Source of the DNA: Variovorax paradoxus
Lineage (GTDB): Bacteria > Pseudomonadota > Gammaproteobacteria > Burkholderiales > Burkholderiaceae_C
Assembly (NCBI RefSeq): GCF_030811855.1
Contig: NZ_JAUSRN010000001.1
Span: forward strand, 310,001 to 374,000
DNA length: 64,000 nt
Direction of reading: 5' to 3'
Shown here: in pieces, positions 1 to 64,000 of the stretch
Layout of the letters: the number at the start of each line of letters is the position of its first letter
Numbering within the stretch: the first letter of the stretch is position 1
The notes under the pieces: generated by a model
Databases searched by the model: none
Seen by the model: only the letters and a program-made list of their open reading frames with translations
Told to the model about the DNA's origin: nothing
Translations under genes and position numbers: made by a program

Positions 1-167
1 ATGCGAACACCGAGTTCCCCATACTTGCCGTTGACGGCAAATGGGCCCGACATGGGGAAAGGCGCCCCGAACTCGATCCCGTCGGCCGCCTGCGCCGAAG
101 CTACGCGGGAAAGCGACACCGGGGCAATGCCGGCCGCGGCCAGCGCTAGTAGGTCACGTCTATTCAT
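1..167 (-). CDS. ABC transporter substrate-binding protein, branched-chain amino acid type (N-terminal part)
   Basis: Only the first 55 codons are inside the window; the gene runs off the left edge. The translation begins MNRRDLLALAAAGIAPVSLS, a signal peptide with a twin-arginine-like start. It continues with EFGAPFPMSGPFAVNGKYG, the typical opening strand and glycine-rich loop of the periplasmic binding protein type I fold (Leu/Ile/Val-binding family). The start is the ATG at 165-167, preceded by an AGAGA purine stretch. It is the last visible gene of the minus-strand rubredoxin-amidase operon, 72 bases after the amidase, so it probably imports the amide substrate of that operon or a related compound. 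The ligand cannot be inferred. Confidence 0.75.
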   Translation of the reverse strand, partial: MNRRDLLALAAAGIAPVSLSRVASAQAADGIEFGAPFPMSGPFAVNGKYGELGVR

Positions 168-239
168 ATTTTCTCTTTGAAGTTTCAGTTGGGGAAAGTG
201 ACGACGGCCGCGGCGAACCGGGAATCGCCGCGAGGGAAC

Positions 240-1640
240 CTATGGCGAGTTGAGAAGTTGCGCGACGGCGCCCGCTACCGAAAGCAATCGGCTGTCTTCG
301 CCTCGGGCCCCGACCAGTTGAATGCCGACCGGGCGGCCGTCCGCAGTCAGCCCGCAAGGGATCACGATGGCGGGTTGCTGGCTCAGATTGACGGGAAAGC
401 TGAAGCCGGTCCAATCGGTCCATCGGGTCATGCCGCTGCCCGGCGGCACCTCGTGACCCGCCTCGAAGGGGGCCACTGCCGTGGCGGGCGAGACGAGGAC
501 GTGGTAATCGTGCAGCAACCGATCCATTGCGCTGCCGAACTCGGCCCGCCGCATCTGCGCAGAAACGAGGCCCGGGGTCATCTTTCGGCCGTCGCGTGCG
601 GCCTCCAGCAAGCCGGGGTCAATGCGGCTTCGGTCTTGCTCCGGTATCGAGTCGATGCGGGCTGCTGCACCACAGAGCCAGTGGTGCTTGAAAATGTCCA
701 GGACGTCGTTGCGAGGCAGTTGCACGGGCTCTACGCAGGCGCCGGCGCGTTCGATTCGGCGAACGGCTCGCTCGACGATCTGCATGACCTCTGGTTCGAC
801 TTTCCCCGTCGCGGGCTCTGACCAGTAGCCAACTCGCGTGCCGGCGAGCGCGGTCTGGCCGGAGTGAGGCGATGTGGGGCCATGCGCGCATTGGGTCCAG
901 TCGCGCATGTCCCTGCCCGCCATCACCCTGAACATGGCCTCTGCGTCAGCAACGGATCTGGCAATGGATCCGATGTGGGACAGGGTTCCGAACGCACTTA
1001 CCGGAAAGGTGGGAACGCTCGCGTAGGTCGGCTTGAATCCCACCGTTGCGGTGAAGGACGCAGGAACGCGCGCCGATCCCCCGCCGTCCGTGGCGAGATG
1101 AAGGACACCGGCGCCGGTGGCGGCCGCCACGGCCGCACCACCAGACGATCCTCCGGCGGTCACGCGAGGCATCCAGGGATTGCGCGTGATACCGCTCGAC
1201 GGACTGTCCGTGACCGCCTTCCACCCGAACTCGGGCGTGGTGGTCAGGCCCAGGAGAACGGCCCCGGAGCAGCGCAGTCGCTCGACCGCTGGTGCGTCCT
1301 CATGTTGTGGTTGGGGCTGCGTTGTCAGACTGCCGAAGCGGACCACCCAGCCCTTGACCCAGACGATGTCCTTGATCGTCGTCGGAATGCCATCGATCGG
1401 CGACAGCGGGGTGCCTGTCCGCCAGCGCTGTTCGGACGCACGAGCCTGCTCCATCGCGCCGTTGTGATCGATGTACGTGAATGCGTTGAAGGGCCTGTTG
1501 ATCGCTTCGGCCCTGGCGAGGGATGCACGCGCGACCTCCACGGGCGAGACTTCGCCTGAGCGATACAGCGCGGTCAGTTCCGCCACGCCGAGGCGGCAAA
1601 GTGGATCGGCATCCAAGAGAGGCGAGCTGATTTGCTTCAT
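240..1640 (-). CDS. Amidase signature family hydrolase
   Basis: About 466 residues, a normal length for the family. The Ser-cisSer-Lys triad is visible: Lys90 in TTIKD, the GGSSGG motif with cis-Ser165, and the nucleophile Ser189 in DGGGSARVPA, 24 residues later as in characterised members. It should hydrolyse a C-N amide bond to a carboxylate and an amine or ammonia; substrate unknown. The ATG at 1638-1640 is preferred because GGAAAA precedes it; an in-frame TTG lies 12 bases upstream. It sits between a flavoprotein reductase and a solute-binding protein in one operon, pointing to catabolism of an imported amide. No signal peptide, so cytoplasmic. Confidence 0.9.
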   Translation of the reverse strand: MKQISSPLLDADPLCRLGVAELTALYRSGEVSPVEVARASLARAEAINRPFNAFTYIDHNGAMEQARASEQRWRTGTPLSPIDGIPTTIKDIVWVKGWVVRFGSLTTQPQPQHEDAPAVERLRCSGAVLLGLTTTPEFGWKAVTDSPSSGITRNPWMPRVTAGGSSGGAAVAAATGAGVLHLATDGGGSARVPASFTATVGFKPTYASVPTFPVSAFGTLSHIGSIARSVADAEAMFRVMAGRDMRDWTQCAHGPTSPHSGQTALAGTRVGYWSEPATGKVEPEVMQIVERAVRRIERAGACVEPVQLPRNDVLDIFKHHWLCGAAARIDSIPEQDRSRIDPGLLEAARDGRKMTPGLVSAQMRRAEFGSAMDRLLHDYHVLVSPATAVAPFEAGHEVPPGSGMTRWTDWTGFSFPVNLSQQPAIVIPCGLTADGRPVGIQLVGARGEDSRLLSVAGAVAQLLNSP

Positions 1641-1752
1641 GAAATTTTCCAACTGACATGTATTCGAATGCGCTGAAAAGATTTAGAGCGGACGCGGCTT
1701 CCCCTGGCGATGTCCAACCGCCATGGTGAATGGATTCCAGCGAAGCACGGTG

Positions 1753-2991
1753 CTATGCGTGCGCGCAGTCGGGGGGCTTGGGGGGAGGACCTTCCGAAGC
1801 AGACGATCCGCGGCTTGAAGTCCGTGCAAGCACGCCTTTGAATTCTTTGATGGGGCCTGCAATGTCCCGAACTGAGCCGATTGCGCTCACGCCGCGCAGA
1901 ACTCCCTCGGCATCGGAGGAGAGAAAAAGTCGCGAACGTCCAATCGTCTCGACCTTGGTTGTGGAGCCCAGGGAGGGAAGTCCTGCGACCTGGAGTGCGA
2001 AGTCGTACTGATTGCTCCAGAACCAAGGCACCGCATCAAACTCAAGTTGCTGGCCGAGCATGTTTCGGGCCGCAGTGTCTGCTTGATCCTCGGCATTGCG
2101 CCAGTTTTCTATCCTTACGGCCCGCCCGTAAAGTTGGCTGTCGTAACAGCACACATCACCGCACGAAAAAATTCGTTCGTCGTCAGTTCGAAGAAACTGA
2201 TTTGTCCGTATGCCGTTGTCGGTTGCCAAACCTGCCGTTGCAGCCAGATCGACATTCGGTCGAACACCAAGGCCATAGACCACGATGTCACTTGCCACCG
2301 CCTCGCCGGTCGAAAGGCGAACGGCCTGCACCCTGTCCGTCCCCTCGAGTGCCACGATCCCGACACCGAACCGGACATCCACGCTTCGTCGTTGATGCTC
2401 AGCCACCACTGCATCCGAGACGATCGCCGGCACACTCCTGCCCATTGCTTGCGGTGCGCGCTCCAGCACCGTGACCGTACAACCGCGTTCCAGAGCCGCG
2501 GCAGCAACCTCCAGGCCAATCACGCCGGCGCCGATGACCACCAGGCGGCAGCCACGTTGCAGTGAGTCCGCAATCGCTTTTGCATGCTGGGGCGTGCGCA
2601 GCGGCAATACCCCGATCAGATCCGAACCTGGCACCGTGAGCGGATTGATGCTCGCCCCCGTTGCCAGCAGAAGCCGGTGGTAGGCGATCTCCCGCCCGCC
2701 TTCCAGGATCGCGCGCCCAGTATCTCGATCGATGCGAGTGACACTTTGGGCAAGCTGCAGATCGATTTCATTCTCCGCGTACCAGGAGTCAGCGTAGAAG
2801 GTGCATTGTTCGCCTGTTTTCTTGCCTAGAAGCACCGCCTTGGACAGCGGGGGGCGATCGTAAGGAAGGCAACTCTCCTCACCAATCAGGCTGATACCCC
2901 CCGTCCAACCATGCTTGCGAAGAGCAGCGGCGGCTCGGGATCCGCTATGACCTGCGCCAACGATCACGATGGGCTCTTGGCAAGTGGTCAT
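1753..2991 (-). CDS. FAD-dependent ferredoxin/rubredoxin reductase
   Basis: About 412 residues. Two Rossmann motifs are visible: the FAD site IVGAGHSGS at residues 10-18 and the NAD(P) site VIGAGVIGLE at 152-161. A DRPPLSK segment near residue 45 is typical of oxygenase-coupled ferredoxin reductases (BphA4, PdR, rubredoxin reductase). No redox-active CxxxxC is seen, as expected for that subgroup. It probably passes electrons from NAD(P)H to the rubredoxin encoded two genes upstream. The start at 2991 is preceded by GAAGAGAAAG; an earlier in-frame start would add 23 unlikely residues overlapping the PaiB-like gene. No terminal oxygenase is encoded in this operon, so the final acceptor is unknown. 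Confidence 0.88.
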   Translation of the reverse strand: MTTCQEPIVIVGAGHSGSRAAAALRKHGWTGGISLIGEESCLPYDRPPLSKAVLLGKKTGEQCTFYADSWYAENEIDLQLAQSVTRIDRDTGRAILEGGREIAYHRLLLATGASINPLTVPGSDLIGVLPLRTPQHAKAIADSLQRGCRLVVIGAGVIGLEVAAAALERGCTVTVLERAPQAMGRSVPAIVSDAVVAEHQRRSVDVRFGVGIVALEGTDRVQAVRLSTGEAVASDIVVYGLGVRPNVDLAATAGLATDNGIRTNQFLRTDDERIFSCGDVCCYDSQLYGRAVRIENWRNAEDQADTAARNMLGQQLEFDAVPWFWSNQYDFALQVAGLPSLGSTTKVETIGRSRLFLSSDAEGVLRGVSAIGSVRDIAGPIKEFKGVLARTSSRGSSASEGPPPKPPDCAHA

Positions 2992-3013
2992 GGCTTTCTC
3001 TTCGCGCCCGTCT

Positions 3014-3655
3014 TTACTGTGCTGCCTTGGCTTGTGCGCACGCCAGCATGGCGTCACCAATCACCCGCTCGCCTTTCGCATTCAGGGCTTCCCCGGCGCT
3101 TTGGATATCGCGCACCTCCTTGTTCTGGCTCAGCTTGGCCTTGCCCACCAAACGCGTTACCTCGATCTCGATTCCGACGATCGCCTTGAGCATCGTGTCG
3201 ATGTAGTCCTTGGGACCATCGGTCATCTTCCATGGCGTTGGCTGCGACGCCTCGTGAGTGCGGGTGAGCCGGGCCACCATGCCACGGACATATCGCTCAT
3301 CGTCCCGAATCGTGGCGCGCCCGTAGGCATGGACCACGATGTAGTTCCAGCTGGGCACCTGCTTGTGAAATTCGAGCTTGCTGGGATACCACTGGGGCGA
3401 GATGTACGAATCCCCGGCCCGAAACACAACCATCACTTCGTCGCCGCTGACGATGTCCTGCCACACCGGGTTGTTGCGCGCGACGTGCGAGTGCAGCACT
3501 ACTTTGGATCCCTCCTTGGCGTCCAGCTCGAACGGAATATGGTTGGCATCCAAGCCACTTTTTCCGTGCGTAAACAAAATACCCAGTGGATTCTTGACGA
3601 TCAGGTCGTGCAGAACTTCAGGGCGCGATTCATCGAAGTGGGCAGGAACGTACAT
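3014..3655 (-). CDS. PaiB-like FMN-binding split-barrel protein
   Basis: 213 residues, the usual size of the PaiB family, whose members are annotated as FMN-binding negative transcriptional regulators. The MYVPAHF start, the PLGILFTHG strand and the NHIPFELD segment are family hallmarks. In Bacillus, PaiB acts with PaiA on sporulation and protease genes, but many members are probably flavin or heme binding proteins with no DNA-binding domain. Here it lies between a rubredoxin gene (54-base gap) and a flavin reductase gene (22-base gap). A role in electron transfer with these two is as plausible as regulation. Start supported by GGAG nine bases upstream. Confidence 0.85.
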   Translation of the reverse strand: MYVPAHFDESRPEVLHDLIVKNPLGILFTHGKSGLDANHIPFELDAKEGSKVVLHSHVARNNPVWQDIVSGDEVMVVFRAGDSYISPQWYPSKLEFHKQVPSWNYIVVHAYGRATIRDDERYVRGMVARLTRTHEASQPTPWKMTDGPKDYIDTMLKAIVGIEIEVTRLVGKAKLSQNKEVRDIQSAGEALNAKGERVIGDAMLACAQAKAAQ

Positions 3656-3709
3656 ATCTCTATCTCCGTAATTGGTTGCTGAGGACGGAAAACTTCGACC
3701 AGGCTCGAT

Positions 3710-3913
3710 TCAGATCTCGATCATTTCGAAATCGGCTTTGCCGGCACCGCATTCAGGGCACATCCAATCGTTCGGCACATCCTCCCAGCGCGTTCCGGAT
3801 GCGATGCCTTCCCCAGGCAGGCCTTGCTCTTCGTGGTACTCGAATCCACAGAGCACACAAAGCCAGCTCTTGAAGGCCACGGCTTGGTTCTTCTCGGTTG
3901 CGCAATCACTCAT
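3710..3913 (-). CDS. Rubredoxin
   Basis: 67 residues with the two iron-binding knuckles C19-V-L-C22-G and C52-P-E-C55-G, separated by the expected stretch containing EEQGLPGEGIASGTRWEDVPNDW. It is a small cytoplasmic one-electron carrier with a mononuclear Fe(Cys)4 centre. It is the first gene of a minus-strand operon followed by a PaiB-like flavoprotein and a likely rubredoxin reductase, so the immediate electron donor is probably that reductase. The promoter must lie in the 119-base region shared with the divergent MocR gene. Confidence 0.93.
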   Translation of the reverse strand: MSDCATEKNQAVAFKSWLCVLCGFEYHEEQGLPGEGIASGTRWEDVPNDWMCPECGAGKADFEMIEI

Positions 3914-3975
3914 GGGGTGCCTCGCTCATGTCATGCCGGCTTCGAAAACAAGCCGTCGTCAAAAAGTAGTATGGT

Positions 3976-4008
3976 GTATTCAGGTTCAGTGAGATGGACC
4001 AGTATTCA
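3976..4008. promoter_or_regulatory. Direct repeat GTATTCA x2, candidate MocR operator
   Basis: Two exact copies of GTATTCA at 3976-3982 and 4002-4008, 26 bases start to start (between two and three helical turns), lie in the region between the divergent rubredoxin and MocR genes. MocR/GabR-type regulators commonly bind direct repeats near their own promoter and that of the divergent target. Repeat and position are seen; the role is inference. Confidence 0.4.
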
Positions 4009-4032
4009 CTTATCTCAGGAGACCAGAATCCA

Positions 4033-5556
4033 ATGCCACGGACAGCCAAGACGCCGGAAGTTCCAGCGCTCGGGCAACTTGACCGGGAGGCCGGCGGTCT
4101 CGGACGGCAGCTCGCCCATAAGCTGCGTCAGGCGGTCAAGAGAGGCGACCTCCAAGCCGGCGAGATCCTCCCGTCGACGCGCGCGCTCGCCAAGTCCCTG
4201 GGAGTCGCACGCGGTACCGTCCTCGAGGCTTTCGAACAGCTGATTGCCGAGGGATTTCTCGAGGCCGAACAAGGCGGCAGCACGCGCGTTGCCGCATCTT
4301 TGGCTGACATGCCATTGGTTGCAGCCGACGCGCGCGAAAGCAAGGCGAGCGCCAAGCCTCTGCCACTGCCCTTGCCTTCCGCGGCGTTCGCCCAGATCGC
4401 TCGGCAGTTCATGCCGTTGCCACCGGTGCCTTTTGCTGTGTCAGTGCCTGCCGGCGCTGCCGCTCCCGGCGAGGTCTGGCGCCGCCTGGGAAACCAGATT
4501 CGCGCGCGCGGCAAGGGGGGGCCAAGCGGCTATGGAGACCCTCAGGGCGCCCTGCCTCTGCGCCAGGCGATCGCAGAATATGTGCGACGGTCTCGCTCAG
4601 TGCGTTGTGACCCTGCTCAAATCATTGTGACGACCGGCACTCAACAAGGGCTGTATCTGGCTTGCCTGGTGCTGCTCGGCAACGAAGACTATGCGTGGGT
4701 CGAGAACCCGGCCTATTGGGGCATCACGGCAATATTGGAAACCTTGGGGCCGAAAGGCCGCATGGTGCGCGTGCCGGTCGATTCGGAAGGTTTGATCGTC
4801 GACGAGGGCTTGCGCTTGAGACCCGATGCGCGCGCCGCGTTTGTGACCCCATCGCATCAGTACCCTTTGGGCATGCCTTTGAGCATGGCGCGCCGAAACG
4901 CCCTGCTGACCTGGGCACGCACAAATGCAGCCTGGGTCGTGGAAGACGACTATGACAGCGAGTTGCGATACGCGGGACATCCATTTCCGGCGTTGCAAGG
5001 CCTGGATCCTGACCATGTGATCTACCTGGGGACATTCAGCAAGATCCTCTTTCCATCGCTGCGGCTCGGATATGCCATCGTGCCTCCGAGACTGGTCGAC
5101 GCATTCTGTGGTGCTCGCATGCTGTTGGACCGCCATCCACCGAGCGCGGATCAGCATGTCTTGGCGGCTTTCATCGCCGAGGGGCATCTGGATCGGCACA
5201 TCCGACGGATCCGAGGCGTCTATGGAGAATGCCGCAGCCAGCTTTCTCAGCTTTTTCAGGACCTGCTTCCCAGCGAATTGGCATGGCTGCAACCCAGCGA
5301 TCAGGGCATGCACTCGGTGCTCTGGCTGGCGCCTGGCATTGACGATCAGGCCGTTTCCGTTCAGGCCGCCAGAGCCGGCGTGGCTGTGCGACCAGTGTCT
5401 CGCATGTACGCGGAAGGCAGCGAACGTTCAGGCTTGATCCTGGGCCTGGGAGCATTCACTGCCGATCAGATTGCGGACGCCGCGCGGCGACTGGCATCCA
5501 TCATCACTGCTGCCGCTCCAACAGGACGGCGCAGGGTCCGGAGCACGATCCGATAA
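4033..5556 (+). CDS. MocR family (GntR-aminotransferase) transcriptional regulator
   Basis: About 507 residues. An N-terminal GntR winged helix-turn-helix (near residues 25-90, with PSTRALAKSLGVARGTVLEAF) is joined to a full fold-type I aminotransferase-like domain. The segment VVEDDYDSELRY and the PLP-lysine region YLGTFSKILFPSLRLGY are visible. Such proteins use PLP or an amino compound as effector and usually control the divergent operon, here rubredoxin-PaiB-reductase-amidase-SBP. I place the start at the ATG at 4033, which follows AGGAG at 4017-4021; an ATG at 3994 would add 13 residues and overlap the direct repeats. It ends convergently with the TPP enzyme gene. Confidence 0.9.
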   Translation: MPRTAKTPEVPALGQLDREAGGLGRQLAHKLRQAVKRGDLQAGEILPSTRALAKSLGVARGTVLEAFEQLIAEGFLEAEQGGSTRVAASLADMPLVAADARESKASAKPLPLPLPSAAFAQIARQFMPLPPVPFAVSVPAGAAAPGEVWRRLGNQIRARGKGGPSGYGDPQGALPLRQAIAEYVRRSRSVRCDPAQIIVTTGTQQGLYLACLVLLGNEDYAWVENPAYWGITAILETLGPKGRMVRVPVDSEGLIVDEGLRLRPDARAAFVTPSHQYPLGMPLSMARRNALLTWARTNAAWVVEDDYDSELRYAGHPFPALQGLDPDHVIYLGTFSKILFPSLRLGYAIVPPRLVDAFCGARMLLDRHPPSADQHVLAAFIAEGHLDRHIRRIRGVYGECRSQLSQLFQDLLPSELAWLQPSDQGMHSVLWLAPGIDDQAVSVQAARAGVAVRPVSRMYAEGSERSGLILGLGAFTADQIADAARRLASIITAAAPTGRRRVRSTIR

Positions 5557-5607
5557 AAGGGCCGTCATCGATCGCCAGAATCGCAGGCCAAGAGAACGGA
5601 CCTGCGC

Positions 5608-7248
5608 TCACTCCCACTTGAGAGAGCGTTCCACCGACATGTCCGGATCGCTGCAGACTTCGATCAACGCCGGTCCCTCGACGCTCATGGCTTGCTCGAC
5701 GATGCCTGCGGCATCCCTGGAGTGCTCGATCCTGAATCCACGGGCGCCGAACGCCTCGGCTAGTTTTGCAAAGCCGGGATTCGCCAGGTCGGTGCCGCTG
5801 ATGCGATGAGGAAAGTGCCGCTGCTGATGGGTGCGGATGGTGCCGTATGACCCGTTGTTCGACACCACCACGCGCAGGTTCAGACTTCTGTCGATCGCGG
5901 TGATCAGTTCGTTGCCGTTCATGAGAAATCCGCCGTCGCCGACGAAGGCGAGGACTTCTCGCCCCGGGTGGCGCAAGGCAGCCGCTATGCCGGCCGGGAC
6001 ACCCGTTCCCATGGCTCCGCAAGCCGAACCGAGCAGCCGGTTCGCCGGCGTCATCTTGAAGATGCGGTGAACCCAGGCTGCAAAGTTGCCCGAATCGGTC
6101 GTCAAAACTGCATCGTTCTGGGCCAGGCGCGCAAGCGCCATGATCGTGTGGCCCAGGACGTCGTTCGCCACCGCATTCTGTGGCTGCCAGCCGTGCGCAC
6201 GGTCGGCAGTTACGCGCACCCGCTCGAGCCACTGGCTCGACACCGCCCCGGAGCCGCCATGGCGCAATGCGGCACGCACGAAGCCATGCGCCGTCGAGAC
6301 GATCGGCAGTGCCGCCGAAAAATGGCGCCCGATCATGGCCGGATCGGGATACACGTGAACGAACTTCTGTGCATCGGCGCCCTGCCGCGGAAACGCGAAA
6401 CCCAGGGACGACACGTCGCCCATGCGGCTGCCGATCGCAACGATCAGGTCGGCCTCGCTGAAGAGCGCCGTGTGCGCGGGCGAGGTGAAGAAGCTCAGTT
6501 GGCCCACCCAGCGAGGGTCTGTGTTGGAGAACTGGTCCTGGTTCTTGTTGGTGACGGCAACGGGAATGTTCCACTGGTCGACGAGCGCCTGGAGATCGTT
6601 GCGGAAATCATCGGTCCGGCACTCACCACCCACGATCAGGATCGGCCGGCTGGCCTTGGAAATCAGCTCGCGCACGCGCGCGGCATCCTCCAGGGTCGCC
6701 TCGGCGCGTGCGACACCGTGAACCCGCGCGGGCTGCCGCTCGACCAGTTCGGTCAGCACGTCTTCGGGCAACTCGACAGCGACCGGCCCCGGCGTTCCCG
6801 AGGCAGCCGCGGCAAAGGCGCGGGCCATCACTTCGGCAACGGCCGCTGCCTTGTCGATGCGCCCCGACCATTTCAGCAAGCCGGAAAAAGCTTTGCCGGA
6901 ATCGATTTCCTGGACGGCGCCGCGGCCCAGGTTCGGCGTTTCGACCTGGCCGATCAAGAGGATCAGCGGAACCGCTTCTTCGGCCGCCACGTGGACGCCG
7001 ATCGCGGCATTGAAAGCCCCCGGCCCTCTGCTCGCCATGACGATGCCGGCGCGGCCCGTCAGCTTGGCGTCCGCAATCGCGGCCAGGGCCGCGGATCCTT
7101 CGTGCCGGCATGTCACCAGATCGAAGTCCTCCCGCGCGTGAAGCGCATCCAGGAGCGCAAGGAAGCTTTCACCGGGAACGCTGAATGCACGGTCCGCGCC
7201 GTGCGCGACCATGCTGTCGACGATGGCCTCGGCAACTCTGTACGTCAT
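5608..7248 (-). CDS. Thiamine pyrophosphate-dependent enzyme (acetolactate synthase/benzoylformate decarboxylase type)
   Basis: 546 residues with the three-domain layout of the family. The catalytic Glu27 lies in SVPGESF, and the TPP/Mg site GDGGFLMNGNE...VVSNNGSYG lies near residues 425-455. Family members decarboxylate or ligate 2-oxo acids; the specific substrate cannot be told. No regulatory small subunit is nearby, so it is unlikely to be the biosynthetic acetohydroxyacid synthase. It is the last gene of a TetR-AcuI-TPP operon, 13 bases after the AcuI-like gene, which hints at processing of a short-chain acyl or oxo-acid intermediate. AAGGA precedes the start. Confidence 0.88.
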   Translation of the reverse strand: MTYRVAEAIVDSMVAHGADRAFSVPGESFLALLDALHAREDFDLVTCRHEGSAALAAIADAKLTGRAGIVMASRGPGAFNAAIGVHVAAEEAVPLILLIGQVETPNLGRGAVQEIDSGKAFSGLLKWSGRIDKAAAVAEVMARAFAAAASGTPGPVAVELPEDVLTELVERQPARVHGVARAEATLEDAARVRELISKASRPILIVGGECRTDDFRNDLQALVDQWNIPVAVTNKNQDQFSNTDPRWVGQLSFFTSPAHTALFSEADLIVAIGSRMGDVSSLGFAFPRQGADAQKFVHVYPDPAMIGRHFSAALPIVSTAHGFVRAALRHGGSGAVSSQWLERVRVTADRAHGWQPQNAVANDVLGHTIMALARLAQNDAVLTTDSGNFAAWVHRIFKMTPANRLLGSACGAMGTGVPAGIAAALRHPGREVLAFVGDGGFLMNGNELITAIDRSLNLRVVVSNNGSYGTIRTHQQRHFPHRISGTDLANPGFAKLAEAFGARGFRIEHSRDAAGIVEQAMSVEGPALIEVCSDPDMSVERSLKWE

Positions 7249-7261
7249 GAACGTCCTTCTT

Positions 7262-8248
7262 TCAAGACGCGTTCACGTCGACGACCACGCGGCCCCGGAT
7301 CTCGCCCCGCATGAGCCGGGCGGCTGCTTCGATCGCTTGCGGCAGCGCGATCTCGGCCGCTATGTCTTCCAGGATCGAGCCATCCAGGTCGCGCGCCAGC
7401 CGCTCCCATGCGGCGACACGGTCTGCCTTGGGCCGCATCACGCTATCGATGCCGATGAGACTTACACCGCGGAGGATGAATGGCGCCACCGACGCAGGCA
7501 GGTCAAGCCCCTGGGCCAGGCCGCATGCAGCGACCACGCCGTTGTATCGAAGCTGCGCGCATACGTTGGCCAGCGTGTGGCTGCCAACCGAATCCACAGC
7601 AGCGGCCCAGCGCTCCTTCTGCAGCGGCTTGCCCGCCTCGCTCAACTCCTTGCGATCGATCACGTCGCTGGCCCCGAGCCGCCGCAGATAGTCGGATTCG
7701 TCCAGCCGCCCCGTGGACGCGGTGACCGTGTACCCGAGCTTGGCCAGGAGCGCGATCGCAACGCTTCCCACGCCGCCGTTCGCCCCCGTCACGAGCACCG
7801 GCCCATCGCCTGGCTTCAGCCCGTGCCGCTCCAGGGCCATCACGCACAGCATGGCGGTGTACCCCGCGGTTCCGATGGCCATGGCATCCCTGGTGCTGAA
7901 GCGCTTCGGCAGCGGAATCAACCAGTCGCCCTTCACGCGCGCCCGCTGTGCAAGCCCGCCCCAATGCGCTTCGCCAACGCCCCAGCCGTTGAGCACCACC
8001 GTGTCGCCCGGCTTGAATCCGGGATGGTCGCTCTGCTCCACCACGCCCGCAAAGTCGATGCCCGGCACCATGGGAAAGCTCCGGACTACGGGCCCCTTTC
8101 CGGTGATGGCCAGGCCATCCTTGTAGTTCAGCGTGCTGTATTCGACGCGGACCGTGACGTCGCCTGGGGGCAGGCGGTTTTCATCGATCTCGGCCAGCGA
8201 GGCGCGGTAGCCTTCCGCGTCTTTTTCCACGACGATGCCTTTGAACAT
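7262..8248 (-). CDS. acuI: Acrylyl-CoA reductase / YhdH-type quinone oxidoreductase (MDR superfamily)
   Basis: 328 residues, zinc-free medium-chain dehydrogenase. The N-terminal GroES-like domain has [19 protein letters not shown] and the NADP-binding segment is [21 protein letters not shown] near residues 150-170, both diagnostic of the AcuI/YhdH group. AcuI reduces toxic acrylyl-CoA to propionyl-CoA with NADPH. The gene lies 20 bases after a TetR regulator, matching the common AcuR-AcuI pairing. A GGAGCG ribosome site precedes the ATG at 8248. The name is by family; acrylyl-CoA activity is not proved by sequence. Confidence 0.85.
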
Positions 8249-8268
8249 AATTTCGCTCCAATAAAAAA

Positions 8269-8934
8269 TCAGTGATCCGCCGCGTGGCGGGGCGAGGGCT
8301 GGGCGCGCGCACCCAGGCTGGACAGATATGCCTCGATGAAGGTGACCAGGGGCCGGTCCGACTGCACCAGCCTGGCTCGGAGCACGGCCCCCTCCCAGGC
8401 GATCCAGAAGAACTCGGCGAGCTGCTCGACATCCAGCGTTGCCGCGATGGTTCCTGCGGACTGGGCCTCTCGCAGGCAGCGAGCCACCCGCTCCTGCCAG
8501 CCGACAAGAATGGCGTCGAGGCGTTCGCGGAAATCCACAGGCAATGCACCCAGTTCCTGGCTCAGGTTGCCGACCAGGCAGCCCCGCGTGAAGCGGTGCT
8601 TGCGCATGCCCCTGGATGCATCTGCAATGAAGTCGGCAAGCCGATCGAGCGGTGCACGTTCCTGGTTCAGCAGCCACCGGTCGAGCTTGCGCTTGAAGTA
8701 GTCGTCGTACGCCTCCATCACGGCCGCTCCGAACGCGTCCTTGTTCGCGAAGTAGTGATAGAACGAGCCCTTGGGCACGGTCGCCCGCTTCAGCACGGCA
8801 TCCAGGCCCGTCGAACTGAAGCCCTGCTCGGTGAGCAGCTCCATCCCGCATCGGATCAGTACATCACGCGTTGCCGCATACGCCGGCGAAGGCCGCCTGC
8901 CGCGCGCCACGGCCGTTGTGGGTTTTTCTGTCAT
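8269..8934 (-). CDS. TetR family regulator (AcuR/NemR-like)
   Basis: 221 residues. The helix-turn-helix is near residues 40-66 ([27 protein letters not shown]), with the PKGSFYHYF signature of the NemR/AcuR subgroup. Its C-terminal part holds two cysteines, one in RGCLVGN, a region sometimes used to sense electrophiles. It heads the operon with the AcuI-like reductase and the TPP enzyme. A perfect inverted repeat lies 9 bases upstream of its start codon, indicating autorepression released by a reactive carbonyl, acrylate or similar compound. The effector is inference. Confidence 0.9.
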
Positions 8935-8942
8935 GTAGCAAT

Positions 8943-8961
8943 TCTAGACCGATCGTCTAGA
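8943..8961. promoter_or_regulatory. TetR operator, NemR-box-like inverted repeat
   Basis: TCTAGACCGATCGTCTAGA: perfect 7-base arms TCTAGAC/GTCTAGA around CGATC. It closely resembles the known NemR box TAGACC-N4-GGTCTA and lies just upstream of the TetR start at 8934. It is therefore the probable autoregulatory site of the TetR-AcuI-TPP operon. Confidence 0.65.
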
Positions 8962-9145
8962 GATCATCCACTGCTTTCTCGAAGGCGTGCGCGCATCCGC
9001 CGAAGCCGCACCAACATGCGAACACGCATGCACTTTCATTGGGCGATCTGCACCTAATTGCAGGGGCGACGGATTGAATCTGCAGATTTCTCTCGACTTT
9101 ATTGCAGGCCCAAGTCTTGCTCGTAAACCCCTATTCGAGTCCTAA

Positions 9146-9174
9146 TTGACACAATGTGTCCTGTAGCCAATACT
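9146..9174 (+). promoter_or_regulatory. Sigma70-type promoter overlapped by GACAC-N3-GTGTC operator
   Basis: A TTGACA -35 box (9146-9151) is followed after 17 bases by AATACT (9169-9174), a weak -10. The inverted repeat GACAC-AAT-GTGTC (9148-9160) overlaps the -35 box. The same half-sites occur in the promoter of the MOSC operon (14963-14983). A repressor binding here would block the Bug-ACAD-CoA-transferase operon starting at 9210; the XRE-cupin regulator encoded at 12.8 kb is the best candidate. Confidence 0.55.
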
Positions 9175-9209
9175 TCTACCACCTCCTCACTTCTGCAGAA
9201 GGAAGCCCC

Positions 9210-10193
9210 ATGAAGCCCCACTCCATCAAGAAATGGCTTGTCGCCGCCGGCCTCGCCTGCCTGGCCATCACCACTGCGCTGGCCGACGAGCCGTATCCGT
9301 CAAAGCCGATCAAGCTCGTGGCGGGTTTCCCGCCAGGGGGTCCCACGGACATCATTGCGCGCGTGATTGCGCAGGGCCTCGGCAAAGAGCTCAACGGCAC
9401 GGTCATCGTTGACAACCGCGCAGGTGCCGGCGGCGTCATCGGCGCCGATGCCGTCGCCAAGTCGAAGCCGGACGGCTACACCCTGCTCGTCGCGGTGGAG
9501 TCCTCGCAGACGCGCGGGCAAGCCCTGAATCCGACGCTTTCCTATGACCAGCTCAAGGACTTTGCCTACGTCAGGAACGTCGCCAAGCAGCGCAATCTCG
9601 TCGTCGTGAATCCCGACGTGCCGGCCAACAGCATCAAGGAACTCATCGCCTACGCGAAGGCAAACCCCGGCAAGCTGAATTTCGGCGGCACCTTCGGCGC
9701 CACATCGCATATCGGCGGAACGCTGTTCGATGCACGCAACGGCACGCAGCTCACGTTCGTGAACTACAAGGGCGGCGCGCAACCCATCACCGATCTCATG
9801 GCCGGCGTGGTGCAGGTCGGCTTCTTCACCGAGGCGACAGTCGCCCAGCACATCCGGGCCGGAAAGATCAAGGCCCTTGCGGTCGCGGCGCCGGAGCGCT
9901 CGCCCGCGTTCCCGGATCTGCCCACGCTCCAGGAAGCTGGCAGCAAGCCGATCGACCTTTCGCCTTGGTTCGGCATTGCGGCGCCTGCCGGCACGCCGGG
10001 TCCCGTCGTCCAGAAGATTGCCGCGGCGCTGGACAAGGTGGTGACGAGCCCCAAGTTCCTGGCGCAGTTGGAGACGCTCGGCGCCGTTCCGGTGAAGGTG
10101 TCGACACCCGATCTGTATACCAAGCAGGTGGCCAAGGAGATCGTGTTCTGGAACGATTGGGCGAAAACGATGACGACTCCTTTGGCCCGCTGA
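9210..10193 (+). CDS. Bug family tripartite tricarboxylate transporter substrate-binding protein
   Basis: 327 residues: signal peptide MKPHSIKKWLVAAGLACLAI ending near LADEPYPSKPI, then the family motifs VAGFPPGGPTDIIAR and VIVDNRAGAGGVIGADAVAKSKPDGYTL. It is a periplasmic receptor for a carboxylate; no TctA/TctB membrane genes are near, which is normal for Burkholderiales Bug proteins. The start at 9210 has AAGGA upstream and follows the operator-bearing promoter. It is first in an operon with acyl-CoA dehydrogenase and CoA-transferase genes, so the ligand is probably a carboxylic acid that is then activated to its CoA thioester. Confidence 0.93.
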   Translation: MKPHSIKKWLVAAGLACLAITTALADEPYPSKPIKLVAGFPPGGPTDIIARVIAQGLGKELNGTVIVDNRAGAGGVIGADAVAKSKPDGYTLLVAVESSQTRGQALNPTLSYDQLKDFAYVRNVAKQRNLVVVNPDVPANSIKELIAYAKANPGKLNFGGTFGATSHIGGTLFDARNGTQLTFVNYKGGAQPITDLMAGVVQVGFFTEATVAQHIRAGKIKALAVAAPERSPAFPDLPTLQEAGSKPIDLSPWFGIAAPAGTPGPVVQKIAAALDKVVTSPKFLAQLETLGAVPVKVSTPDLYTKQVAKEIVFWNDWAKTMTTPLAR

Positions 10194-10216
10194 CCGACTG
10201 CCCGGTATTCGATCCG

Positions 10217-11419
10217 ATGAACTTCTACGACCTCTACGACGAGAGACTGCCCGCGGCGGAGCGAGCGCTCGTTCAATCCGCCGGCGACTTCTGTCGCGGC
10301 GAATTCAGCGCCCACCTCCTGGAGTCGCACGCGCAGGGCCGCGCCTACGATGCCTCATGGATCGACAGTTGGGCAAAGGAAGGCTTCCTGGGGCTTCAAA
10401 CGCCAAGGGAATTCGGCGGCCACGACGCCTCGTTTCTCTGCAAGATTCGCGTGGCGCAGACGATGGCGGAGCATGGTTTTGCCGCCGCCTTTGCCATCAA
10501 CAACCTGCAGGGCTCCGTGACTCGCGTGGCGCGCTTCGGCTCCGAGAAGCAACGTGCCGAGCTCCTCGGCGCCATGCTGGGCGGTCGAACGCTGTGCGCC
10601 CCCGCCATGTCCGAACCCGACGGCGGCAGCGATCTGGCCGCGCTGAAGACAAAGGCGCGGCGCGTGGACGGCGGATGGCTGATCAGCGGCACGAAGTCGT
10701 GGATCACCAACGGTTCGATCATCCAGTGCGCAAACCTGCTTGCAAGAGTTGAGGACTCAGTCGGCGCGGAGGCCGGCGATATCGCATCTTTTCTGGTTCC
10801 GCTGGTGGACGGGCCGACGCTGCGAAGGGATGAACTCGTCATGCCGGGCGCCCGCTCCTTCCGCCTCGCATCCCTGGTTTTCCAGGATCATTTCGTTCCC
10901 GACTGGTGTCTCTTCGACCCGCCAGGGCAGGCCTTCAAGTCTTCCATGGCATCGGTCAATGCCGCACGCGTTCATGTCGCGGCAATGTGCGTCGCCTCTG
11001 CCAGGGCGGCCTTGGCAGAGACGGTGGGCTACGCGGAATCAAGGCAAGCCTTCGGCAAGTCGCTGCTCAGGCACCAGGGGCTCGGGTGGGAGCTCGCGGA
11101 GGTCTCCCTGCGCCTGGAGGCGGCCAATGCACTCGTGCTGCGCGCAGCGATCGCCGTGCAAACAGGAAAGGCGGCTCTGACGCTGGCCGCCCAGGCAAAA
11201 AAGTTCGCCGTCGACGTCGCGGTCTGGGCACTCGACCAGTGCCAGCGTGCAATGGGCGCCACCGGCGCGAGCGCCGATCACCGCCTTGCCATGCTGTCGA
11301 GCGAAACACGGCTGGCGGCATTCGGCGACGGCACCAGCCAGATGCTTCTCGACCGCATTGCCAAGGGCCTGGCCAAAGACTACGGGCCTTCGCCTGCGCA
11401 AAAGGAATCTGATCAATGA
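10217..11419 (+). CDS. Acyl-CoA dehydrogenase
   Basis: 400 residues, normal length. The flavin/substrate motifs CAPAMSEPDGGSDLAALKT and GTKSWITNGS, and the C-terminal RQAFGKSLLRHQGLGWELAE and AMGATGAS segments, are all present. It should introduce an alpha,beta double bond into an acyl-CoA with FAD, passing electrons to ETF. The gene starts 23 bases after the Bug gene; its end overlaps the start of the CoA-transferase subunit A gene by ATGA. Together with the transferase it suggests activation and oxidation of an imported carboxylate. Confidence 0.92.
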   Translation: MNFYDLYDERLPAAERALVQSAGDFCRGEFSAHLLESHAQGRAYDASWIDSWAKEGFLGLQTPREFGGHDASFLCKIRVAQTMAEHGFAAAFAINNLQGSVTRVARFGSEKQRAELLGAMLGGRTLCAPAMSEPDGGSDLAALKTKARRVDGGWLISGTKSWITNGSIIQCANLLARVEDSVGAEAGDIASFLVPLVDGPTLRRDELVMPGARSFRLASLVFQDHFVPDWCLFDPPGQAFKSSMASVNAARVHVAAMCVASARAALAETVGYAESRQAFGKSLLRHQGLGWELAEVSLRLEAANALVLRAAIAVQTGKAALTLAAQAKKFAVDVAVWALDQCQRAMGATGASADHRLAMLSSETRLAAFGDGTSQMLLDRIAKGLAKDYGPSPAQKESDQ

Positions 11420-12077
11420 GAAATGTGGTCGTCAAGGATGCGAACGCCGCGGTAGCGGGCTTGCGCGACGGAGACACCGTGATGGTCGGCGGTTTCGGCG
11501 GCGCGGGCGTTCCGCGCGGGATGATCGAGGCGGTACTGGACCTTAAGGTGCGCGAACTGACCGTCATCTCCAACAACGCAGGCTCCGGCGGCCAGGACCT
11601 CTCGCTGTGGTTCGGTGCACGCATCGTCCGGAAGATCATTTGTTCCTATCCGCGAAGCGCGGACGTGTTCGCCGACCAATACCGGGCCGGCGATGTCGAA
11701 CTCGAACTGGTCCCGCAGGGCACGCTGGTCGAGCGCATCCGGGCCGGCGGTGCGGGCCTTGGCGGATTCCTCACTCCCACGGGTGTAGGCACCGTGTTCG
11801 AGAAGGGCAAGCAGAAGGTCGTGGTCGACGGCCGCGAGTTCCTTCTTGAGAAGCCCTTGCACGCGCAGTTCTCGCTCCTGAAGGGTCGGCAGGCCGATGC
11901 GCTCGGCAACCTGAATACAACAAGACGGCACGAAATCATTCTGTGGTGATGGCCACTGCCGCAGAGGTGGTTGCGGTGGAAGTCGACGAACTCCTGGAGC
12001 CCGGCGAGCTCGACCCCGAAGGCATCATCACTCCCTGCATCTTTGTCGACCGCGTCTTTCTCTCGAGGCTCGCATGA
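11416..12077 (+). pseudogene. CoA-transferase subunit A, broken by a one-base frameshift
   Basis: The first frame (11416-11949) gives a good ScoA/PcaI-type alpha subunit: DTVMVGGFGGAGVPRGMIEA and VISNNAGSGG, up to GRQADALGNL. Here the reading breaks: frame one continues NTTRRHEIILW and stops. The next frame resumes at 11916 with YNKTARNHSVVMATAAEVVA and runs through PGELDPEGIITPCIFVDRVF to the stop at 12075-12077, the exact expected C-terminal third. One base is missing near 11914-11915. The downstream frame overlaps the beta subunit start (ATGA), as in intact operons. Either a recent inactivating deletion or a sequencing error; the rest shows no decay. Confidence 0.85.
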
Positions 12078-12763
12078 ACTCGCTATCCAGACTGGAACTC
12101 GCGCGCCTGGTCGCACACCAGCTTCCCAAGCAAGGGTTCGTCAACCTCGGCATCGGAGCACCGACGAGCGTGGCGGACTATCTTCCCTCCGATACCTCGG
12201 TCATGCTGCATAGCGAGAACGGCATTCTCAACGTCGGTCCCAAGCCGGCCGAGGGAGAGGAAGACCTGGACCTGATCAATGCCGGGAAGATGCCCGTCAC
12301 GCTCGCCCGCGGCGGCTCTTTCTTCGATTCCAGCCTGTCGTTCTCGATGATGCGCGGAGGCCACCTCGACATCGCCATCCTCGGTGCGTTCCAGGTCTCC
12401 CAGCACGGTGACCTTGCCAACTGGACCACGGGCGATCTGAACGGTGCGCCGCCAGCCATCGGCGGAGCGATCGATCTTGCCGTGGGAGCAAAGCAGATCT
12501 GGGTGATGATGGAGCACACAACGCGCGACGCCCAGCCGCGCCTGCTCGAGCGTTGCACCTTGCCCCTCACGGCGGTCGGGGTCGTGGCCAAGGTTTTCAC
12601 GAACCTCGCGATCATCGACGTCACTGCCGATGGATTCGTCGTGCAGGCGCTTTGCGAGGGTGCAACGCTTGAGTCTGTGCAGCGGCTCACCGGAGCGCCT
12701 CTGAAGCCGGCGCCCACGCTGCGACGATTCTCTTCGAGTGGGATGCTCACGCCGCCCCTTTGA
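12074..12763 (+). CDS. CoA-transferase subunit B (3-oxoacid type)
   Basis: 229 residues. FVNLGIGAPTSVADY and SENGILNVGP contain the catalytic glutamate (Glu48) that carries the CoA thioester in family I transferases. LARGGSFFDSSLSFSMMRGGHLDIAILG is also typical. With subunit A it would move CoA from succinyl-CoA or acetyl-CoA to an acid such as a 3-oxo acid. It overlaps the end of subunit A by 4 bases and ends 40 bases from the convergent XRE regulator. Function depends on whether the frameshift in the partner gene is real. Confidence 0.9.
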   Translation: MNSLSRLELARLVAHQLPKQGFVNLGIGAPTSVADYLPSDTSVMLHSENGILNVGPKPAEGEEDLDLINAGKMPVTLARGGSFFDSSLSFSMMRGGHLDIAILGAFQVSQHGDLANWTTGDLNGAPPAIGGAIDLAVGAKQIWVMMEHTTRDAQPRLLERCTLPLTAVGVVAKVFTNLAIIDVTADGFVVQALCEGATLESVQRLTGAPLKPAPTLRRFSSSGMLTPPL

Positions 12764-12803
12764 GGCCGGAGTTCAGGCTGAGAGGCGACCCGCGCCCCAG
12801 GAC

Positions 12804-13412
12804 CTATGCGGTGGCGGCAATCACGACAAGGGCCGAAGCCGGTTCGTCGGTGAGCGCCGTGAGCTTGTGCGGAATGGTGGAGTCGAACTGCACACAGTCG
12901 CCTGGCTCCAGCTGCTCCTTGCGTGCCCCGATCTGCATCTCGATGTGGCCGGTGAGAACGAAGAGGATTTCCTCGCCCTCGTGGTGGCTCATGATCCGGC
13001 CGCGCTTCTGGGTTTTTCCCGGGCGCACGATGAATGCCCGCATCACGCGGTCGTTGCGAAGGCCCGCGACCAGCGAGAGATGCGTTGTGAGATCCCCGGC
13101 AATGGACCCGTTGCCCCGGACGATGGAAACGACGTCTTCCTCCGGCTGTTGTCCAAAGAGTCGGTCCACCGTCACGCCCAGGGCCTTGGCGATATTGAGC
13201 GCCGACTCGATCGACGGGGTGGATACGCCCCGCTCGATCTTCGACAAATAGCTGCGCGTCAGCCCTGAATCTCGAGCCAGATTCTCCAGCGTCAGTCCGC
13301 TTTGGACGCGCAGGTACTTGAGGTGTAGTGCCAAGGCTTTGAACGGGTCTGCGGCAGGCCGATCGGCTGCTCGCAACCCACTGTAAATTGCTGCGGGGCC
13401 CGATTCTGGCAC
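12804..13412 (-). CDS. XRE family regulator with C-terminal cupin domain
   Basis: 202 residues. The helix-turn-helix is near residues 28-85 (LTLENLARDSGLTRSYLSKIERGVSTPSIESALNIAKALGV), followed by a cupin beta-barrel near 125-195 (HHEGEEILFVLTGHIEM, LEPGDCVQFDSTIPHKLTAL). This class senses a small metabolite with the cupin. The start is a GTG at 13412; no better start is visible. It is the last gene of the MOSC-reductase operon and faces the CoA-transferase operon. Both operons carry the same GACAC-N3-GTGTC site at their promoters, so it is the probable regulator of both. Confidence 0.9.
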   Translation of the reverse strand: MPESGPAAIYSGLRAADRPAADPFKALALHLKYLRVQSGLTLENLARDSGLTRSYLSKIERGVSTPSIESALNIAKALGVTVDRLFGQQPEEDVVSIVRGNGSIAGDLTTHLSLVAGLRNDRVMRAFIVRPGKTQKRGRIMSHHEGEEILFVLTGHIEMQIGARKEQLEPGDCVQFDSTIPHKLTALTDEPASALVVIAATA

Positions 13413-13430
13413 GAGTGTGTTGCCCGCTGC

Positions 13431-14381
13431 CTAGATGTCGAGCACCAAGCGCGGTCCTGCGCACTCCGCAACACACACGATCACTTCATGCGTGCGCTCC
13501 TGAGCGCTCAACACCCGGTCGTGATGGATTGGCGGCCCCTCGGTCCAGCGCGTACGGCATGCGCCGCAGATGCCACCGGCGCATGACACCGATATATCGG
13601 CGTCCATCGCTTCCAACGTGGCCAGGAGTCCCACCTCGGGCCGCACTTCCATCTCGCGACCGCTCTTGGCCAGCACCACGCTGTATGGCTGCGCGTTCAG
13701 GGTTGGAACGAGCTTCGGCGCGGTAAACCGCTCCACGTGCTTGCGGCTTTCGGGCCACTCCGCGACAGCGGACCCGAATGCATCGAGCATTCCGGCGGGT
13801 CCGCAGCAAAATGCCTTTGCGTCGGCGCCAGCGCCCTCTACGATCGATCGGATGTCGGGCCGATTGACCTCGAGCGTGTTGTACAAGTGGACCCGCCCAC
13901 CCTCTACCGCCGGCTCCAGCATGTCGATCAGGCTTGGCTCGCCCATGCTGGCCCAGTGCAGCTGGTAGTTCAACTTGCCTTCACGCTCCAGCGCCAGGAT
14001 GGCCGAGACGAATGGTGTGACGCCTATGCCGCCCGCAACAAAGATGTTCATTCCGGTGGACGAGAGCTCCAGCCCGCTGCGCGGCACCGAAACACCAATG
14101 ACTTCGCCGGCACGAAGTGCGTCGTGTATGTGGCGAGACCCGCCGCGCCCCTCCTCTTCGCGCTTGACTGCTACAACGTATCTTCTGCAGTCGGCGGGAT
14201 CGTTGCACAAGGAATAGGTGCGTACGAGCCCATTGGCCAGATGGAGACCGATGTGCGCTCCGGGCCTGAAGGCAGGCAGGCGCCAGCCGTCCTGGTCAGC
14301 CAGTACCAGCCGCTTGACTCCCGGCAGGGGCACGTCGATTTCACGAACGACAGCTTGCAGATGCTTGATCGCCTTCGGCAT
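13431..14381 (-). CDS. Phthalate-dioxygenase-reductase type FMN/2Fe-2S oxidoreductase
   Basis: 316 residues with the PDR order: FMN-binding beta barrel (RTYSLC near 53-58), NAD domain (FVAGGIGVTPFVSAIL, CCGPAGMLDAF) and a C-terminal plant-type ferredoxin with CAGGICGACRTRW and a fourth Cys in IVCVAECAG. It transfers electrons from NAD(P)H through FMN to a 2Fe-2S centre and then to a partner. Relatives (VanB, PobB) feed Rieske oxygenases, but no oxygenase gene is in the operon. The gene starts one base after the MOSC gene stop, so the MOSC protein is the likely partner. Confidence 0.92.
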   Translation of the reverse strand: MPKAIKHLQAVVREIDVPLPGVKRLVLADQDGWRLPAFRPGAHIGLHLANGLVRTYSLCNDPADCRRYVVAVKREEEGRGGSRHIHDALRAGEVIGVSVPRSGLELSSTGMNIFVAGGIGVTPFVSAILALEREGKLNYQLHWASMGEPSLIDMLEPAVEGGRVHLYNTLEVNRPDIRSIVEGAGADAKAFCCGPAGMLDAFGSAVAEWPESRKHVERFTAPKLVPTLNAQPYSVVLAKSGREMEVRPEVGLLATLEAMDADISVSCAGGICGACRTRWTEGPPIHHDRVLSAQERTHEVIVCVAECAGPRLVLDI

Positions 14382-14382
14382 A

Positions 14383-14907
14383 TCACGCCCCGCGGACAGC
14401 GTCGCCCACGCGGATGACGCCGCCTTTCAGAATCCGGCAGTTGAGTCCTGATCTGTTGATCAATGGATCGAACACGGCCTTGCCGAGAATCTCCTCGATG
14501 TGGCGGCAGGGCGTGGAAAGTCGGGTGGCCTCGAGAAGCGTTTCCCCCACCCAGAACTGGCGGCCGACGAGATGATTGAGCGGCACACCTTGCACGGTCA
14601 CGTTTCTGCGATGCTCCTCGGGCAGCATCTGGATCTTTGCATCGCGCGCCAAGGCCTCAAGCGTCTCGATCTCGAAAAGCGTGATCTGCCGCCCCTCCTC
14701 CGGCTTGTGGGAGTAGAAGCCGGACTCCCGGCCGATCATGTACCTGTCCCCTTCGATGCCTTTGCCGGCCACGAGCGTCAACTGATCGAATGACTCCATG
14801 GGAAGGAAGGCTCGAGGCGTGATGTGCAGGTGTCGAACGACGCCCGTCCAGGCAGGGAGCACATCCCGTTCCGCGAGATGCGCTGGTTGGTCTGCGGCAG
14901 AAATCAT
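14383..14907 (-). CDS. MOSC domain protein (YiiM-like)
   Basis: 174 residues from the ATG at 14907, which has AAGGAGCG eight bases upstream; an earlier ATG at 14961 overlaps the -10 box and is unlikely. The MOSC hallmarks are GIEGDRY, the QITLFEIETLEAL segment, RRNVTVQGVPLNHLVG and the conserved cysteine in TPCRHIEEI. MOSC proteins bind a molybdenum cofactor with sulfido ligand and reduce N-hydroxylated compounds (YiiM, YcbX, mARC). In YcbX a ferredoxin domain is fused to MOSC; here a flavin/2Fe-2S reductase is encoded directly downstream, suggesting a two-protein version. Confidence 0.87.
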   Translation of the reverse strand: MISAADQPAHLAERDVLPAWTGVVRHLHITPRAFLPMESFDQLTLVAGKGIEGDRYMIGRESGFYSHKPEEGRQITLFEIETLEALARDAKIQMLPEEHRRNVTVQGVPLNHLVGRQFWVGETLLEATRLSTPCRHIEEILGKAVFDPLINRSGLNCRILKGGVIRVGDAVRGA

Positions 14908-14959
14908 GTTCAACGCTCCTTGATAGCGGCGGTCCGCGCCGGCCTGATGAGGAGTCGTC

Positions 14960-14983
14960 ATTATAGGACACTTTGTGTCCTAT
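14960..14983 (-). promoter_or_regulatory. Promoter of the MOSC operon with perfect 9-base inverted repeat
   Basis: Arms ATAGGACAC (14963-14971) and GTGTCCTAT (14975-14983) flank TTT. On the minus strand the inner end reads into an exact TATAAT -10 box (14960-14965), so the operator covers the -35/-10 spacer. The GACAC-N3-GTGTC core is shared with the site at 9148-9160. The placement implies repression. Confidence 0.65.
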
Positions 14984-15100
14984 CGAACACAAAAGGCATT
15001 TCACCCAGTATGCAAGGGGCTCTGACAGCGCTTCGTACCGAACTGCCTCTCCGCCGCCTCTGCCAGACAGAATCGCCGCCGAAGTGCTGGCAAGCTCTGC

Positions 15101-16699
15101 TCAAGGCTGGAAGTACAGATCCGCAAAACTCCCCCTGATGTGCTCTCCAGTTGGCGCGTAGCCACGCACTTTCTTCGCCGACACAGTAATGGCCGGATTT
15201 GCGCCCAGTTCAATGGAAGGAATGTCGCGATACACGATCTGCTGGAAATCGGTGAACAACTGTCGGCGCTTGCCTTCGTCAGTTTCGACTGCCGCGGCTT
15301 CCAACAGTCGATCGACTTCCGGATTCACGTAATGCGGCGCATTGGAGAACGGCAGCCCGATCTTGAAGTTCTTCGACCAGAACACGCGCTGCACGCCTAC
15401 TGTGGGATCGAACTGGTTCGTCAGGCTTTCCAGCGTGATGTCGAATGCTCGCTCGGTATAGGCTTTGTTGACGTAGGTCGCGAAGTCGTAGCTCTCGACC
15501 ACGGCATCGACGCCGATGCGGCCCAACGACTGGCGCACGAAGTCCGCAGCTCGCCGCTCCTGAAACGGGTTGTAGAGCACCCGCAACTTCAGGCGCGTGC
15601 CACCGGCGCCGCGCTTGAATCCCGCCGCCTCGAGCGCCGCTTCGGCTTCCTTTGGATTGAAAGGATATGGCTGGATGCTTGCGTCGTGATAGCGCGAGAT
15701 GCCCTTCCCTATCGGTGATGCCGAAGGTGTTCCATAGCCATACCACACCGTCTTCGCGAACGCATTGACATCGATGGCCTGGGCAATCGCTTTTCGCACT
15801 TCGCGCCTCTGCAACGCAGGCGTGTCCAGGTTGAAGTAGATCTGCTGATGGCTTCCGAGGTAAGGCGAGATGCGTGTGTCGATCTCGATGCCCGCCAGCT
15901 TCTTGAATCGCTCGACGTCCGAGAGTGGGATGCCACCCGTTCCGTTCGCCAGGTCGGCCGCGCCCGACTCCAGCGCAGCTGCGCGCGCCGCAGCATCGAG
16001 CACGAAGCGAACCACCACACGGTCGAGATACGGCTTGGGCTTGTCCCAGTAGTTCGGGTTGCGCTCCAGGATGATGTGGCTGCCCTGCACCCATTCCTTG
16101 AACACGAAAGGACCTGTACCTACCGGGGCGCTGTTGTATTTGTTGGACGCGATATCGGTGCCTTCGTAAAGGTGCTTCGGCACGATCGGCGATTCGGTCG
16201 AGGCCAGTGCCGTGAGCAGGAACGGCGACGGCTTGCCCAGCACGATGATTGCAGTGTGCGGATCGGGCGTCTTCACGTCCACCACATTGGCAAAGGTGCC
16301 TCGTCCTCGCGGGTGAACCTGCTTGAGCGTCAGGATCGAGAAGGCCACGTCAGCCGACGTAAAGTCCTTGCCGTCATGCCATTTCACTCCCTTGCGCAGC
16401 TCGAAGGTGTACTGCAGGCCGTCCTTGCTTAGCGACCACGCGGTGGCGAGCAGCGGCTTGGGCTTGAGGTCATAGTCATAGGTCAGCAGTCCCTCGACGA
16501 TTTTCGGACCGATCTCGGCGTTCCCGCCAGCCGTGGTCGTGAGCGGAACGAGGGAGGAAGGAACGGGGTTGATCAGCCAGGTCAATGTGCCACCTTGGCG
16601 CGGCTGGGCCGCAGCCATCAGTGAGGCAACGGAGAAAGCGGCGGCCATGGCCCATGCCGCGAAGTGCGGCATCGCCCGCGTGTAGGTCCAGCGTGTCAT
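15101..16699 (-). CDS. Oligopeptide-type ABC transporter substrate-binding protein (SBP_bac_5), paralog 1
   Basis: 532 residues with a signal peptide (MPHFAAWAMAAAFSVASLMAAAQP) and the full family 5 fold: GGTLTWLINP, KWHDGKDFTSADVAFSI, VGTGPFVFKEWVQGSH, and FDPTVGVQRVFWSKNF near the C-terminus. It binds a peptide-like or other large hydrophilic ligand in the periplasm. It follows the MetQ-like gene by 12 bases. It is clearly paralogous to the SBPs at 21.5 and 24.6 kb, sharing FDPTVG(V/I)QR and the NPEVDRLLEAAAVE-type helix. The only matching permease and ATPase set in the window is at 31.6-35.3 kb. Confidence 0.9.
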   Translation of the reverse strand: MTRWTYTRAMPHFAAWAMAAAFSVASLMAAAQPRQGGTLTWLINPVPSSLVPLTTTAGGNAEIGPKIVEGLLTYDYDLKPKPLLATAWSLSKDGLQYTFELRKGVKWHDGKDFTSADVAFSILTLKQVHPRGRGTFANVVDVKTPDPHTAIIVLGKPSPFLLTALASTESPIVPKHLYEGTDIASNKYNSAPVGTGPFVFKEWVQGSHIILERNPNYWDKPKPYLDRVVVRFVLDAAARAAALESGAADLANGTGGIPLSDVERFKKLAGIEIDTRISPYLGSHQQIYFNLDTPALQRREVRKAIAQAIDVNAFAKTVWYGYGTPSASPIGKGISRYHDASIQPYPFNPKEAEAALEAAGFKRGAGGTRLKLRVLYNPFQERRAADFVRQSLGRIGVDAVVESYDFATYVNKAYTERAFDITLESLTNQFDPTVGVQRVFWSKNFKIGLPFSNAPHYVNPEVDRLLEAAAVETDEGKRRQLFTDFQQIVYRDIPSIELGANPAITVSAKKVRGYAPTGEHIRGSFADLYFQP

Positions 16700-16711
16700 G
16701 TCTTTGTCGCT

Positions 16712-17515
16712 TCAGAAGGCCGGAATTACGGCGCCTTTGTACTTATCCTGGATGAACTTGCGAACCTCTGCCGTATGGAGCGCAGCCACCAGCTTGGCGA
16801 TGGCCGGCGAACTCACGTTGTCCTTCCGCGACGCAATGAAATTGGCATAGGGCGACTTACGGCCGTCCTCGATGAACAGAGCGTCCTTGGCCGGATCGAG
16901 CTTGGCCTCGAGCGCATAGTTGGTATTGATCAGCGCCAGATCGACGTCTGGCAGCGCCCGTGGCAGCTGGGCCGATTCGAGTTCGCGGATCACCAGCTTC
17001 TTCGGATTGGCGACGATGTCACGCGCGGTCGACTTGATGTTGGACGGGTCTTTCAGTTTGATCAGCCCCTGCTTCGCCAGCAGTGTCAGCGCCCTGCCCG
17101 AGTTCGAGGGATCGCTCGGAATGGCAATGATCGCGCTCTCCCGTAGCTCGGACGCCTTGCGGATCTTCTGCGAATAGGCACCGAAGGGCTCGATGTGCAC
17201 GTCGCTGTTCGGCACTTCAACGATGTCCGACTTCCGGTCTTTGGTGAAGGACTCCAGGTATGGACGGTTCTGGAAGAAATTGGCATCCAGCTGCTTGTCG
17301 CTCACGGCAAGGTTCGGCTGCACATAGTCGCTGAACACCTTCACCTGCAGGTCAACGCCCTGCGCCTTCAACTGCGGCCGGATGAACTCCAGGATCTCTG
17401 CGTGCGGCACGGGTGACGCGGCCACGCGCAGCGCCTCTTGCGCCTGGGCGGCAGCACCGAAACCGGTGATGGCTAGTGCCACGACGAAATAGGCGCGGCG
17501 AAATGAAAGCAACAT
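16712..17515 (-). CDS. MetQ/NlpA family substrate-binding protein without lipobox
   Basis: About 267 residues. VKVFSDYVQPNLAVSDKQLDANFFQN, GAYSQKIR and AIPSDPSNSGRALTLLAKQGLIKL are hallmark MetQ segments. It should bind methionine or a related thioether or sulfoxide. The signal peptide ends FGAAAQAQEAL with no Cys, so it is a soluble periplasmic protein rather than a lipoprotein. No MetN or MetI gene is present in the window. The ATG at 17515 is preceded by GAGGGAA; an upstream in-frame start would add 16 residues. It is transcribed ahead of the oligopeptide SBP. Confidence 0.9.
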   Translation of the reverse strand: MLLSFRRAYFVVALAITGFGAAAQAQEALRVAASPVPHAEILEFIRPQLKAQGVDLQVKVFSDYVQPNLAVSDKQLDANFFQNRPYLESFTKDRKSDIVEVPNSDVHIEPFGAYSQKIRKASELRESAIIAIPSDPSNSGRALTLLAKQGLIKLKDPSNIKSTARDIVANPKKLVIRELESAQLPRALPDVDLALINTNYALEAKLDPAKDALFIEDGRKSPYANFIASRKDNVSSPAIAKLVAALHTAEVRKFIQDKYKGAVIPAF

Positions 17516-17619
17516 GTTCGGGATTCCCTCGAGAAAAAATTTTTGTCGGACCACTTTCCTCAAGAAGGAAAGATTGGGCGTCGCAGGTTAGCCGCGACAC
17601 TTCCGGGCCCAAACAACGA

Positions 17620-17635
17620 ATAAGCGCTTGCTTAT
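17620..17635. promoter_or_regulatory. Inverted repeat ATAAGC-GCTT-GCTTAT upstream of the MetQ-like gene
   Basis: Perfect 6-base arms with a 4-base centre, in the 180-base gap between the aldo/keto reductase stop and the MetQ-like start, about 105 bases before the latter. On the minus strand TTCGTTG follows directly; TTCGTTG is also seen beside the sulfur-operon elements at 26.36 and 39.19 kb. Candidate operator; terminator function is unlikely because the stem is AT-rich and short. Confidence 0.35.
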
Positions 17636-17695
17636 CTGTTTTTCGCATGCGCCGGGGGCCTTTCGTCCCTCGGATACTGCCGACGGGCACAGCAT

Positions 17696-18730
17696 TCATG
17701 CCGCCGTACGATGCCGAGGCAACCGGCCGAAGAACGGATGGCTCGGGTCGTTGAAGCCCGGCAGCGACGAATGTCCCGTGGTCACGATCGCATCGACCAG
17801 GGCCTCGTCGTCTTCGGTGAAGCGATATTGCAGCGCGGGCAGATAGTCTCCCCATTGCTCCAGCGTGCGCGGGCCGGCGATGGCCGAGGTGATGAGGCGG
17901 TTGTTGAGCACCCAGGCCAGCGCGAACTGCCCGGGCGTGATGCCGCGCCCTTCGACGTGCGCCTTCACGCGCTGCGCAATCTCCAATGATTCGGCACGCC
18001 ATTCGGTCTGCAGGATGCGCTTGTCGTCGCGGCCCGCACGCGTGTCCGGCGGCGGTGCTTTGCCGGGTTCGTACTTGGCTGTGAGCACGCCGCGCGCAAG
18101 CGGGCTGTAAGACACGACGCCCACGCCGTAATACTCGGCCGCGGGCAGGTGCTCGGCCTCGATCTGCCGGTTCGCAAGGTTGTAGAGCGGCTGCGTGGCC
18201 GCGGGGCGGTCCACGTTCAATGCATCGGCCGTGCGGGCGAATTCCGCGATCTTCCAGGCGGGGTGGTTCGACAGCCCGTAGCTGCGCAGCTTGCCGGCGC
18301 GGATCAGGTCGCCCAGCGCGCGCACGGTTTCGGCCACAGAGGTGGCTCGGTCTTCTCGGTGCAGATACAAGAGGTCGATGTAATCGGTGCCCAGGCGCTT
18401 CAGACTGGCCTCCACCGATTGCACGATGCCGTGCCGCCCCGTGCTCCTGTTGTTGGGGCCGACGATGTCCGGATCGGGGTTGGCGAACTTGGTCGCGAGC
18501 ACCCAGCGGTTGCGGTTGGGTGCCACGAGCTGTCCCACGACCTTTTCGGACTCGCCCTTGTTGTAGGCATTGGCGGTGTCGATGAAGTTGACGCCCTGCT
18601 CGAAGGCGCGCTCGGCGATGCGCTGCGCGGTGGCGCGATCGGTCTGGCCGCCGAACATCATGGCGCCGAGGGCGATCGGCGACACGAGGATCCCGCTGCG
18701 GCCGAGGGGACGGTAGTCGATGCTGCTCAT
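17696..18730 (-). CDS. Aldo/keto reductase
   Basis: 344 residues, TIM-barrel AKR of the YghZ/YdjG-like group. The catalytic tetrad is visible: Asp51 and Tyr56 in FIDTANAYNKGESE, Lys81 in LATKFANP, His124 in LLYLHRED. It reduces an aldehyde or ketone with NADPH, cytoplasmic. It follows the LLM monooxygenase gene by 45 bases and probably belongs to the same minus-strand operon. There it could reduce an aldehyde released by oxidative desulfurisation; this last point is inference. Confidence 0.92.
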   Translation of the reverse strand: MSSIDYRPLGRSGILVSPIALGAMMFGGQTDRATAQRIAERAFEQGVNFIDTANAYNKGESEKVVGQLVAPNRNRWVLATKFANPDPDIVGPNNRSTGRHGIVQSVEASLKRLGTDYIDLLYLHREDRATSVAETVRALGDLIRAGKLRSYGLSNHPAWKIAEFARTADALNVDRPAATQPLYNLANRQIEAEHLPAAEYYGVGVVSYSPLARGVLTAKYEPGKAPPPDTRAGRDDKRILQTEWRAESLEIAQRVKAHVEGRGITPGQFALAWVLNNRLITSAIAGPRTLEQWGDYLPALQYRFTEDDEALVDAIVTTGHSSLPGFNDPSHPFFGRLPRHRTAA

Positions 18731-18775
18731 GAGGAAAAAAGCTCCCTGTATCTCTGTCTGGCGAAAGGAAAGGCG

Positions 18776-19960
18776 TTAGAGACGAAGCCCGGCCTGCTTC
18801 ATCAGCGGCAGGATGCGGTCGCCGAAGAATTCGAGGTCGGGCTTGAAGTCGAAGAAGCTCAGTTGCAGGCCGTCGATGCCCGCGCGCTTGAGCTGCACGA
18901 ACTGCTCGACCACCTGCTCGGGCGTGCCGATGACCTCGATGTTTCCGCCAATGGCGCGGCGCCTGGGTGCGTCGTTGCCGACGCGGCCACGCCAGGCATG
19001 CGCGTCGCTGTCGAAGCGGTTGTAGCTGGCGTTGGGGTCGGCATCGAGGTGGTCGACGATGGCATCGTGGTAGTCCCAGGTCTCGCGCTCGGTCTCGCGG
19101 CTGATGACCATCGGGTTGAGCAGCGTGCGCACTTCGCGCCCTACGTGCCGGGCCGCCTGCTTCACGCGCGCGGCGTGCGGGGGCAGCGCCTCGATGGCGC
19201 TTGCGAAGCTGGAGCCGCTCGGGCTGGTGATGAAGACGATGTCGGAGTAGCGTGCTGCGAACTCGATACCTGCATCGGAGCCGGTGGCGTTCACCAGCAC
19301 CGGACGGCCGAAGCGCGGCTTCGGCGAAACGAACGCGCCGTCGAGCTTCCAGGGTGATTCGCCCTTGAACGACCAGTTTTCGGTGTCGGCCCACAGGCGC
19401 TGCACCACCTCGAGGAACTCCGCCGCGAGTTTGTAGCGCCGGTCGTGTTCGATGCGCTGCGAGCCGAACATCTCGTGCTCTACTGCGCGATGGCCCGTGA
19501 CTACGTTGATGCCCCAGCGCCCGCCCGAGATATGGTCCAGCGTGGCGGCGTACTTGGCCAAGTGCAGCGGATGCAGCGGACCGTAGAGCACGTGGATGGT
19601 CGAGATCAGCATGATCCGGCTGGTCACCGCGGTGAGAGCGGCTGTGGTCATGAACGAGTCAAGCGCCTGTCCGTTGAAGACCCCGCCGTAGCCGCCTTTG
19701 GGCAGCCACTGCGAGAGCGCGAACACGAGGTCGAATCCGAGTTGCTCGGCGTGCAGCACGAGATCCCTGTTGTAGTCGAAGCGCCAGTCAGTGGTGCGCG
19801 GCAAGGTCGAGGCGCTCCAGCCGCCCGCCTGGATCGGCAGGAACAGCCCGAGCAGCACGGGCTGCCTGAAGGCCTGGGAGACCGGGCTCTCGCTGAATTC
19901 GGTCGGTGCGGCAAAGCGCTCCCAACCGGCGATGGCGCCGGGCTGGTGGGTCAGGGACAT
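18776..19960 (-). CDS. LLM-class flavin-dependent monooxygenase (SsuD/SfnG-like)
   Basis: 394 residues. The luciferase-like barrel has LGLFLPIQAGGWS, HISGGRWGINVVTGH and the substrate-proximal segment LVNATGSDAGIEFAARYSD, resembling alkanesulfonate and dimethylsulfone monooxygenases, which use FMNH2 and O2 to split C-S bonds. The ATG at 19960 has GGAAGG upstream. No NAD(P)H:FMN reductase (SsuE-like) is encoded in the window, so reduced flavin must come from elsewhere. It is flanked by a DszC-like flavoprotein and an aldo/keto reductase. The exact substrate, sulfonate, sulfone or other, cannot be fixed. Confidence 0.9.
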   Translation of the reverse strand: MSLTHQPGAIAGWERFAAPTEFSESPVSQAFRQPVLLGLFLPIQAGGWSASTLPRTTDWRFDYNRDLVLHAEQLGFDLVFALSQWLPKGGYGGVFNGQALDSFMTTAALTAVTSRIMLISTIHVLYGPLHPLHLAKYAATLDHISGGRWGINVVTGHRAVEHEMFGSQRIEHDRRYKLAAEFLEVVQRLWADTENWSFKGESPWKLDGAFVSPKPRFGRPVLVNATGSDAGIEFAARYSDIVFITSPSGSSFASAIEALPPHAARVKQAARHVGREVRTLLNPMVISRETERETWDYHDAIVDHLDADPNASYNRFDSDAHAWRGRVGNDAPRRRAIGGNIEVIGTPEQVVEQFVQLKRAGIDGLQLSFFDFKPDLEFFGDRILPLMKQAGLRL

Positions 19961-20025
19961 TGTTGAATTACCTTCCAGAGGCCCGAATTCTGACCAGCCA
20001 CTGAGCAAATGGCACGGCCGGAATT

Positions 20026-20034
20026 CGCATATCG
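20026..20034 (-). promoter_or_regulatory. GATATGCG element before the LLM monooxygenase gene
   Basis: CGCATATCG on the plus strand, GATATGCG on the minus, sits 66 bases upstream of the LLM start. It shares its core with the longer elements at 26.36, 35.42 and 39.19 kb. Short match, so weak on its own. Confidence 0.25.
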
Positions 20035-20038
20035 AAAA

Positions 20039-21277
20039 TCAGAAAACCTTGCCTTCCTCCAGATGTTTCGTCGTGCCGTTGAGGTGGTAGTCGCCGATCA
20101 CGCGCGCCTTCTGCAGCAGCGGGTTGTGGTTGAAGATGGTGCGCAGGTTGCGCCAGTGGCGATCGAAGTTTTGCTTGCGTGAGGTGGCGGATGCGCCGCC
20201 CGCTTCGAACAGGCGCTCGGCCGCCTGCAGCGCGATCTTGCTGACGGCCAGCTGTGTCTTCGCGGTGGCGAGTGCGCCGTCGAGCACCAGCTGCTGCAAG
20301 CCCTCTTCTTCCACATCGCCGTCCGCTGCACCACGCCTCAAGGCCTCGGCCGAGCGGTCGAGCTGGCGCGCATTGTCGGCAATGAGCGCATCCACCGCAT
20401 GGGTGCTGGTCGCCAGGTCGCCCACCACCCATTGCGTGAAGTGGTCTTCCGCAGCCGCCGATGCAGGGCTGTGCGCCGCGGGCCGGGCGTTGTGGCGCAC
20501 GTAGTGCAAGGCATCGCTGAACACATTGCGCACGATGCCCGCGGCCACCGCCACCAGGTAAAGCTGTCGCAGCGCCGCCGCGTGGCGCCGTTGCAGGCTG
20601 CGCGGCGATGTGAAAACGATTTCGTCGGGCTGCACCTCCAGTCCGTCGAATTCCAGGCTGCCGCTGGCCGTGAGGCGCTGGCCCATGCCGTCCCAGTCGT
20701 CCCTCACAAGCAGGCCGGTGCGATCGGTGGGTACGATCACCGTCGCATCGCGGCCCTCTTCGTCGCGCACCGCGATGCTCGCGAAATCGGAGAACGCGGT
20801 GCCGGTCGCGTAGTACTTGCTGCCGTTGAGCACCCGCCTGTCGCCCTGCCTTTCGAGCGTCGTGGTTACCGTGCCCGAGCGCGGCGTGCCGAGCTCGGTG
20901 AAGGCGCCGCCGAACAGCGCGCCTTCGCGCACGCGGGCCAGCTGCCGGTCGGCATCCGGGTTGGGCGGGGCCGTGGTCCACAGCTCGATGGCGTTGTAGT
21001 GCGTGCGCAAGGCATGCGCCACGTTGGAGTCAGCCGCCGCGAGCGTGGCGACGACCTGCACGAGGTCTTCGATCGAACCGCCGGGGCCGCCGCGCTCGAC
21101 AGGAACGCGCAGTGCGCCAAGTCCCGATGCGCGGAACAGCGCGAAGGCCTCGAAAGGCAGCGTACCTTCGCGTTCACGCTGCGAGGCACCTTCGGCGATC
21201 GCCGCGCACAAGGCCGGCAATCGATCGATCAGCGTCTGGAGCGGCATGCCCAATAGGGCGCGATCGATGGTATTCAT
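20039..21277 (-). CDS. DszC/SfnB-type acyl-CoA dehydrogenase-like flavin monooxygenase
   Basis: 412 residues. The acyl-CoA dehydrogenase fold shows ALRTHYNAIELW, LNGSKYYATGTAFSDF, and a C-terminal region with RKQNFDRHWRNLRTIFNHNP. This H-W-R-N-x-R-T pattern is typical of DszC, SfnB and related FMN-dependent monooxygenases rather than true acyl-CoA dehydrogenases. It probably oxidises an organosulfur or similar compound with FMNH2 and O2, or handles sulfur compounds as proposed for SfnB. The ATG at 21277 has GGGAAA upstream. First gene of the minus-strand sulfur operon, divergent from an SBP gene. Confidence 0.87.
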   Translation of the reverse strand: MNTIDRALLGMPLQTLIDRLPALCAAIAEGASQREREGTLPFEAFALFRASGLGALRVPVERGGPGGSIEDLVQVVATLAAADSNVAHALRTHYNAIELWTTAPPNPDADRQLARVREGALFGGAFTELGTPRSGTVTTTLERQGDRRVLNGSKYYATGTAFSDFASIAVRDEEGRDATVIVPTDRTGLLVRDDWDGMGQRLTASGSLEFDGLEVQPDEIVFTSPRSLQRRHAAALRQLYLVAVAAGIVRNVFSDALHYVRHNARPAAHSPASAAAEDHFTQWVVGDLATSTHAVDALIADNARQLDRSAEALRRGAADGDVEEEGLQQLVLDGALATAKTQLAVSKIALQAAERLFEAGGASATSRKQNFDRHWRNLRTIFNHNPLLQKARVIGDYHLNGTTKHLEEGKVF

Positions 21278-21490
21278 TGCATTTCCCGGGAGCGATGGAG
21301 AGCCGCGAATATAGGCTCCCTTCCTCATCGGTTCCCGCATAAGAAAACTCGGTTCTCGTACGTGCCGCACCGCGGGCGCTCACGCGCAATCAGCGCATTT
21401 CCAAGATCGAAAAAATGCTAAGTGCCGGCTCCATTTTCCCGGACCATCGTCTGCCCTTTTGCACCAGTCGCGGACACGGCGACCCACTCC

Positions 21491-23101
21491 ATGGCTCTCT
21501 CTTCCCTCCTCCGGAAACTCTCGTCCAGCCAACGGCTGCTTCAGCTGGCGCTGGCCTTCCTGCCCTTCACGGCGGTCGCGCAGGTCAAGGCCCCCGCGCC
21601 GGTGGACGGCGGCACGCTGACCTATGCGGTGTCGCAGGAACCCACCTCGCTCGTATCCTTTCTCGACACCAAGACCGACAACCGCAACATCAGCGCCAAG
21701 GTCACCGAGGGCCTGCTTCGCTACGACGCGAAGTTCAACCCTCAGCCGCTGCTGGCGACCTCGTGGCAGGTGAGCGCCGACGGCCTGAAGTACACCTTCA
21801 AGCTGCGCGCGGGCGTGAAGTTCCACGACGGCCGCGATTTCACTGCCGAGGACGTGCGCTACTCGGTGCTGACCCAGAAGAAGCAAGGCCCGCGCGGGCG
21901 CATCACGCTGGCGAACGTGGAGCGCGTTGACGCACCCGATCCGCTCACCGCCGTGATCGTGCTGGCCAAGCCGGCGCCGTTCCTGATCAAGGCGCTGTCG
22001 TCGGCGGAGCTGCCGATCGTGCCCGCGCACCGCTACGCCGACGGCGACCCGCTGGGCAGCGCGAACAATGCCGCGCCGGTGGGCACCGGCCCCTTCGTCT
22101 TCGAGCAATGGGTGCGCGGCAGCCACCTGGTGCTGCGCAAGAACCCCGGCTACTGGCGCCAGGGCCATCCGCGCATCGACCGCGTGATCGTGAAGTTCGT
22201 GCGCGACCCGGCCGCGATCTTCACCGCCGTCGAGACCGGCGAGGTGGATGTCGCGCAAGGCGTGGGCCTGGCCGACCTCGAACGCCTGTCGGCGAACCCG
22301 AAGCTCAAGGTGGACGACGGCTACGACGGCTTCCTCAACAACGCGTCTTTCCTCGAGTTCAACGTGGAAAACCCGGTCCTCGCGAACGCGAAGGTGCGCC
22401 ATGCCATTGCGCAAGCCATCGACCGCAACTTCATCCGCAACACCATCTACTACAAGCGCGCGGAGGTGGTGAACTCGCCGATCCCGCGCGTGCTCGCCGA
22501 CTACTACGACGACAGCACCTTCCGCGACACCTTCGACGTGGCTGCAGCCAACAAGCTGCTGGACGAAGCGGGCCAGCCGAAGAGGGCCGGCGGCCAACGC
22601 TTCTCGCTGCGGCTGAGCTACATCCCCGGCGCGGAGTTCAAGCGCACGGCCGACTACCTGCGCTCCGCGCTCGCGCGGGTGGGCATCAGGGTCGAGATCG
22701 TCGACGGCGACCTGCCCACCTTCCTCAAGCGCGTCTACACCGCGCGTGATTTCGACCTCAACATCAACGGACTGGGCCGCCTGTTCGACCCGACGGTGGG
22801 CGTGCAGCGCATCTACTGGGGCGACGGCGTGCGCAATCCGCTGATCTGGGTCAACGCGGCCCACTACGACAACCCGCAGGTGGACGAACTGTTTCGGCAG
22901 GCGGCCGTGGAGGTCGACGCGGGCAGGCGCGCCGCGCAGTTCAAACAGATCCAGCAGATCGTCGGGCGCGAGTTGCCGGTGCTGCCCATCGTCACCGTGC
23001 CCTCGATCGTGGTGCACAGCGCGCGCCTGCACAACTTCCACAACAGCATCGACCTGATGTCCGGCGATCTGGCCGACGCATGGATCGAACCCCGGAAGTG
23101 A
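21491..23101 (+). CDS. Oligopeptide-type ABC transporter substrate-binding protein (SBP_bac_5), paralog 2
   Basis: 536 residues from the ATG at 21491, which gives a sensible signal peptide (MALSSLLRKLSSSQRLLQLA... to AVAQVK); an upstream start would overlap the divergent promoter region. Family 5 features: GGTLTYAVSQEP, KFHDGRDFTAEDVRYSV, VGTGPFVFEQWVRGSHLV, FDPTVGVQRIYWGDG. It heads an operon SBP, amidase, SBP, divergent from the flavoprotein operon. The different C-terminal sequence RNPLIWVNAAHYDNP suggests a different ligand from its two paralogs. Confidence 0.92.
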   Translation: MALSSLLRKLSSSQRLLQLALAFLPFTAVAQVKAPAPVDGGTLTYAVSQEPTSLVSFLDTKTDNRNISAKVTEGLLRYDAKFNPQPLLATSWQVSADGLKYTFKLRAGVKFHDGRDFTAEDVRYSVLTQKKQGPRGRITLANVERVDAPDPLTAVIVLAKPAPFLIKALSSAELPIVPAHRYADGDPLGSANNAAPVGTGPFVFEQWVRGSHLVLRKNPGYWRQGHPRIDRVIVKFVRDPAAIFTAVETGEVDVAQGVGLADLERLSANPKLKVDDGYDGFLNNASFLEFNVENPVLANAKVRHAIAQAIDRNFIRNTIYYKRAEVVNSPIPRVLADYYDDSTFRDTFDVAAANKLLDEAGQPKRAGGQRFSLRLSYIPGAEFKRTADYLRSALARVGIRVEIVDGDLPTFLKRVYTARDFDLNINGLGRLFDPTVGVQRIYWGDGVRNPLIWVNAAHYDNPQVDELFRQAAVEVDAGRRAAQFKQIQQIVGRELPVLPIVTVPSIVVHSARLHNFHNSIDLMSGDLADAWIEPRK

Positions 23102-23117
23102 CCACACAAGGGCAACC

Positions 23118-24650
23118 ATGACCACCCAGGACCTCCATTCCTCCCTTCTGGATTCGCTGACCTTCGCGAGCGCCCGCACGCAGGCCGAGGCGCTGGCCGC
23201 GGGCCGCGTTTCGGCCGTCGACCTGCTGGAGCACGCGCTAGCGCGTATCAGCCACTTCGACAACGACCTCAACGCCGTGGTGGTGCGCAACGACGAAGGC
23301 GCGCGTGCGGCCGCTCGCGAAGCCGATGCGGCGCTGGCGCGCGGCGAACGCAAGCCGTTGTTGGGCGTGCCGATCACGGTGAAGGAATCGTTCGACGTGG
23401 CCGGCCTCGTCACGACGAGCGGCAACCCCGACTATGCGAACAACGTGGCTGCGCAGGACTCGCTGGCGGTCGCCGCGCTACGGGCGGCCGGCGCGGTGAT
23501 CGTCGGCAAGAGCAACGTGCCACTCGCATTGGCCGACCTGCAGAGCTACAACGCCATCTACGGCGTGAGCAACAACCCGTGGGACACCACGCGCACGCCG
23601 GGCGGCTCCTCGGGCGGCTCGGCCGCCGCACTCGCGGCAGGTTATGTGGCGCTGGAACTGGGCACCGACATCGGCGGCTCCATCCGCATTCCTGCGCACT
23701 TCAACGGCGTGTACGGCCACAAGCCCACTGCAGGCTTGGTGGCAATGCGCGGCACCGGCGTGCCCTCGGGGCGCTTGGCCGACCGCGACCTGAGCGTGGC
23801 GGGGCCGCTGGCGCGCACAGCGTCCGACCTCGAGCTCGCGCTGGACCTGCTCGTCAACCTCGAGCCGCTGGCCGTCAAGGCCTGGAAGGCCACGCTGCCT
23901 CCGGCGCGGCACGTGCAACTCAAGGACTTTCGCGTGCTGGTGATCGACGAGTGGCCCGGCAGCGCCCGCAGCCTGCACGAGGCGCTGGTGGTCGAGCGCG
24001 TGGTGGAGCGGCTGCGCACGCAGGGCGCGAAGGTGAGCCGGCCCTCGGAACTGCCGCCCGGCCTGCTGCCCGATCTCACGGCGTCGCACCGCGTCTACCG
24101 AAGCCTGCTGGGCTCGTCGCTTGCCTCGCCGCCCGCGCTGAGCAAGGCGGCGCAGAAACGGCTCGAAGCGCTTGCGGTCGACGACGACAGCGCCGATGCC
24201 GCATGGCTGCGCGCGCCCACGCTGCGCCACAGCGACTGGCTCCGGGACAACGAGCGGCGCGTCGCGCTGCGCCATCAATGGGAGCGCCTCTTCGAGACCT
24301 TCGACGTGGTGGCGACGCCGGTCGCGCCGCTGCCGGCCTTCCGCCACAACCACAACGAGCCGAAAGATGCGCGCACTTACCCCGTCGAGTTCGAAGGCGG
24401 CGCGCGGGAGGTGCGTTTTCTCGATCTTTTCCATTGGGCGGGCCTGCCAGTGCTGCCGGGCCTGCCAGCGACGAGCTTTCCAGTCGGGCTCGACGACGAC
24501 GGGCTGCCGGTGAGCGCGCAGGCCGTGGGGCCGTACCTCGAAGACCGCACGACCATCGCCTTTGCGCACCTGCTTGAACAGGTCTATGGCGGCTTCATCG
24601 CACCGCCCGGATTCGGCGCAGTCCCGGCAACCAAGGCATCGCGGCCATGA
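23118..24650 (+). CDS. Amidase signature family hydrolase (second copy)
   Basis: 510 residues. Triad: Lys89 in PITVKESF, cis-Ser164 in TPGGSSGGSA, nucleophile Ser188 in LGTDIGGSIRIPA. It hydrolyses an amide bond. Placed between two oligopeptide-type SBPs, 16 bases after the first and overlapping the second by ATGA, so its substrate is probably what those proteins deliver, for example an N-acylated or peptide-like sulfur compound; that is inference. It is only distantly similar to the amidase at 0.2-1.6 kb. No signal peptide. Confidence 0.92.
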   Translation: MTTQDLHSSLLDSLTFASARTQAEALAAGRVSAVDLLEHALARISHFDNDLNAVVVRNDEGARAAAREADAALARGERKPLLGVPITVKESFDVAGLVTTSGNPDYANNVAAQDSLAVAALRAAGAVIVGKSNVPLALADLQSYNAIYGVSNNPWDTTRTPGGSSGGSAAALAAGYVALELGTDIGGSIRIPAHFNGVYGHKPTAGLVAMRGTGVPSGRLADRDLSVAGPLARTASDLELALDLLVNLEPLAVKAWKATLPPARHVQLKDFRVLVIDEWPGSARSLHEALVVERVVERLRTQGAKVSRPSELPPGLLPDLTASHRVYRSLLGSSLASPPALSKAAQKRLEALAVDDDSADAAWLRAPTLRHSDWLRDNERRVALRHQWERLFETFDVVATPVAPLPAFRHNHNEPKDARTYPVEFEGGAREVRFLDLFHWAGLPVLPGLPATSFPVGLDDDGLPVSAQAVGPYLEDRTTIAFAHLLEQVYGGFIAPPGFGAVPATKASRP

Positions 24651-26278
24651 CCCGGAGCACCATCGATCGCCGCGCCTTCCTGCAGGGCGGCGCGAGCCTC
24701 GGTCTCGCGGGCCTTGCACCTGCGTGGGCACAAGGCCAGCCTGCCTACGCGACCGCAGCCTCCGGCGCCCCCGTGCGCGGCGGCACGCTCATCGTGCTGA
24801 TCGACCCCGAGCCGCCCACGCTCACCACCATCGCGCATTCGGCGGGCTCGTCGGTGCTGATTTCGGCCAAGGTCACCGAAGGCCTCCTGAGCTACGACTT
24901 CGACCTGGCGCCGCAACCGCAGCTGGCCACCGCCTGGGCCGTGAGCAACGACGGCCTGCAGTACACCTTCACGCTGCGCCGCGGCGTGAAGTGGCACGAC
25001 GGCCGGCCTTTCACCTCGGCCGATGTTGCGCATTCCATCGGCCTGCTCAAGCAATACCACCCGCGCGGCCGCGCCACTTTTTCCAGCGTGGCCGAGGTGC
25101 GCACACCGGACGATTTCACGGCCGTGCTGGTGCTGTCGAAGCCCGTGCCCTACCTGATCACCGCGCTCTCGGCCTCCGAATCGCCCATCGTGCCCCGGCA
25201 CCTGTACGAAAGCGGCAAAGCCGACTCCAACCCGGCCAACAACGCGCCCATCGGCACCGGCCCGTTCATCTTCAAGGAATGGGTTCGCGGCAGCCACGTG
25301 ACTTACGAGCGCAACCCGAACTACTGGGACGCGCCGCGCCCTTACGTCGACCGGCTCATCGTGCGCTTCATCCCCGATGCGGCGGCGCGCGCGGCCGCCA
25401 TCGAGAAGGGCGAGGTGCACCTGAGCCCCGGCACTCCGGTGCCGCTGGGCGACATCGAGCGGCTGCGCGCCAAGCCGAATCTGGTGTTCGAGCCGAACGG
25501 CTACCAATACATCAACAGCGTCTCGCGCGTGGAGTTCAACCTCGAAAACCCGGCCCTGCAGGACCTGCGCGTGCGCCAGGCCATCGCGCACGCCATCAAC
25601 CGCCAAGTGGTGCGCAAGACTGTGTGGTACGGCCAGGGCACGCTCATTCCGGGGCCGGTGCATCCGGCGCTCAAGAGGTTCTACGTGCCCGACCTTCCGG
25701 TGCTGCCCTACGACCTGAAGCAGGCCGAGGCGCTGCTCGACGCGGCAGGCCTCACGCGCGGCAGGGCCGGCGCCAACCTGCGGCTGAAACTGGCCCTGAC
25801 GCCGATCCCCATCGAAGGCGGCCAGCGCACGGCCGAGTACCTGAAGCAGAGCCTGGGCCGCATCGGCATCGAGGTCGCCATCAATTCGCAGGACTTCGCA
25901 ACCTACGTGCGCCGCGTTTATGCCGACCGCGCCTTCGACCTTCACGTGAGCGTGATGAGCAACACCTTCGATCCGACCGTCGGCATCCAGCGCCTGTACT
26001 GGTCGAAGAACTTCAAGAAGGGCCTGCCGTTCTCCAACGGCTCAGGGTACAACAACCCCGAGGTGGACCGGCTGCTCGAAGCCGCGGCCGTCGAGGTGGA
26101 CGAGGGCCGCAGGCGCCAGGCCTTTACCGAGTTCCAGCGCCACATCGTGCGCGACCTGCCCGACATCACGCTGCTGGCCATCGACAGCTACACCATCGCC
26201 CAGCGCCGCGTGCGCGGCCACACCGTGAGCGCCGACGGCATTGCCGGCAACCTGGCCGGAGCTTGGATCGGCACCTGA
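24647..26278 (+). CDS. Oligopeptide-type ABC transporter substrate-binding protein (SBP_bac_5), paralog 3
   Basis: 543 residues with a twin-arginine-like signal (MTRSTIDRRAFLQGGASLG). Family 5 landmarks: GGTLIVLIDPEPPTLTTIA, KWHDGRPFTSADVAHSI, IGTGPFIFKEWVRGSHV, FDPTVGIQRLYWSKNFKKGLPFSNG. It overlaps the amidase stop by 4 bases. It is closest in its C-terminal part to paralog 1 (SKNFKIGLPFSN against SKNFKKGLPFSN). The Tat-type export of one paralog but not the others is a small oddity. Confidence 0.92.
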   Translation: MTRSTIDRRAFLQGGASLGLAGLAPAWAQGQPAYATAASGAPVRGGTLIVLIDPEPPTLTTIAHSAGSSVLISAKVTEGLLSYDFDLAPQPQLATAWAVSNDGLQYTFTLRRGVKWHDGRPFTSADVAHSIGLLKQYHPRGRATFSSVAEVRTPDDFTAVLVLSKPVPYLITALSASESPIVPRHLYESGKADSNPANNAPIGTGPFIFKEWVRGSHVTYERNPNYWDAPRPYVDRLIVRFIPDAAARAAAIEKGEVHLSPGTPVPLGDIERLRAKPNLVFEPNGYQYINSVSRVEFNLENPALQDLRVRQAIAHAINRQVVRKTVWYGQGTLIPGPVHPALKRFYVPDLPVLPYDLKQAEALLDAAGLTRGRAGANLRLKLALTPIPIEGGQRTAEYLKQSLGRIGIEVAINSQDFATYVRRVYADRAFDLHVSVMSNTFDPTVGIQRLYWSKNFKKGLPFSNGSGYNNPEVDRLLEAAAVEVDEGRRRQAFTEFQRHIVRDLPDITLLAIDSYTIAQRRVRGHTVSADGIAGNLAGAWIGT

Positions 26279-26359
26279 TCTTGCGCGTTTGCTTGTGCGG
26301 AAGTCTCCCTGGCAACCGCCCACGGGGCTATGGTGCCTCGAAGGCCCGTATCAAAAACT

Positions 26360-26376
26360 GCATATCGATAGTTGAA
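26360..26376 (+). promoter_or_regulatory. Sulfur-operon element GCATATC-N2-TAG-N2-GAA
   Basis: GCATATCGATAGTTGAA lies 80 bases before the start of the amino-acid ABC operon. It matches 13 of 17 positions with the element upstream of the DppB-like gene (35418-35434, minus). TTCGTTG follows at 26381-26387. Candidate binding site of a sulfur regulator of LysR type (CysB/Cbl/SsuR); the regulator is not in the window. Confidence 0.4.
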
Positions 26377-26455
26377 GGCATTCGTTGCGATGGCAGCCCC
26401 GGCCTCGCAAGATCCCCGCTGGCCCCGCTTTGCCCTTTTCCGCTCTTCCTATCCA

Positions 26456-27301
26456 ATGACATTCCGCTCGCGCCTTTCTTTTTTCTCCTCTCGCACCGCC
26501 ATCGCGCTAGCCAGTGTTCTCGGCCTGTGCGCTCAGGCGGCGCATGCCGACGCCACGCTCGACCGCATCAAGCAGCGCGGCAAGGTCGCCATCGGCGTGG
26601 TGGTGGGCGGCGGTCCCTTCGGCTCGATCGACCCCGCCACGCAGCAGTTGGTCGGCTGGAACCCCGACTTGGCGCGCGACCTGGCCAAGCAGCTCGGTGT
26701 CGAAGCCGAGCTGGTGCAGGTACAGCCCTCGAACCGCGTGCAGTTCCTGCAATCGGGCAAGGTCGACCTCTTGATCGCCTCGATGGAATACAACGCTGAC
26801 CGCGGCGAGATCCTCGGCCATGCGCCCACGCCTTTCTACCGCGTGGGCGGCACGGCGGCGGTGCTCAAGACCAGCGGCATCGCCAAGTGGGAAGACCTGC
26901 GGGGCAAGGTCGTTTGCGCTTCCCAGGGCAGCAGCTACGTGAAGCCGCTGCAGGAGCAATACGGTGCCCAGGTGCGCGGCTTCAAGAGCTCTGCGGAATC
27001 GCTGCTCGCGCTGCGCGGCGGTAACTGCGTGGCGGCCGTGCACGACGCCACGCTGATCCAGCCACTGTTGCGCAACAACGCCGAATGGGCCGCATACGCG
27101 GCGCCGATCCGCGATGAGATCCTGCCCGCGCCGTCGGTGGTGTGGACCCGCAAGGGCGAGGCCGACACCGTTGCCGCCGTCGACAAGGTGGTCCAGCAAT
27201 GGCACCGCAGCGGCTGGCTGATCGCCACCGAAAAGCGCAACGGCATCGAGCCGCCGCAGCCACTGCTGCCCGAGCTGCAGGCCAGGTTCAAGGCGCCCTG
27301 A
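26456..27301 (+). CDS. Polar amino-acid ABC transporter substrate-binding protein
   Basis: 281 residues, SBP family 3. Signal peptide MTFRSRLSFFSSRTAIALAS... ends near AAHADATLDRIKQRG. The body shows KVAIGVVVGGGPFGSIDP, VGWNPDLARDLAKQLGV, and VVCASQGSSYVKPL. It delivers an amino acid (possibly cystine, cysteine or an analog, judging from the downstream cysteine dioxygenase) to the permeases encoded next. The ATG at 26456 gives a clean signal peptide; an upstream start would add 28 residues. First gene of a seven-gene-like run to 31.57 kb. Confidence 0.92.
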   Translation: MTFRSRLSFFSSRTAIALASVLGLCAQAAHADATLDRIKQRGKVAIGVVVGGGPFGSIDPATQQLVGWNPDLARDLAKQLGVEAELVQVQPSNRVQFLQSGKVDLLIASMEYNADRGEILGHAPTPFYRVGGTAAVLKTSGIAKWEDLRGKVVCASQGSSYVKPLQEQYGAQVRGFKSSAESLLALRGGNCVAAVHDATLIQPLLRNNAEWAAYAAPIRDEILPAPSVVWTRKGEADTVAAVDKVVQQWHRSGWLIATEKRNGIEPPQPLLPELQARFKAP

Positions 27302-27307
27302 GCGTCG

Positions 27308-28051
27308 ATGAGCGAAACGCTGCTAGCGCAGGCCGTGGCCGCCCTCAGGGCGGTGGGCCTGAACTACGCCTTCGTGCTCGACGCCGGTGAGCGCAGCGCC
27401 TTCCTGCGCGGTCTCGGCGTCACGCTGCAGCTGTGCCTGCTGACCATTCCGGCAAGCCTTGCGGCGGGCGTTCTGATCGCGGCGGCGCTGACCTCGGGCC
27501 GTGCCTGGCTGGTGCACCCGGCGCGCGCCTTCGTCGAGCTCACGCGCAACACGCCCACGCTGGTGCAGCTTTACTGCGCGTTTCTCGTGCTCAACATGCT
27601 GATCACGCAGCACGTGAAGCTGCCCGGCGGCAATCCGCTCACGCCCTTCGTGTGGGTGGTGATCGTGGTGTCGCTGCACAAGGGCGTGTTCCACGCCGAG
27701 GCGCTGCGCGCGGGCATCGAGGCCGTGCCGCGCGTCACGCTGGAGGCTGCGCGCTCGCTCGGCTTCTCGCAGCGCCAGCTGCTGTCGCGCGTGGAGCTGC
27801 CGCTGGCGCTGCGCTTCGCGCTGCCCTCGCTGATCAACAACCTGGTCGACCTGGTCAAGATGACCGCGGTGGCCTCGGCCATCGCGGTGGGCGACGTGAC
27901 CTACGAATCCATCATGATCTGGACACAGCGCGACAACGTGCTCGAGCTGCTCCTGCTGATCCTGATCTTCTTCGGCCTGCTGACCTGGCTCGTGAGCCTG
28001 GCGGGCCGCTGGCTCGAGGAACGGTTGAGAATGCCCGGCTATGGCCAATGA
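27308..28051 (+). CDS. Amino-acid ABC transporter permease 1 (HisM/GlnP type)
   Basis: 247 residues, several membrane segments (LQLCLLTIPASLAAGVLIAAAL, WVVIVVSLHKGVFHAEA, LLLLILIFFGLLTWL) and the EAA coupling loop EAARSLGFSQRQLLSRVELPLAL that contacts the ATPase. It follows the SBP by 6 bases and overlaps the second permease by 11 bases. It forms a heterodimer with that permease in the inner membrane. Confidence 0.92.
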   Translation: MSETLLAQAVAALRAVGLNYAFVLDAGERSAFLRGLGVTLQLCLLTIPASLAAGVLIAAALTSGRAWLVHPARAFVELTRNTPTLVQLYCAFLVLNMLITQHVKLPGGNPLTPFVWVVIVVSLHKGVFHAEALRAGIEAVPRVTLEAARSLGFSQRQLLSRVELPLALRFALPSLINNLVDLVKMTAVASAIAVGDVTYESIMIWTQRDNVLELLLLILIFFGLLTWLVSLAGRWLEERLRMPGYGQ

Positions 28052-28853
28052 GATCGCACTTCCTCAAGGCGGCGCCCCCACCCTTTCCGCGGACGCCGGC
28101 ACGCCCGCATGGCGCCGTCCCTGGGCCTTGGCGGCGTGGGCCACGCTGGCGCTCATGGTGTTCTGGGCCGCCACGGGCACCACGCCCCTGGCTTTCGTCC
28201 ATCTCTGGAAATGGCTGCCCACGCTTTTGCGCGGCCTCCTGGCCAACATCGAGATCAGTGTGCTCGCAATGGCGCTGGGCACATTGGCCGGGCTGCTGGT
28301 CGGGGCGGTTTCGCTCTCGCCGCTTCGGGTGCTGCGCGTGGCCACGCGCTGGTACGTGCAGGTCTTTCGCAATGCGCCGGTGCTGGTGCTGGTCTATTTC
28401 ACGACCTATGTGTTTCCGTTCGAGCTGCACCTGGTGTCGTGGACTTTTCCCTTTCCTGACTGGATCAAGGTCGTGCTGGGCCTCGCACTGCCGGCCAGCG
28501 CGAACGTGGCGGAAATCTTCCGTGGCGCGATCCAGTCGATCCCGAGCGCGCAGTGGGAGGCCGCGCAGTCGCTGGCATTCAGGCGCAGCGAGATCTTCCG
28601 CCTGATCGTGCTGCCGCAGTGCCTGCGCCGCATGCTGCCGCCGTGGATGAACTTGTACGCCAGCATCACCATGAGCACGGCGCTGGCCTCGCTGGTGGGC
28701 GTGCACGACGTCGTCGACACGGCACAGATCGCGAGCAACACGGTCGCGCGCACCGACTTCACCATCCTTGTCTATTTCACGCTGCTGGGCCTGTTCTTCG
28801 CCTACTGCTATCCGATTGCGCGCGCTACCCGCGCGTTGGAGCACCGCCCATGA
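28041..28853 (+). CDS. Amino-acid ABC transporter permease 2
   Basis: 270 residues, membrane protein with the family loop EAAQSLAFRRSEIFRLIVLPQCLRR and the entry motif VFRNAPVLVLVYF. It overlaps the first permease gene at its start and the ATPase gene (ATGA) at its end, implying translational coupling and stoichiometric assembly of the transporter. Confidence 0.92.
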   Translation: MANEIALPQGGAPTLSADAGTPAWRRPWALAAWATLALMVFWAATGTTPLAFVHLWKWLPTLLRGLLANIEISVLAMALGTLAGLLVGAVSLSPLRVLRVATRWYVQVFRNAPVLVLVYFTTYVFPFELHLVSWTFPFPDWIKVVLGLALPASANVAEIFRGAIQSIPSAQWEAAQSLAFRRSEIFRLIVLPQCLRRMLPPWMNLYASITMSTALASLVGVHDVVDTAQIASNTVARTDFTILVYFTLLGLFFAYCYPIARATRALEHRP

Positions 28854-29710
28854 CTGCCATTGATATCACCCGTTCCGCGCCCGCCGCAGAGGAAGCCCCG
28901 CTCGTGGCGCTCGGCGACGTGCACCTGCGGTTCGGCGCCAACGAGGTGCTCAAGGGCATCGACCTGGAGGTGCGGCGGGGCGAGGCCGTGTCCATCATCG
29001 GTCCTTCGGGATCGGGCAAATCGACCATCCTGCGCTGCATCACCGGCCTGCTGCGGCCGCAACGCGGGGCGATGCGTGTCGGCGACACGCAGGTGGACAC
29101 GCTTCGCTCCGAGGCCGAGCTGATCGCACTGCGCAAGCGCGTGGGCTTCGTTTTCCAGCAGTACAACCTGTTCCCGCATCTCACGGTGCTGGAAAACCTG
29201 GTGATCGCGCCCACGCGCGTGGCAGGCCGTGACCGCGCCGCGGCGCAGCGCGAGGCCCGCGTGCTGCTCGACAAGGTGAGGCTGTCGCACAAGGAGGCGG
29301 CCTATCCCGGCGAACTCTCGGGCGGGCAACAGCAGCGCGTCGCGATCGCGCGGGCGCTGGCCATGCGCCCCGAACTGATCTTGTTCGACGAGGTGACTTC
29401 CGCCCTCGATCCGGAGACCGTCGGCGAGGTGCTGACCGTGATCCGCGACCTGGTTCAGGAGGGCCTGACCTGCGTGCTGGTGACGCACGAGATGCGCTTT
29501 GCCGAGGAGATCAGCGACCAGGTGTATTTCACCGAGGCAGGCGTCATCGTCGAACACGGCCCCGCGCCGCGCATCTTCGGGCGGCCCGAAAGCGAACGCA
29601 CCCGCGCCTTCCTTCGCCGCGCGCTCGGCGAAGGCGCGCGCACGGCGCCTGCACGACCCGCTCCCCTTGCCGAAGCGCTGCCTTTCGAGCGGCTGCGCTT
29701 CGCGCTCTGA
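28850..29710 (+). CDS. Amino-acid ABC transporter ATP-binding protein (GlnQ type)
   Basis: 286 residues. Walker A GPSGSGKST at 51-59, Q-loop FQQYNLFPHLTV, signature LSGGQQQR, Walker B LILFDEVTSALDPE, switch His in VTHEMRFAEE. The Walker B continuation DEVTSALDPE matches the polar amino-acid family. About 35 extra C-terminal residues (rich in Ala, Pro and Arg) extend beyond the usual end. It overlaps permease 2 and is followed after 21 bases by the cysteine dioxygenase gene. Confidence 0.94.
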   Translation: MTAIDITRSAPAAEEAPLVALGDVHLRFGANEVLKGIDLEVRRGEAVSIIGPSGSGKSTILRCITGLLRPQRGAMRVGDTQVDTLRSEAELIALRKRVGFVFQQYNLFPHLTVLENLVIAPTRVAGRDRAAAQREARVLLDKVRLSHKEAAYPGELSGGQQQRVAIARALAMRPELILFDEVTSALDPETVGEVLTVIRDLVQEGLTCVLVTHEMRFAEEISDQVYFTEAGVIVEHGPAPRIFGRPESERTRAFLRRALGEGARTAPARPAPLAEALPFERLRFAL

Positions 29711-29731
29711 ACCCACCACTCCCCTGAAGCC

Positions 29732-30370
29732 ATGAACACATCTCACCGCCTCTCTGGCACTGCATTAGCCGCCCAGCGCCGCGTCGCGGTCGACCAGGCC
29801 CTGACCGACATCCGCCGCATCGCGAACACGCAACCCCTCGATCGCGCCGTTCTTGGGCGCATCACGGCGCGCCTCGAAAAACTCGCGGGACTGGCCGAAC
29901 TGTTCACCAGCGCCGATTTTCCGCAACCGGCTGTCACCGAAGGCGTGGGCGCCTCCACGCGCTACCGACTGAATCCCGAGGACGGCAACGAGGACCTGGC
30001 GCTCTATCTGAACTCCATCAATCCGGGAAAGACGTCGATTCCGCACAACCACACGACCTGGGCCGCCATCGTCGCTGTCCAGGGGCAGGAGGAGAACCGC
30101 ATCTACCGCCGCACCGACGACGGCAGCGACCCGGCGGTGGCGCGGCTGGCGATCGCGCGACAAGTGACGGTGCAGCCCGGCACGCCGATCGCCTTCCTGC
30201 CCGACGACCTGCACAGCATCCACGTGATCGGCGACAGGCCCACGCTGCATTTCCACCTGTATGGCCGTCCGCTCGAAACCCTTTCGCAGCGCATCGGTGT
30301 GAATCTGGAAACCGGTGCGGTCGTGAACTACAACGCCACGCAGCTCAAGCCGGGCAAGGCGGTGGCATGA
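29732..30370 (+). CDS. Cysteine dioxygenase family thiol dioxygenase
   Basis: 212 residues, a cupin. Probable iron ligands are His105 and His107 in IPHNHTTW and His161 in LPDDLHSIHVIG; FHLYGRPLE closes the barrel. It adds O2 to a thiol, giving cysteine sulfinate from cysteine, or the sulfinate of 3-mercaptopropionate. Bacterial members differ in substrate by an active-site Arg and Gln that I cannot assign safely. It overlaps the start of the C-S lyase gene by ATGA and sits behind an amino-acid importer, a coherent thiol-oxidation unit. It is paralogous to the N-terminal domain of the fusion protein at 36.9-39.1 kb. Confidence 0.9.
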   Translation: MNTSHRLSGTALAAQRRVAVDQALTDIRRIANTQPLDRAVLGRITARLEKLAGLAELFTSADFPQPAVTEGVGASTRYRLNPEDGNEDLALYLNSINPGKTSIPHNHTTWAAIVAVQGQEENRIYRRTDDGSDPAVARLAIARQVTVQPGTPIAFLPDDLHSIHVIGDRPTLHFHLYGRPLETLSQRIGVNLETGAVVNYNATQLKPGKAVA

Positions 30371-31572
30371 GCGCGAAAGCTTCAGCAGCAAACCTGCGCT
30401 CAGCCACCCGATTGCTGCATGCGGGCGCCCCCGCGCTGCGCGACGGCGCGGGGCCGGTCAACGTTCCTGTGGTGCGCACAAGCACCGTGCGCTTCGAGAA
30501 CACGGCCGCCCATGCCGACCACCACCACCGCCGCGCGGCGGGCGAACGCGTGGCCTCCTACGGCCGCCATGGCCTGGACACCCACCGCGCACTCGAAGAC
30601 GCGGTGGTGGGCCTTGAAGGCGGGCACCGCGCCTTCCTCACGCCTTCGGGCCTGTCGGCGATCACGCTGGTGCTGTTCGCGCTGCTCTCTCCCGGCGACC
30701 ATGCACTGGTGGCCGACGGCGTGTATGCGCCGCTGCGCCGAGTCGACAGCACGCTGCTCCAGCGGCTGGGCATCACGATCGAGTATTTCTCGCCGACGCA
30801 CGACGACTTGGCCAGCCTGCTGCGGCCGAATACGAGGCTGCTGTACCTCGAATCGCCGAGCTCGCTGCTCTACGAGGTCCTGGATCTGCCCGCGCTGAGC
30901 GCCGTTGCGCGCGACCGCGGCGTGATCGTGGCGACCGACAACACCTGGAGCGGCGGCTGGTTCCATCGGCCGCTTGCGCTGGGCGCCAACATCTCGATCC
31001 AGGCGGCCACCAAGTACATCTCGGGCCATTCCGACCTGATGCAGGGCATCGTGGTGGTCGACAGCCCGGCGCTGGCCGCAAAGCTCTCGACCGCCTATGA
31101 GGCGCTGGGCCTGACCATCGGCGCCGACGATGCCTACCTCTCGCTGCGCGGCCTGCGCACCCTGCCGGTTCGGCTGGCGCAGCACCAGCGCAATGCCACG
31201 GCGGTGGCTGAATTCCTGCAGCAGCAGCCGCAGGTGTCGCGTGTCTTCTACCCGGCGCTGCCCACCGACCCCGGCCATGCGCTGTGGAAGCGCGATTTCA
31301 GCGGTGCGAGCGGCCTGGTCTCCTTCGAATTCCGCCATGCCACGCCGGCCACCGCCAACGCCTTCGTTGATGCGCTCGCGCTCTTCGGCATCGGCGCCTC
31401 GTGGGGCGGCTACGAAAGCCTTGCGCTGGCCGCTCAGCCCGAGCGGTTGCGCGAGCACCGGCAGTGGACCGGCGACGCGCCGGTCGTGCGGCTGCACATC
31501 GGGCTCGAGGATCCGCAGGATCTGATCGCCGACCTGGCGCAAGCCTTTGCCGCCGCTGCACCGGCGCTTTGA
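30367..31572 (+). CDS. PLP-dependent Cys/Met metabolism enzyme (cystathionine beta-lyase-like)
   Basis: 401 residues. The PLP lysine is Lys216 in QAATKYISGHSD and Asp191 in VATDNTWSGG binds the pyridine nitrogen; TPSGLSAITLVLFALLSPGD is the phosphate-binding loop. The pattern matches MetC-type lyases that cleave the C-S bond of cystathionine or other S-conjugates of cysteine, releasing a thiol, pyruvate and ammonia. Last gene of the plus-strand transporter-CDO operon. It could liberate thiols from imported cysteine conjugates. Confidence 0.91.
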   Translation: MSAKASAANLRSATRLLHAGAPALRDGAGPVNVPVVRTSTVRFENTAAHADHHHRRAAGERVASYGRHGLDTHRALEDAVVGLEGGHRAFLTPSGLSAITLVLFALLSPGDHALVADGVYAPLRRVDSTLLQRLGITIEYFSPTHDDLASLLRPNTRLLYLESPSSLLYEVLDLPALSAVARDRGVIVATDNTWSGGWFHRPLALGANISIQAATKYISGHSDLMQGIVVVDSPALAAKLSTAYEALGLTIGADDAYLSLRGLRTLPVRLAQHQRNATAVAEFLQQQPQVSRVFYPALPTDPGHALWKRDFSGASGLVSFEFRHATPATANAFVDALALFGIGASWGGYESLALAAQPERLREHRQWTGDAPVVRLHIGLEDPQDLIADLAQAFAAAAPAL

Positions 31573-31621
31573 CACCTTCTCACGCCCTTGACCTCTGGTC
31601 GAGGTGCCGCCGGACGGTGGC

Positions 31622-33352
<1,731 letters not shown>

Positions 33353-33353
33353 C

Positions 33354-34322
33354 TCAACGCCCCCTCAGCCGTGGGTTGAACGCGTCGTTGAGCCCGTCCC
33401 CCACGAGGTTGAGCGCCAGCACCGTGAGCACGATGGCCGCGCCCGGCAATGCGGTGAGATACCAGGCGGTGCGCAGCAGTTCGCGCCCCTGCCCGATCAT
33501 GCTGCCCCACGACACGGCGTTGGGGTCGCCCATGCCAAGGAAGGACAGCGCCGATTCGATGAGGATGGCGCTCGCCACCAGCACCGAGGTGGTCACGATC
33601 ACGGGGGGCAGCGCATTGGGCAATATCTCCTGGAAGATGATGCGCGCGTGGCCGAAGCCCTGGCTGCGCGCGGCCAGCACGAACTCGGTCTCGCGCAGCG
33701 TGCGGAACTCGGCGCGCACCAGCCGGGCGATCACCGGCCACGACGCGAGCCCGATGGCGAACACGATCACCGGCACCGAAGGCTGGCCGATCGCGACCAC
33801 CACGATCACGAACAGGAACGAAGGCACGGTCTGGAACAGCTCGGTGATGCGCACCAGCACGTCGTCGATGCGGCCGCCGAAATAGCCGGCCGAGGCCCCC
33901 ACGAGCACGCCGATCAACAGGCTCAGCGTGGCCGCCACCACTCCCACCGCGAGCGAGATGCGAGCGCCGTGCGCAATGCCGGCAATCACGTCGCGGCCGA
34001 GTGAATCGCTGCCGAGCGGATAGGCCGCGTCCTGCCCCGGCCAAAGCAGCGGCGGCGCCACCATGTCGAGGGGGTCACCGGGGTACAGCAACGGCGCGGC
34101 GAGCGCTAGCACGAGCATGAAGGCCAACAGCACCGCGCCCGCCGCGGCGGCCGGGTTGCGCCCGAAGGCTCGCAGCGCAGCGTGGCGGCTGGAGAGCGGC
34201 TCGACGTCGACAGCGGATTTCGCGGCCACTGCCACTGCCACTGCCGGTGCGCGGCGTGCGGCGACCGGAGCCGGCGCTGCCGGTTGCCCAATGGCGGAAT
34301 CGAGGAGGAACGGAGTGGACAT
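33354..34322 (-). CDS. Oligopeptide ABC transporter permease (DppC type)
   Basis: 322 residues. An Ala/Val-rich 60-residue N-terminal extension precedes the DppC-type membrane domain (GSDSLGRDVIAGIAHGARISLAVGVV, and EFVLAARSQGFGHARIIFQEILPNALPPVIV as the coupling loop). It pairs with the DppB-type protein encoded 31 bases upstream. Inner membrane. Confidence 0.92.
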   Translation of the reverse strand: MSTPFLLDSAIGQPAAPAPVAARRAPAVAVAVAAKSAVDVEPLSSRHAALRAFGRNPAAAAGAVLLAFMLVLALAAPLLYPGDPLDMVAPPLLWPGQDAAYPLGSDSLGRDVIAGIAHGARISLAVGVVAATLSLLIGVLVGASAGYFGGRIDDVLVRITELFQTVPSFLFVIVVVAIGQPSVPVIVFAIGLASWPVIARLVRAEFRTLRETEFVLAARSQGFGHARIIFQEILPNALPPVIVTTSVLVASAILIESALSFLGMGDPNAVSWGSMIGQGRELLRTAWYLTALPGAAIVLTVLALNLVGDGLNDAFNPRLRGR

Positions 34323-34353
34323 CGGAAATCGCGATCAAAAATCTGAGATGAAT

Positions 34354-35337
34354 TCAGCGCACCTGGATGCGAGGATCAAGCCAGGCATGTAGCAGGTCGA
34401 CCAGCATGTTGGCCACGATGACCAGCAGCGAGGACATCAGCAGCACACCCAGCAGCACCGTGTAGTCGCGGCCCGCCACCGAATCGAAGGCCAGCCGCCC
34501 GAGGCCGGGCCAGCTGAACACCGTCTCAACCACCACCGCGCCGCCCAGCAGCGTGCCGAAATGCATGCCTGCGACGGTGGTGACGGGGATCAGCGCGTTG
34601 CGCAGCACATGGTGCAAATTGACGGTCCACGGATGCAGGCCTTTGGCCTCGGCGGTGCGAACGAAGTCCTGCCGCGCCACCTCCAGCATCGCGGCGCGCG
34701 TGAGGCGCGAGAAGATCGCGATGTAGAAACCCGACATGGCCAGCGCTGGCAGCACGAGGTGGCGCGCCACGTCGAGTGCATGCGTCCAGCCGGTGTAGCC
34801 CGCGCCGATGCTCTCGCTGCCGCCGGTGGGCAGCCACCCCAGGTGCACCGAGAACAGCACGATGGCCATCAGGCCGAGCCAGAAGCCCGGCGTGGAGTAC
34901 AGGAGCAGCGCCAGCACCGAGAGCGTGCGGTCCTGCCAGCGGCCCACGCGGGTGGCCATGACGGTGCCCAGCGCAATGCCGATGGCCAGGGCGAAGGCCA
35001 GGGCCGTGACCATCAGCAGCAGCGTGTTGCCCAGCCGCGCGCCGATCAGCGACGCCACCGGCATGTTGTAGCGCGGCGAAGTGCCGAGGCTGAAATGCGC
35101 GAGGTTGTCGAGATAGGCGCCCAGCTGGTGCAGCACGGGCAGATCGAGCCCGAAGTGGCTGCGCAGCTGCGCCATGCTCTCGGCCGTGGCGGAGCCGGAT
35201 TCGGCGGCCACCACGTCGGCGGCGTCGCCCGGGATCCACTGCATCAGCACGAAATTGAGAAGGATCACACCGACGATGGTCGGCACGGCCTGCCAGGCCG
35301 TGCGTGCCAGCGTGCGGCTTGCGCTGCGCAGGTTCAT
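34354..35337 (-). CDS. Oligopeptide ABC transporter permease (DppB type)
   Basis: 327 residues. AWQAVPTIVGVILLNFVLMQWIPGD is the first membrane segment, and DFVRTAEAKGLHPWTVNLHHVLRNALIPVTT is the EAA-type coupling loop. First gene of the operon DppB, DppC, DppDF. Its promoter region holds the 41-base element at 35411-35451 that is duplicated before the rhodanese fusion gene, tying this transporter to sulfur regulation. Confidence 0.92.
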   Translation of the reverse strand: MNLRSASRTLARTAWQAVPTIVGVILLNFVLMQWIPGDAADVVAAESGSATAESMAQLRSHFGLDLPVLHQLGAYLDNLAHFSLGTSPRYNMPVASLIGARLGNTLLLMVTALAFALAIGIALGTVMATRVGRWQDRTLSVLALLLYSTPGFWLGLMAIVLFSVHLGWLPTGGSESIGAGYTGWTHALDVARHLVLPALAMSGFYIAIFSRLTRAAMLEVARQDFVRTAEAKGLHPWTVNLHHVLRNALIPVTTVAGMHFGTLLGGAVVVETVFSWPGLGRLAFDSVAGRDYTVLLGVLLMSSLLVIVANMLVDLLHAWLDPRIQVR

Positions 35338-35410
35338 GGGAGTTGTTGGAGGTGTGGTGAAAGCGGTCGATGGGCTTGCAGCGTATGCGGGGCGGGCCCG
35401 TGCGGCGAAG

Positions 35411-35451
35411 GAAGTTTTTCTTCTACGGATATGCGGTTTGCTTCGGTGGCC
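35411..35451 (-). repeat. Duplicated 41-base promoter element, copy 1
   Basis: Matches 36 of 41 positions with 39182-39222 and has the same orientation relative to its downstream minus-strand gene. It starts GAAGTTTTTC on the plus strand, has GGATATGC in the centre and ends TTGCTTCGGTGGCC. It lies 74 bases before the DppB-like start and downstream of the MFS gene. The strict spacing suggests a regulator-binding plus promoter unit rather than a mobile repeat. Confidence 0.6.
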
Positions 35452-35487
35452 ACATGGGCGTCTGAGGACTCTGGCCGGAAGAAGCTT

Positions 35488-36882
35488 TCACAGGCACACC
35501 ACCGCGAGCAGCACGCCCGCGAGCCTGAACAGCGTCGACAGGTCGAACGAGACCGACGCCCCCGCCGCCAGCTGCGCCGGCACCCCCGAGACCAGCGCGC
35601 CGAACAGCGCGATGCCGACGGCGCTGCCGACCTGGCGCGCGGCACCAAGGATGGCCGATGCGGTCGCCGAGCGCGCAGGCTCCACGCTCGCGAGCGTGCG
35701 CGAGATCAGTGCCGGCGTGGCAATGCCGGCGCCGATGGCCATCAGGAGGAGACTGGGAAGGATGCGCAGGTAGGGCGTGGTCTCGTCGATGCCGTGCAGC
35801 AGCGCCGAACTCAGGGCGAGGAGCAGCAAGCCAGCGATCACCGGGACCCGGGGCGAGTAGCGCCTTGCCAGGCGCCCGCTCGCGAGGTTCGCCAGCATGA
35901 TCACCACGAACGGCAGCAAGGCGAAGCCGGCCTGGGTCGGCGTGTAGCCCTTGGCGTTCTGGAAGTACAGGCTCAGCACGAAGATCAATCCGTAGAAGGT
36001 GAGGTTCATGACCACACCCAGCACCACCGATGCCGAAAAGGCACGGTTGCGGAACAGCCCGAGCGGAATCATCGGCTCCGCTACGCGTGATTCGGTGAAC
36101 ACGAATGCGGCGATGACCACCGCCGCCACGGCAAAACCCCACAGCACGGGTGCCGCGGCCCAGCCCTGCACGCCGGCCTCGATCACCGAATGCGTGAGAA
36201 AGAAAAGCGCGAGGATGGCCAGCACCTGCCCGGCGGCGTCCACCCGCTGCGCGGCCACGCGCACCGTGTCGGCAACGTGGCGGCCGGCCGTCCACAGCCC
36301 GACGGCGCAGATCGGCAGGTTCACGAAGAAGATTGCGCGCCACCCGAGGCCGCTCGTGAGTGCGCCGCCGACCACCGGCCCGGCGGCACTCACCACGCCG
36401 CCGATGGCGCTCCACCATCCGATGGCATGTGTCCTGGCCGCCGCGTCGCCGGCACAGGCATGCGAGAGCAGCGAGAGCGAAGTAGGCAGGATCAATGCGG
36501 CGCCAATGCCCTGCGCCGCGCGCGCCGCGATCAACACGCCGATGGAAGGTGCGAGCGCGCAGGCCAGCGAGGCCAGCCCGAAAAGCACCAACCCGAGGCT
36601 GAAGACGCGCCGGCTACCGAAGCGGTCGGCAAAGGAGCCGGCCGTGAGCAATAGCGCGGCGAAGGCCAGCGTGTAGGCGTCGACGATCCATTGCAGGCCG
36701 GTCGCGCCGGCGCCGAGATCCTTGCCGATCTGCGGCATTGCCACGTTCACGATGGTCACGTCGAGCTGCACCACGACGAAGCCGAAGCTCGTTGCGGCCA
36801 GGGTCCAGCCAATGCCGGTGCTGCGTGCGCCAGCCCATGGCGGCGCTGGGATGCTCCGCAGATCTTCCGATGCGGTGCCCAC
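35488..36882 (-). CDS. MFS transporter, DHA2 (14-TM drug/H+ antiporter) type
   Basis: About 464 residues. QLDVTIVNVAMPQIGKDLGAG in the first segment, QWIVDAYTLAFAALLLTAGSFADRFGSRRVF and ARAAQGIGAALILPTSLSLL are motif D1, A and C-like signatures of DHA2 exporters. I choose the GTG at 36882, 11 bases after the end of the rhodanese fusion gene; another GTG at 36939 would lie inside that gene. Likely exports a small molecule such as a product or toxic intermediate of sulfur metabolism; the cargo is unknown. Probably co-transcribed with the fusion gene. Confidence 0.85.
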   Translation of the reverse strand: MGTASEDLRSIPAPPWAGARSTGIGWTLAATSFGFVVVQLDVTIVNVAMPQIGKDLGAGATGLQWIVDAYTLAFAALLLTAGSFADRFGSRRVFSLGLVLFGLASLACALAPSIGVLIAARAAQGIGAALILPTSLSLLSHACAGDAAARTHAIGWWSAIGGVVSAAGPVVGGALTSGLGWRAIFFVNLPICAVGLWTAGRHVADTVRVAAQRVDAAGQVLAILALFFLTHSVIEAGVQGWAAAPVLWGFAVAAVVIAAFVFTESRVAEPMIPLGLFRNRAFSASVVLGVVMNLTFYGLIFVLSLYFQNAKGYTPTQAGFALLPFVVIMLANLASGRLARRYSPRVPVIAGLLLLALSSALLHGIDETTPYLRILPSLLLMAIGAGIATPALISRTLASVEPARSATASAILGAARQVGSAVGIALFGALVSGVPAQLAAGASVSFDLSTLFRLAGVLLAVVCL

Positions 36883-36892
36883 TCGGCCCCGT

Positions 36893-39112
36893 TCAGGCCG
36901 CGGCCGGCTCGACGAGGCGAATGCCCACGTCGCCCTCACGTTCGAGCTGTGCTACGAGGCCTACCTCCCAGTCCAGGTATTGCTTGAAGCCGGCGTCACG
37001 TTTGAGAAGATCGGCGTGTGCATAGGGGCTGTACCAATGGTCGTCATCGCCCGTCAGCACGCCTTCCGGGCCGCTGCCCGTGGGCAGGCGCGCGGCAGCC
37101 CAGGCCTGTGTGCCGCCCGCGAGCGCGTGGACCTCGCGGGCGATGCGCGCGCCCAACTCCGCCGCCACGATGCGCGCGAGCACGCCGTCCGACGAGGTGA
37201 GCACGATGCGCTGCGATACGGGCAGGTCGGCGGTGAACTCCTGCAGCCGGTCCGGCACCGCGAACCGCGCACCCGCGACATGCCGGCGCTCGTACGCTGC
37301 ACGGCGCTCCACATCGAACACGATGGCGGTGCCGGCCTCGAGGGCGGCGGCGGCTTCGCGCGGCGCAATCTCTGGCGCGGGCGCGCGCAACGGCAGCACG
37401 CGCACAGGTTCGGGGCCGAGCACCAGCACCGGCAAGGCCGGCGGCGAAAGCACGAACACCTCGTGGCCGCCCAGCTGCGCGAGCCATGCGCCGGTGGTCA
37501 GCGCGCGCACGCCGTCCCAGTCGGCCAGCACAATGCGGGCGCGGCGGGTGCCCACGTATTCGTCGGTGGCCTGCACCAGCTGGCCGCCGGGCGCCCAACG
37601 CCAGCCTTCGAGGTGCCCGGCCTCGTACTCCTGGCGCGTGCGCACGTCGAAGCGGTAGAGCGAGCGCTCGTCGGACTCGGCTTCGAAGCGCGCCAACGTG
37701 GCCGCGTCGATACGGCGCACGCCTGCGCGCGCCGCCACGCTCTCGGCACGGCCACGGGCCGCCTGCCGCGCGTGTTCGCCCGGTTCGGGCAACGGCGCAG
37801 CACGGCCGTGGCTGAGCTTGCGACCCGCCAGCAGCCAAGCCATGGTGCCGTCCTTCAGCGAAACCACCGGGTTGGGAATTCCCGCGTCGATGAGCGTCTG
37901 CGCGCCCACGATGCTGCGCGTGCGGCCGGCGCAGTTGACCACCACCAGCGTCTCTGGCCGGGGCGCGAGCTCCTGGATGCGGTAGACCAGCTCGGCGCCC
38001 GGCAGGCTGTGGGCAAACGGCAGGCTGAAGTCGGCAAATTCCTCCGGCGTGCGGCTGTCGACCACGACGATGTCGTCGCCGCGCTCCACGCGCTCGTGCA
38101 GTTCGTCGACCGAGATCCAGGGCGTGTGCTTCTGGTGCTCGATGACCTCGCCGAAGGCCTTGCTCGGCACGTTGCTGCCGCTGAACAGTTCATAGCCGGC
38201 GGCGGCCCACCCCTGCGTTCCGCCGGCCAGCACCGACACGTTGCGCCAGCCCAGACGCACGAGCTTGGCGGCCGCCTGGTGCGCGAGCGCTTCGTCGGCA
38301 TCGGTCAGCACGATGCGGGTGCTGCGGCGCGGCACGAGGCGGTCGATCAGCACTTCAAGCCGCCACAGCGGCGCCGAGGCCGCGAGCAGGATGTGGCTGC
38401 GCACGAAGACGCCGGCCTCGCGCACGTCGAGCAGCGCGATCTCCTCGCCATCGGACAGGGCCGCCTTCAGTGCCTGCGGCGTGATCGCCGGGTGGCGAAT
38501 GTTCTTTGGCGCCGCGAAATGGCGGTAGCTGCCGCCCTCCGCGCCTTCGAATACCACGCGCTTGTCGAGCAGCTCGAGCGCACGGCCATAGAAGTGCAGG
38601 TGGCGCCCGTCCTGGCCGCCGACCAGCTCGATGGTGTGCACGTCGTCGGGCAGCAGCACGACGGCGCTTCCGGAAGCCACGTCAACGGTGCGCTGGTGCA
38701 CCAGCGCGTCGCGCGCGGGATCGCCCGTCTTCTCGCGGCGGTAGAGCTCGTTGCGTTCGTTGCCCTCCACGCCGGCGATCACCGCCCAGGTTGTGTGGTC
38801 GTGCGGCGGCTGGGCCTTGCCTGCCACGCCGGCCGACAGGTACAGCACGAATCCGCCGTCGGCGTCCTCGGCCAGCCGGTAGACCTGCGCGGGGTGCTCG
38901 GCATCGACCGGGAAGTGAGCGGCCGGAAACAGCGCGCGACGCTGACCCAGCCGGATCAGCGCATCGGCCACGGGCTGCAGCGTGTCGTGGGAGGCGGCGG
39001 CGCCAGGAAGCAGCAGGCTTCGGACCTGCGCGAGGAAGGCTTCGACGGCGCGCGCGCGGTCGCTGGCGACATCGTTTCCCGCGGTTTCGACGGACAGTTC
39101 GCTAAGGCTCAT
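36893..39112 (-). CDS. Cysteine dioxygenase-like cupin fused to four rhodanese domains
   Basis: 739 residues. Residues about 20-190 are a thiol dioxygenase cupin, with His104 and His106 in PPHDHTTW and His159 in LPDDVHTIEL, paralogous to the free cysteine dioxygenase at 29.7 kb. Then four rhodanese modules near 205-310, 331-430, 467-555 and 575-675. Only the second has the active cysteine (Cys394 in VVNCAGRTRS); the others have LTDADEA, LADWDGV and LTSSDGV at that place and are probably structural. A C-terminal tail of about 60 residues (HWYSPYAHADLLKRDAGFK onward) ends it. It suggests channeling from thiol oxidation to sulfane-sulfur transfer. The promoter carries the duplicated element. Confidence 0.9.
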   Translation of the reverse strand: MSLSELSVETAGNDVASDRARAVEAFLAQVRSLLLPGAAASHDTLQPVADALIRLGQRRALFPAAHFPVDAEHPAQVYRLAEDADGGFVLYLSAGVAGKAQPPHDHTTWAVIAGVEGNERNELYRREKTGDPARDALVHQRTVDVASGSAVVLLPDDVHTIELVGGQDGRHLHFYGRALELLDKRVVFEGAEGGSYRHFAAPKNIRHPAITPQALKAALSDGEEIALLDVREAGVFVRSHILLAASAPLWRLEVLIDRLVPRRSTRIVLTDADEALAHQAAAKLVRLGWRNVSVLAGGTQGWAAAGYELFSGSNVPSKAFGEVIEHQKHTPWISVDELHERVERGDDIVVVDSRTPEEFADFSLPFAHSLPGAELVYRIQELAPRPETLVVVNCAGRTRSIVGAQTLIDAGIPNPVVSLKDGTMAWLLAGRKLSHGRAAPLPEPGEHARQAARGRAESVAARAGVRRIDAATLARFEAESDERSLYRFDVRTRQEYEAGHLEGWRWAPGGQLVQATDEYVGTRRARIVLADWDGVRALTTGAWLAQLGGHEVFVLSPPALPVLVLGPEPVRVLPLRAPAPEIAPREAAAALEAGTAIVFDVERRAAYERRHVAGARFAVPDRLQEFTADLPVSQRIVLTSSDGVLARIVAAELGARIAREVHALAGGTQAWAAARLPTGSGPEGVLTGDDDHWYSPYAHADLLKRDAGFKQYLDWEVGLVAQLEREGDVGIRLVEPAAA

Positions 39113-39181
39113 GGGGGCTTTCAGGCAAGAGAAGAAAACAGGGCTGCGGACAGCCTACGCAGCGGACTCCGCGGGACCAAC

Positions 39182-39222
39182 GAAGTTTTTCGACTACGCA
39201 TATCCGGTTTGCTTCGTTGGCC
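39182..39222 (-). repeat. Duplicated 41-base promoter element, copy 2
   Basis: Second copy of the element at 35411-35451 (36/41 identical), 70 bases before the rhodanese-fusion start on the minus strand. It also lies 34 bases before the divergent Bug gene, which it may serve too. The centre here is GCATATCC where copy 1 has GGATATGC, so the core is read in opposite sense while the flanks are conserved. Confidence 0.6.
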
Positions 39223-39255
39223 CGGAGCGGGCGCGCCTCTAGATTGCGCCGCCTG

Positions 39256-40260
39256 ATGCACACATTCCTCATGCCCCCTGCGCGTCGCCGCGGCTTGCTG
39301 CTAAGCGCCCTGGCCCTTGCAAGCCTTCACCCCTTCGCCGCCGCTGCTGCCGACGAGGGGGCCGGATTCCCGTCGAAGCCGGTGCACATCGTGGTGCCCG
39401 TGGCCGCCGGCGGCAGCGCCGACAAGCTCACGCGGCTCATCGCCGAACGCCTGACCGAACGCTGGGGCCAGCCGGTGGTGGTCGAGAACCTGGCCGGCGC
39501 CAGCGGCACCATCGGCGCCGCGCGCGTGGCCAAGGCAACGGCCGACGGCCACACGCTGCTGCAGCAGGGCGAGGGCCTGACGCTCAACGCCATTCTTTTC
39601 GAGCGCCTCCCTTACGACGGGCAGAAGGCCTTCACGCCGGTGATCAAGGCGGTGGTGAATCCGCAGATCCTCGTGGTCAACCCGAGGACCGGCATCAACG
39701 ACTTCCGCGGCTACCTGGCTCGCGCAAAGGCGCAGCCGCAGTCGATCAGTCTCGGCCTGCCCGGCAACGGCGGCATCGCCCACGTAGCGCACGAAATGAT
39801 CGCGCAGGACACCGGCGCGCAGGTGAACTACATCCCCTACTCCGGCGGCGGCCCCGCCACCCTCGACGTGCTCGCCGGCCATGTGGATGCCACGCTGATC
39901 ACGCTGGCCGCGGTCACCGACCACGTGCGTGCCGGCAAACTGCGCGCGCTGGCCGTGACAACCGCGTACCGCTCGAGCGCTCTGCCCGATGTGCCGACCA
40001 TGGCCGAGGCCGGCCTGCCGGGTTTTGCCGTGGAGAGCTGGCAGGGGTACTTCGCGCCCGCCGGGACGCCGGCCGCGGTGGTGGCAAAGATCAACCGCGA
40101 CATCCAGGCCGTGATCTCCGCACCGGAGACGCGGGCGAAGCTCGAGGACATGGGCTTCAAGGTCGCAGGCGGCACGCCCTCCGACATGGCGCGCACCCTC
40201 GCTGCCGATCGCGTGCGCTACGCCAAGACCATCCAGACCGCCGGCATCACGCTCCGCTGA
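39256..40260 (+). CDS. Bug family tripartite tricarboxylate transporter substrate-binding protein (second)
   Basis: About 334 residues: signal peptide MHTFLMPPARRRGLLLSALA... to AAAADEG, then PSKPVHIVVPVAAGGSADKLTRLIA and VVVENLAGASGTIGAARVAKATADGHTLL. The first motif has AAGGSADK where most members have PPGGxxD, so ligand contacts may differ. Divergent from the cysteine dioxygenase/rhodanese fusion and sharing its 143-base control region, so a sulfonate or sulfur-containing carboxylate ligand is plausible. A start at 39271 is also possible. Confidence 0.88.
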   Translation: MHTFLMPPARRRGLLLSALALASLHPFAAAAADEGAGFPSKPVHIVVPVAAGGSADKLTRLIAERLTERWGQPVVVENLAGASGTIGAARVAKATADGHTLLQQGEGLTLNAILFERLPYDGQKAFTPVIKAVVNPQILVVNPRTGINDFRGYLARAKAQPQSISLGLPGNGGIAHVAHEMIAQDTGAQVNYIPYSGGGPATLDVLAGHVDATLITLAAVTDHVRAGKLRALAVTTAYRSSALPDVPTMAEAGLPGFAVESWQGYFAPAGTPAAVVAKINRDIQAVISAPETRAKLEDMGFKVAGGTPSDMARTLAADRVRYAKTIQTAGITLR

Positions 40261-40297
40261 CATACCGGCGTGCGCCGGCTCCGACACCCCCCTACGT

Positions 40298-40402
40298 TCA
40301 AGCCGCGAGCTGCTGCGCGCCCGCCTGCCAGATGGCCCCGGCGTAGAGCGACTCGTCGAGCACGGAATCCGCATACGCCAATCCGTCTTTCTTCTTTGGC
40401 AT
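40298..40402 (-). CDS. Small open frame, possible gene remnant
   Basis: 34 codons, MPKKKDGLAYADSVLDESLY... ending IWQAGAQQLAA, in the 188-base gap between the Bug gene and the histidine kinase. No recognisable ribosome site and no family identified. The amphipathic composition could be coding, but it may equally be noise. Confidence 0.18.
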   Translation of the reverse strand: MPKKKDGLAYADSVLDESLYAGAIWQAGAQQLAA

Positions 40403-40447
40403 TGCTGGCGCGAATCAGAACCGTCACCTCTCGGCCAGGCACACGCA

Positions 40448-41860
40448 TCACCGGGTCAGCGGCAGTTCAATCGCAATGCGAAGTCCGCCCCACTGCGACG
40501 CCAAGGCCGTGATGCGCCCTTCATGGGCCTGCACAATGTTGCGGCAGATCGCCAATCCCAGGCCGCTGCCGCCGGTCGCGCGGTTGCGCGACTGTTCGAC
40601 GCGGTAGAAGCGCTCGAACAGCTTCTCCAGCTTGTCGTCGGGCACGCCGGGCGCGCTGTCTTCGATGAGGATGAGCGCGGCGGCGCCGTGGCGGGTGCAG
40701 CCCACGCGGACCATGCCGGCGCCGTCCGTATAGCGGCGCGAATTCTCGAGCAGATTGCCGAACAACTGATGCAGGCGTGCCTCGTCGCCACTGCAAATCA
40801 GCGGCTCCTCTGCAATCTGCAGTACCAGTTGCAGCGACGCCGCATCAAGCCGCTGCCGCATGCTCTCGGCCGCCGCCAGGAGCACCGTGCCCACATCGAC
40901 GGGAACCCGCCGGTACGCCATGGCGCCGACGTCGCTCAGCGACAGGTCGTGCAGGTCGTTGACCAGCTTGCCGAGCCGCTCGACCTCCATGTGCATGGCG
41001 TTGGTCGACTGGATCGTGGACGAACGGATGCCGTCCTGGATGGCCTCGAGTTGCGCGCGCAGTACCGCGAGCGGCGTCCGCAGTTCATGGGAGATATCCG
41101 CCATGAAGCCCCGCCGTGCGCGATCGGCATGCTCCAGCGTCTGGGCCATGTGGTTGAAGTCACGCGCCAGCGCGCCGAGTTCGTCGTGAGCGCCATCCGC
41201 AATGCGCGATGCGAAGTCTCCGGCGGCCAGGCGATGCGTGGCCCGGGCCATGTCTCGAACCCGCCGCAGCAGCGTGCGCGCGAGGATGAGAGTGAGCAAA
41301 GCCGCCACGAGAAGCGATCCGAGTCCGACCATCGTCAAGGCGGTGAACTGATGTTCGAGAAAGCGCTTGTCGTTCTTCGGAAGCACTGCCTCGAACGGCA
41401 CCGTCGCGACCCAGCCCACTGTCCGCCCCTCGACGATGACGGGGACGCGGATCGAATGGGCATCGATGTCCGGATTGCCGGTCACGCGGCGCATCTGCGC
41501 ATCCAGCAGGCCCACGCGTGCCAGGGCACCGGTCTGATCGGAAGCCGCCACCCGAGGCGCAGGATCACCCTTCGCTTCCTGGAGAAAGGGCAACACCAGG
41601 TTCACCCACTCCCGGAAGTCGGAACGCAGGAAGTCCCAGCTGCCGCGAATGGCATAGGCCTGCTCCAGGCGTGGAACGATCTCTTCCATCCGCGTGCGGC
41701 TTTGCTGGTCGAGATAGCCCAGGAAGCCGCGCTCCATCACGAGCCGCATGGCGATGGCCTGCACCAAGACCACGGCAGCGCAGGCCAGCAGAACGAACAA
41801 AAAGAGCTTTGCCCGGATGCCGAATTTCATGAGAGCGGGAGGCTTGCGATCGGACCGCAT
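40448..41860 (-). CDS. Sensor histidine kinase (BaeS-like), orphan
   Basis: 470 residues. Membrane segment near 17-40, a periplasmic sensor region with FLGYLDQQSRTRMEEIVPRLEQAY as in BaeS, second membrane segment near 172-195, HAMP, DHp with His258 in DISHELRTPLAVLRAQ, and an HATPase domain (LLENSRRYTDGAG, EDSAPGVPDDKLEKLFERFYR, GGSGLGLAICRNIVQAHEG). All catalytic boxes are intact. No response regulator gene is adjacent. It lies 24 bases after a TetR gene in the same direction, divergent from the RND efflux operon, so it probably senses envelope stress linked to efflux. Confidence 0.92.
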   Translation of the reverse strand: MRSDRKPPALMKFGIRAKLFLFVLLACAAVVLVQAIAMRLVMERGFLGYLDQQSRTRMEEIVPRLEQAYAIRGSWDFLRSDFREWVNLVLPFLQEAKGDPAPRVAASDQTGALARVGLLDAQMRRVTGNPDIDAHSIRVPVIVEGRTVGWVATVPFEAVLPKNDKRFLEHQFTALTMVGLGSLLVAALLTLILARTLLRRVRDMARATHRLAAGDFASRIADGAHDELGALARDFNHMAQTLEHADRARRGFMADISHELRTPLAVLRAQLEAIQDGIRSSTIQSTNAMHMEVERLGKLVNDLHDLSLSDVGAMAYRRVPVDVGTVLLAAAESMRQRLDAASLQLVLQIAEEPLICSGDEARLHQLFGNLLENSRRYTDGAGMVRVGCTRHGAAALILIEDSAPGVPDDKLEKLFERFYRVEQSRNRATGGSGLGLAICRNIVQAHEGRITALASQWGGLRIAIELPLTR

Positions 41861-41884
41861 GCATGGGAGCAGCTCGGGCCGCCG

Positions 41885-42508
41885 TTATCCCGCGGGTTGG
41901 GTGGCTGAGGCGTAGCCGCCCAGGAACACCTGCACCGCGCGGCGCGTCGCCTCCCGCAGTTCCCTGCGGGTCAGCGGGCCTTGGATGCCCAACAGACTCG
42001 GCCTGACGGTTTCCGAGTCCAGCAGCGCCATCAGGTGGTGTGCCGCCGTGGTGGGTTCGGACGTTCGCAGGCGGCCCTTGCGCATCTGCCGTTCCAGGAA
42101 ACCCGCCAGTTCGGCAACGCCCTTCTTGGGGCCTCCCTCGAAGAAGAGCCGCCCGATGTCGCTGCGGCCGGATTCGGCGATCACGGCCCTGTGCGCCTGG
42201 ATGACCTCTTGCGAACACATCGCGGCCAGGACCTTCTCGCCGAAACGTTGCAGCACGCGCGCGAGGTCTTCATCGCCCTCCTCGGCCAGCGCCGTGAAGA
42301 TCGGCTCGAAGTGGATTTTCGCCGAGGCGTGGATCACGGCAACGAACAGTTCCTCCTTGGACTTGAAGTACCCGTAGAGCGTTGCCCTCGAACCGCCGAC
42401 GCGAGCGGCAATTTCCACCATCGAGGCGCCTTCGAACCCCAGTTCCCTGAAGACTTCCGACGCCACCTGGACGATGGCGTCGCGCTTGGCTTCGGTTTTG
42501 ACTCGCAT
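41885..42508 (-). CDS. TetR family regulator of the divergent RND pump (AcrR-like)
   Basis: 207 residues from the ATG at 42508, after AGAGAAACGAG; an upstream alternative would extend it by 30 residues into the shared promoter. The helix-turn-helix FEGASMVEIAARVGGSRATLYGYFKSKEELF is near residues 26-56. It is divergent from the efflux operon with 140 bases between them, the standard arrangement for a local repressor. A C-terminal TetR_C-like domain would bind a drug or toxic substrate. It is co-directional with an orphan histidine kinase. Confidence 0.9.
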   Translation of the reverse strand: MRVKTEAKRDAIVQVASEVFRELGFEGASMVEIAARVGGSRATLYGYFKSKEELFVAVIHASAKIHFEPIFTALAEEGDEDLARVLQRFGEKVLAAMCSQEVIQAHRAVIAESGRSDIGRLFFEGGPKKGVAELAGFLERQMRKGRLRTSEPTTAAHHLMALLDSETVRPSLLGIQGPLTRRELREATRRAVQVFLGGYASATQPAG

Positions 42509-42549
42509 CTCGTTTCTCTTTATTTCTGTACACAGGTGATCATTATTGA

Positions 42550-42577
42550 TTGACAACTCGTTGGAAGTCAAAATACA
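42550..42577 (+). promoter_or_regulatory. Probable promoter of the RND efflux operon
   Basis: TTGACA at 42550-42555 and AATACA at 42572-42577 with 16 bases between. A perfect 10-base palindrome ACAGCGCTGT lies just downstream at 42585-42594 and could hold a TetR repressor; neither is proved. Confidence 0.4.
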
Positions 42578-42648
42578 TTTCAGTACAGCGCTGTCCATTT
42601 AACCCATGGCCGGCCCCACCGCCCGGCCCCTTCTTCAGGAGAATCGCG

Positions 42649-43857
42649 ATGCGCCCCCCTTTCACCTATGGCCTGACGTTTGCCGCGGCCCTCGCGTCCA
42701 CCTGCATGCTTGTCGCTTGCGGCAAGCCGCCGGGCGGCCCGCCGCCGGCGCCCGGCACGCCCGAGGTCGGCGTGGTCACGGTGCAGCCGCAACGCATCGC
42801 CATCACGACCGAGTTGCCCGGGCGCACCGTGCCCTTCCTCATCGCTGACGTGCGCCCGCAGGTCGGCGGCATCGTGAAGGCCCGCAAGTTCCGCGAAGGC
42901 AGCGACGTGAAGGCCGGCGAGGCGCTCTACGAGATCGATCCCGCCACGTACAAGGCAACCTACGACAGTAACGTCGCCGCGCTTGCCAAGGTGCAGGCCA
43001 GCCTGGTCACCACGCGGCTGAAGGCCGAGCGCTACAAAGAGCTCGTGGCCATCAAGGCGGTGAGCCAGCAGGACTACGACGATGCCGCAGCCTCGCTGCA
43101 GCAAGGCGAGGCCGACGTTGCTGCGGCCAAGGCCAATGTCGAGACAAGCCGCATCAACCTCGCCTACGCGCGCATCGATGCGCCGATCTCGGGCCGCATC
43201 GGCAAGTCGACGGTCACGCCCGGCGCGCTGGTCACGGCCAGCCAGTCGACGGCACTCGCGACCATCCAGCAGCTCGACCCGATCTATGTCGACGTGACGC
43301 AACCCAGTGCCGCGATGCTTCAACTCAAACAGGCCATGGCCCGCGGCGACCTGCAAAAAAGCGGAGCGAATGCCGCCCGGGTGCAACTGATGCTGGAAGA
43401 CGGCAGTACGTACCCGCTCGAAGGCAAGCTCGAGTTCTCGGACGTCACCGTGGACCAGAACACCGGCGCCATCACGCTGCGCGCGGTGTTCCCCAACCCC
43501 AACGCCGATCTCTTGCCTGGCATGTACGTGCGCGCCGTGTTACAGGAAGGCGTGAAGGAACAGGCGCTCATGGTGCCGCAGCAGGCGGTGTCGCGCGACG
43601 GCGCCGGCAAGCCGGTGGCCTACGTGGTGGACGCCCAGCACAAGCTGCAGCGGCGCGCGCTCGAGACCGAACGCGCCATCGGCGACCAGTGGCTGGTGCG
43701 CAGCGGCCTGCAGGCCGGCGACAAGCTGGTGGTGGACGGCCAGCAGCGCGCGGCGCAGGGCGTCGAAGTGAAGACGATGCAATGGACCCCCAAGCCCAAG
43801 GCGGCCACCGAAACGGCCAAGGCCGCCCCGTCCGGCTCCGGCAGCACGGCAAACTGA
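42649..43857 (+). CDS. RND efflux periplasmic adaptor (AcrA/MexA family lipoprotein)
   Basis: 402 residues. The signal ends at lipobox LVAC (Cys near residue 24), so it is anchored to the inner membrane outer leaflet. PGRTVPFLIADVRPQVGGIV and ALYEIDPATYKATYDSN form the lipoyl half-motif, coiled-coil hairpin near 100-170, then YARIDAPISGRIGKSTVTPG, the second lipoyl half. The C-terminal Lys/Ala/Thr tail is usual. AGGAG precedes the ATG at 42649. First gene of the three-part pump. Confidence 0.95.
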   Translation: MRPPFTYGLTFAAALASTCMLVACGKPPGGPPPAPGTPEVGVVTVQPQRIAITTELPGRTVPFLIADVRPQVGGIVKARKFREGSDVKAGEALYEIDPATYKATYDSNVAALAKVQASLVTTRLKAERYKELVAIKAVSQQDYDDAAASLQQGEADVAAAKANVETSRINLAYARIDAPISGRIGKSTVTPGALVTASQSTALATIQQLDPIYVDVTQPSAAMLQLKQAMARGDLQKSGANAARVQLMLEDGSTYPLEGKLEFSDVTVDQNTGAITLRAVFPNPNADLLPGMYVRAVLQEGVKEQALMVPQQAVSRDGAGKPVAYVVDAQHKLQRRALETERAIGDQWLVRSGLQAGDKLVVDGQQRAAQGVEVKTMQWTPKPKAATETAKAAPSGSGSTAN

Positions 43858-43872
43858 TCGAGAGAAACCGTC

Positions 43873-46800
43873 ATGGCACGCTTTTTCATCGACCGCCCCA
43901 TCTTCGCGTGGGTCCTCGCCATCATCGTGATGCTGAGCGGCGTCATGTCCATCGCCACCCTGCCGATCGCGCAGTACCCGAGCATTGCGCCGCCCGCCGT
44001 CGCCATCACCGCCAACTACCCCGGCGCCTCCGCCAAGACGCTGGAAGACACCGTCACCCAGGTCATCGAGCAGAAGATGAAGGGGCTGGACCGGCTGAGC
44101 TACATGGCCTCGACGAGCGAGTCGTCGGGCACGGTCACCATCACGCTCACTTTCGAGAACGGCACCGACCCCGACACCGCGCAGGTGCAGGTGCAGAACA
44201 AGCTCTCGCTGGCCACGCCGCTGCTGCCGCAAGAGGTGCAGCAGCAAGGCGTCACCGTCACGAAGTCGGCCACCAACTTCCTGAACGTGCTGGCCTTCAC
44301 CTCCGAAGACGGCAGCATGAAAGCCGCCGACCTGTCGGACTACGTGGCCGCGAACGTGCAGGACGCTTTGAGCCGCGTCGAGGGCGTGGGCGACACCACC
44401 CTCTTCGGATCGCAGTACGCGATGCGCGTGTGGATCGACCCGAACAAGCTCGTCAACTTCAACCTCACGCCGCTGGACGTGAAGAACGCGATCCAGGCAC
44501 AGAACGCGCAGGTGTCGGCTGGCCAACTCGGCGGCATGCCGGCATCGGGCAACCAGCAGCTCAACGCGACCATCACCTCGCAGACGCGCCTGAAGACCGC
44601 GCAGGAGTTCGAAGACATCCTGCTGCGCACTCAGACCAACGGCGCCCAGGTGCGCCTGCGGGACGTGGCCCGCATCGAGCTGGGCAGCGAGTCGTACAAC
44701 ACGATCGGCCGCTACAACGGCAAGCCGGCCGCCGGTCTGGCCATCAAGCTGGCCACGGGCGCCAATGCACTCGACACGGTCAAGGCCATCGACGCGCGCG
44801 TGGCCGAACTGGAGAAGTTCTTTCCCCAGGGCATGAAGGTGCAGAAGCCCTACGACACCACGCCCTTCGTGCGGATCTCCATCGAGGAGGTCGTCAAGAC
44901 GCTGATCGAGGCGGTCGTGCTGGTGTTCCTGGTGATGTACCTCTTCCTACAGAACTTCCGTGCCACGCTGATTCCGACCATCGCCGTGCCGGTGGTGCTT
45001 CTGGGCACCTTCGGCGTGCTCGCGGCCTTCGGCTTCACTATCAACACCCTGACGATGTTCGCGATGGTGCTGGCCATCGGCCTCCTGGTGGACGATGCGA
45101 TCGTGGTGGTCGAGAACGTCGAGCGCGTGATGGCCGAGGACGGCCTCTCGCCTAAGGAGGCCACGCGCAAGTCCATGGACCAGATCACCGGCGCGCTGGT
45201 CGGCGTAGCCCTGGTGCTGGCGGCGGTGTTCGTGCCGATGGCATTCTTCGGCGGCTCCACTGGCGTGATCTACCGCCAGTTCGCGATCACCATCGTCTCG
45301 GCGATGACGCTGTCGGTGCTTGTGGCGCTGGTGCTCACGCCCGCCCTTTGCGCGACGCTGCTCAAACCGGTGCACAAGGGCCATGCGATGGCGACCACCG
45401 GCTTCTTCGGCTGGTTCAACCGCAGCTTCGACCGCGGCAACCATCGCTATCAGGGCATCGTGCGGCACATGGTGGGCAAGGGCTGGCGCTATATGGCCGT
45501 GTACGCGGTGCTGCTGGCGGCAGTGGTGTTCGGCTTCATGAAGCTGCCGGTGGGTTTCCTGCCGGATGAAGACCAGGGCTCGATGTTCGCGCTGGTCCAA
45601 CTGCCGCCGGGCGCGACGAATGCGCGCACGGCAGACGTAATCCGCCAGGTGGAGCACCACTTCCTGGTCGATCAGAAAGACGCCGTCTCGGGCATCTTCA
45701 CGGTGGCAGGTTTCAGCTTCGCGGGCAGCGGGCAGAACACGGGCTTTGCCTTCATCAAGCTCAAGCCCTGGAATGAACGCGAGGGCGAAGCACTGAGCGT
45801 GACGGGAGTGGCCGCAAAGGCCGGCGCCTTCTTCAACACAATCAGGGACGCAAAGGTATTCGCCTTCGCACCGCCCGCCGTGGCTGAACTCGGCAACGCG
45901 ACCGGCTTCGACCTGATGCTGCAGGACCGCGCCAACCTCGGGCACGACGCGCTGATGCAGGCGCGCAACCAGTTGCTTGCCACGCTCGGCAAGGACAAGC
46001 GCCTGGTCGCCGTGCGCCCCAACGGCATGGAGGACTCGCCCGAATTCAGGCTCGAGATCGATCCGCACAAGGCCCAGGCGCTGGGCCTGTCGATGAGCGA
46101 CATCAACAACACCTTCTCGGCCGCATGGGGCAGCAGCTACGTCAACGACTTCATCGACCAGGGACGCGTGAAGAAGGTGATGCTGCAGGCCGACGCGCAG
46201 TACCGCATGCTGCCCGTGGACATCGACCGCTGGTATGTGCGCAACAGCGCGGGCACCATGGTGCCCTTCACCTCCTTCGCTAAGGCGAGATGGAACTCGG
46301 GCTCGCCCCGCCTGGAGCGCTACAACGGGGTTCCGTCTGTGGAAATCCTCGGCATGGCCATGCCGGGGGCTGCATCGAGCGGCGAGGCGCTGGCCATCGT
46401 GGAAGCGGCGGTCGCGCAGTTGCCAGCGGGCATCGGTTACGAATGGACAGGCCTGTCACGCCAAGAAAAAGCGTCGAGCGGCCAGACCGGCTTGTTGTAC
46501 GGGCTGTCGATCCTGATCGTGTTCCTTTGCCTGGCCGCGCTCTATGAGAGCTGGGCCATTCCGTTCTCGGTGATCCTGGTGGTGCCGCTCGGGGTGCTGG
46601 GTGCCCTCGTTGGCGCCATCCTCACCTGGAAGATGAACGACGTCTACTTTCAGGTGGGCCTGCTGACCACCATAGGCCTCGCGTCGAAGAACGCCATCCT
46701 GATCGTCGAGTTCGCGAAAGACCTGCATGCACAGGGCAAGGGCCTGGTCGAGTCCGCGCTGGAAGCGGCGCGCCTTCGCCTGCGCCCCATCCTCATGACC

Positions 46801-47034
46801 TCGCTGGCCTTCATCCTCGGCGTGCTGCCGCTGGTATTGGGAAGCGGCGCCGGGGCCGGTGCGCAGCATGCGCTGGGCACGGCCGTGATCGGCGGCATGC
46901 TGTCGGGAACCATCCTCGCGATCTTCTTCGTGCCTCTTTTCTTCGTGCTGGTGCGCGGCCTGTTCAAGGGCAAGGACCGAGGCGATTTCGCCGGGCCGGC
47001 CTCGCATGCACAACCGGCTGCGGCCGCATCCTGA
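43873..47034 (+). CDS. RND efflux inner membrane pump (HAE1 family, AcrB/MexB-like)
   Basis: 1053 residues, a normal HAE1 length. [23 protein letters not shown] is the hallmark start. [25 protein letters not shown] contains the two proton-relay aspartates near residues 406-407 in TM4. [10 protein letters not shown] and [14 protein letters not shown] in the C-terminal half complete the set. It exports hydrophobic drugs or toxic compounds by proton antiport as a homotrimer. It follows the adaptor by 15 bases and the channel gene follows by 10. Confidence 0.96.
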
Positions 47035-47044
47035 GATCCCCGTC

Positions 47045-48508
47045 ATGAAACTCCTTCGCTTCACCCCGCTTGCGCTCGCTGCCCTGGTGGCCGGCTGCAG
47101 CCTGATGCCCGCCTACCAGCAGCCCGCGGCGCCAGTGCCCGGCAAGTTTGCCGGCGATGCGGCCGCCGACCCGGCATCCACCACGCCCGTCGCCGAGCTC
47201 GGCTGGCGCGATGTCTTCACCGACGCGTCGCTGCAGCGCGTGATCGAGATGAGCCTCGCCAACAACCGCGACCTGCGCGTGGCGGTGCTGAACATCGAGA
47301 AGGCTCGCGCCCAGTACCGGGTGCAGGATGCGGCGCTCTTCCCCACCGTCAACGCCAGCGCCGGCGGCAGCGGCAGCCGCACGCCGGCCGACCTGTCGTC
47401 CACCGGCGAGGCGCTCACGGCGCGCCAGTACAGTGCCTCGCTCGGATTCAGCTCGTACGAGATCGACCTGTTCGGCCGCGTGCGCAGCTTGAGCGCGCAG
47501 GCGCTGCAGCAGTTCCTCTCCACGGCCGAGGCGCGCCGCAGCACACAGATCAGCCTGGTGGCCGAGGTGGCGACCAGCTACCTCACGCTGGCCGCCGACC
47601 AGGACCGGCTCAAGCTCGCGCGCGACACGCTCCAGAGCCAGAGCGATTCGTACCGCCTCAACCAGCGCAGCTTCGAGCTGGGCGCGGCCTCGGCGCTCAC
47701 GCTCCGCCAGGCGCAGACCAGCGTCGACGCCGCACGCGTGGACGTCGAGCGCTACACCGCGCAGGTGGCGCAGGACCGCAATGCGCTGATGCTGCTCGTG
47801 GGCACCGAAGTGCCGGACGAACTGCTGCCGCAGGCCCTGTCCGACGCGGCGGCGGTGGCCGCAAGCCCGCTGGCCACCATTCCGCCGGGCCTGCCCTCGG
47901 AGCTGCTGCAGCGCCGCCCCGACATCCTGCAGGCCGAGCGCGACCTCAAGGCGGCCAATGCCTACATCGGCGCTGCGCGTGCGGCCTTCTATCCGCGCAT
48001 CAGCCTCACCGCATCGGCCGGCACGTCGAGCAGCGAGCTCTCGGGCCTGTTCAAGGGCGGCTCGGGCAGCTGGAGCTTCGCGCCGCAGGTCACGCTGCCG
48101 ATCTTCGACGGTGGCGCCAACCGCGCCAACCTCAAGATCGCCACGGTGAGCCGCGACATCTCGGTGGCACAGTACGAGAAAGCGATCCAGACCGCATTCC
48201 GCGAAGTTTCGGACGCCCTCGCGCAACGCGGCACGCTCGGGCGCCAGCTCGACGCGCAGGAGTCGCTGGTGAATGCAACGGCGGACAGCTACCGGCTGTC
48301 GCAGGCGCGCTTCCAGCGCGGCGTGGACAGCTACCTGAGCGTGCTCGACTCGCAGCGCTCGCTCTACACCGCCCAGCAGAACCTGATCGGCACCCGGCTG
48401 TCGCGCCTGACCAACCTGGTGACGTTCTACAAGACGCTGGGGGGCGGATGGATGGAGGCCACGGAAGCCCAGGGCACATTCGCACGCACCGCGGAACTGG
48501 CGCCGTGA
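47045..48508 (+). CDS. Outer membrane efflux lipoprotein (OprM/NodT family)
   Basis: 487 residues from the ATG at 47045. Lipobox LVAGC gives a lipid-anchored N-terminus; two outer membrane factor repeats follow ([55 protein letters not shown]). It forms the trimeric TolC-like exit duct for the pump. Its stop overlaps the GTG start of a TetR gene (GTGA), which makes the regulator part of the efflux operon. Confidence 0.95.
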
Positions 48509-49134
48509 GACGCAATCGCGCAGCCACCGAATTCACCCGCACCCGGGTGCTCCAAGCCGCTCTGGAAGCCTTTGCTGCCAGTGGCGTGCGCGCTACCACG
48601 TTGGAAAATGTGGCGAGGCTTGCTGGCGTGACGCGCGGTGCGGTGTATTGGCACTTCGAGAACAAGGCCGCATTGGTGGCCGCGATCATCGACCAGCTTC
48701 GATGGCCGATGGACATCGGGCCGGACATGGTCGCCTATCAGGCACACCCGGAGCCGCTCCAACTCCTGCGAGCGCAAATGTGGCGGCAGATGACCCGCTG
48801 CATGGAAGATCCAGATCAATGGCGCGCTGCCCAATTGGTGCTTCGGCACCCGGCGCGGGGCGAGTTGCCTGCCGGCGTGGTGACCCGAATTGGGCGCACG
48901 ATGGGAGACACGGTGGCACGGCTGAGCCGAGTGATGACCTTGGCTCGCGAGCGTCGCCAGCTGCGGGAGGGACTTCGGCCGGCGTGCGTAGCGCGCGGCC
49001 TGCATTCGGTGGGCATCGCCGTTCTCGCCGAGCATGCCAATCAACGGGAAGAACGCAGGCGGCGTGCATCGTTGTTGTGCATCGACCTCTTCATGGCCGG
49101 GGCCTGCAGCAATGCGCCTGCGATGCAATCATGA
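48505..49134 (+). CDS. TetR family regulator (AcrR/TtgR type) coupled to the efflux operon
   Basis: 209 residues if translation begins at the GTG at 48505, which overlaps the channel gene stop. [20 protein letters not shown] then the helix-turn-helix [28 protein letters not shown], the exact AcrR/TtgR/SmeT pattern. Its end overlaps the next TetR gene by ATGA. It is unusual to have three TetR genes flanking one pump; this one most resembles a direct pump repressor. Confidence 0.85.
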
Positions 49135-49748
49135 GCTCCCCGGCAGAACCCCCTTCCAGCCCAGGAAGGAATGAACTGCGCCGAAACCAGGTCCTGGATG
49201 CCGCAGCGGAATGCTTCCGCCGGGAAGGTGTTCATGGCAGCAGCACCGCCACCATCTGCCAGGTTGCCATCAGTCCGGCTCGCCTCTATCAGTACTTCAG
49301 CAGCAAGGAAGCCATGGTCGAAGCCATCGCCGAGCGCGAGGAAAGCGATATGGCCGAACTGGTGCGCCGCATGGAACAGGACTCGGGCGGTGGAAACCTC
49401 GCGGCCCGGCTGACTCGTCGGACCCAAGAGATGGTCGAACGCAACAGCGATCCGGACTCCGTCGGACTGATGCTGGAGCTGGCGGCCGAAGCGGCGCGCA
49501 ACCCCACCCTAGCGAAAATCCTGCAGCGGACTGATCGTGCGGTCAAGAAGCGCTTTCTCGACATGGCCAGGCGTATCGGCCTTCCTGAAGGCCTGGACGA
49601 ATCCACGCTCGTCAAGCGCATGAACATGATCGCGGCGCTGTTGAGCGGCTTGGCGCTTCGCTCCTACGTCGAGCTCCGGCGCGACCGCGCCGCCATCGTG
49701 GACATGACCAACGAGCACGTACGGCTCCTGATCGGGCCAGCGCGATGA
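49131..49748 (+). CDS. TetR family regulator, third at the efflux locus
   Basis: 205 residues. Helix-turn-helix near 25-60 (VHGSSTATICQVAISPARLYQYFSSKEAM), followed by an all-helical ligand domain. The start overlaps the stop of the preceding TetR gene by 4 bases. It is only weakly similar to its neighbour (SPARLYQYFSSKEAMVEAIAE against [21 protein letters not shown]), so it is not a recent duplicate. Last intact gene before the degraded region. Confidence 0.88.
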   Translation: MSSPAEPPSSPGRNELRRNQVLDAAAECFRREGVHGSSTATICQVAISPARLYQYFSSKEAMVEAIAEREESDMAELVRRMEQDSGGGNLAARLTRRTQEMVERNSDPDSVGLMLELAAEAARNPTLAKILQRTDRAVKKRFLDMARRIGLPEGLDESTLVKRMNMIAALLSGLALRSYVELRRDRAAIVDMTNEHVRLLIGPAR

Positions 49749-49885
49749 GCGCGCTTCATCGGCACCTGCGGCGCGGCGTAGCGACAGAAGGTGGCGTCAC
49801 CGGCTTGAGCCAGGCAACTCATTTGAGGCACACGCCCGACACCACCGGTCGTGTCTAAAGGCTCTGGTACCGGCTGTAAAGGACC

Positions 49886-50032
49886 ATGATGAACATACGG
49901 ACGAGAAAACCGAAGGTGCATGGCCCGCCGAGATGGTGGGAGACCATGGCAGGTGCACCTTTGGCATACTTCCTAGTGCTGGGCGGCTTGTTTGGGGCAC
50001 TTCTTGTTTTGAAGAAACTGCTCGCATCCTAG
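49886..50032 (+). CDS. Small single-span membrane protein, 48 residues
   Basis: Starts ATGATG at 49886 after an AAAGGA ribosome site (49878-49883). The product begins with a basic segment (MMNIRTRKPKVHGPPRWWET), then one hydrophobic helix AGAPLAYFLVLGGLFGALLV, then KKLLAS. This positive-inside layout with dibasic tail is typical of small inner-membrane proteins. No family recognised. It lies between the TetR pair and the decayed response regulator, so it may be a surviving piece of a lost operon or an independent small gene. Confidence 0.45.
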   Translation: MMNIRTRKPKVHGPPRWWETMAGAPLAYFLVLGGLFGALLVLKKLLAS

Positions 50033-50116
50033 GAATCCTTACCTGATCTCGGAGGGCCGAGAGCACCAGCCCGTCGGGGGCAGAAATGGCGCACATCGTT
50101 AGATGCATATTCACGA

Positions 50117-50330
50117 GGGCTTCTCGTGTCGCAAGCGCTCTCGCGCGAGGCCGGCCGAGTTTTTACTTGATCAAGACTGCTCGAAATTGCATTCACCGAA
50201 TCGCTCGACGTCAGCGAGCGAGCGATCAATCGGCACATCAAGAGCTTGAGAAAGAAACTGGCCGTAGCGTCCGTTGAACGGATGGATCCGCTTCGTCTAT
50301 GGTGTCGGCTTTACCTTTGAAGAGATAGGA
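50117..50330 (+). pseudogene. Decayed OmpR-family response regulator (C-terminal winged helix)
   Basis: Translation gives GLLVSQALSREAGRVFT, an in-frame TGA at 50168-50170 where relatives have Arg (one C-to-T change of CGA), then SRLLEIAFTESLDVSERAIN and HIKSLRKKLAVASVER. A frameshift at about 50281 is followed by WIRFVYGVGFTFEEIG. This is the DNA-binding domain of a BaeR/OmpR-type regulator, closely similar to the one encoded at 57923-58603. The receiver domain is gone. At least one nonsense and one frameshift mutation show it is dead. Confidence 0.82.
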
Positions 50331-50557
50331 CTGCCAATCTGTTGCCCGGCAGCGCATTCCAGGCGATCGCTGCATTTCCGATATGGCCCATTCCTGTGGT
50401 GAGGATGACTACTGGCAGTCCGCATGAATAGGAGTGAGGGTCGACATGCTCGAGCTACAAACACCCGCAGCGACATCACATCGATCGCTGGCCGCAACAA
50501 GGTAAGCGCGTCCTCAAGGCCCTCTTGACGTCGACTGGTTGAACTGATCGACGATGC

Positions 50558-51085
50558 TCAGACGTCGAGCACTTGGCGCAGCGCATGGAATGGGACCCGC
50601 CAAGTCACCCCATCACCGGTGGCGAGGGTGGCCGTGCGTTGGTTAATGCGCACGATCACCCCGGTGATGTTGCGACCGTCTCGGTCGTCGAAGGTCGCGG
50701 TGTCTCCGCGTTGGAACTCGCGCGCACGGCTCGTCGCCCGGGCGGGTTCGGGCGGCGGCTCGTAGGGAGCCTGCTCGTCGCGCCGTTCTGCGCCGTGATA
50801 GCCCTGCATCGCCAGACATGGGATCTTCCAGGTTCGCTTGGTGCCTTCTTCCTGCACCGTCGCCTGCGTGTCCCTCATGGCAATGATTTTGCCGCGGCGC
50901 ATCTGACCGTCGCGGAAGTCCACGAACTGCACAGGCTGGCCAAGATGGAGGTTCGCACGCGCGGCAATGCCACGGCGTGGGCCGGCCAGCATGCCCTCGA
51001 TCAATGCCTTGAGCTGGTAGAGCTGCAAGCTGCTTGCGCCCTCGAGGGCTTCAATCATTCGCGGGTCGGTGCGTTGCAGGCTCAC
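50558..51085 (-). CDS. Uncharacterised protein with two tandem SH3-like modules
   Basis: About 175 residues from the GTG at 51085 (or 166 from the ATG at 51058). After a helical start (MIEALEGASSLQLYQLKALI) come two similar units near 47-93 and 122-170. Each has the pattern V/A-x-F-x-D-x-RDG-x(4-5)-G-x-I and ends in TW-(K/R)-(I/V)-P-x-x-A: LGQPVQFVDFRDGQMRRGKI and RGDTATFDDRDGRNITGVIV. They look like small beta barrels of KOW/Tudor/SH3 kind, possibly nucleic-acid binding. I do not recognise the family. Its start overlaps the stop of an IS66-like fragment (GTGA), suggesting the pair entered together. Confidence 0.6.
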   Translation of the reverse strand: MSLQRTDPRMIEALEGASSLQLYQLKALIEGMLAGPRRGIAARANLHLGQPVQFVDFRDGQMRRGKIIAMRDTQATVQEEGTKRTWKIPCLAMQGYHGAERRDEQAPYEPPPEPARATSRAREFQRGDTATFDDRDGRNITGVIVRINQRTATLATGDGVTWRVPFHALRQVLDV

Positions 51086-51225
51086 TGCGTCTTCCTTCTT
51101 TGCGCAGCCTGCGCGATGGCAGCGACTGACGCGCCAGGTTCCAGGCTGCGCTCGACCAATTCCCGCTTCAGCTCTTCGCTGTGCCTGCGTCGGGTGTCCT
51201 TGCCCGAAGTGACTCGCTTGTTCAT
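51082..51225 (-). pseudogene. IS66-family TnpA-like fragment
   Basis: 47 codons: MNKRVTSGKDTRRR followed by HSEELKRELVERSLEPGASV and AAIAQA, the helix-turn-helix start of IS66-type OrfA (TnpA), then an abrupt end QRRKTQ. A full TnpA is about twice this length, and TnpB/TnpC are absent. No terminal inverted repeats were found. Probably a truncated relic. Confidence 0.55.
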
Positions 51226-51555
51226 GCGTGCACGTACTGGTTAAATGCACACATCCAAGTGTGAGCACGATCAGGCGATCCTGCTCATGCTCGCGTCGTC
51301 TCGCCAGAGGGCCTTGAGGCCACGCTTACGCAACAAGTCCGCCAAGCAGCACCCCGCACGCAGCTAGGCAACCCGTCAACATCTGGACGCCATCGTTCAT
51401 CGTTGTGCCTGTTCGCCGGGAGAACTCATGAGGTCATGCTGGCTTCCGATTCGGAAGAAATATGGTTTCTCCCGCCCGAGGTCTCGGGAACAACGCCGAC
51501 GCCCCGAGGAGCGATGCGTGAACACCACACCCGTTGCCTAGCGCAACGCGGTGCG
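51226..51555. other. Stretch without a recognisable gene
   Basis: About 330 bases. Short frames exist on both strands, for instance a minus-strand tail reading LADLLRKRGLKALWRDDA up to about 51289, but none has a start, a family or a neighbour that supports it. The only clear signal is a motif at 51448-51465, listed separately. Confidence 0.5.
51448..51465 (+). promoter_or_regulatory. GATTCGGAAGAAATATGG motif, copy in the decayed region
   Basis: 17 of 18 bases identical to 59143-59160 upstream of the BaeS/BaeR-like operon. TTTCTCCC follows at once, making an imperfect palindrome. Probably an orphaned response-regulator site left by deletion of its gene. Confidence 0.5.
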
Positions 51556-51780
<225 letters not shown>

Positions 51781-51997
51781 ACGGAACTTCTGTTGCTTTT
51801 TCTTCTAGGACCGCGCTGACCAGACCAGGATGAACACTCGAACTTCAGGGCTGTTTGCGTCATCGTGAGATTTCTCCCAAGTTGCGCGGTCGACTCCGAC
51901 CCGGACGTACCTCGTCGCTTCCGGCACAAAAGGAGAAGTACCACATCACAGGGCTGCAGCTCACGCCTCGAAACCTTCGGTACGAGCACACCCACGA

Positions 51998-52260
51998 ATG
52001 CACGGCTTCACGCTGATTGAGGTGTTGGTGACCATGGCTTTCGCTGCCATCTCGGCCTCCATCGCACCGGGCGGTCGGGCTGAAGGACAGCGCACCCTAC
52101 ATAGCCCAGACATACGAGGTGACAGAGTTGAGCTTCGCCAGTAGCACTAGTGGCGGCAACCTGTCGGCGGGCACCGGTACGGTCAAGAAGCTGAAGGTTT
52201 CGCTTTCATCTGGCCTGAGTCTCCAATTACTCAGCTCGCGAGGTGTCCGAGGTCAAGTAA
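51998..52260 (+). pseudogene. Type IV pilin-like gene, frameshifted remnant
   Basis: Begins MH-GFTLIEVLVTMAFAAI, a prepilin peptidase site (G-F-T-L-I-E, Glu at +5) with the hydrophobic pilin helix. After residue about 24 the frame is lost. A second frame from about 52068 reads AVGLKDSAPYIAQTYEVTEL and continues to KKLKVSLSSGL; a third near 52222 gives NYSAREVSEVK and stops at 52258-52260. The length (under 90 codons in all) shows an internal deletion as well. Minor pilin (PilV/PilX-like) origin is likely. Confidence 0.7.
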
Positions 52261-52265
52261 GGCCG

Positions 52266-52286
52266 ACCGCCGGAAGACCCGGCGGT
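52266..52286 (+). terminator. Hairpin after the pilin remnant
   Basis: Perfect 8-base arms ACCGCCGG and CCGGCGGT around AAGAC, six bases after the pilin stop. No T-run follows, so it is a terminator-like or mRNA-stabilising hairpin rather than a classical intrinsic terminator. Confidence 0.45.
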
Positions 52287-52385
52287 TAGGACAACCGCAA
52301 GATGCCGTGCAAGCGAAGGCTCGGGCTTCCGGGCGGCATCGAATGAGCCGCAAGACCGGCTGACGCAGCATGCGCAGACCAGTGC

Positions 52386-53009
52386 TCAACCCGCCACCAA
52401 TGTCGTCTGCAACGTCAACGGCAGGCGCAACGTCAGGCCCAGCGCGCCGCCCGCGTCCGGCGCCGCGTAGATGCGGCCGCCGTGGCGGCTCGCGATGCGC
52501 TCGCACACGCGCGCACCGGCATGGCCGATGGCCTGCGTCGCCTCGAGAAAGCGTGCCAGCGGCGGGCTCGGGTCGGAGGCGTCGAGATCCTTCCAGTGGA
52601 CGACGGCCTGGCCGGCTTCCATCCGCGCCGAGACCTGCAGCGTCGTGCCGGGGGACATGACCTTTGCCGCATGGCGCGCGACCTTCGAAAGCAGTTCCTC
52701 CAGTTCGGCCTCGATGCCGAACACGGGCACCACCTCGTGCGGAACCCGGATGTCGAAGCGGATCGGCCAGCCGGACGCGCCTTCGGAGCCTTCGAGACTC
52801 CGCAGCGACGCAAGAAGCGGCCGCAGGTCCTGCATGCGGCTCTCGAGCATCTTCTGCTCGGCGTCGCGGCGGGCCTCCGCGGCCATTTCGCGCGCCTTCG
52901 CGCCGGCCTTGAGGTTGGAAACGAGCAGGGAGGCGATGAAGGCCAGCACCGCGGCCAGGCCGAGTGCAACGACGATGGCAATGGCCAGGCCCAGGTTGCT
53001 TGAATACAT
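52386..53009 (-). CDS. Membrane-anchored degenerate HATPase-like protein
   Basis: 207 residues. One N-terminal membrane helix (LGLAIAIVVALGLAAVLAFIASLLV), a short coiled coil rich in Glu/Arg (KAREMAAEARRDAEQKMLESRM), then a region resembling a histidine-kinase ATP domain (GIEAELEELLSKVARHAAKV, VCERIASRHGGRIYAAPDAG, GALGLTLRLPL). The N-box asparagine is not visible and there is no phosphorylatable His region, so it is not a working kinase. It follows a small lipoprotein gene by 13 bases. It could be a regulatory decoy or a diverged sensor; function unknown. Confidence 0.6.
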   Translation of the reverse strand: MYSSNLGLAIAIVVALGLAAVLAFIASLLVSNLKAGAKAREMAAEARRDAEQKMLESRMQDLRPLLASLRSLEGSEGASGWPIRFDIRVPHEVVPVFGIEAELEELLSKVARHAAKVMSPGTTLQVSARMEAGQAVVHWKDLDASDPSPPLARFLEATQAIGHAGARVCERIASRHGGRIYAAPDAGGALGLTLRLPLTLQTTLVAG

Positions 53010-53022
53010 GGCTCGTGCGCCT

Positions 53023-53313
53023 TCAACGCCCCTGCGGCGGCCGGAACTCCAGCGCACCGCCGGGACCGCGTTCGCAAGTCCCCGACAGGCTGTCGGCGCG
53101 AGGGCCCGGAAGCACCGGACGCGCGCCTTCGGCCTGGCCGTCGCACACACCCCATGCGGCCATGGGCGACATCGGCGGTGCTTCGCCGCGAAAACCCGCG
53201 TGCCGGCTCCAGCCGGGCGGCGGGCCATGGAGCGGCGGTGGCGGAAGCATGATGCAGCCGGACAGGCCGGCTGCGGCGAGCACGCCCGCCAGGTGATGAT
53301 GGATTCTGATCAT
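53023..53313 (-). CDS. Small Pro-rich lipoprotein
   Basis: 96 residues: MIRIHHHLAGVLAAAGLSGC with lipobox LSGC, then a proline-rich linker (MLPPPPLHGPPPGW) and a short domain with two more cysteines (WGVCDGQ and SGTCERG), possibly a disulfide loop. Exported and lipid-anchored by prediction. No family recognised. Its position just before the HATPase-like gene suggests they work as an envelope pair. Confidence 0.6.
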   Translation of the reverse strand: MIRIHHHLAGVLAAAGLSGCIMLPPPPLHGPPPGWSRHAGFRGEAPPMSPMAAWGVCDGQAEGARPVLPGPRADSLSGTCERGPGGALEFRPPQGR

Positions 53314-53391
53314 TTGCAGTTCATAAACAAGTCGCTGGCACATGCGGCGGGGCTGCGCACTGCGCTGCCCCGCCGCATACCGCCTCACGCG

Positions 53392-54549
53392 TCAGAACGC
53401 GTGCCGGATGCCGAAGTCGTAGCCCGTGGACGAGCGCGGCAGGCCCGTGTAGCTGACGCCGGCGCTGCCGTAGCCCGTGGTGCTCGCGGCGCTCAGGCTG
53501 CCGGTGTAGGCCGCGTCGTTGCGATTGTTCACGCGGGCCACGGTCGCATAGAGGGCCGTGCGCTTCGACAGGTTGTGCACATAGCCGATGGCCAGCTTCT
53601 GCGCGCGCGGATCCTCGCCCGTGATGCCGACGGCGCCTTCGTCGTAGCGCACGGTGGAGTACGACGCGCGGATCACGCCCGCGCTCACCGGCATGCTCGC
53701 GCCGATCAGGTAGCCGTTGTAGCTGTCGTGGCTGTTGCCGACGGCCAAGTCGAACTTGTTCTTCACGTTCGACAGTTCGCCGAACAGCTTGACCGGGCCG
53801 AAGTCGTACGACGCGCCGAGGTTGATGGTCTGCACCTTGCGGGTCAGCGAGGTGGTGTCCACCGCGACGTTCTCGCCCACTGCCAGCGCGACGTCGAGTG
53901 GCCCGTTCGCATAGCCGAAGCGGCCGCCGACGTAGCGGCCCGCGCTGCTGCTGGTGGCGGCCGTGAGGTCGGTGGCGCTGGTCCGGGTGTTCTCGTTCAG
54001 GCTGTACTGCAGCTGGCCGTAGAAGCCGCCGAGATTGGGCGGCAGGAAGTAGCCGACCATGTTGCTGGCGCGCGTGTAATTGGCATTGTTCAGGCCGGTG
54101 CTGCCGCTCACGGTGTTGATCACGCTGGAACCCGAACCGTTGGTGCCGAACGGATCGAAGATCGTGTCGTTCCAGAAGGTGGCGGTGTAGTCGCGGCCCA
54201 GGCGCACCTCGCCGAAGCCGCCCGAGAGGCTCACGGTGGAACGGCGGTTGAAGGTCGAGATGCCGGTGGCGCCGTCGTCGTTGGTGATCGGCGCTTCGAG
54301 CCAGAAGCTGGCGGCCAGCCCGCCACCCAGGTCTTCCGTGCCCCGGAAGCCGATGCGGCTGGAGTTGTAGCCGGAGTTGGCAAGGCTCCACTTGCTTTGC
54401 TTGGAGGTGAGGCCCGTGGTCGCATCGCGCGAGGTGGCCGACTGGTAGGTCACGCCGGCATCGACGACGCCGAACAACGTGACGGACGATTGGGCAGAGG
54501 CCAGGCCGGCAACGGCCAGCGCGGCGAGTGCCGTGAGGGATTTCTTCAT
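53392..54549 (-). CDS. Gram-negative porin (Burkholderiales OmpC/Omp32 type)
   Basis: 385 residues: signal peptide MKKSLTALAALAVAGLASAQ, then SSVTLFGVVDAGVTY, the invariant first strand of neisserial/Burkholderia-type trimeric porins, and a C-terminal TGYDFGIRHAF with terminal Phe needed for BAM recognition. General diffusion channel. GGAG precedes the start. The upstream region (to 54751) is shared with the divergent NERD gene and holds two copies of the GGAGAAAT-type motif, suggesting control by a nearby two-component system. Confidence 0.95.
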   Translation of the reverse strand: MKKSLTALAALAVAGLASAQSSVTLFGVVDAGVTYQSATSRDATTGLTSKQSKWSLANSGYNSSRIGFRGTEDLGGGLAASFWLEAPITNDDGATGISTFNRRSTVSLSGGFGEVRLGRDYTATFWNDTIFDPFGTNGSGSSVINTVSGSTGLNNANYTRASNMVGYFLPPNLGGFYGQLQYSLNENTRTSATDLTAATSSSAGRYVGGRFGYANGPLDVALAVGENVAVDTTSLTRKVQTINLGASYDFGPVKLFGELSNVKNKFDLAVGNSHDSYNGYLIGASMPVSAGVIRASYSTVRYDEGAVGITGEDPRAQKLAIGYVHNLSKRTALYATVARVNNRNDAAYTGSLSAASTTGYGSAGVSYTGLPRSSTGYDFGIRHAF

Positions 54550-54611
54550 TCAGGTTTCTCCGGTTTTCAGCAGCTCTTCATCGAGCAGCTGGACGGATGG
54601 TCCTGTTCAAA

Positions 54612-54715
54612 TTTGGAGGAATCTGGTCGATGCAGCCGGCTTTGCATCGACTGTTGTTTGTGCGCACGCCCAAGCCCTTCGGCCATGCACGGCCTCGTAC
54701 CAGAAATCTCCCAAA
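54612..54715. promoter_or_regulatory. Two copies of the GGGAGAAATMTGG-type motif between porin and NERD genes
   Basis: Plus strand TTTGGAGGAATCTGG at 54612-54626 and minus strand TTTGGGAGATTTCTGG at 54700-54715. Both resemble TTCGGGAGAAATATGG upstream of the BaeS/BaeR-like operon (11 and 12 of 16). They face each other 88 bases apart in the divergent promoter. Confidence 0.45.
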
Positions 54716-54750
54716 TGGCACGCAATGCTCGGCTTCCGAAGGAGTCCGAC

Positions 54751-55419
54751 ATGACCATTGCATTGCAGAACACCACCGCGGCCTCGCTGGGTGTGCAGCA
54801 GCTCGCCAGCGCATTCAGCCCGGCCTTTTCCCACCTGCGCATTCTTCGCAACCTGATCATCCCGATGCCCGAGGGCAGCGTGGTGCGCACCGCCATGATC
54901 GATGCGGTGCTGGTGTGCGAGACCGGCATCTACCTGTTCGAGATCAAGGCCTGGCGCAACGCCTTCGTCTATCGCAAGAAATCGGACGCGGCGCCGCCGC
55001 GCTGGTTCCTGCGGCTGCAGGGCTGCAGCCGGGCACGCGAAGTGAAGGACCCTGCATGGCAGGGCGGCCGCAAGACCACGCAGCTGCGGAGCCTGCTGAG
55101 CGACGAGCTGCGGCTGCAGTATTTCGTGCTGCTGCCCTGCGAAGGCGTCGAACTCGAAGGCGTGATGCCCGCTGCCGTGATCACCCAGCAGGACCTGCCC
55201 TACATTGCGCGCCTGGTGCGCAACAACGGCCGCACCGCGCGCAGCTATCCGCTGCTGGATGCCGGCGCCATCGACCGCACCGCGCAGCGGCTGCTCGACA
55301 TCCAGGGCAGCCTCTCGCTCGACGAACACATGCAGAACTGCCGCGAAAGAAGCGAGCAGATCTCCACGCGCTGGAACGGCGCGGGCGCTGCTGCAGCGGC
55401 AGGCATCGGACTGCAGTAG
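54751..55419 (+). CDS. NERD domain protein (nuclease-related)
   Basis: 222 residues. IDAVLVCETGIYLFEIKAW has the NERD core: Asp51, Glu64 and Lys66, a PD-(D/E)xK nuclease arrangement. The following LRLQYFVLLPCEGVELEG also fits. NERD proteins are thought to act on DNA but few are characterised. AAGGAG precedes the ATG at 54751. No membrane segment or extra domain is seen. It is preceded by the motif pair shared with the porin, so it may belong to an envelope-stress regulon rather than being a restriction gene. Confidence 0.78.
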   Translation: MTIALQNTTAASLGVQQLASAFSPAFSHLRILRNLIIPMPEGSVVRTAMIDAVLVCETGIYLFEIKAWRNAFVYRKKSDAAPPRWFLRLQGCSRAREVKDPAWQGGRKTTQLRSLLSDELRLQYFVLLPCEGVELEGVMPAAVITQQDLPYIARLVRNNGRTARSYPLLDAGAIDRTAQRLLDIQGSLSLDEHMQNCRERSEQISTRWNGAGAAAAAGIGLQ

Positions 55420-55467
55420 CGGCGCCTGCGGCACGCCACCGCGCGGCGCGGCGCGGCGCGGGGCATC

Positions 55468-55483
55468 CCAGATTTCTCCGACT
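55468..55483 (-). promoter_or_regulatory. GGAGAAATCTGG motif upstream of the BamA-like gene
   Basis: Minus-strand AGTCGGAGAAATCTGG, 21 bases before the BamA-like start; the 12-base core differs by one base from that at 59149-59160. It overlaps the likely leader, so the effect could be repression or activation. Just upstream lie four tandem GCGCG pentamers (55441-55460). Confidence 0.45.
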
Positions 55484-55503
55484 TTGGCGGGGACCATGCG
55501 CCG

Positions 55504-57906
55504 ATGAATCCTCCCAAGCCCGCCTGCGTCCTTGCCGCCATGTTTTTCTCGATCACCTGCGCGCCCACCTGGGCCGCCGATCCGTTCACCGTCAGGGACA
55601 TCCGGCTCGAGGGCCTGCAGCGCGTGGAACCCGGAACGGTGTTTGCCACGCTCGGCATCAGGGCGGGCGACACCTACAGCGACGACCGTGGCAGCGCGGC
55701 CATCCGCTCGCTGTTCGAGCTCGGCCGCTTCAAGGACGTGCGCATCGACATCAACGGCAGCGTGCTGGTGGTGATCGTCGAGGAACGCCCGTCGATTGCC
55801 GACGTCGACTTCGTCGGCACCAAGGAGTTCGACAAGGCCGCGCTCCAGAAGGCGCTGCGCAGCGTGGGCCTGGCCGAGGGCCAGCCCTACGACAAGGCGC
55901 TGGCCAACCGCGCGGAGCAGGAGCTCAAGCGGCAGTACATCAGCCGCAGCCTCTACAGCGCGCAGGTCGTCACCACCGTGACGCCGCTGGAGCGCAACCG
56001 CGTCAACCTGACTTTCAGCGTGACCGAAGGCGAGGCCGCGCGCATCAAGGAAGTGCGCGTGGTCGGCAACAAGGCCTTCGGCGAAAGCACCCTGCTCGAC
56101 CTGTTCGACCAGGACAGCGGCGGCTGGCTGAGCTGGTACACCAAGTCGAACCAGTATTCGCGCAGCAAGTTCAACGGCGACCTGGAAACGCTGCGCTCCT
56201 TCTACATCACGCGCGGCTATCTGGAGTTCCGCATCGATTCCACGCAGGTCGCCATGACGCCGGACCGGGAGACGCTCACGCTCACGGTCAACATCACCGA
56301 AGGGCAGAAGTTCGCGGTGGCCGGCGTCAGGCTCTCAGGCAACTACCTGGGACGCGAAGACGAGTTCAAGTCGCTCGTAACGATCCGCCCCGGCCAGCCC
56401 TACAACGGCGAAGACGTGAACGCCACCACCGGGGCCTTCACCGACTATTTCGGCACCTTCGGCTATGCCTTCGCGCGCGTCAAGGCAGAACCCGAGATCG
56501 ACCGCGACAACAACCGCGTCACGCTGGTGCTGCGAGCGGAGCCCTCGCGGCGCGCCTATGTGCGGCGCCTGAACATTGGGGGCAACGCAAGAACGCGCGA
56601 CGAAGTCATCCGCCGCGAGTTCCGGCAGTACGAGGGCGCCTGGTACGACGGCAACAAGATCAAGCTCTCGCGCGACCGCGTGGACCGCCTGGGCTTCTTC
56701 ACCGACGTGAACATCGAGACCACCGAGGTGCCGGGTTCTCCCGACCTGGTCGACCTCACGATCAACGTGACCGAGAAGCCCACCGGCTCGCTGCAGCTCG
56801 GCGCGGGCTACTCGTCGACCGACAAGGTGTCGCTGAGCTTCGGCATCACGCAGGAGAACGTGTTCGGCACAGGCAACTACCTGGGCCTGCAGGTCAACAC
56901 GAGCTCGTACAACCGCACCATCTCGCTCACGGCCACCGACCCGTACTTCACGCCGGGCGGCATCTCGCGCACCTTCAACCTGTTCCACACCACCACCCGC
57001 CCCTACTACCAGGCCGACGGCAACTACAAGCTCGCGAGCGATGGCGGCTCGGTGCGCTTCGGCCTGCCGCTCGGGGAGCTGGACACGGTCTACCTCGGCA
57101 TCGGGGTGGAGCGCTACAGCTTCACGCCGGGCACCAACGGCGCCTACACGCTGGTCGACGGCTCCTATGTGTACACCGGCACGCCGCAGGCCTACCTCGA
57201 CTACTTCCAGTGCACGGGCACCGCGCCGAGCGTGGTGTGCGCTTCGAAGAACATGGTGGGCATTCCCGCGACCATCGGCTGGGCCCGCGACGACCGCGAC
57301 AGCGCGCTGGTGCCCACCACCGGCCGGCTGCAGAGCGCCAACCTCGAGGTGGGCGTGGGCAGCGAACTGCGCTACCTGAAGAGCACCTACCAGTACCAGC
57401 AGTACTTCGCGCTGTCCAAGCAGTACACGCTCGCCATCAACGGCCAGCTCGGCTATGCCAAGGCGCTGGGCGGCACCGCGTATCCCATCTTCAAGAACTT
57501 CTATGCTGGCGGGCTCGGCTCGATCCGCGGCTTCGAGCAGAACTCGCTCGGGCCGACCGATGCGGTCACGGGCGGTGCGCTCGGCGGCACGCGCAAGGCG
57601 ATCTTCAACATGGAGTTCAGCACGCCTTTCCCGGGCGCGGGCAATGACCGGTCGCTGCGGCTCTACACCTTCTTCGATGCCGGCAATGTGTTCGCGGAGC
57701 GCACCGCGAGCATGACCGATGCGCAGTGGAAGGCGCAGAATCGCCTGCGCGCATCGGCAGGGGTGGGCATCAGCTGGATTTCTCCGCTCGGTCCGCTGCG
57801 CCTGGCCTATGCGGTGCCGCTCGTGTACCAGAAGCTCGACGAAGCCAACGGCATTGCGGCGGACCGGACGCAGCGCTTCCAGTTCCAGATCGGCACGTCG
57901 TTCTGA
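55504..57906 (+). CDS. BamA/Omp85-family outer membrane assembly factor (paralog-type)
   Basis: 800 residues. Signal peptide ends near PTWAADPFTVRDI; five POTRA repeats span about 24-420 (IRLEGLQRVEPGTVFATLGI, ADVDFVGTKEFDKAALQ, IKEVRVVGNKAFGESTLLD, VAGVRLSGNYLGREDEFK, VRRLNIGGNARTRDEVIRRE). A 16-strand barrel has the YAGGLGSIRGFEQNSLGP lid-lock loop and ends FQFQIGTSF. The principal bamA normally sits with skp, lpxD and rseP; here it stands with a response regulator, so it is probably a second, regulated copy. Confidence 0.9.
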   Translation: MNPPKPACVLAAMFFSITCAPTWAADPFTVRDIRLEGLQRVEPGTVFATLGIRAGDTYSDDRGSAAIRSLFELGRFKDVRIDINGSVLVVIVEERPSIADVDFVGTKEFDKAALQKALRSVGLAEGQPYDKALANRAEQELKRQYISRSLYSAQVVTTVTPLERNRVNLTFSVTEGEAARIKEVRVVGNKAFGESTLLDLFDQDSGGWLSWYTKSNQYSRSKFNGDLETLRSFYITRGYLEFRIDSTQVAMTPDRETLTLTVNITEGQKFAVAGVRLSGNYLGREDEFKSLVTIRPGQPYNGEDVNATTGAFTDYFGTFGYAFARVKAEPEIDRDNNRVTLVLRAEPSRRAYVRRLNIGGNARTRDEVIRREFRQYEGAWYDGNKIKLSRDRVDRLGFFTDVNIETTEVPGSPDLVDLTINVTEKPTGSLQLGAGYSSTDKVSLSFGITQENVFGTGNYLGLQVNTSSYNRTISLTATDPYFTPGGISRTFNLFHTTTRPYYQADGNYKLASDGGSVRFGLPLGELDTVYLGIGVERYSFTPGTNGAYTLVDGSYVYTGTPQAYLDYFQCTGTAPSVVCASKNMVGIPATIGWARDDRDSALVPTTGRLQSANLEVGVGSELRYLKSTYQYQQYFALSKQYTLAINGQLGYAKALGGTAYPIFKNFYAGGLGSIRGFEQNSLGPTDAVTGGALGGTRKAIFNMEFSTPFPGAGNDRSLRLYTFFDAGNVFAERTASMTDAQWKAQNRLRASAGVGISWISPLGPLRLAYAVPLVYQKLDEANGIAADRTQRFQFQIGTSF

Positions 57907-57922
57907 AGCGGAGCACCCATCC

Positions 57923-58603
57923 ATGAGCCGCATCCTGCTGGCCGAAAAAGGCCGCGAGATGGCCGCCGCGCTGCTCGAAGGGCTGCAGCGCGCCGGCCAC
58001 GATGTGGAGCACATCGCCGATGGCGCGGCCGCGCTCGACCGCATCCTCATGTCGCCGCCGGCCCTCACGCTGCTCGACACCGCGCTGCCGCGCATCGGCG
58101 GCCTCCGGGTGCTGGAGCAGGTCCGCTCGCACAGCGACCATCCGATCATCGTGCTGACGGCCCGCACGCGCGAGGCCGACCGCCTGCGCGGCCTCGACCT
58201 GGGCGCCGACGACTACGTGTGCAAGCCCTTCTCGCCGCGCGAAGTGGTGGCGCGCGTGAACACGGTGCTGCGCCGGCATGCGCAGCGCCAGCGCAGCGCC
58301 ATGGCCTCGCCTTCCGTGGCGTTCGGCGGCAGTGCCCACAGCGTGAGGATCGAGGGGCGGCTGCTCGCGCTCACGGGCCGCGAGCTGAACCTGCTGCAGG
58401 CGCTCTCCCGCGAGCCGGGCCGGGTGTTTTCGCGCTCGGCGCTGCTCGAAGCCGCGTTTCCGGACGCGCTCGATGTCAACGAGCGCGCGGTCGACGGGCA
58501 CATCAAGAACCTGCGCAGGAAGCTCGCCGCCGCGTCGCCCCCGCACGACTGGATCCGCTCGATCTACGGTGTCGGCTTCGCCTTCGAGGAACGGCCGGCC
58601 TGA
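57923..58603 (+). CDS. Atypical OmpR-family response regulator
   Basis: 226 residues. The receiver keeps the phosphoacceptor Asp52 (LTLLDTALP) and the KPFSPRE lysine, but the acidic pocket reads LLAEKGREM: Glu8 followed by Lys9 where relatives have Asp. The winged helix (ALTGRELNLLQALSREPGRV, NERAVDGHIKNLRRKLAAA, WIRSIYGVGFAFEE) is intact. It is highly similar to the canonical regulator at 60862-61554, so likely a duplicate that has lost normal Mg binding. It starts 16 bases after the BamA-like gene and is probably co-transcribed with it. Confidence 0.9.
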   Translation: MSRILLAEKGREMAAALLEGLQRAGHDVEHIADGAAALDRILMSPPALTLLDTALPRIGGLRVLEQVRSHSDHPIIVLTARTREADRLRGLDLGADDYVCKPFSPREVVARVNTVLRRHAQRQRSAMASPSVAFGGSAHSVRIEGRLLALTGRELNLLQALSREPGRVFSRSALLEAAFPDALDVNERAVDGHIKNLRRKLAAASPPHDWIRSIYGVGFAFEERPA

Positions 58604-58794
58604 GACGGCACGCAGGCGGTGCGCGACGGCCGGGCGGCCCGGCTGTCGGTGGCCATGATCGGCGCCAGGGTGGAAAGCGCTGAACTGCCTGCGCGGGCCT
58701 TGCCGGCCGCGACGCATCCGCCGCTCGCCGCCACCACGATGCCGATCCCAAGGCCGCAGCAAGCCAGCAAACCCAGGAGGCGCTGCGACAGCAT
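58564..58794 (-). CDS. Possible small exported protein
   Basis: 76 codons, MLSQRLLGLLACCGLGIGIV followed by VAASGGCVAAGK, which could be a signal or membrane segment, then a basic tail. It overlaps the end of the response regulator gene on the other strand by 40 bases and has only a weak GGAAG upstream. Listed because it follows the next small gene in the same direction; it may be spurious. Confidence 0.25.
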   Translation of the reverse strand: MLSQRLLGLLACCGLGIGIVVAASGGCVAAGKARAGSSALSTLAPIMATDSRAARPSRTACVPSQAGRSSKAKPTP

Positions 58795-58841
58795 GGGCCC
58801 GTCGTCTTCCGCAGCTTCGGCGCGGGCGTGCCAGACGGCGC

Positions 58842-59123
58842 TCACTTGCGCGGAGGCTCGGTGGCGGCGCCGGTCCCGTTCGATCGGGTGGCGCGTGCCT
58901 CCGCCCACACGACCAGCAGCGCCCAGACATGGGTCACCGCCCAGAAAAGCGCGGCCAGCAGCAGCAACAGCGCGTCGGTGCCCGGGTCGGACCAGAGCTC
59001 CGACCAGGACCATGGCGAAGGGGCCGGCGCGCAGTACGCCGGACTCGCCCATGCGAGCGCGGGGGCCACAAGGGCCTGGAAGGTCCTCTTCGTCTTTGGG
59101 CGTCGATGCGTGAACGGGTTCAT
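58842..59123 (-). CDS. Small membrane protein, 93 residues
   Basis: MNPFTHRRPKTKRTFQALVA then PALAWASPAYCAPAPSPWSW resembles a signal sequence with cleavage after AYCA, followed by one hydrophobic helix TDALLLLLAALFWAVTHVWALLVVW and a polar tail. Third codon positions are strongly G/C, as in coding DNA here. It is divergent from the BaeS/BaeR-like operon, and the dyad at 59148-59186 lies between them, so it may be a target or accessory sensor of that system. No family recognised. Confidence 0.5.
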   Translation of the reverse strand: MNPFTHRRPKTKRTFQALVAPALAWASPAYCAPAPSPWSWSELWSDPGTDALLLLLAALFWAVTHVWALLVVWAEARATRSNGTGAATEPPRK

Positions 59124-59142
59124 GGAACGCATCGTGCGATTC

Positions 59143-59186
59143 GATTCGGGAGAAATATGGGAGAGACGGTTCTCCCAATTTCCTCC
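59143..59186. promoter_or_regulatory. Large dyad with GGAGAAAT repeats upstream of the two-component operon
   Basis: GATTCGGGAGAAATATGG at 59143-59160 is followed by GGGAGA (59159-59164), a 6-base centre GACGGT, then TCTCCC and AATTTCCTCC (to 59186). The left arm GGGAGAAAT...GGGAGA is mirrored by the right arm GGAGGAAAT-TGGGAGA on the other strand. Two direct half-sites in each arm are what a dimeric OmpR-type regulator binds. Lies 90 bases before the kinase start, consistent with autoregulation. Confidence 0.6.
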
Positions 59187-59275
59187 TCGATTCGCGGCCA
59201 TGATCGGCCCTCCTCCATGACGCATTCCCGCCCCGTACGCATGCCGCAGAATGCGGCCATGCCTCCCCCGAGCCC

Positions 59276-60865
59276 ATGCCGCGCCTGACACTTTCCAGGA
59301 AGATCTTCCTGGCGCTGGCCGCCTTGCTGATCGTGCTGCTCCTCAGCTTCGCGGGGCTCTCCATCGTGGCGCTGCAGCGCGGCCTCGGCTCCTACGTGGC
59401 CGAGATCGAGATCCGGCGCATGGACTGGCTCTCGCAGCTGCTGCTCAAGCACTATGCGGCCAACGGCGACTGGAAGAAGCTGCAGGGCAACGACGATGCC
59501 TGGCATCGCCTGCAGATGGGCCGGCTCGCCGCGGTGCTCGATGGCGCCAGCAACGGCGACGAAAGAAAGCTCCCGCCCTGGTACGAGAACCGCGGGCCGG
59601 GCGGCGGCGGCAATGGCCTCGAAGGCGGTGGCGAGAACGGATCCCGGCCGCCGCCTCCTCCGCCCTCGCCCCAGCTCGAGCTGCTGCCCCGGCGCTTTCC
59701 GCCGCCCCCGCCGCTGGGGTTCTTTCCCGATCCGCGCGAAGCCGCCGACTCGATCTTCCAGCGCCTGGGCGTGGCCGATGCGCACGGCGCGCACGTGGTC
59801 GGCGCCAAGGTCGACCCGGAGAATGCTGCGCGCCTGCCGATCCGGCACGGCCGCTCGGTCGTCGGCTACCTGGTGCTCGCGCCGATGCAGGGCCTGGAGA
59901 GCGAGGCCGACCGCGCCTTTCTCGCGCGCCAGTCCGGCGTGATCGCCCTCACCGGCCTGTGCGGGCTGGCCTTTGCGCTGATGCTGTCGTGGCTGCTGGC
60001 GCGCCGCTGGTTCCGGCCGATCGACGAGCTCACGCAGGCCGCGCAGCACGTGGCGCGCGGGCGCCTGTCCACGCGCGTGGCCGTGCATGGCTCGGACGAG
60101 CTCGCGCTGCTCGGCAAGACCTTCAACGACATGGCGCAGCGCCTGGACACGGTGGAGGCCTCGCGCCGCGCCTGGCTGGCCGATGCGGCGCACGAGCTGC
60201 GCACGCCGCTGGCCGCCATGCGCGCGGAAATCGAGGCGCTGCAGGACGGCGTGCGCAGCTTCGACGAGCGCACCGCGCTGCGGCTGCATCGGCAGGTGAT
60301 CCGGCTCGGCCAGCTGGTGGACGACTTGCGCAGCAGCATGCGCGAGCCGCAAAGCGACCTGCTCGCGACCACCGTGTTCCCGCTCTCGCTGCTGAAGGAA
60401 GCGCTCGACCACACGCGCGACCGGTTTGCCGCGCGCGGCATCGCGGTGGACCGCAGCGCCATCGACCGCGTCTCGGTGCGCGCCCAGCCGATGGTCGACG
60501 GCGATGCGCACCGGCTGCACCAGGTCTTCATGAACCTGCTGGAGAACACGCTCGCCTACACCGACGCCGGCGGCCGGCTGCGCATCGGCGCCACGGTCGA
60601 CGGGGCCTGGACGGGCAACAGCCTGACGCTGCAATTCGACGACAGCGCGCCCGGCGTTCCCGAGGCGGAATTGCCGCGCCTGTTCGACCGGCTGTTCCGC
60701 GGCGAGTCCTCGCGCAGCCGCGAACTCGGCGGCTCCGGGCTCGGCCTGTCGATCTGCCGCGCGGCCATCGAGGCCCATGGCGGCACCATCGACGCCCAGG
60801 CTTCGGAACTCGGCGGGCTGCGCGTGACCATCACCCTTCCGCTGTCGAGGAGCGCATCGCCATGA
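59276..60865 (+). CDS. Sensor histidine kinase (BaeS-like) with a Gly/Pro-rich sensor loop
   Basis: 529 residues. Membrane segment near 10-35, periplasmic sensor 36-220, second membrane segment near 221-243, HAMP, DHp with His306 in ADAAHELRTPLAAMRAE, HATPase boxes LLENTLAYTDAGG, FDDSAPGVPEAELPRLFDRLF and GGSGLGLSICRAAIEAHGG. The sensor domain has an odd low-complexity stretch, Gly-rich at 108-120 then proline runs at 125-147. It overlaps the response regulator start by ATGA. It likely monitors envelope damage together with that regulator. Confidence 0.93.
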   Translation: MPRLTLSRKIFLALAALLIVLLLSFAGLSIVALQRGLGSYVAEIEIRRMDWLSQLLLKHYAANGDWKKLQGNDDAWHRLQMGRLAAVLDGASNGDERKLPPWYENRGPGGGGNGLEGGGENGSRPPPPPPSPQLELLPRRFPPPPPLGFFPDPREAADSIFQRLGVADAHGAHVVGAKVDPENAARLPIRHGRSVVGYLVLAPMQGLESEADRAFLARQSGVIALTGLCGLAFALMLSWLLARRWFRPIDELTQAAQHVARGRLSTRVAVHGSDELALLGKTFNDMAQRLDTVEASRRAWLADAAHELRTPLAAMRAEIEALQDGVRSFDERTALRLHRQVIRLGQLVDDLRSSMREPQSDLLATTVFPLSLLKEALDHTRDRFAARGIAVDRSAIDRVSVRAQPMVDGDAHRLHQVFMNLLENTLAYTDAGGRLRIGATVDGAWTGNSLTLQFDDSAPGVPEAELPRLFDRLFRGESSRSRELGGSGLGLSICRAAIEAHGGTIDAQASELGGLRVTITLPLSRSASP

Positions 60866-61554
60866 CCCGCATCGTCATCGTCGAGGACGAACTCGACATC
60901 GCATCTGTGGTACAGGACTACCTGCGCCACGCCGGCTACGAGACCACGCATTTCGCGGATGGCCAGAGCGCGCTCGACCATCTGATCGCGTCGCCGCCCG
61001 AACTCACGCTGCTCGACATCATGCTGCCGCGTCTCGACGGCATCGAGGTGCTGCGCCGCGCGCGGGAGCACACCAGCCATCCGATCATCATGCTCACCGC
61101 GCGCATCGAGGAGGTCGACCGCCTGCTCGGGCTGGAGCTGGGTGCCGACGATTACGTCTGCAAGCCCTTCTCCCCGCGCGAACTGGTGGCGCGCGTGCGC
61201 GCCGTGCTGCGGCGCACCGAGCCGCCCGCGGAGCGCGGCCAGGCCCGCCATGGCATGTCCGGCCTGGTGCTGGACGACGTGCATTGGCGGGCATCGCTCG
61301 AAGGCACGCCGCTCAATCTCACGCGCCGCGAGTTCGGGCTGCTGCAGGTGCTGTCGCGGCACCCGGGCCGCATCTTCTCGCGCGCGCGCCTGCTCGAACT
61401 GGCCTACGACGACACCATGGACGTGACGGAGCGCGCCATCGACAGCCACGTCAAGAACCTGCGGCGCAAGCTCGGCGCCGTCACACCGGCGCACGACTGG
61501 ATCCGCTCGGTCTACGGCGTGGGGTTTGCGTGGGAGGCGCCGGGGCCGGGCTGA
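60862..61554 (+). CDS. OmpR-family response regulator (BaeR-like)
   Basis: 230 residues. Canonical receiver: acidic pair Glu8-Asp9 (VIVEDELD), phosphoacceptor Asp52 (LTLLDIMLP), Lys in KPFSPRE. Winged helix NLTRREFGLLQVLSRHPGRI, TERAIDSHVKNLRRKLGAV and WIRSVYGVGFAWE. It is the cognate partner of the kinase it overlaps. The regularly repeated TCGGGAGAAATATGG-type sites in this region are its most likely targets. Confidence 0.94.
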   Translation: MTRIVIVEDELDIASVVQDYLRHAGYETTHFADGQSALDHLIASPPELTLLDIMLPRLDGIEVLRRAREHTSHPIIMLTARIEEVDRLLGLELGADDYVCKPFSPRELVARVRAVLRRTEPPAERGQARHGMSGLVLDDVHWRASLEGTPLNLTRREFGLLQVLSRHPGRIFSRARLLELAYDDTMDVTERAIDSHVKNLRRKLGAVTPAHDWIRSVYGVGFAWEAPGPG

Positions 61555-61798
61555 GCCGCACCAGTGGTCTTTTACAGTGCATCGCACTCCGAACACCGCG
61601 TCACTGGTTCGTTGCCGCCCTCCAGAGCCGGAGTTGTATAGATGTTCTTCGACGACAAGTTAACGGCCTGCCCGTTGACAGAGCGTAGGCTGCTGCCGAA
61701 TTTCTGACTCAGACCTAAGCTTTTTTGAGCCGTCTCGAAACGAAGGGACTGAATGCATCGCCCCGCCTGCGCAAGTCCGTCGTCCGTCGCTTTCGCGA

Positions 61799-62302
61799 TC
61801 AGGCTTTAGGCGGCCTCAAGGCACCGTCCCAATGCTCGACGATCTTGCCGTTCTCGAGGCGGAACATGTCGGACCAAGTCGTCGTGTACTTTCGCGTTGC
61901 GTCCTGCGGTTCGGGGTACTCGCGCACGAAGCTCAGGATCACGAGATCGCGCTCGGCAACGATGGAAACCAGCGGCGCCTTGATGCGAGCCTCCACTGGC
62001 AAGGGCGCCGGGGTCCGTCGCGAGATGAAGCCCACCATGGCAGCACGGCCGGTGGGCACGTTGGGGTTGTGCTGGATGTAGGACTCGGCAACGTACTTGT
62101 CCGCCTGCGCCACCTGTCCCGCCTCGAAGACCTCACGCCAGAAGTCGTAGACCAGGCGCTTGTTGGCGCGCAGTACCGGATCGGCGCTCGCCAGGAGCGC
62201 CTCCTGGTCGGCGGCCGGCTGAACCGGGACCTGTGCTGCCGCGGCGAGGGGCAGGATGGTGGCAAGCGCAAAGAGCAGATGTGCGAACAGAGGATTCTTC
62301 AT
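61799..62302 (-). CDS. Secreted SnoaL-like (NTF2 fold) protein
   Basis: 167 residues: signal peptide MKNPLFAHLLFALATILPLA to AAAQVPVQ, then a SnoaL-type alpha+beta cone (NKRLVYDFWREVFEAGQVAQADKYV, YIQHNPNVPTGRAAMVGF, DMFRLENGKIVEHWDGAL). Members include polyketide cyclases and many uncharacterised periplasmic proteins; the HNP and EHWD residues line the pocket. It is 169 bases downstream of the YedY-like remnant with a hairpin between, so probably separately transcribed. Confidence 0.85.
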   Translation of the reverse strand: MKNPLFAHLLFALATILPLAAAAQVPVQPAADQEALLASADPVLRANKRLVYDFWREVFEAGQVAQADKYVAESYIQHNPNVPTGRAAMVGFISRRTPAPLPVEARIKAPLVSIVAERDLVILSFVREYPEPQDATRKYTTTWSDMFRLENGKIVEHWDGALRPPKA

Positions 62303-62358
62303 GGATCAAGCCGGTTGTTGAGGAGCGCTGGACTGAAGCCGTTATAGACGATCATCGT

Positions 62359-62381
62359 GGCCTTTGTTCTCAAAAAAGGCC
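62359..62381 (-). terminator. Terminator-like hairpin after the YedY-like gene
   Basis: Arms GGCCTTT and AAAGGCC around a 9-base loop, between the YedY-like gene and the SnoaL-like gene. The stem's own T/A runs could help termination, but no T-run follows the stem, so the call is weak. Confidence 0.35.
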
Positions 62382-62471
62382 AATGAAGAGATTCTGAATA
62401 CGTCCTCAAAAGCCCTCCGGGCATCGCGTGACTTGCACTGGCGGGCGGCGGCCCTGACGAGGTTGCCGATC

Positions 62472-63125
62472 TCATATTCCGCTGAACCAGTTGTATCCCT
62501 GGTCTTCCCAATAACCCCCGGGGTTCGTGTTGGTCACGAAGATCGCGGCGACGTGCTTCGCGCTCTTGAATCCGAGCTTGGTCGGCACAATCAGCCGCAG
62601 GGGGAAGCCGTTCGCCGTCGGCAGCGCTTCGTTGCCAAAGTCGAGCGCCAGCAAGGTCTGCGGGTGCAGCGCGCTGGCCATGTCGAGGCTCGAGTGGTAA
62701 CGGTCGGCACATTTGAAGCCGACGAAGCGCGCCGTCGTGTCTGCGCCAATGCGCTGCAGGAATGTCTTGAGCGAGACGCCGCGCCAGTCGCCAATCGCGC
62801 TCCATCCCTCGATGCAGATATGGCGCGTGATTTGCCGCGCTTGCGGCAGCGTACGCAGGCGCTCGACGGTCCACGCCGTCTTGTCGGCGACGAGTCCCGA
62901 GACTTCGAGCCGCCAGCTCGACACGTCGACCTGGGGCGCGTCGAACTCCGGGTAGAACGCGTTGAACGGGAACGGCTTCGTGACCTGGTTCGCCGCATAG
63001 GTCGGCGCGAGGCGGCTGCCGCTGAAGAGGCGGGCCTGCACGCGGTCGTTCCAGCGCGACAGTGCCCACAGGACCTTGTCGACCTGGTCGTTTGGCTGCT
63101 CAGTGAGCGTATTGGGTTGGTCCGA
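62472..63125 (-). pseudogene. Molybdopterin-dependent oxidoreductase (YedY/sulfite-oxidase fold), 5'-truncated
   Basis: The open frame encodes a good oxidoreductase molybdopterin domain: SGLVADKTAWTVERLRTLPQ, the cofactor cysteine in RHICIEGWSAIGDWRGV, FKCADRYHSSLDMASALHP, NGFPLRLIVPTKLGFKSAKH and a C-terminal WEDQGYNWFSGI. The frame is open up to a TAA at 63126-63128 and includes conserved-looking residues (QPNDQVDKVLWALSRWNDRV) with no ATG; a GTG at 63041 would discard them. Signal peptide and start are missing, so the gene seems cut at about 63.13 kb. If the GTG is used, a shortened cytoplasmic protein of 189 residues could still be made. Confidence 0.65.
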
Positions 63126-63206
63126 TTACGAGTGCTCCCGTTTTCACGGGGGTTTCGAAAAGTCGAAAGCGGACACCCCATCGACGGCATCGTAGGTCAG
63201 GATTCT

Positions 63207-64000
63207 TCAGTCGCTGCCGCGCGCCCTATACAGAGCCGTCCGTTGTTCTAAAAAGGGGTCGGCCCGCCGATTGAACAAGGCCATGATCTGAGCTCGCAGC
63301 CATTGGCAGCTCGGTTCCTTCTGTGTGCGCCGATGCCAGTACTGGTGAATCGTGACGGAAGGCGGCGTGAAGGGAAGCGGCAGGACCTCAAGCTCCCCGG
63401 AGCGTGCGAAATCGAAGGCTGCGGGTAGAGGAACGGTCGCAATGAGGTCGGTTCTTGCGACGATATGAGGAAGACTGAGGAGGTTGGGCGTACTGAGAAC
63501 CACTCGCCGCCGGACCCGATGGCGCTCCAGTGCAGCCTCCAGCAATATGGTCGACCGGGCCGGCAAGTCCAGCACGGCGTGTCCCAGATTTTGATACGCC
63601 GCGCGGCTCATGCCTCGGGCGACCACCGGATGTCCACGACGAACGATGCACGCATACGTGTGGCTGAAAAGAGATTGGCGAAAGTACGCATCTTTCTCCA
63701 GCGTGGGGAAGTAGCCGATTGCCAAGTCGATGTCGCCGCTGGCGAGCCGCTCGTGGAGCGGCAAGACGATCGGCGAAACGATGTGCACGGAGGTGCGCGG
63801 CGCATGCTCGGCCAGATGCGCCATGAGGACAGGCATGAAGAGAGATTCGGCTGAATCGGGCATCGACACGCGAAAACTGGTCTCGCTGTTTTCGGGATCG
63901 AATGCGCCGCTGTCCAGGACGTCCTTGTCGACCTGATCGAGCATGACGCGCGCCGTTTCCGCCAACGTCACGGCTCGTGGTGTCGGGCGCATTCCGGATC
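63207..64000 (-). CDS. LysR-type transcriptional regulator (effector-binding part; runs off the window)
   Basis: About 264 codons visible. The first residues SGMRPTPRAVTLAETAR are the usual end of the LysR helix-turn-helix and linker (typically RTPxGMRPTPRA), so the DNA-binding domain is just beyond the edge. The rest is a periplasmic-binding-like effector domain (RVSMPDSAESLFMPVLMAHL, SGDIDLAIGYFPTLE, VARTDLIATVPLPAA), resembling the NahR/LinR-type subgroup. Its target is unknown; the neighbouring truncated oxidoreductase is a candidate. Confidence 0.88.
   Translation of the reverse strand, partial: SGMRPTPRAVTLAETARVMLDQVDKDVLDSGAFDPENSETSFRVSMPDSAESLFMPVLMAHLAEHAPRTSVHIVSPIVLPLHERLASGDIDLAIGYFPTLEKDAYFRQSLFSHTYACIVRRGHPVVARGMSRAAYQNLGHAVLDLPARSTILLEAALERHRVRRRVVLSTPNLLSLPHIVARTDLIATVPLPAAFDFARSGELEVLPLPFTPPSVTIHQYWHRRTQKEPSCQWLRAQIMALFNRRADPFLEQRTALYRARGSD

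Follow-up and report, generated by a model that had tools for sequence, protein, structure and literature searches.

The closest described relative of the dioxygenase considered here is Msdo of Variovorax paradoxus B4, whose details we take from later papers. Its Arg66 is the predicted substrate-binding arginine and is named beside Arg60 of CDO; human ADO also lacks an arginine of the Msdo type (PMC8503633). In 3MDO, Arg168 is the carboxylate arginine (PMC8050391). Users of mercaptosuccinate are reported to carry a cluster of LysR, msdo, cystathionine beta-lyase (CBL), rhodanese and ABC transporter genes (PMC5373536). Persulfide dioxygenases fused to a rhodanese are known as well, their oxygenase being a metallo-beta-lactamase with a 2-His-1-Asp iron site (PMC6060420). 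Within the literature that we found (openly licensed papers, mostly as listings, abstract starts and passages, from which all papers are cited here), we met neither a description of the fusion presented below nor a reason for the pairing of genes for thiol dioxygenases and four-module rhodaneses.

The window, i.e., the whole stretch of 64,000 nucleotides of DNA from the soil bacterium Variovorax paradoxus that we analyzed, encodes a fused form of this already known gene pair. A first-pass annotation of the sequence had proposed a single frame with a cupin and four rhodanese modules, and this is what we find:

36893..39112, minus strand: fusion gene, 739 amino acids, Msdo-type cupin plus tetra-rhodanese
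38492..39079, minus strand: cupin (thiol dioxygenase) domain, residues 12-207
38882..38884, minus strand: codon of Val77, which precedes the conserved Tyr, at the place of the Msdo substrate Arg
38801..38803, minus strand: codon of His104, predicted iron ligand, kept in 119 of 120 listed fusions (one gap)
38795..38797, minus strand: codon of His106, predicted iron ligand, kept in 119 of 120 (one gap)
38636..38638, minus strand: codon of His159, predicted iron ligand, kept in 120 of 120
38183..38494, minus strand: rhodanese module 1, about residues 207-310, with Asp271 instead of Cys
37808..38140, minus strand: rhodanese module 2, about residues 325-435, carrying the active-site Cys
37931..37933, minus strand: codon of Cys394, the only cysteine of this protein, kept in 120 of 120
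37433..37729, minus strand: rhodanese module 3, about residues 462-560, with Asp531 instead of Cys and Arg536 kept
37073..37375, minus strand: rhodanese module 4, about residues 580-680, with Ser640 instead of Cys

The fused gene is real and conserved. The same architecture recurs in 120 listed homologues, a count that includes the gene of the window, and 19 of the 79 loci from titled assemblies show it too, which rules out the sequencing-based join of two genes that the annotation had raised as a concern. Scans of the 64-kb window for tRNAs and Rfam families gave no matches, and a sigma-70 promoter scan of 35000-39400 found none; terminator-like sites in that interval (four against 2.3 expected) were left unused.

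The three iron histidines and a His-Tyr pair are conserved in the cupin of the fusion, which has the cupin fold and three-His iron site of Msdo, its close match. The histidines had been recognized from the sequence alone, as had the analogy with ETHE1-type persulfide dioxygenase-rhodanese fusions, which holds for the layout, the dioxygenase fold being different (a cupin with three His). The label "cysteine dioxygenase-like" survives for the thiol-dioxygenase fold only. The CDO_I profile (PF05995) gives no match for the cupin alone at E <= 1 with HMMER filters on, and it does match another fusion (L086, see below); a strict cysteine dioxygenase is thus ruled out. The hallmark of 3-mercaptopropionate dioxygenases, a Gln before the Tyr, is found in three CDO_I-type rows, and its place is taken by Val77 here.

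The substrate pocket differs from that of Msdo. All 120 listed Msdo proteins have Arg ahead of the conserved Tyr, where the 120 listed fusions have Val in 111 cases, Ile in 6 and Leu in 3; the aligner sets a one-residue gap beside Val77, and the gap-free reading has no Arg before the Tyr in any listed fusion. Among the fetched loci, all 36 rows of Msdo-type fusions have V, I or L at this place. Loss of the Msdo arginine as an effect of fusion is nevertheless ruled out, as it is also missing from 15 of the 29 Msdo-type locus rows that are unfused (the 36 and 29 rows include repeat copies and hold 35 and 26 distinct cupins). Hence, the change is characteristic of a group of cupins and not of fusion as such. 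Three of these unfused cupins (L151, L153 and L166) combine V or I with Ser93, like the fusions, and the remaining Arg-less rows belong to other cupin groups. Fusions with an Msdo-type cupin group in the cupin tree as a clade of their own (100/93); it lies in the Msdo-type half, separate from the Msdo orthologues and beside unfused pairs of Acidiferrobacteraceae. When the 120 fusions are compared with 120 Msdo orthologues, Arg79 and Ser93 of the former stand against Leu/Met and Asn in the latter. Arg79, two residues after Val77, is kept in all 120 listed fusions and in 32 of the 36 locus rows, the other 4 having His; it could take over the role of the missing arginine. Arg185, also kept in 120 of 120, aligns with Arg168 of 3MDO across a one-residue gap. 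Because V, I or L replaces the Msdo arginine in every fusion examined, the substrate is probably different, and we infer a thiol other than mercaptosuccinate that still probably carries a carboxylate.

The rhodanese half has four modules in the arrangement of 1YT8, a tetra-rhodanese of Pseudomonas aeruginosa annotated as thiosulfate sulfurtransferase, which we take to be PA2603. Cys394 had been singled out as the sole active-site cysteine, with Asp, Asp and Ser in modules 1, 3 and 4, and the homologues bear this out: Asp271, Asp531 and Ser640 are each present in all 120 listed fusions. The active-site loop of module 2, CAGRTRS, has its Cys, Arg and Ser in all 120 fused and all 120 unfused rows. 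A single active cysteine specific to the fusion is therefore ruled out; it is a family trait. The total number of cysteines does differ, being exactly one in 101 of the 120 fusions and five to nine in the 120 listed unfused tetra-rhodaneses of the Msdo side. Against four relatives, pN/pS is under 1 in all modules, including those lacking the cysteine, and modules 1, 3 and 4 are most likely conserved structural or binding modules.

How often do the two activities go together? When genomes were scanned with only the rhodanese as query, the best 80 of 577 matches were kept, and 79 loci were usable (L116 was dropped as too short). In 50 of them a thiol-dioxygenase gene is joined to the tetra-rhodanese gene or immediately precedes it: an Msdo-type cupin is fused in 19 and lies up to 400 bases upstream in 17 (4 of them weak), and a CDO_I-type cupin lies within the same distance in 14. 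The other 29 have neither, although some contigs end near the tetra-rhodanese gene, so that "neither" may be a missed partner. In a set of 131 non-redundant tetra-rhodaneses, such a cupin is fused to 27 and encoded by a separate gene immediately upstream of 64, 91 in all. The queries behind both counts were drawn from paired genes, which favors pairs. Several cupin-less tetra-rhodaneses adjoin, as judged by eye, acyl-CoA-dehydrogenase-like or transport genes; in L114, L125 and L142 the translation suggests that the former lies ahead of the tetra-rhodanese. In two loci (L027 and L031) an Msdo-type cupin follows the tetra-rhodanese, about 0.7 kb downstream, rather than preceding it, and in two others (L071 and L072) a different small cupin-like frame seems, by eye, to precede the tetra-rhodanese. 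The same genome carries two further, unfused pairs. On contig 1, a CDO_I-type cupin precedes a tetra-rhodanese. On contig 21 (L202, C21:72001-92000), the order is a divergent LysR gene, the Msdo orthologue, a tetra-rhodanese, TctC and a Cys/Met PLP enzyme of CBL type, much like the reported mercaptosuccinate cluster (PMC5373536).

We also found a second kind of fusion, joining a CDO_I-type cupin to four rhodaneses, in three loci of one genus (L086, L087 and L088, from genomes G629, G528 and G704), a result that rests on two non-redundant rows, with Pfam run on one of the three loci. These cupins form a separate clade (100/99), and their rhodaneses nest among unfused CDO_I pairs. In the rhodanese tree (a quick LG+G4 tree with SH-aLRT alone), copies that have no cupin are interspersed among the Msdo-type fusions, and the fused and unfused states change 9 times in all, which may reflect losses or further fusion events. 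From these trees, fusion appears to have arisen at least twice, independently, with two cupin subfamilies.

The genes and upstream boxes around the fusion are the following:

39217..40260, plus strand: TctC-type binding protein (Pfam PF03401), divergent, ATG probably at 39257
39194..39220, plus strand: overlapping box toward TctC, 2 mismatches; with the box before the fusion it makes up one inverted repeat
39177..39203, minus strand: box before the fusion, 0 mismatches; this site and its relatives served to define the pattern
35488..36840, minus strand: MFS efflux-type transporter directly downstream of the fusion
35406..35432, minus strand: box 69 bases before OppB, 2 mismatches
34354..35337, minus strand: OppB-type permease
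33354..34322, minus strand: OppC-type permease
31622..33352, minus strand: double ABC ATPase (OppDF type)
30367..31572, plus strand: cystathionine beta-lyase (TIGR01324, 404 bits against a cut-off of 366)
29732..30370, plus strand: free Msdo-like dioxygenase paralogue (P0001), Msdo Arg kept
26372..29710, plus strand: polar amino-acid type ABC transporter (SBP3, two permeases, ATPase)
26362..26388, plus strand: box at the head of the amino-acid ABC/Msdo-like/CBL operon, 3 mismatches

The free paralogue had been noticed before as a cysteine dioxygenase; it is a free dioxygenase gene, of Msdo-like type. The best model for the amino-acid transporter is TcyN, with 303 bits, below the cut-off of 406. 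In 24 Burkholderiales loci, TctC lies near the fusion in at least 19, CBL in at least 13, the amino-acid ABC ATPase in at least 13, an Msdo-like gene in at least 12 and OppB in at least 3, all lower bounds because the flanks differ; the MFS gene was found near the fusion in none of these relatives. TctC, Msdo-like, CBL and ABC permease genes turned up near none of the 10 non-Burkholderiales fusion loci checked. Elsewhere in the window we observed SfnG-like luciferase-type monooxygenase and SfnB-like oxidoreductase genes of sulfur-acquisition type, both under NCBIfam cut-offs (18776-21370, minus strand), a Fer2/ferric-reductase-type protein adjoining a MOSC-domain protein (13431-14961, minus strand), an RND efflux system (HlyD, AcrB, outer-membrane protein) next to a TetR-type regulator (41885-48508) and an Omp85 protein with POTRA domains (55504-57906, plus strand).

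The box has the pattern ATATSCRTA-N9-CTTCGTTGG, which was fixed after viewing 16 upstream stretches, with many loci close kin. Allowing up to 3 mismatches, we count four sites in the window, where 0.01 would be expected; the fusion and TctC arms among them are the source of the pattern. Across the genome there are ten such sites, and the reversed pattern has none. Of the other six, one precedes an SsuA-like ABC operon (SfnB is about 1 kb off), one lies in the gap between binding-protein/SsuD-like genes and acyl-CoA-dehydrogenase, CDO and tetra-rhodanese genes, and one by an FAD enzyme and an aminotransferase-V enzyme; three of the ten lie by no evident sulfur gene (GST, ABC permease and ribonucleotide reductase, one gene scanned each). 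All 25 Burkholderiales loci, including 9 that had not been seen when the pattern was set, have a box at up to 4 mismatches upstream of the fusion, compared with 0 of 9 other loci (6-8 mismatches; Alphaproteobacteria, Nitrosomonadales and unplaced MAGs); controls shuffled in blocks of two bases gave 0.05 of 34 loci. The boxed genes look like a sulfur-scavenging regulon, and the putative reader of the box is presumably a LysR regulator of the CysB/SsuR kind.

We suggest, with somewhat better than even confidence, that the fusion is a bifunctional thiol dioxygenase-sulfurtransferase that would recover sulfur from imported organosulfur compounds, since carriers, CBL, dioxygenase, rhodanese and a box common with sulfonate-type genes fit sulfur scavenging. 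An amino-acid, peptide or TctC-type carrier would import a cysteine conjugate or disulfide, which cystathionine beta-lyase would split into a thiol or persulfide; the iron cupin would then oxidize the thiol with O2 to a sulfinate, releasing sulfite, by analogy with Msdo. Following known sulfurtransferase chemistry, Cys394 of module 2 would take sulfane sulfur from a persulfide or thiosulfate and exchange it with sulfite or sulfinate made by the adjoining cupin. In other systems, CSE and CBS convert cystine into a persulfide, thiocysteine (PMC5293568), and sulfurtransferases pass such sulfur to sulfite and to a sulfinate (PMC5293568, PMC7545470). Oxidation of thiosulfate by Sox was dropped as an outcome, the genome having no SoxB over the cut-off (weak matches occur in 10 of 14 control genomes). 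Functional coupling of the two halves is likely, given the frequent pairing, the second fusion and the common box, and channeling of persulfide or sulfinate between the active sites, which the first-pass annotation had suggested, is kept as a hypothesis. Deletion of tst, the PA2603 homologue, in Pseudomonas protegens did not significantly change extracellular 3-MPA (PMC12947264); the rhodanese is thus not needed for thiol removal there, which counts against tight coupling. Also against the proposal stand the missing SoxB, the 29 of 79 tetra-rhodaneses that have no such cupin within 400 bases upstream, the two loci with a downstream one, the three boxes by no evident sulfur gene, the 9 fusion loci that lack the box, and the 10 non-Burkholderiales fusion loci near which the neighboring genes were not found. 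The case draws most strength from the second fusion, the changed pocket and the common box; its weakest point is the substrate.

Other readings of the same evidence have to be weighed. A bolder version, which we hold tentatively and consider rather improbable, makes the fusion a self-contained persulfide converter: the lyase would make R-SSH, Cys394 would strip the sulfane sulfur, the cupin would oxidize R-SH to sulfinate or sulfite, and the rhodanese would return the stored sulfur as thiosulfonate or thiosulfate. Both sulfur atoms would then leave from one polypeptide, loss of the Msdo arginine would mark a further substrate class of thiol dioxygenases, and the dioxygenase/tetra-rhodanese pair would be a general bacterial module. 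The cupin could also be a persulfide dioxygenase of a new fold, turning R-SSH from the lyase or rhodanese into sulfite and thiol like the metallo-beta-lactamase enzymes ETHE1, CstB and PRF. The absence of the Msdo arginine throughout the 120 listed fusions and 36 locus rows, the known fusions of that kind (PMC6060420) and the adjoining CBL and cystine-like carrier, which could supply persulfide as CSE and CBS do (PMC5293568), speak for this. We think it unlikely: our general literature searches turned up no cupin-fold example, and the conserved Arg185, aligned with the carboxylate arginine of 3MDO, suits a carboxylate thiol. It is less probable still that the rhodanese serves sulfur delivery, e.g., to molybdenum-cofactor enzymes oxidizing sulfite, rather than the dioxygenase product, with fusion only securing equal expression. 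The V. paradoxus B4 rhodanese has been discussed in this way (PMC5373536), cupin-linked copies are mostly separate genes (64 against 27 of the 131), and the tst deletion agrees (PMC12947264), but fusion with two different cupin subfamilies exceeds the needs of co-expression. That the cupin is a non-catalytic sensor of thiol or O2 for the rhodanese is very improbable: in its favor, Pfam offers at best AraC_binding (E 0.0022, 18.2 bits, under the cut-off of 21.1), while conservation of the three iron histidines and the His-Tyr pair and the close match to Msdo speak against it. An assembly or annotation artefact has next to no chance and is already refuted by the shared architecture, even if relatives with separate genes exist.

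The preferred reading, a bifunctional dioxygenase-sulfurtransferase, has consequences for annotation and for experiment. Pfam and NCBIfam report no dioxygenase in many proteins titled "rhodanese-like domain-containing protein" or "sulfurtransferase"; many such entries hide one, with a pocket unlike those of Msdo, CDO and 3MDO at the substrate-binding place. The natural fusion offers a single protein for a direct test of coupling, and the second fusion, with another cupin, a comparison.

Among known systems, Msdo (V. paradoxus B4; PDB 8VNI) is like the fusion cupin in its fold, three histidines, His-x-His-x-Tyr motif and half of the tree, and its genes likewise cluster with CBL and rhodanese genes. 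Unlike the fusion, it is a separate gene, with an orthologue elsewhere in the same genome (contig 21), and it has the substrate Arg where the fusion has Val, Ile or Leu. The tetra-rhodanese 1YT8 has no fused partner and, in the alignment, an extra cysteine in module 4. The 3mdo-tst pair of Pseudomonas (homologues of PA2602/PA2603) consists of two proteins, and its cupin is of the 3MDO/CDO_I type, whereas that of the fusion is of the Msdo type. CstB and PpPDO/PRF share with the fusion an iron dioxygenase and a rhodanese in one chain, but their oxygenase, with 2 His and 1 Asp in a metallo-beta-lactamase fold, has no homology to the cupin half, and they have one C-terminal rhodanese domain instead of four modules. 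EanB, the anaerobic ergothioneine synthase, is also a multi-rhodanese chain that carries a persulfide on one Cys (a weak Foldseek match, TM 0.15-0.25); it differs in its arrangement and has no dioxygenase.
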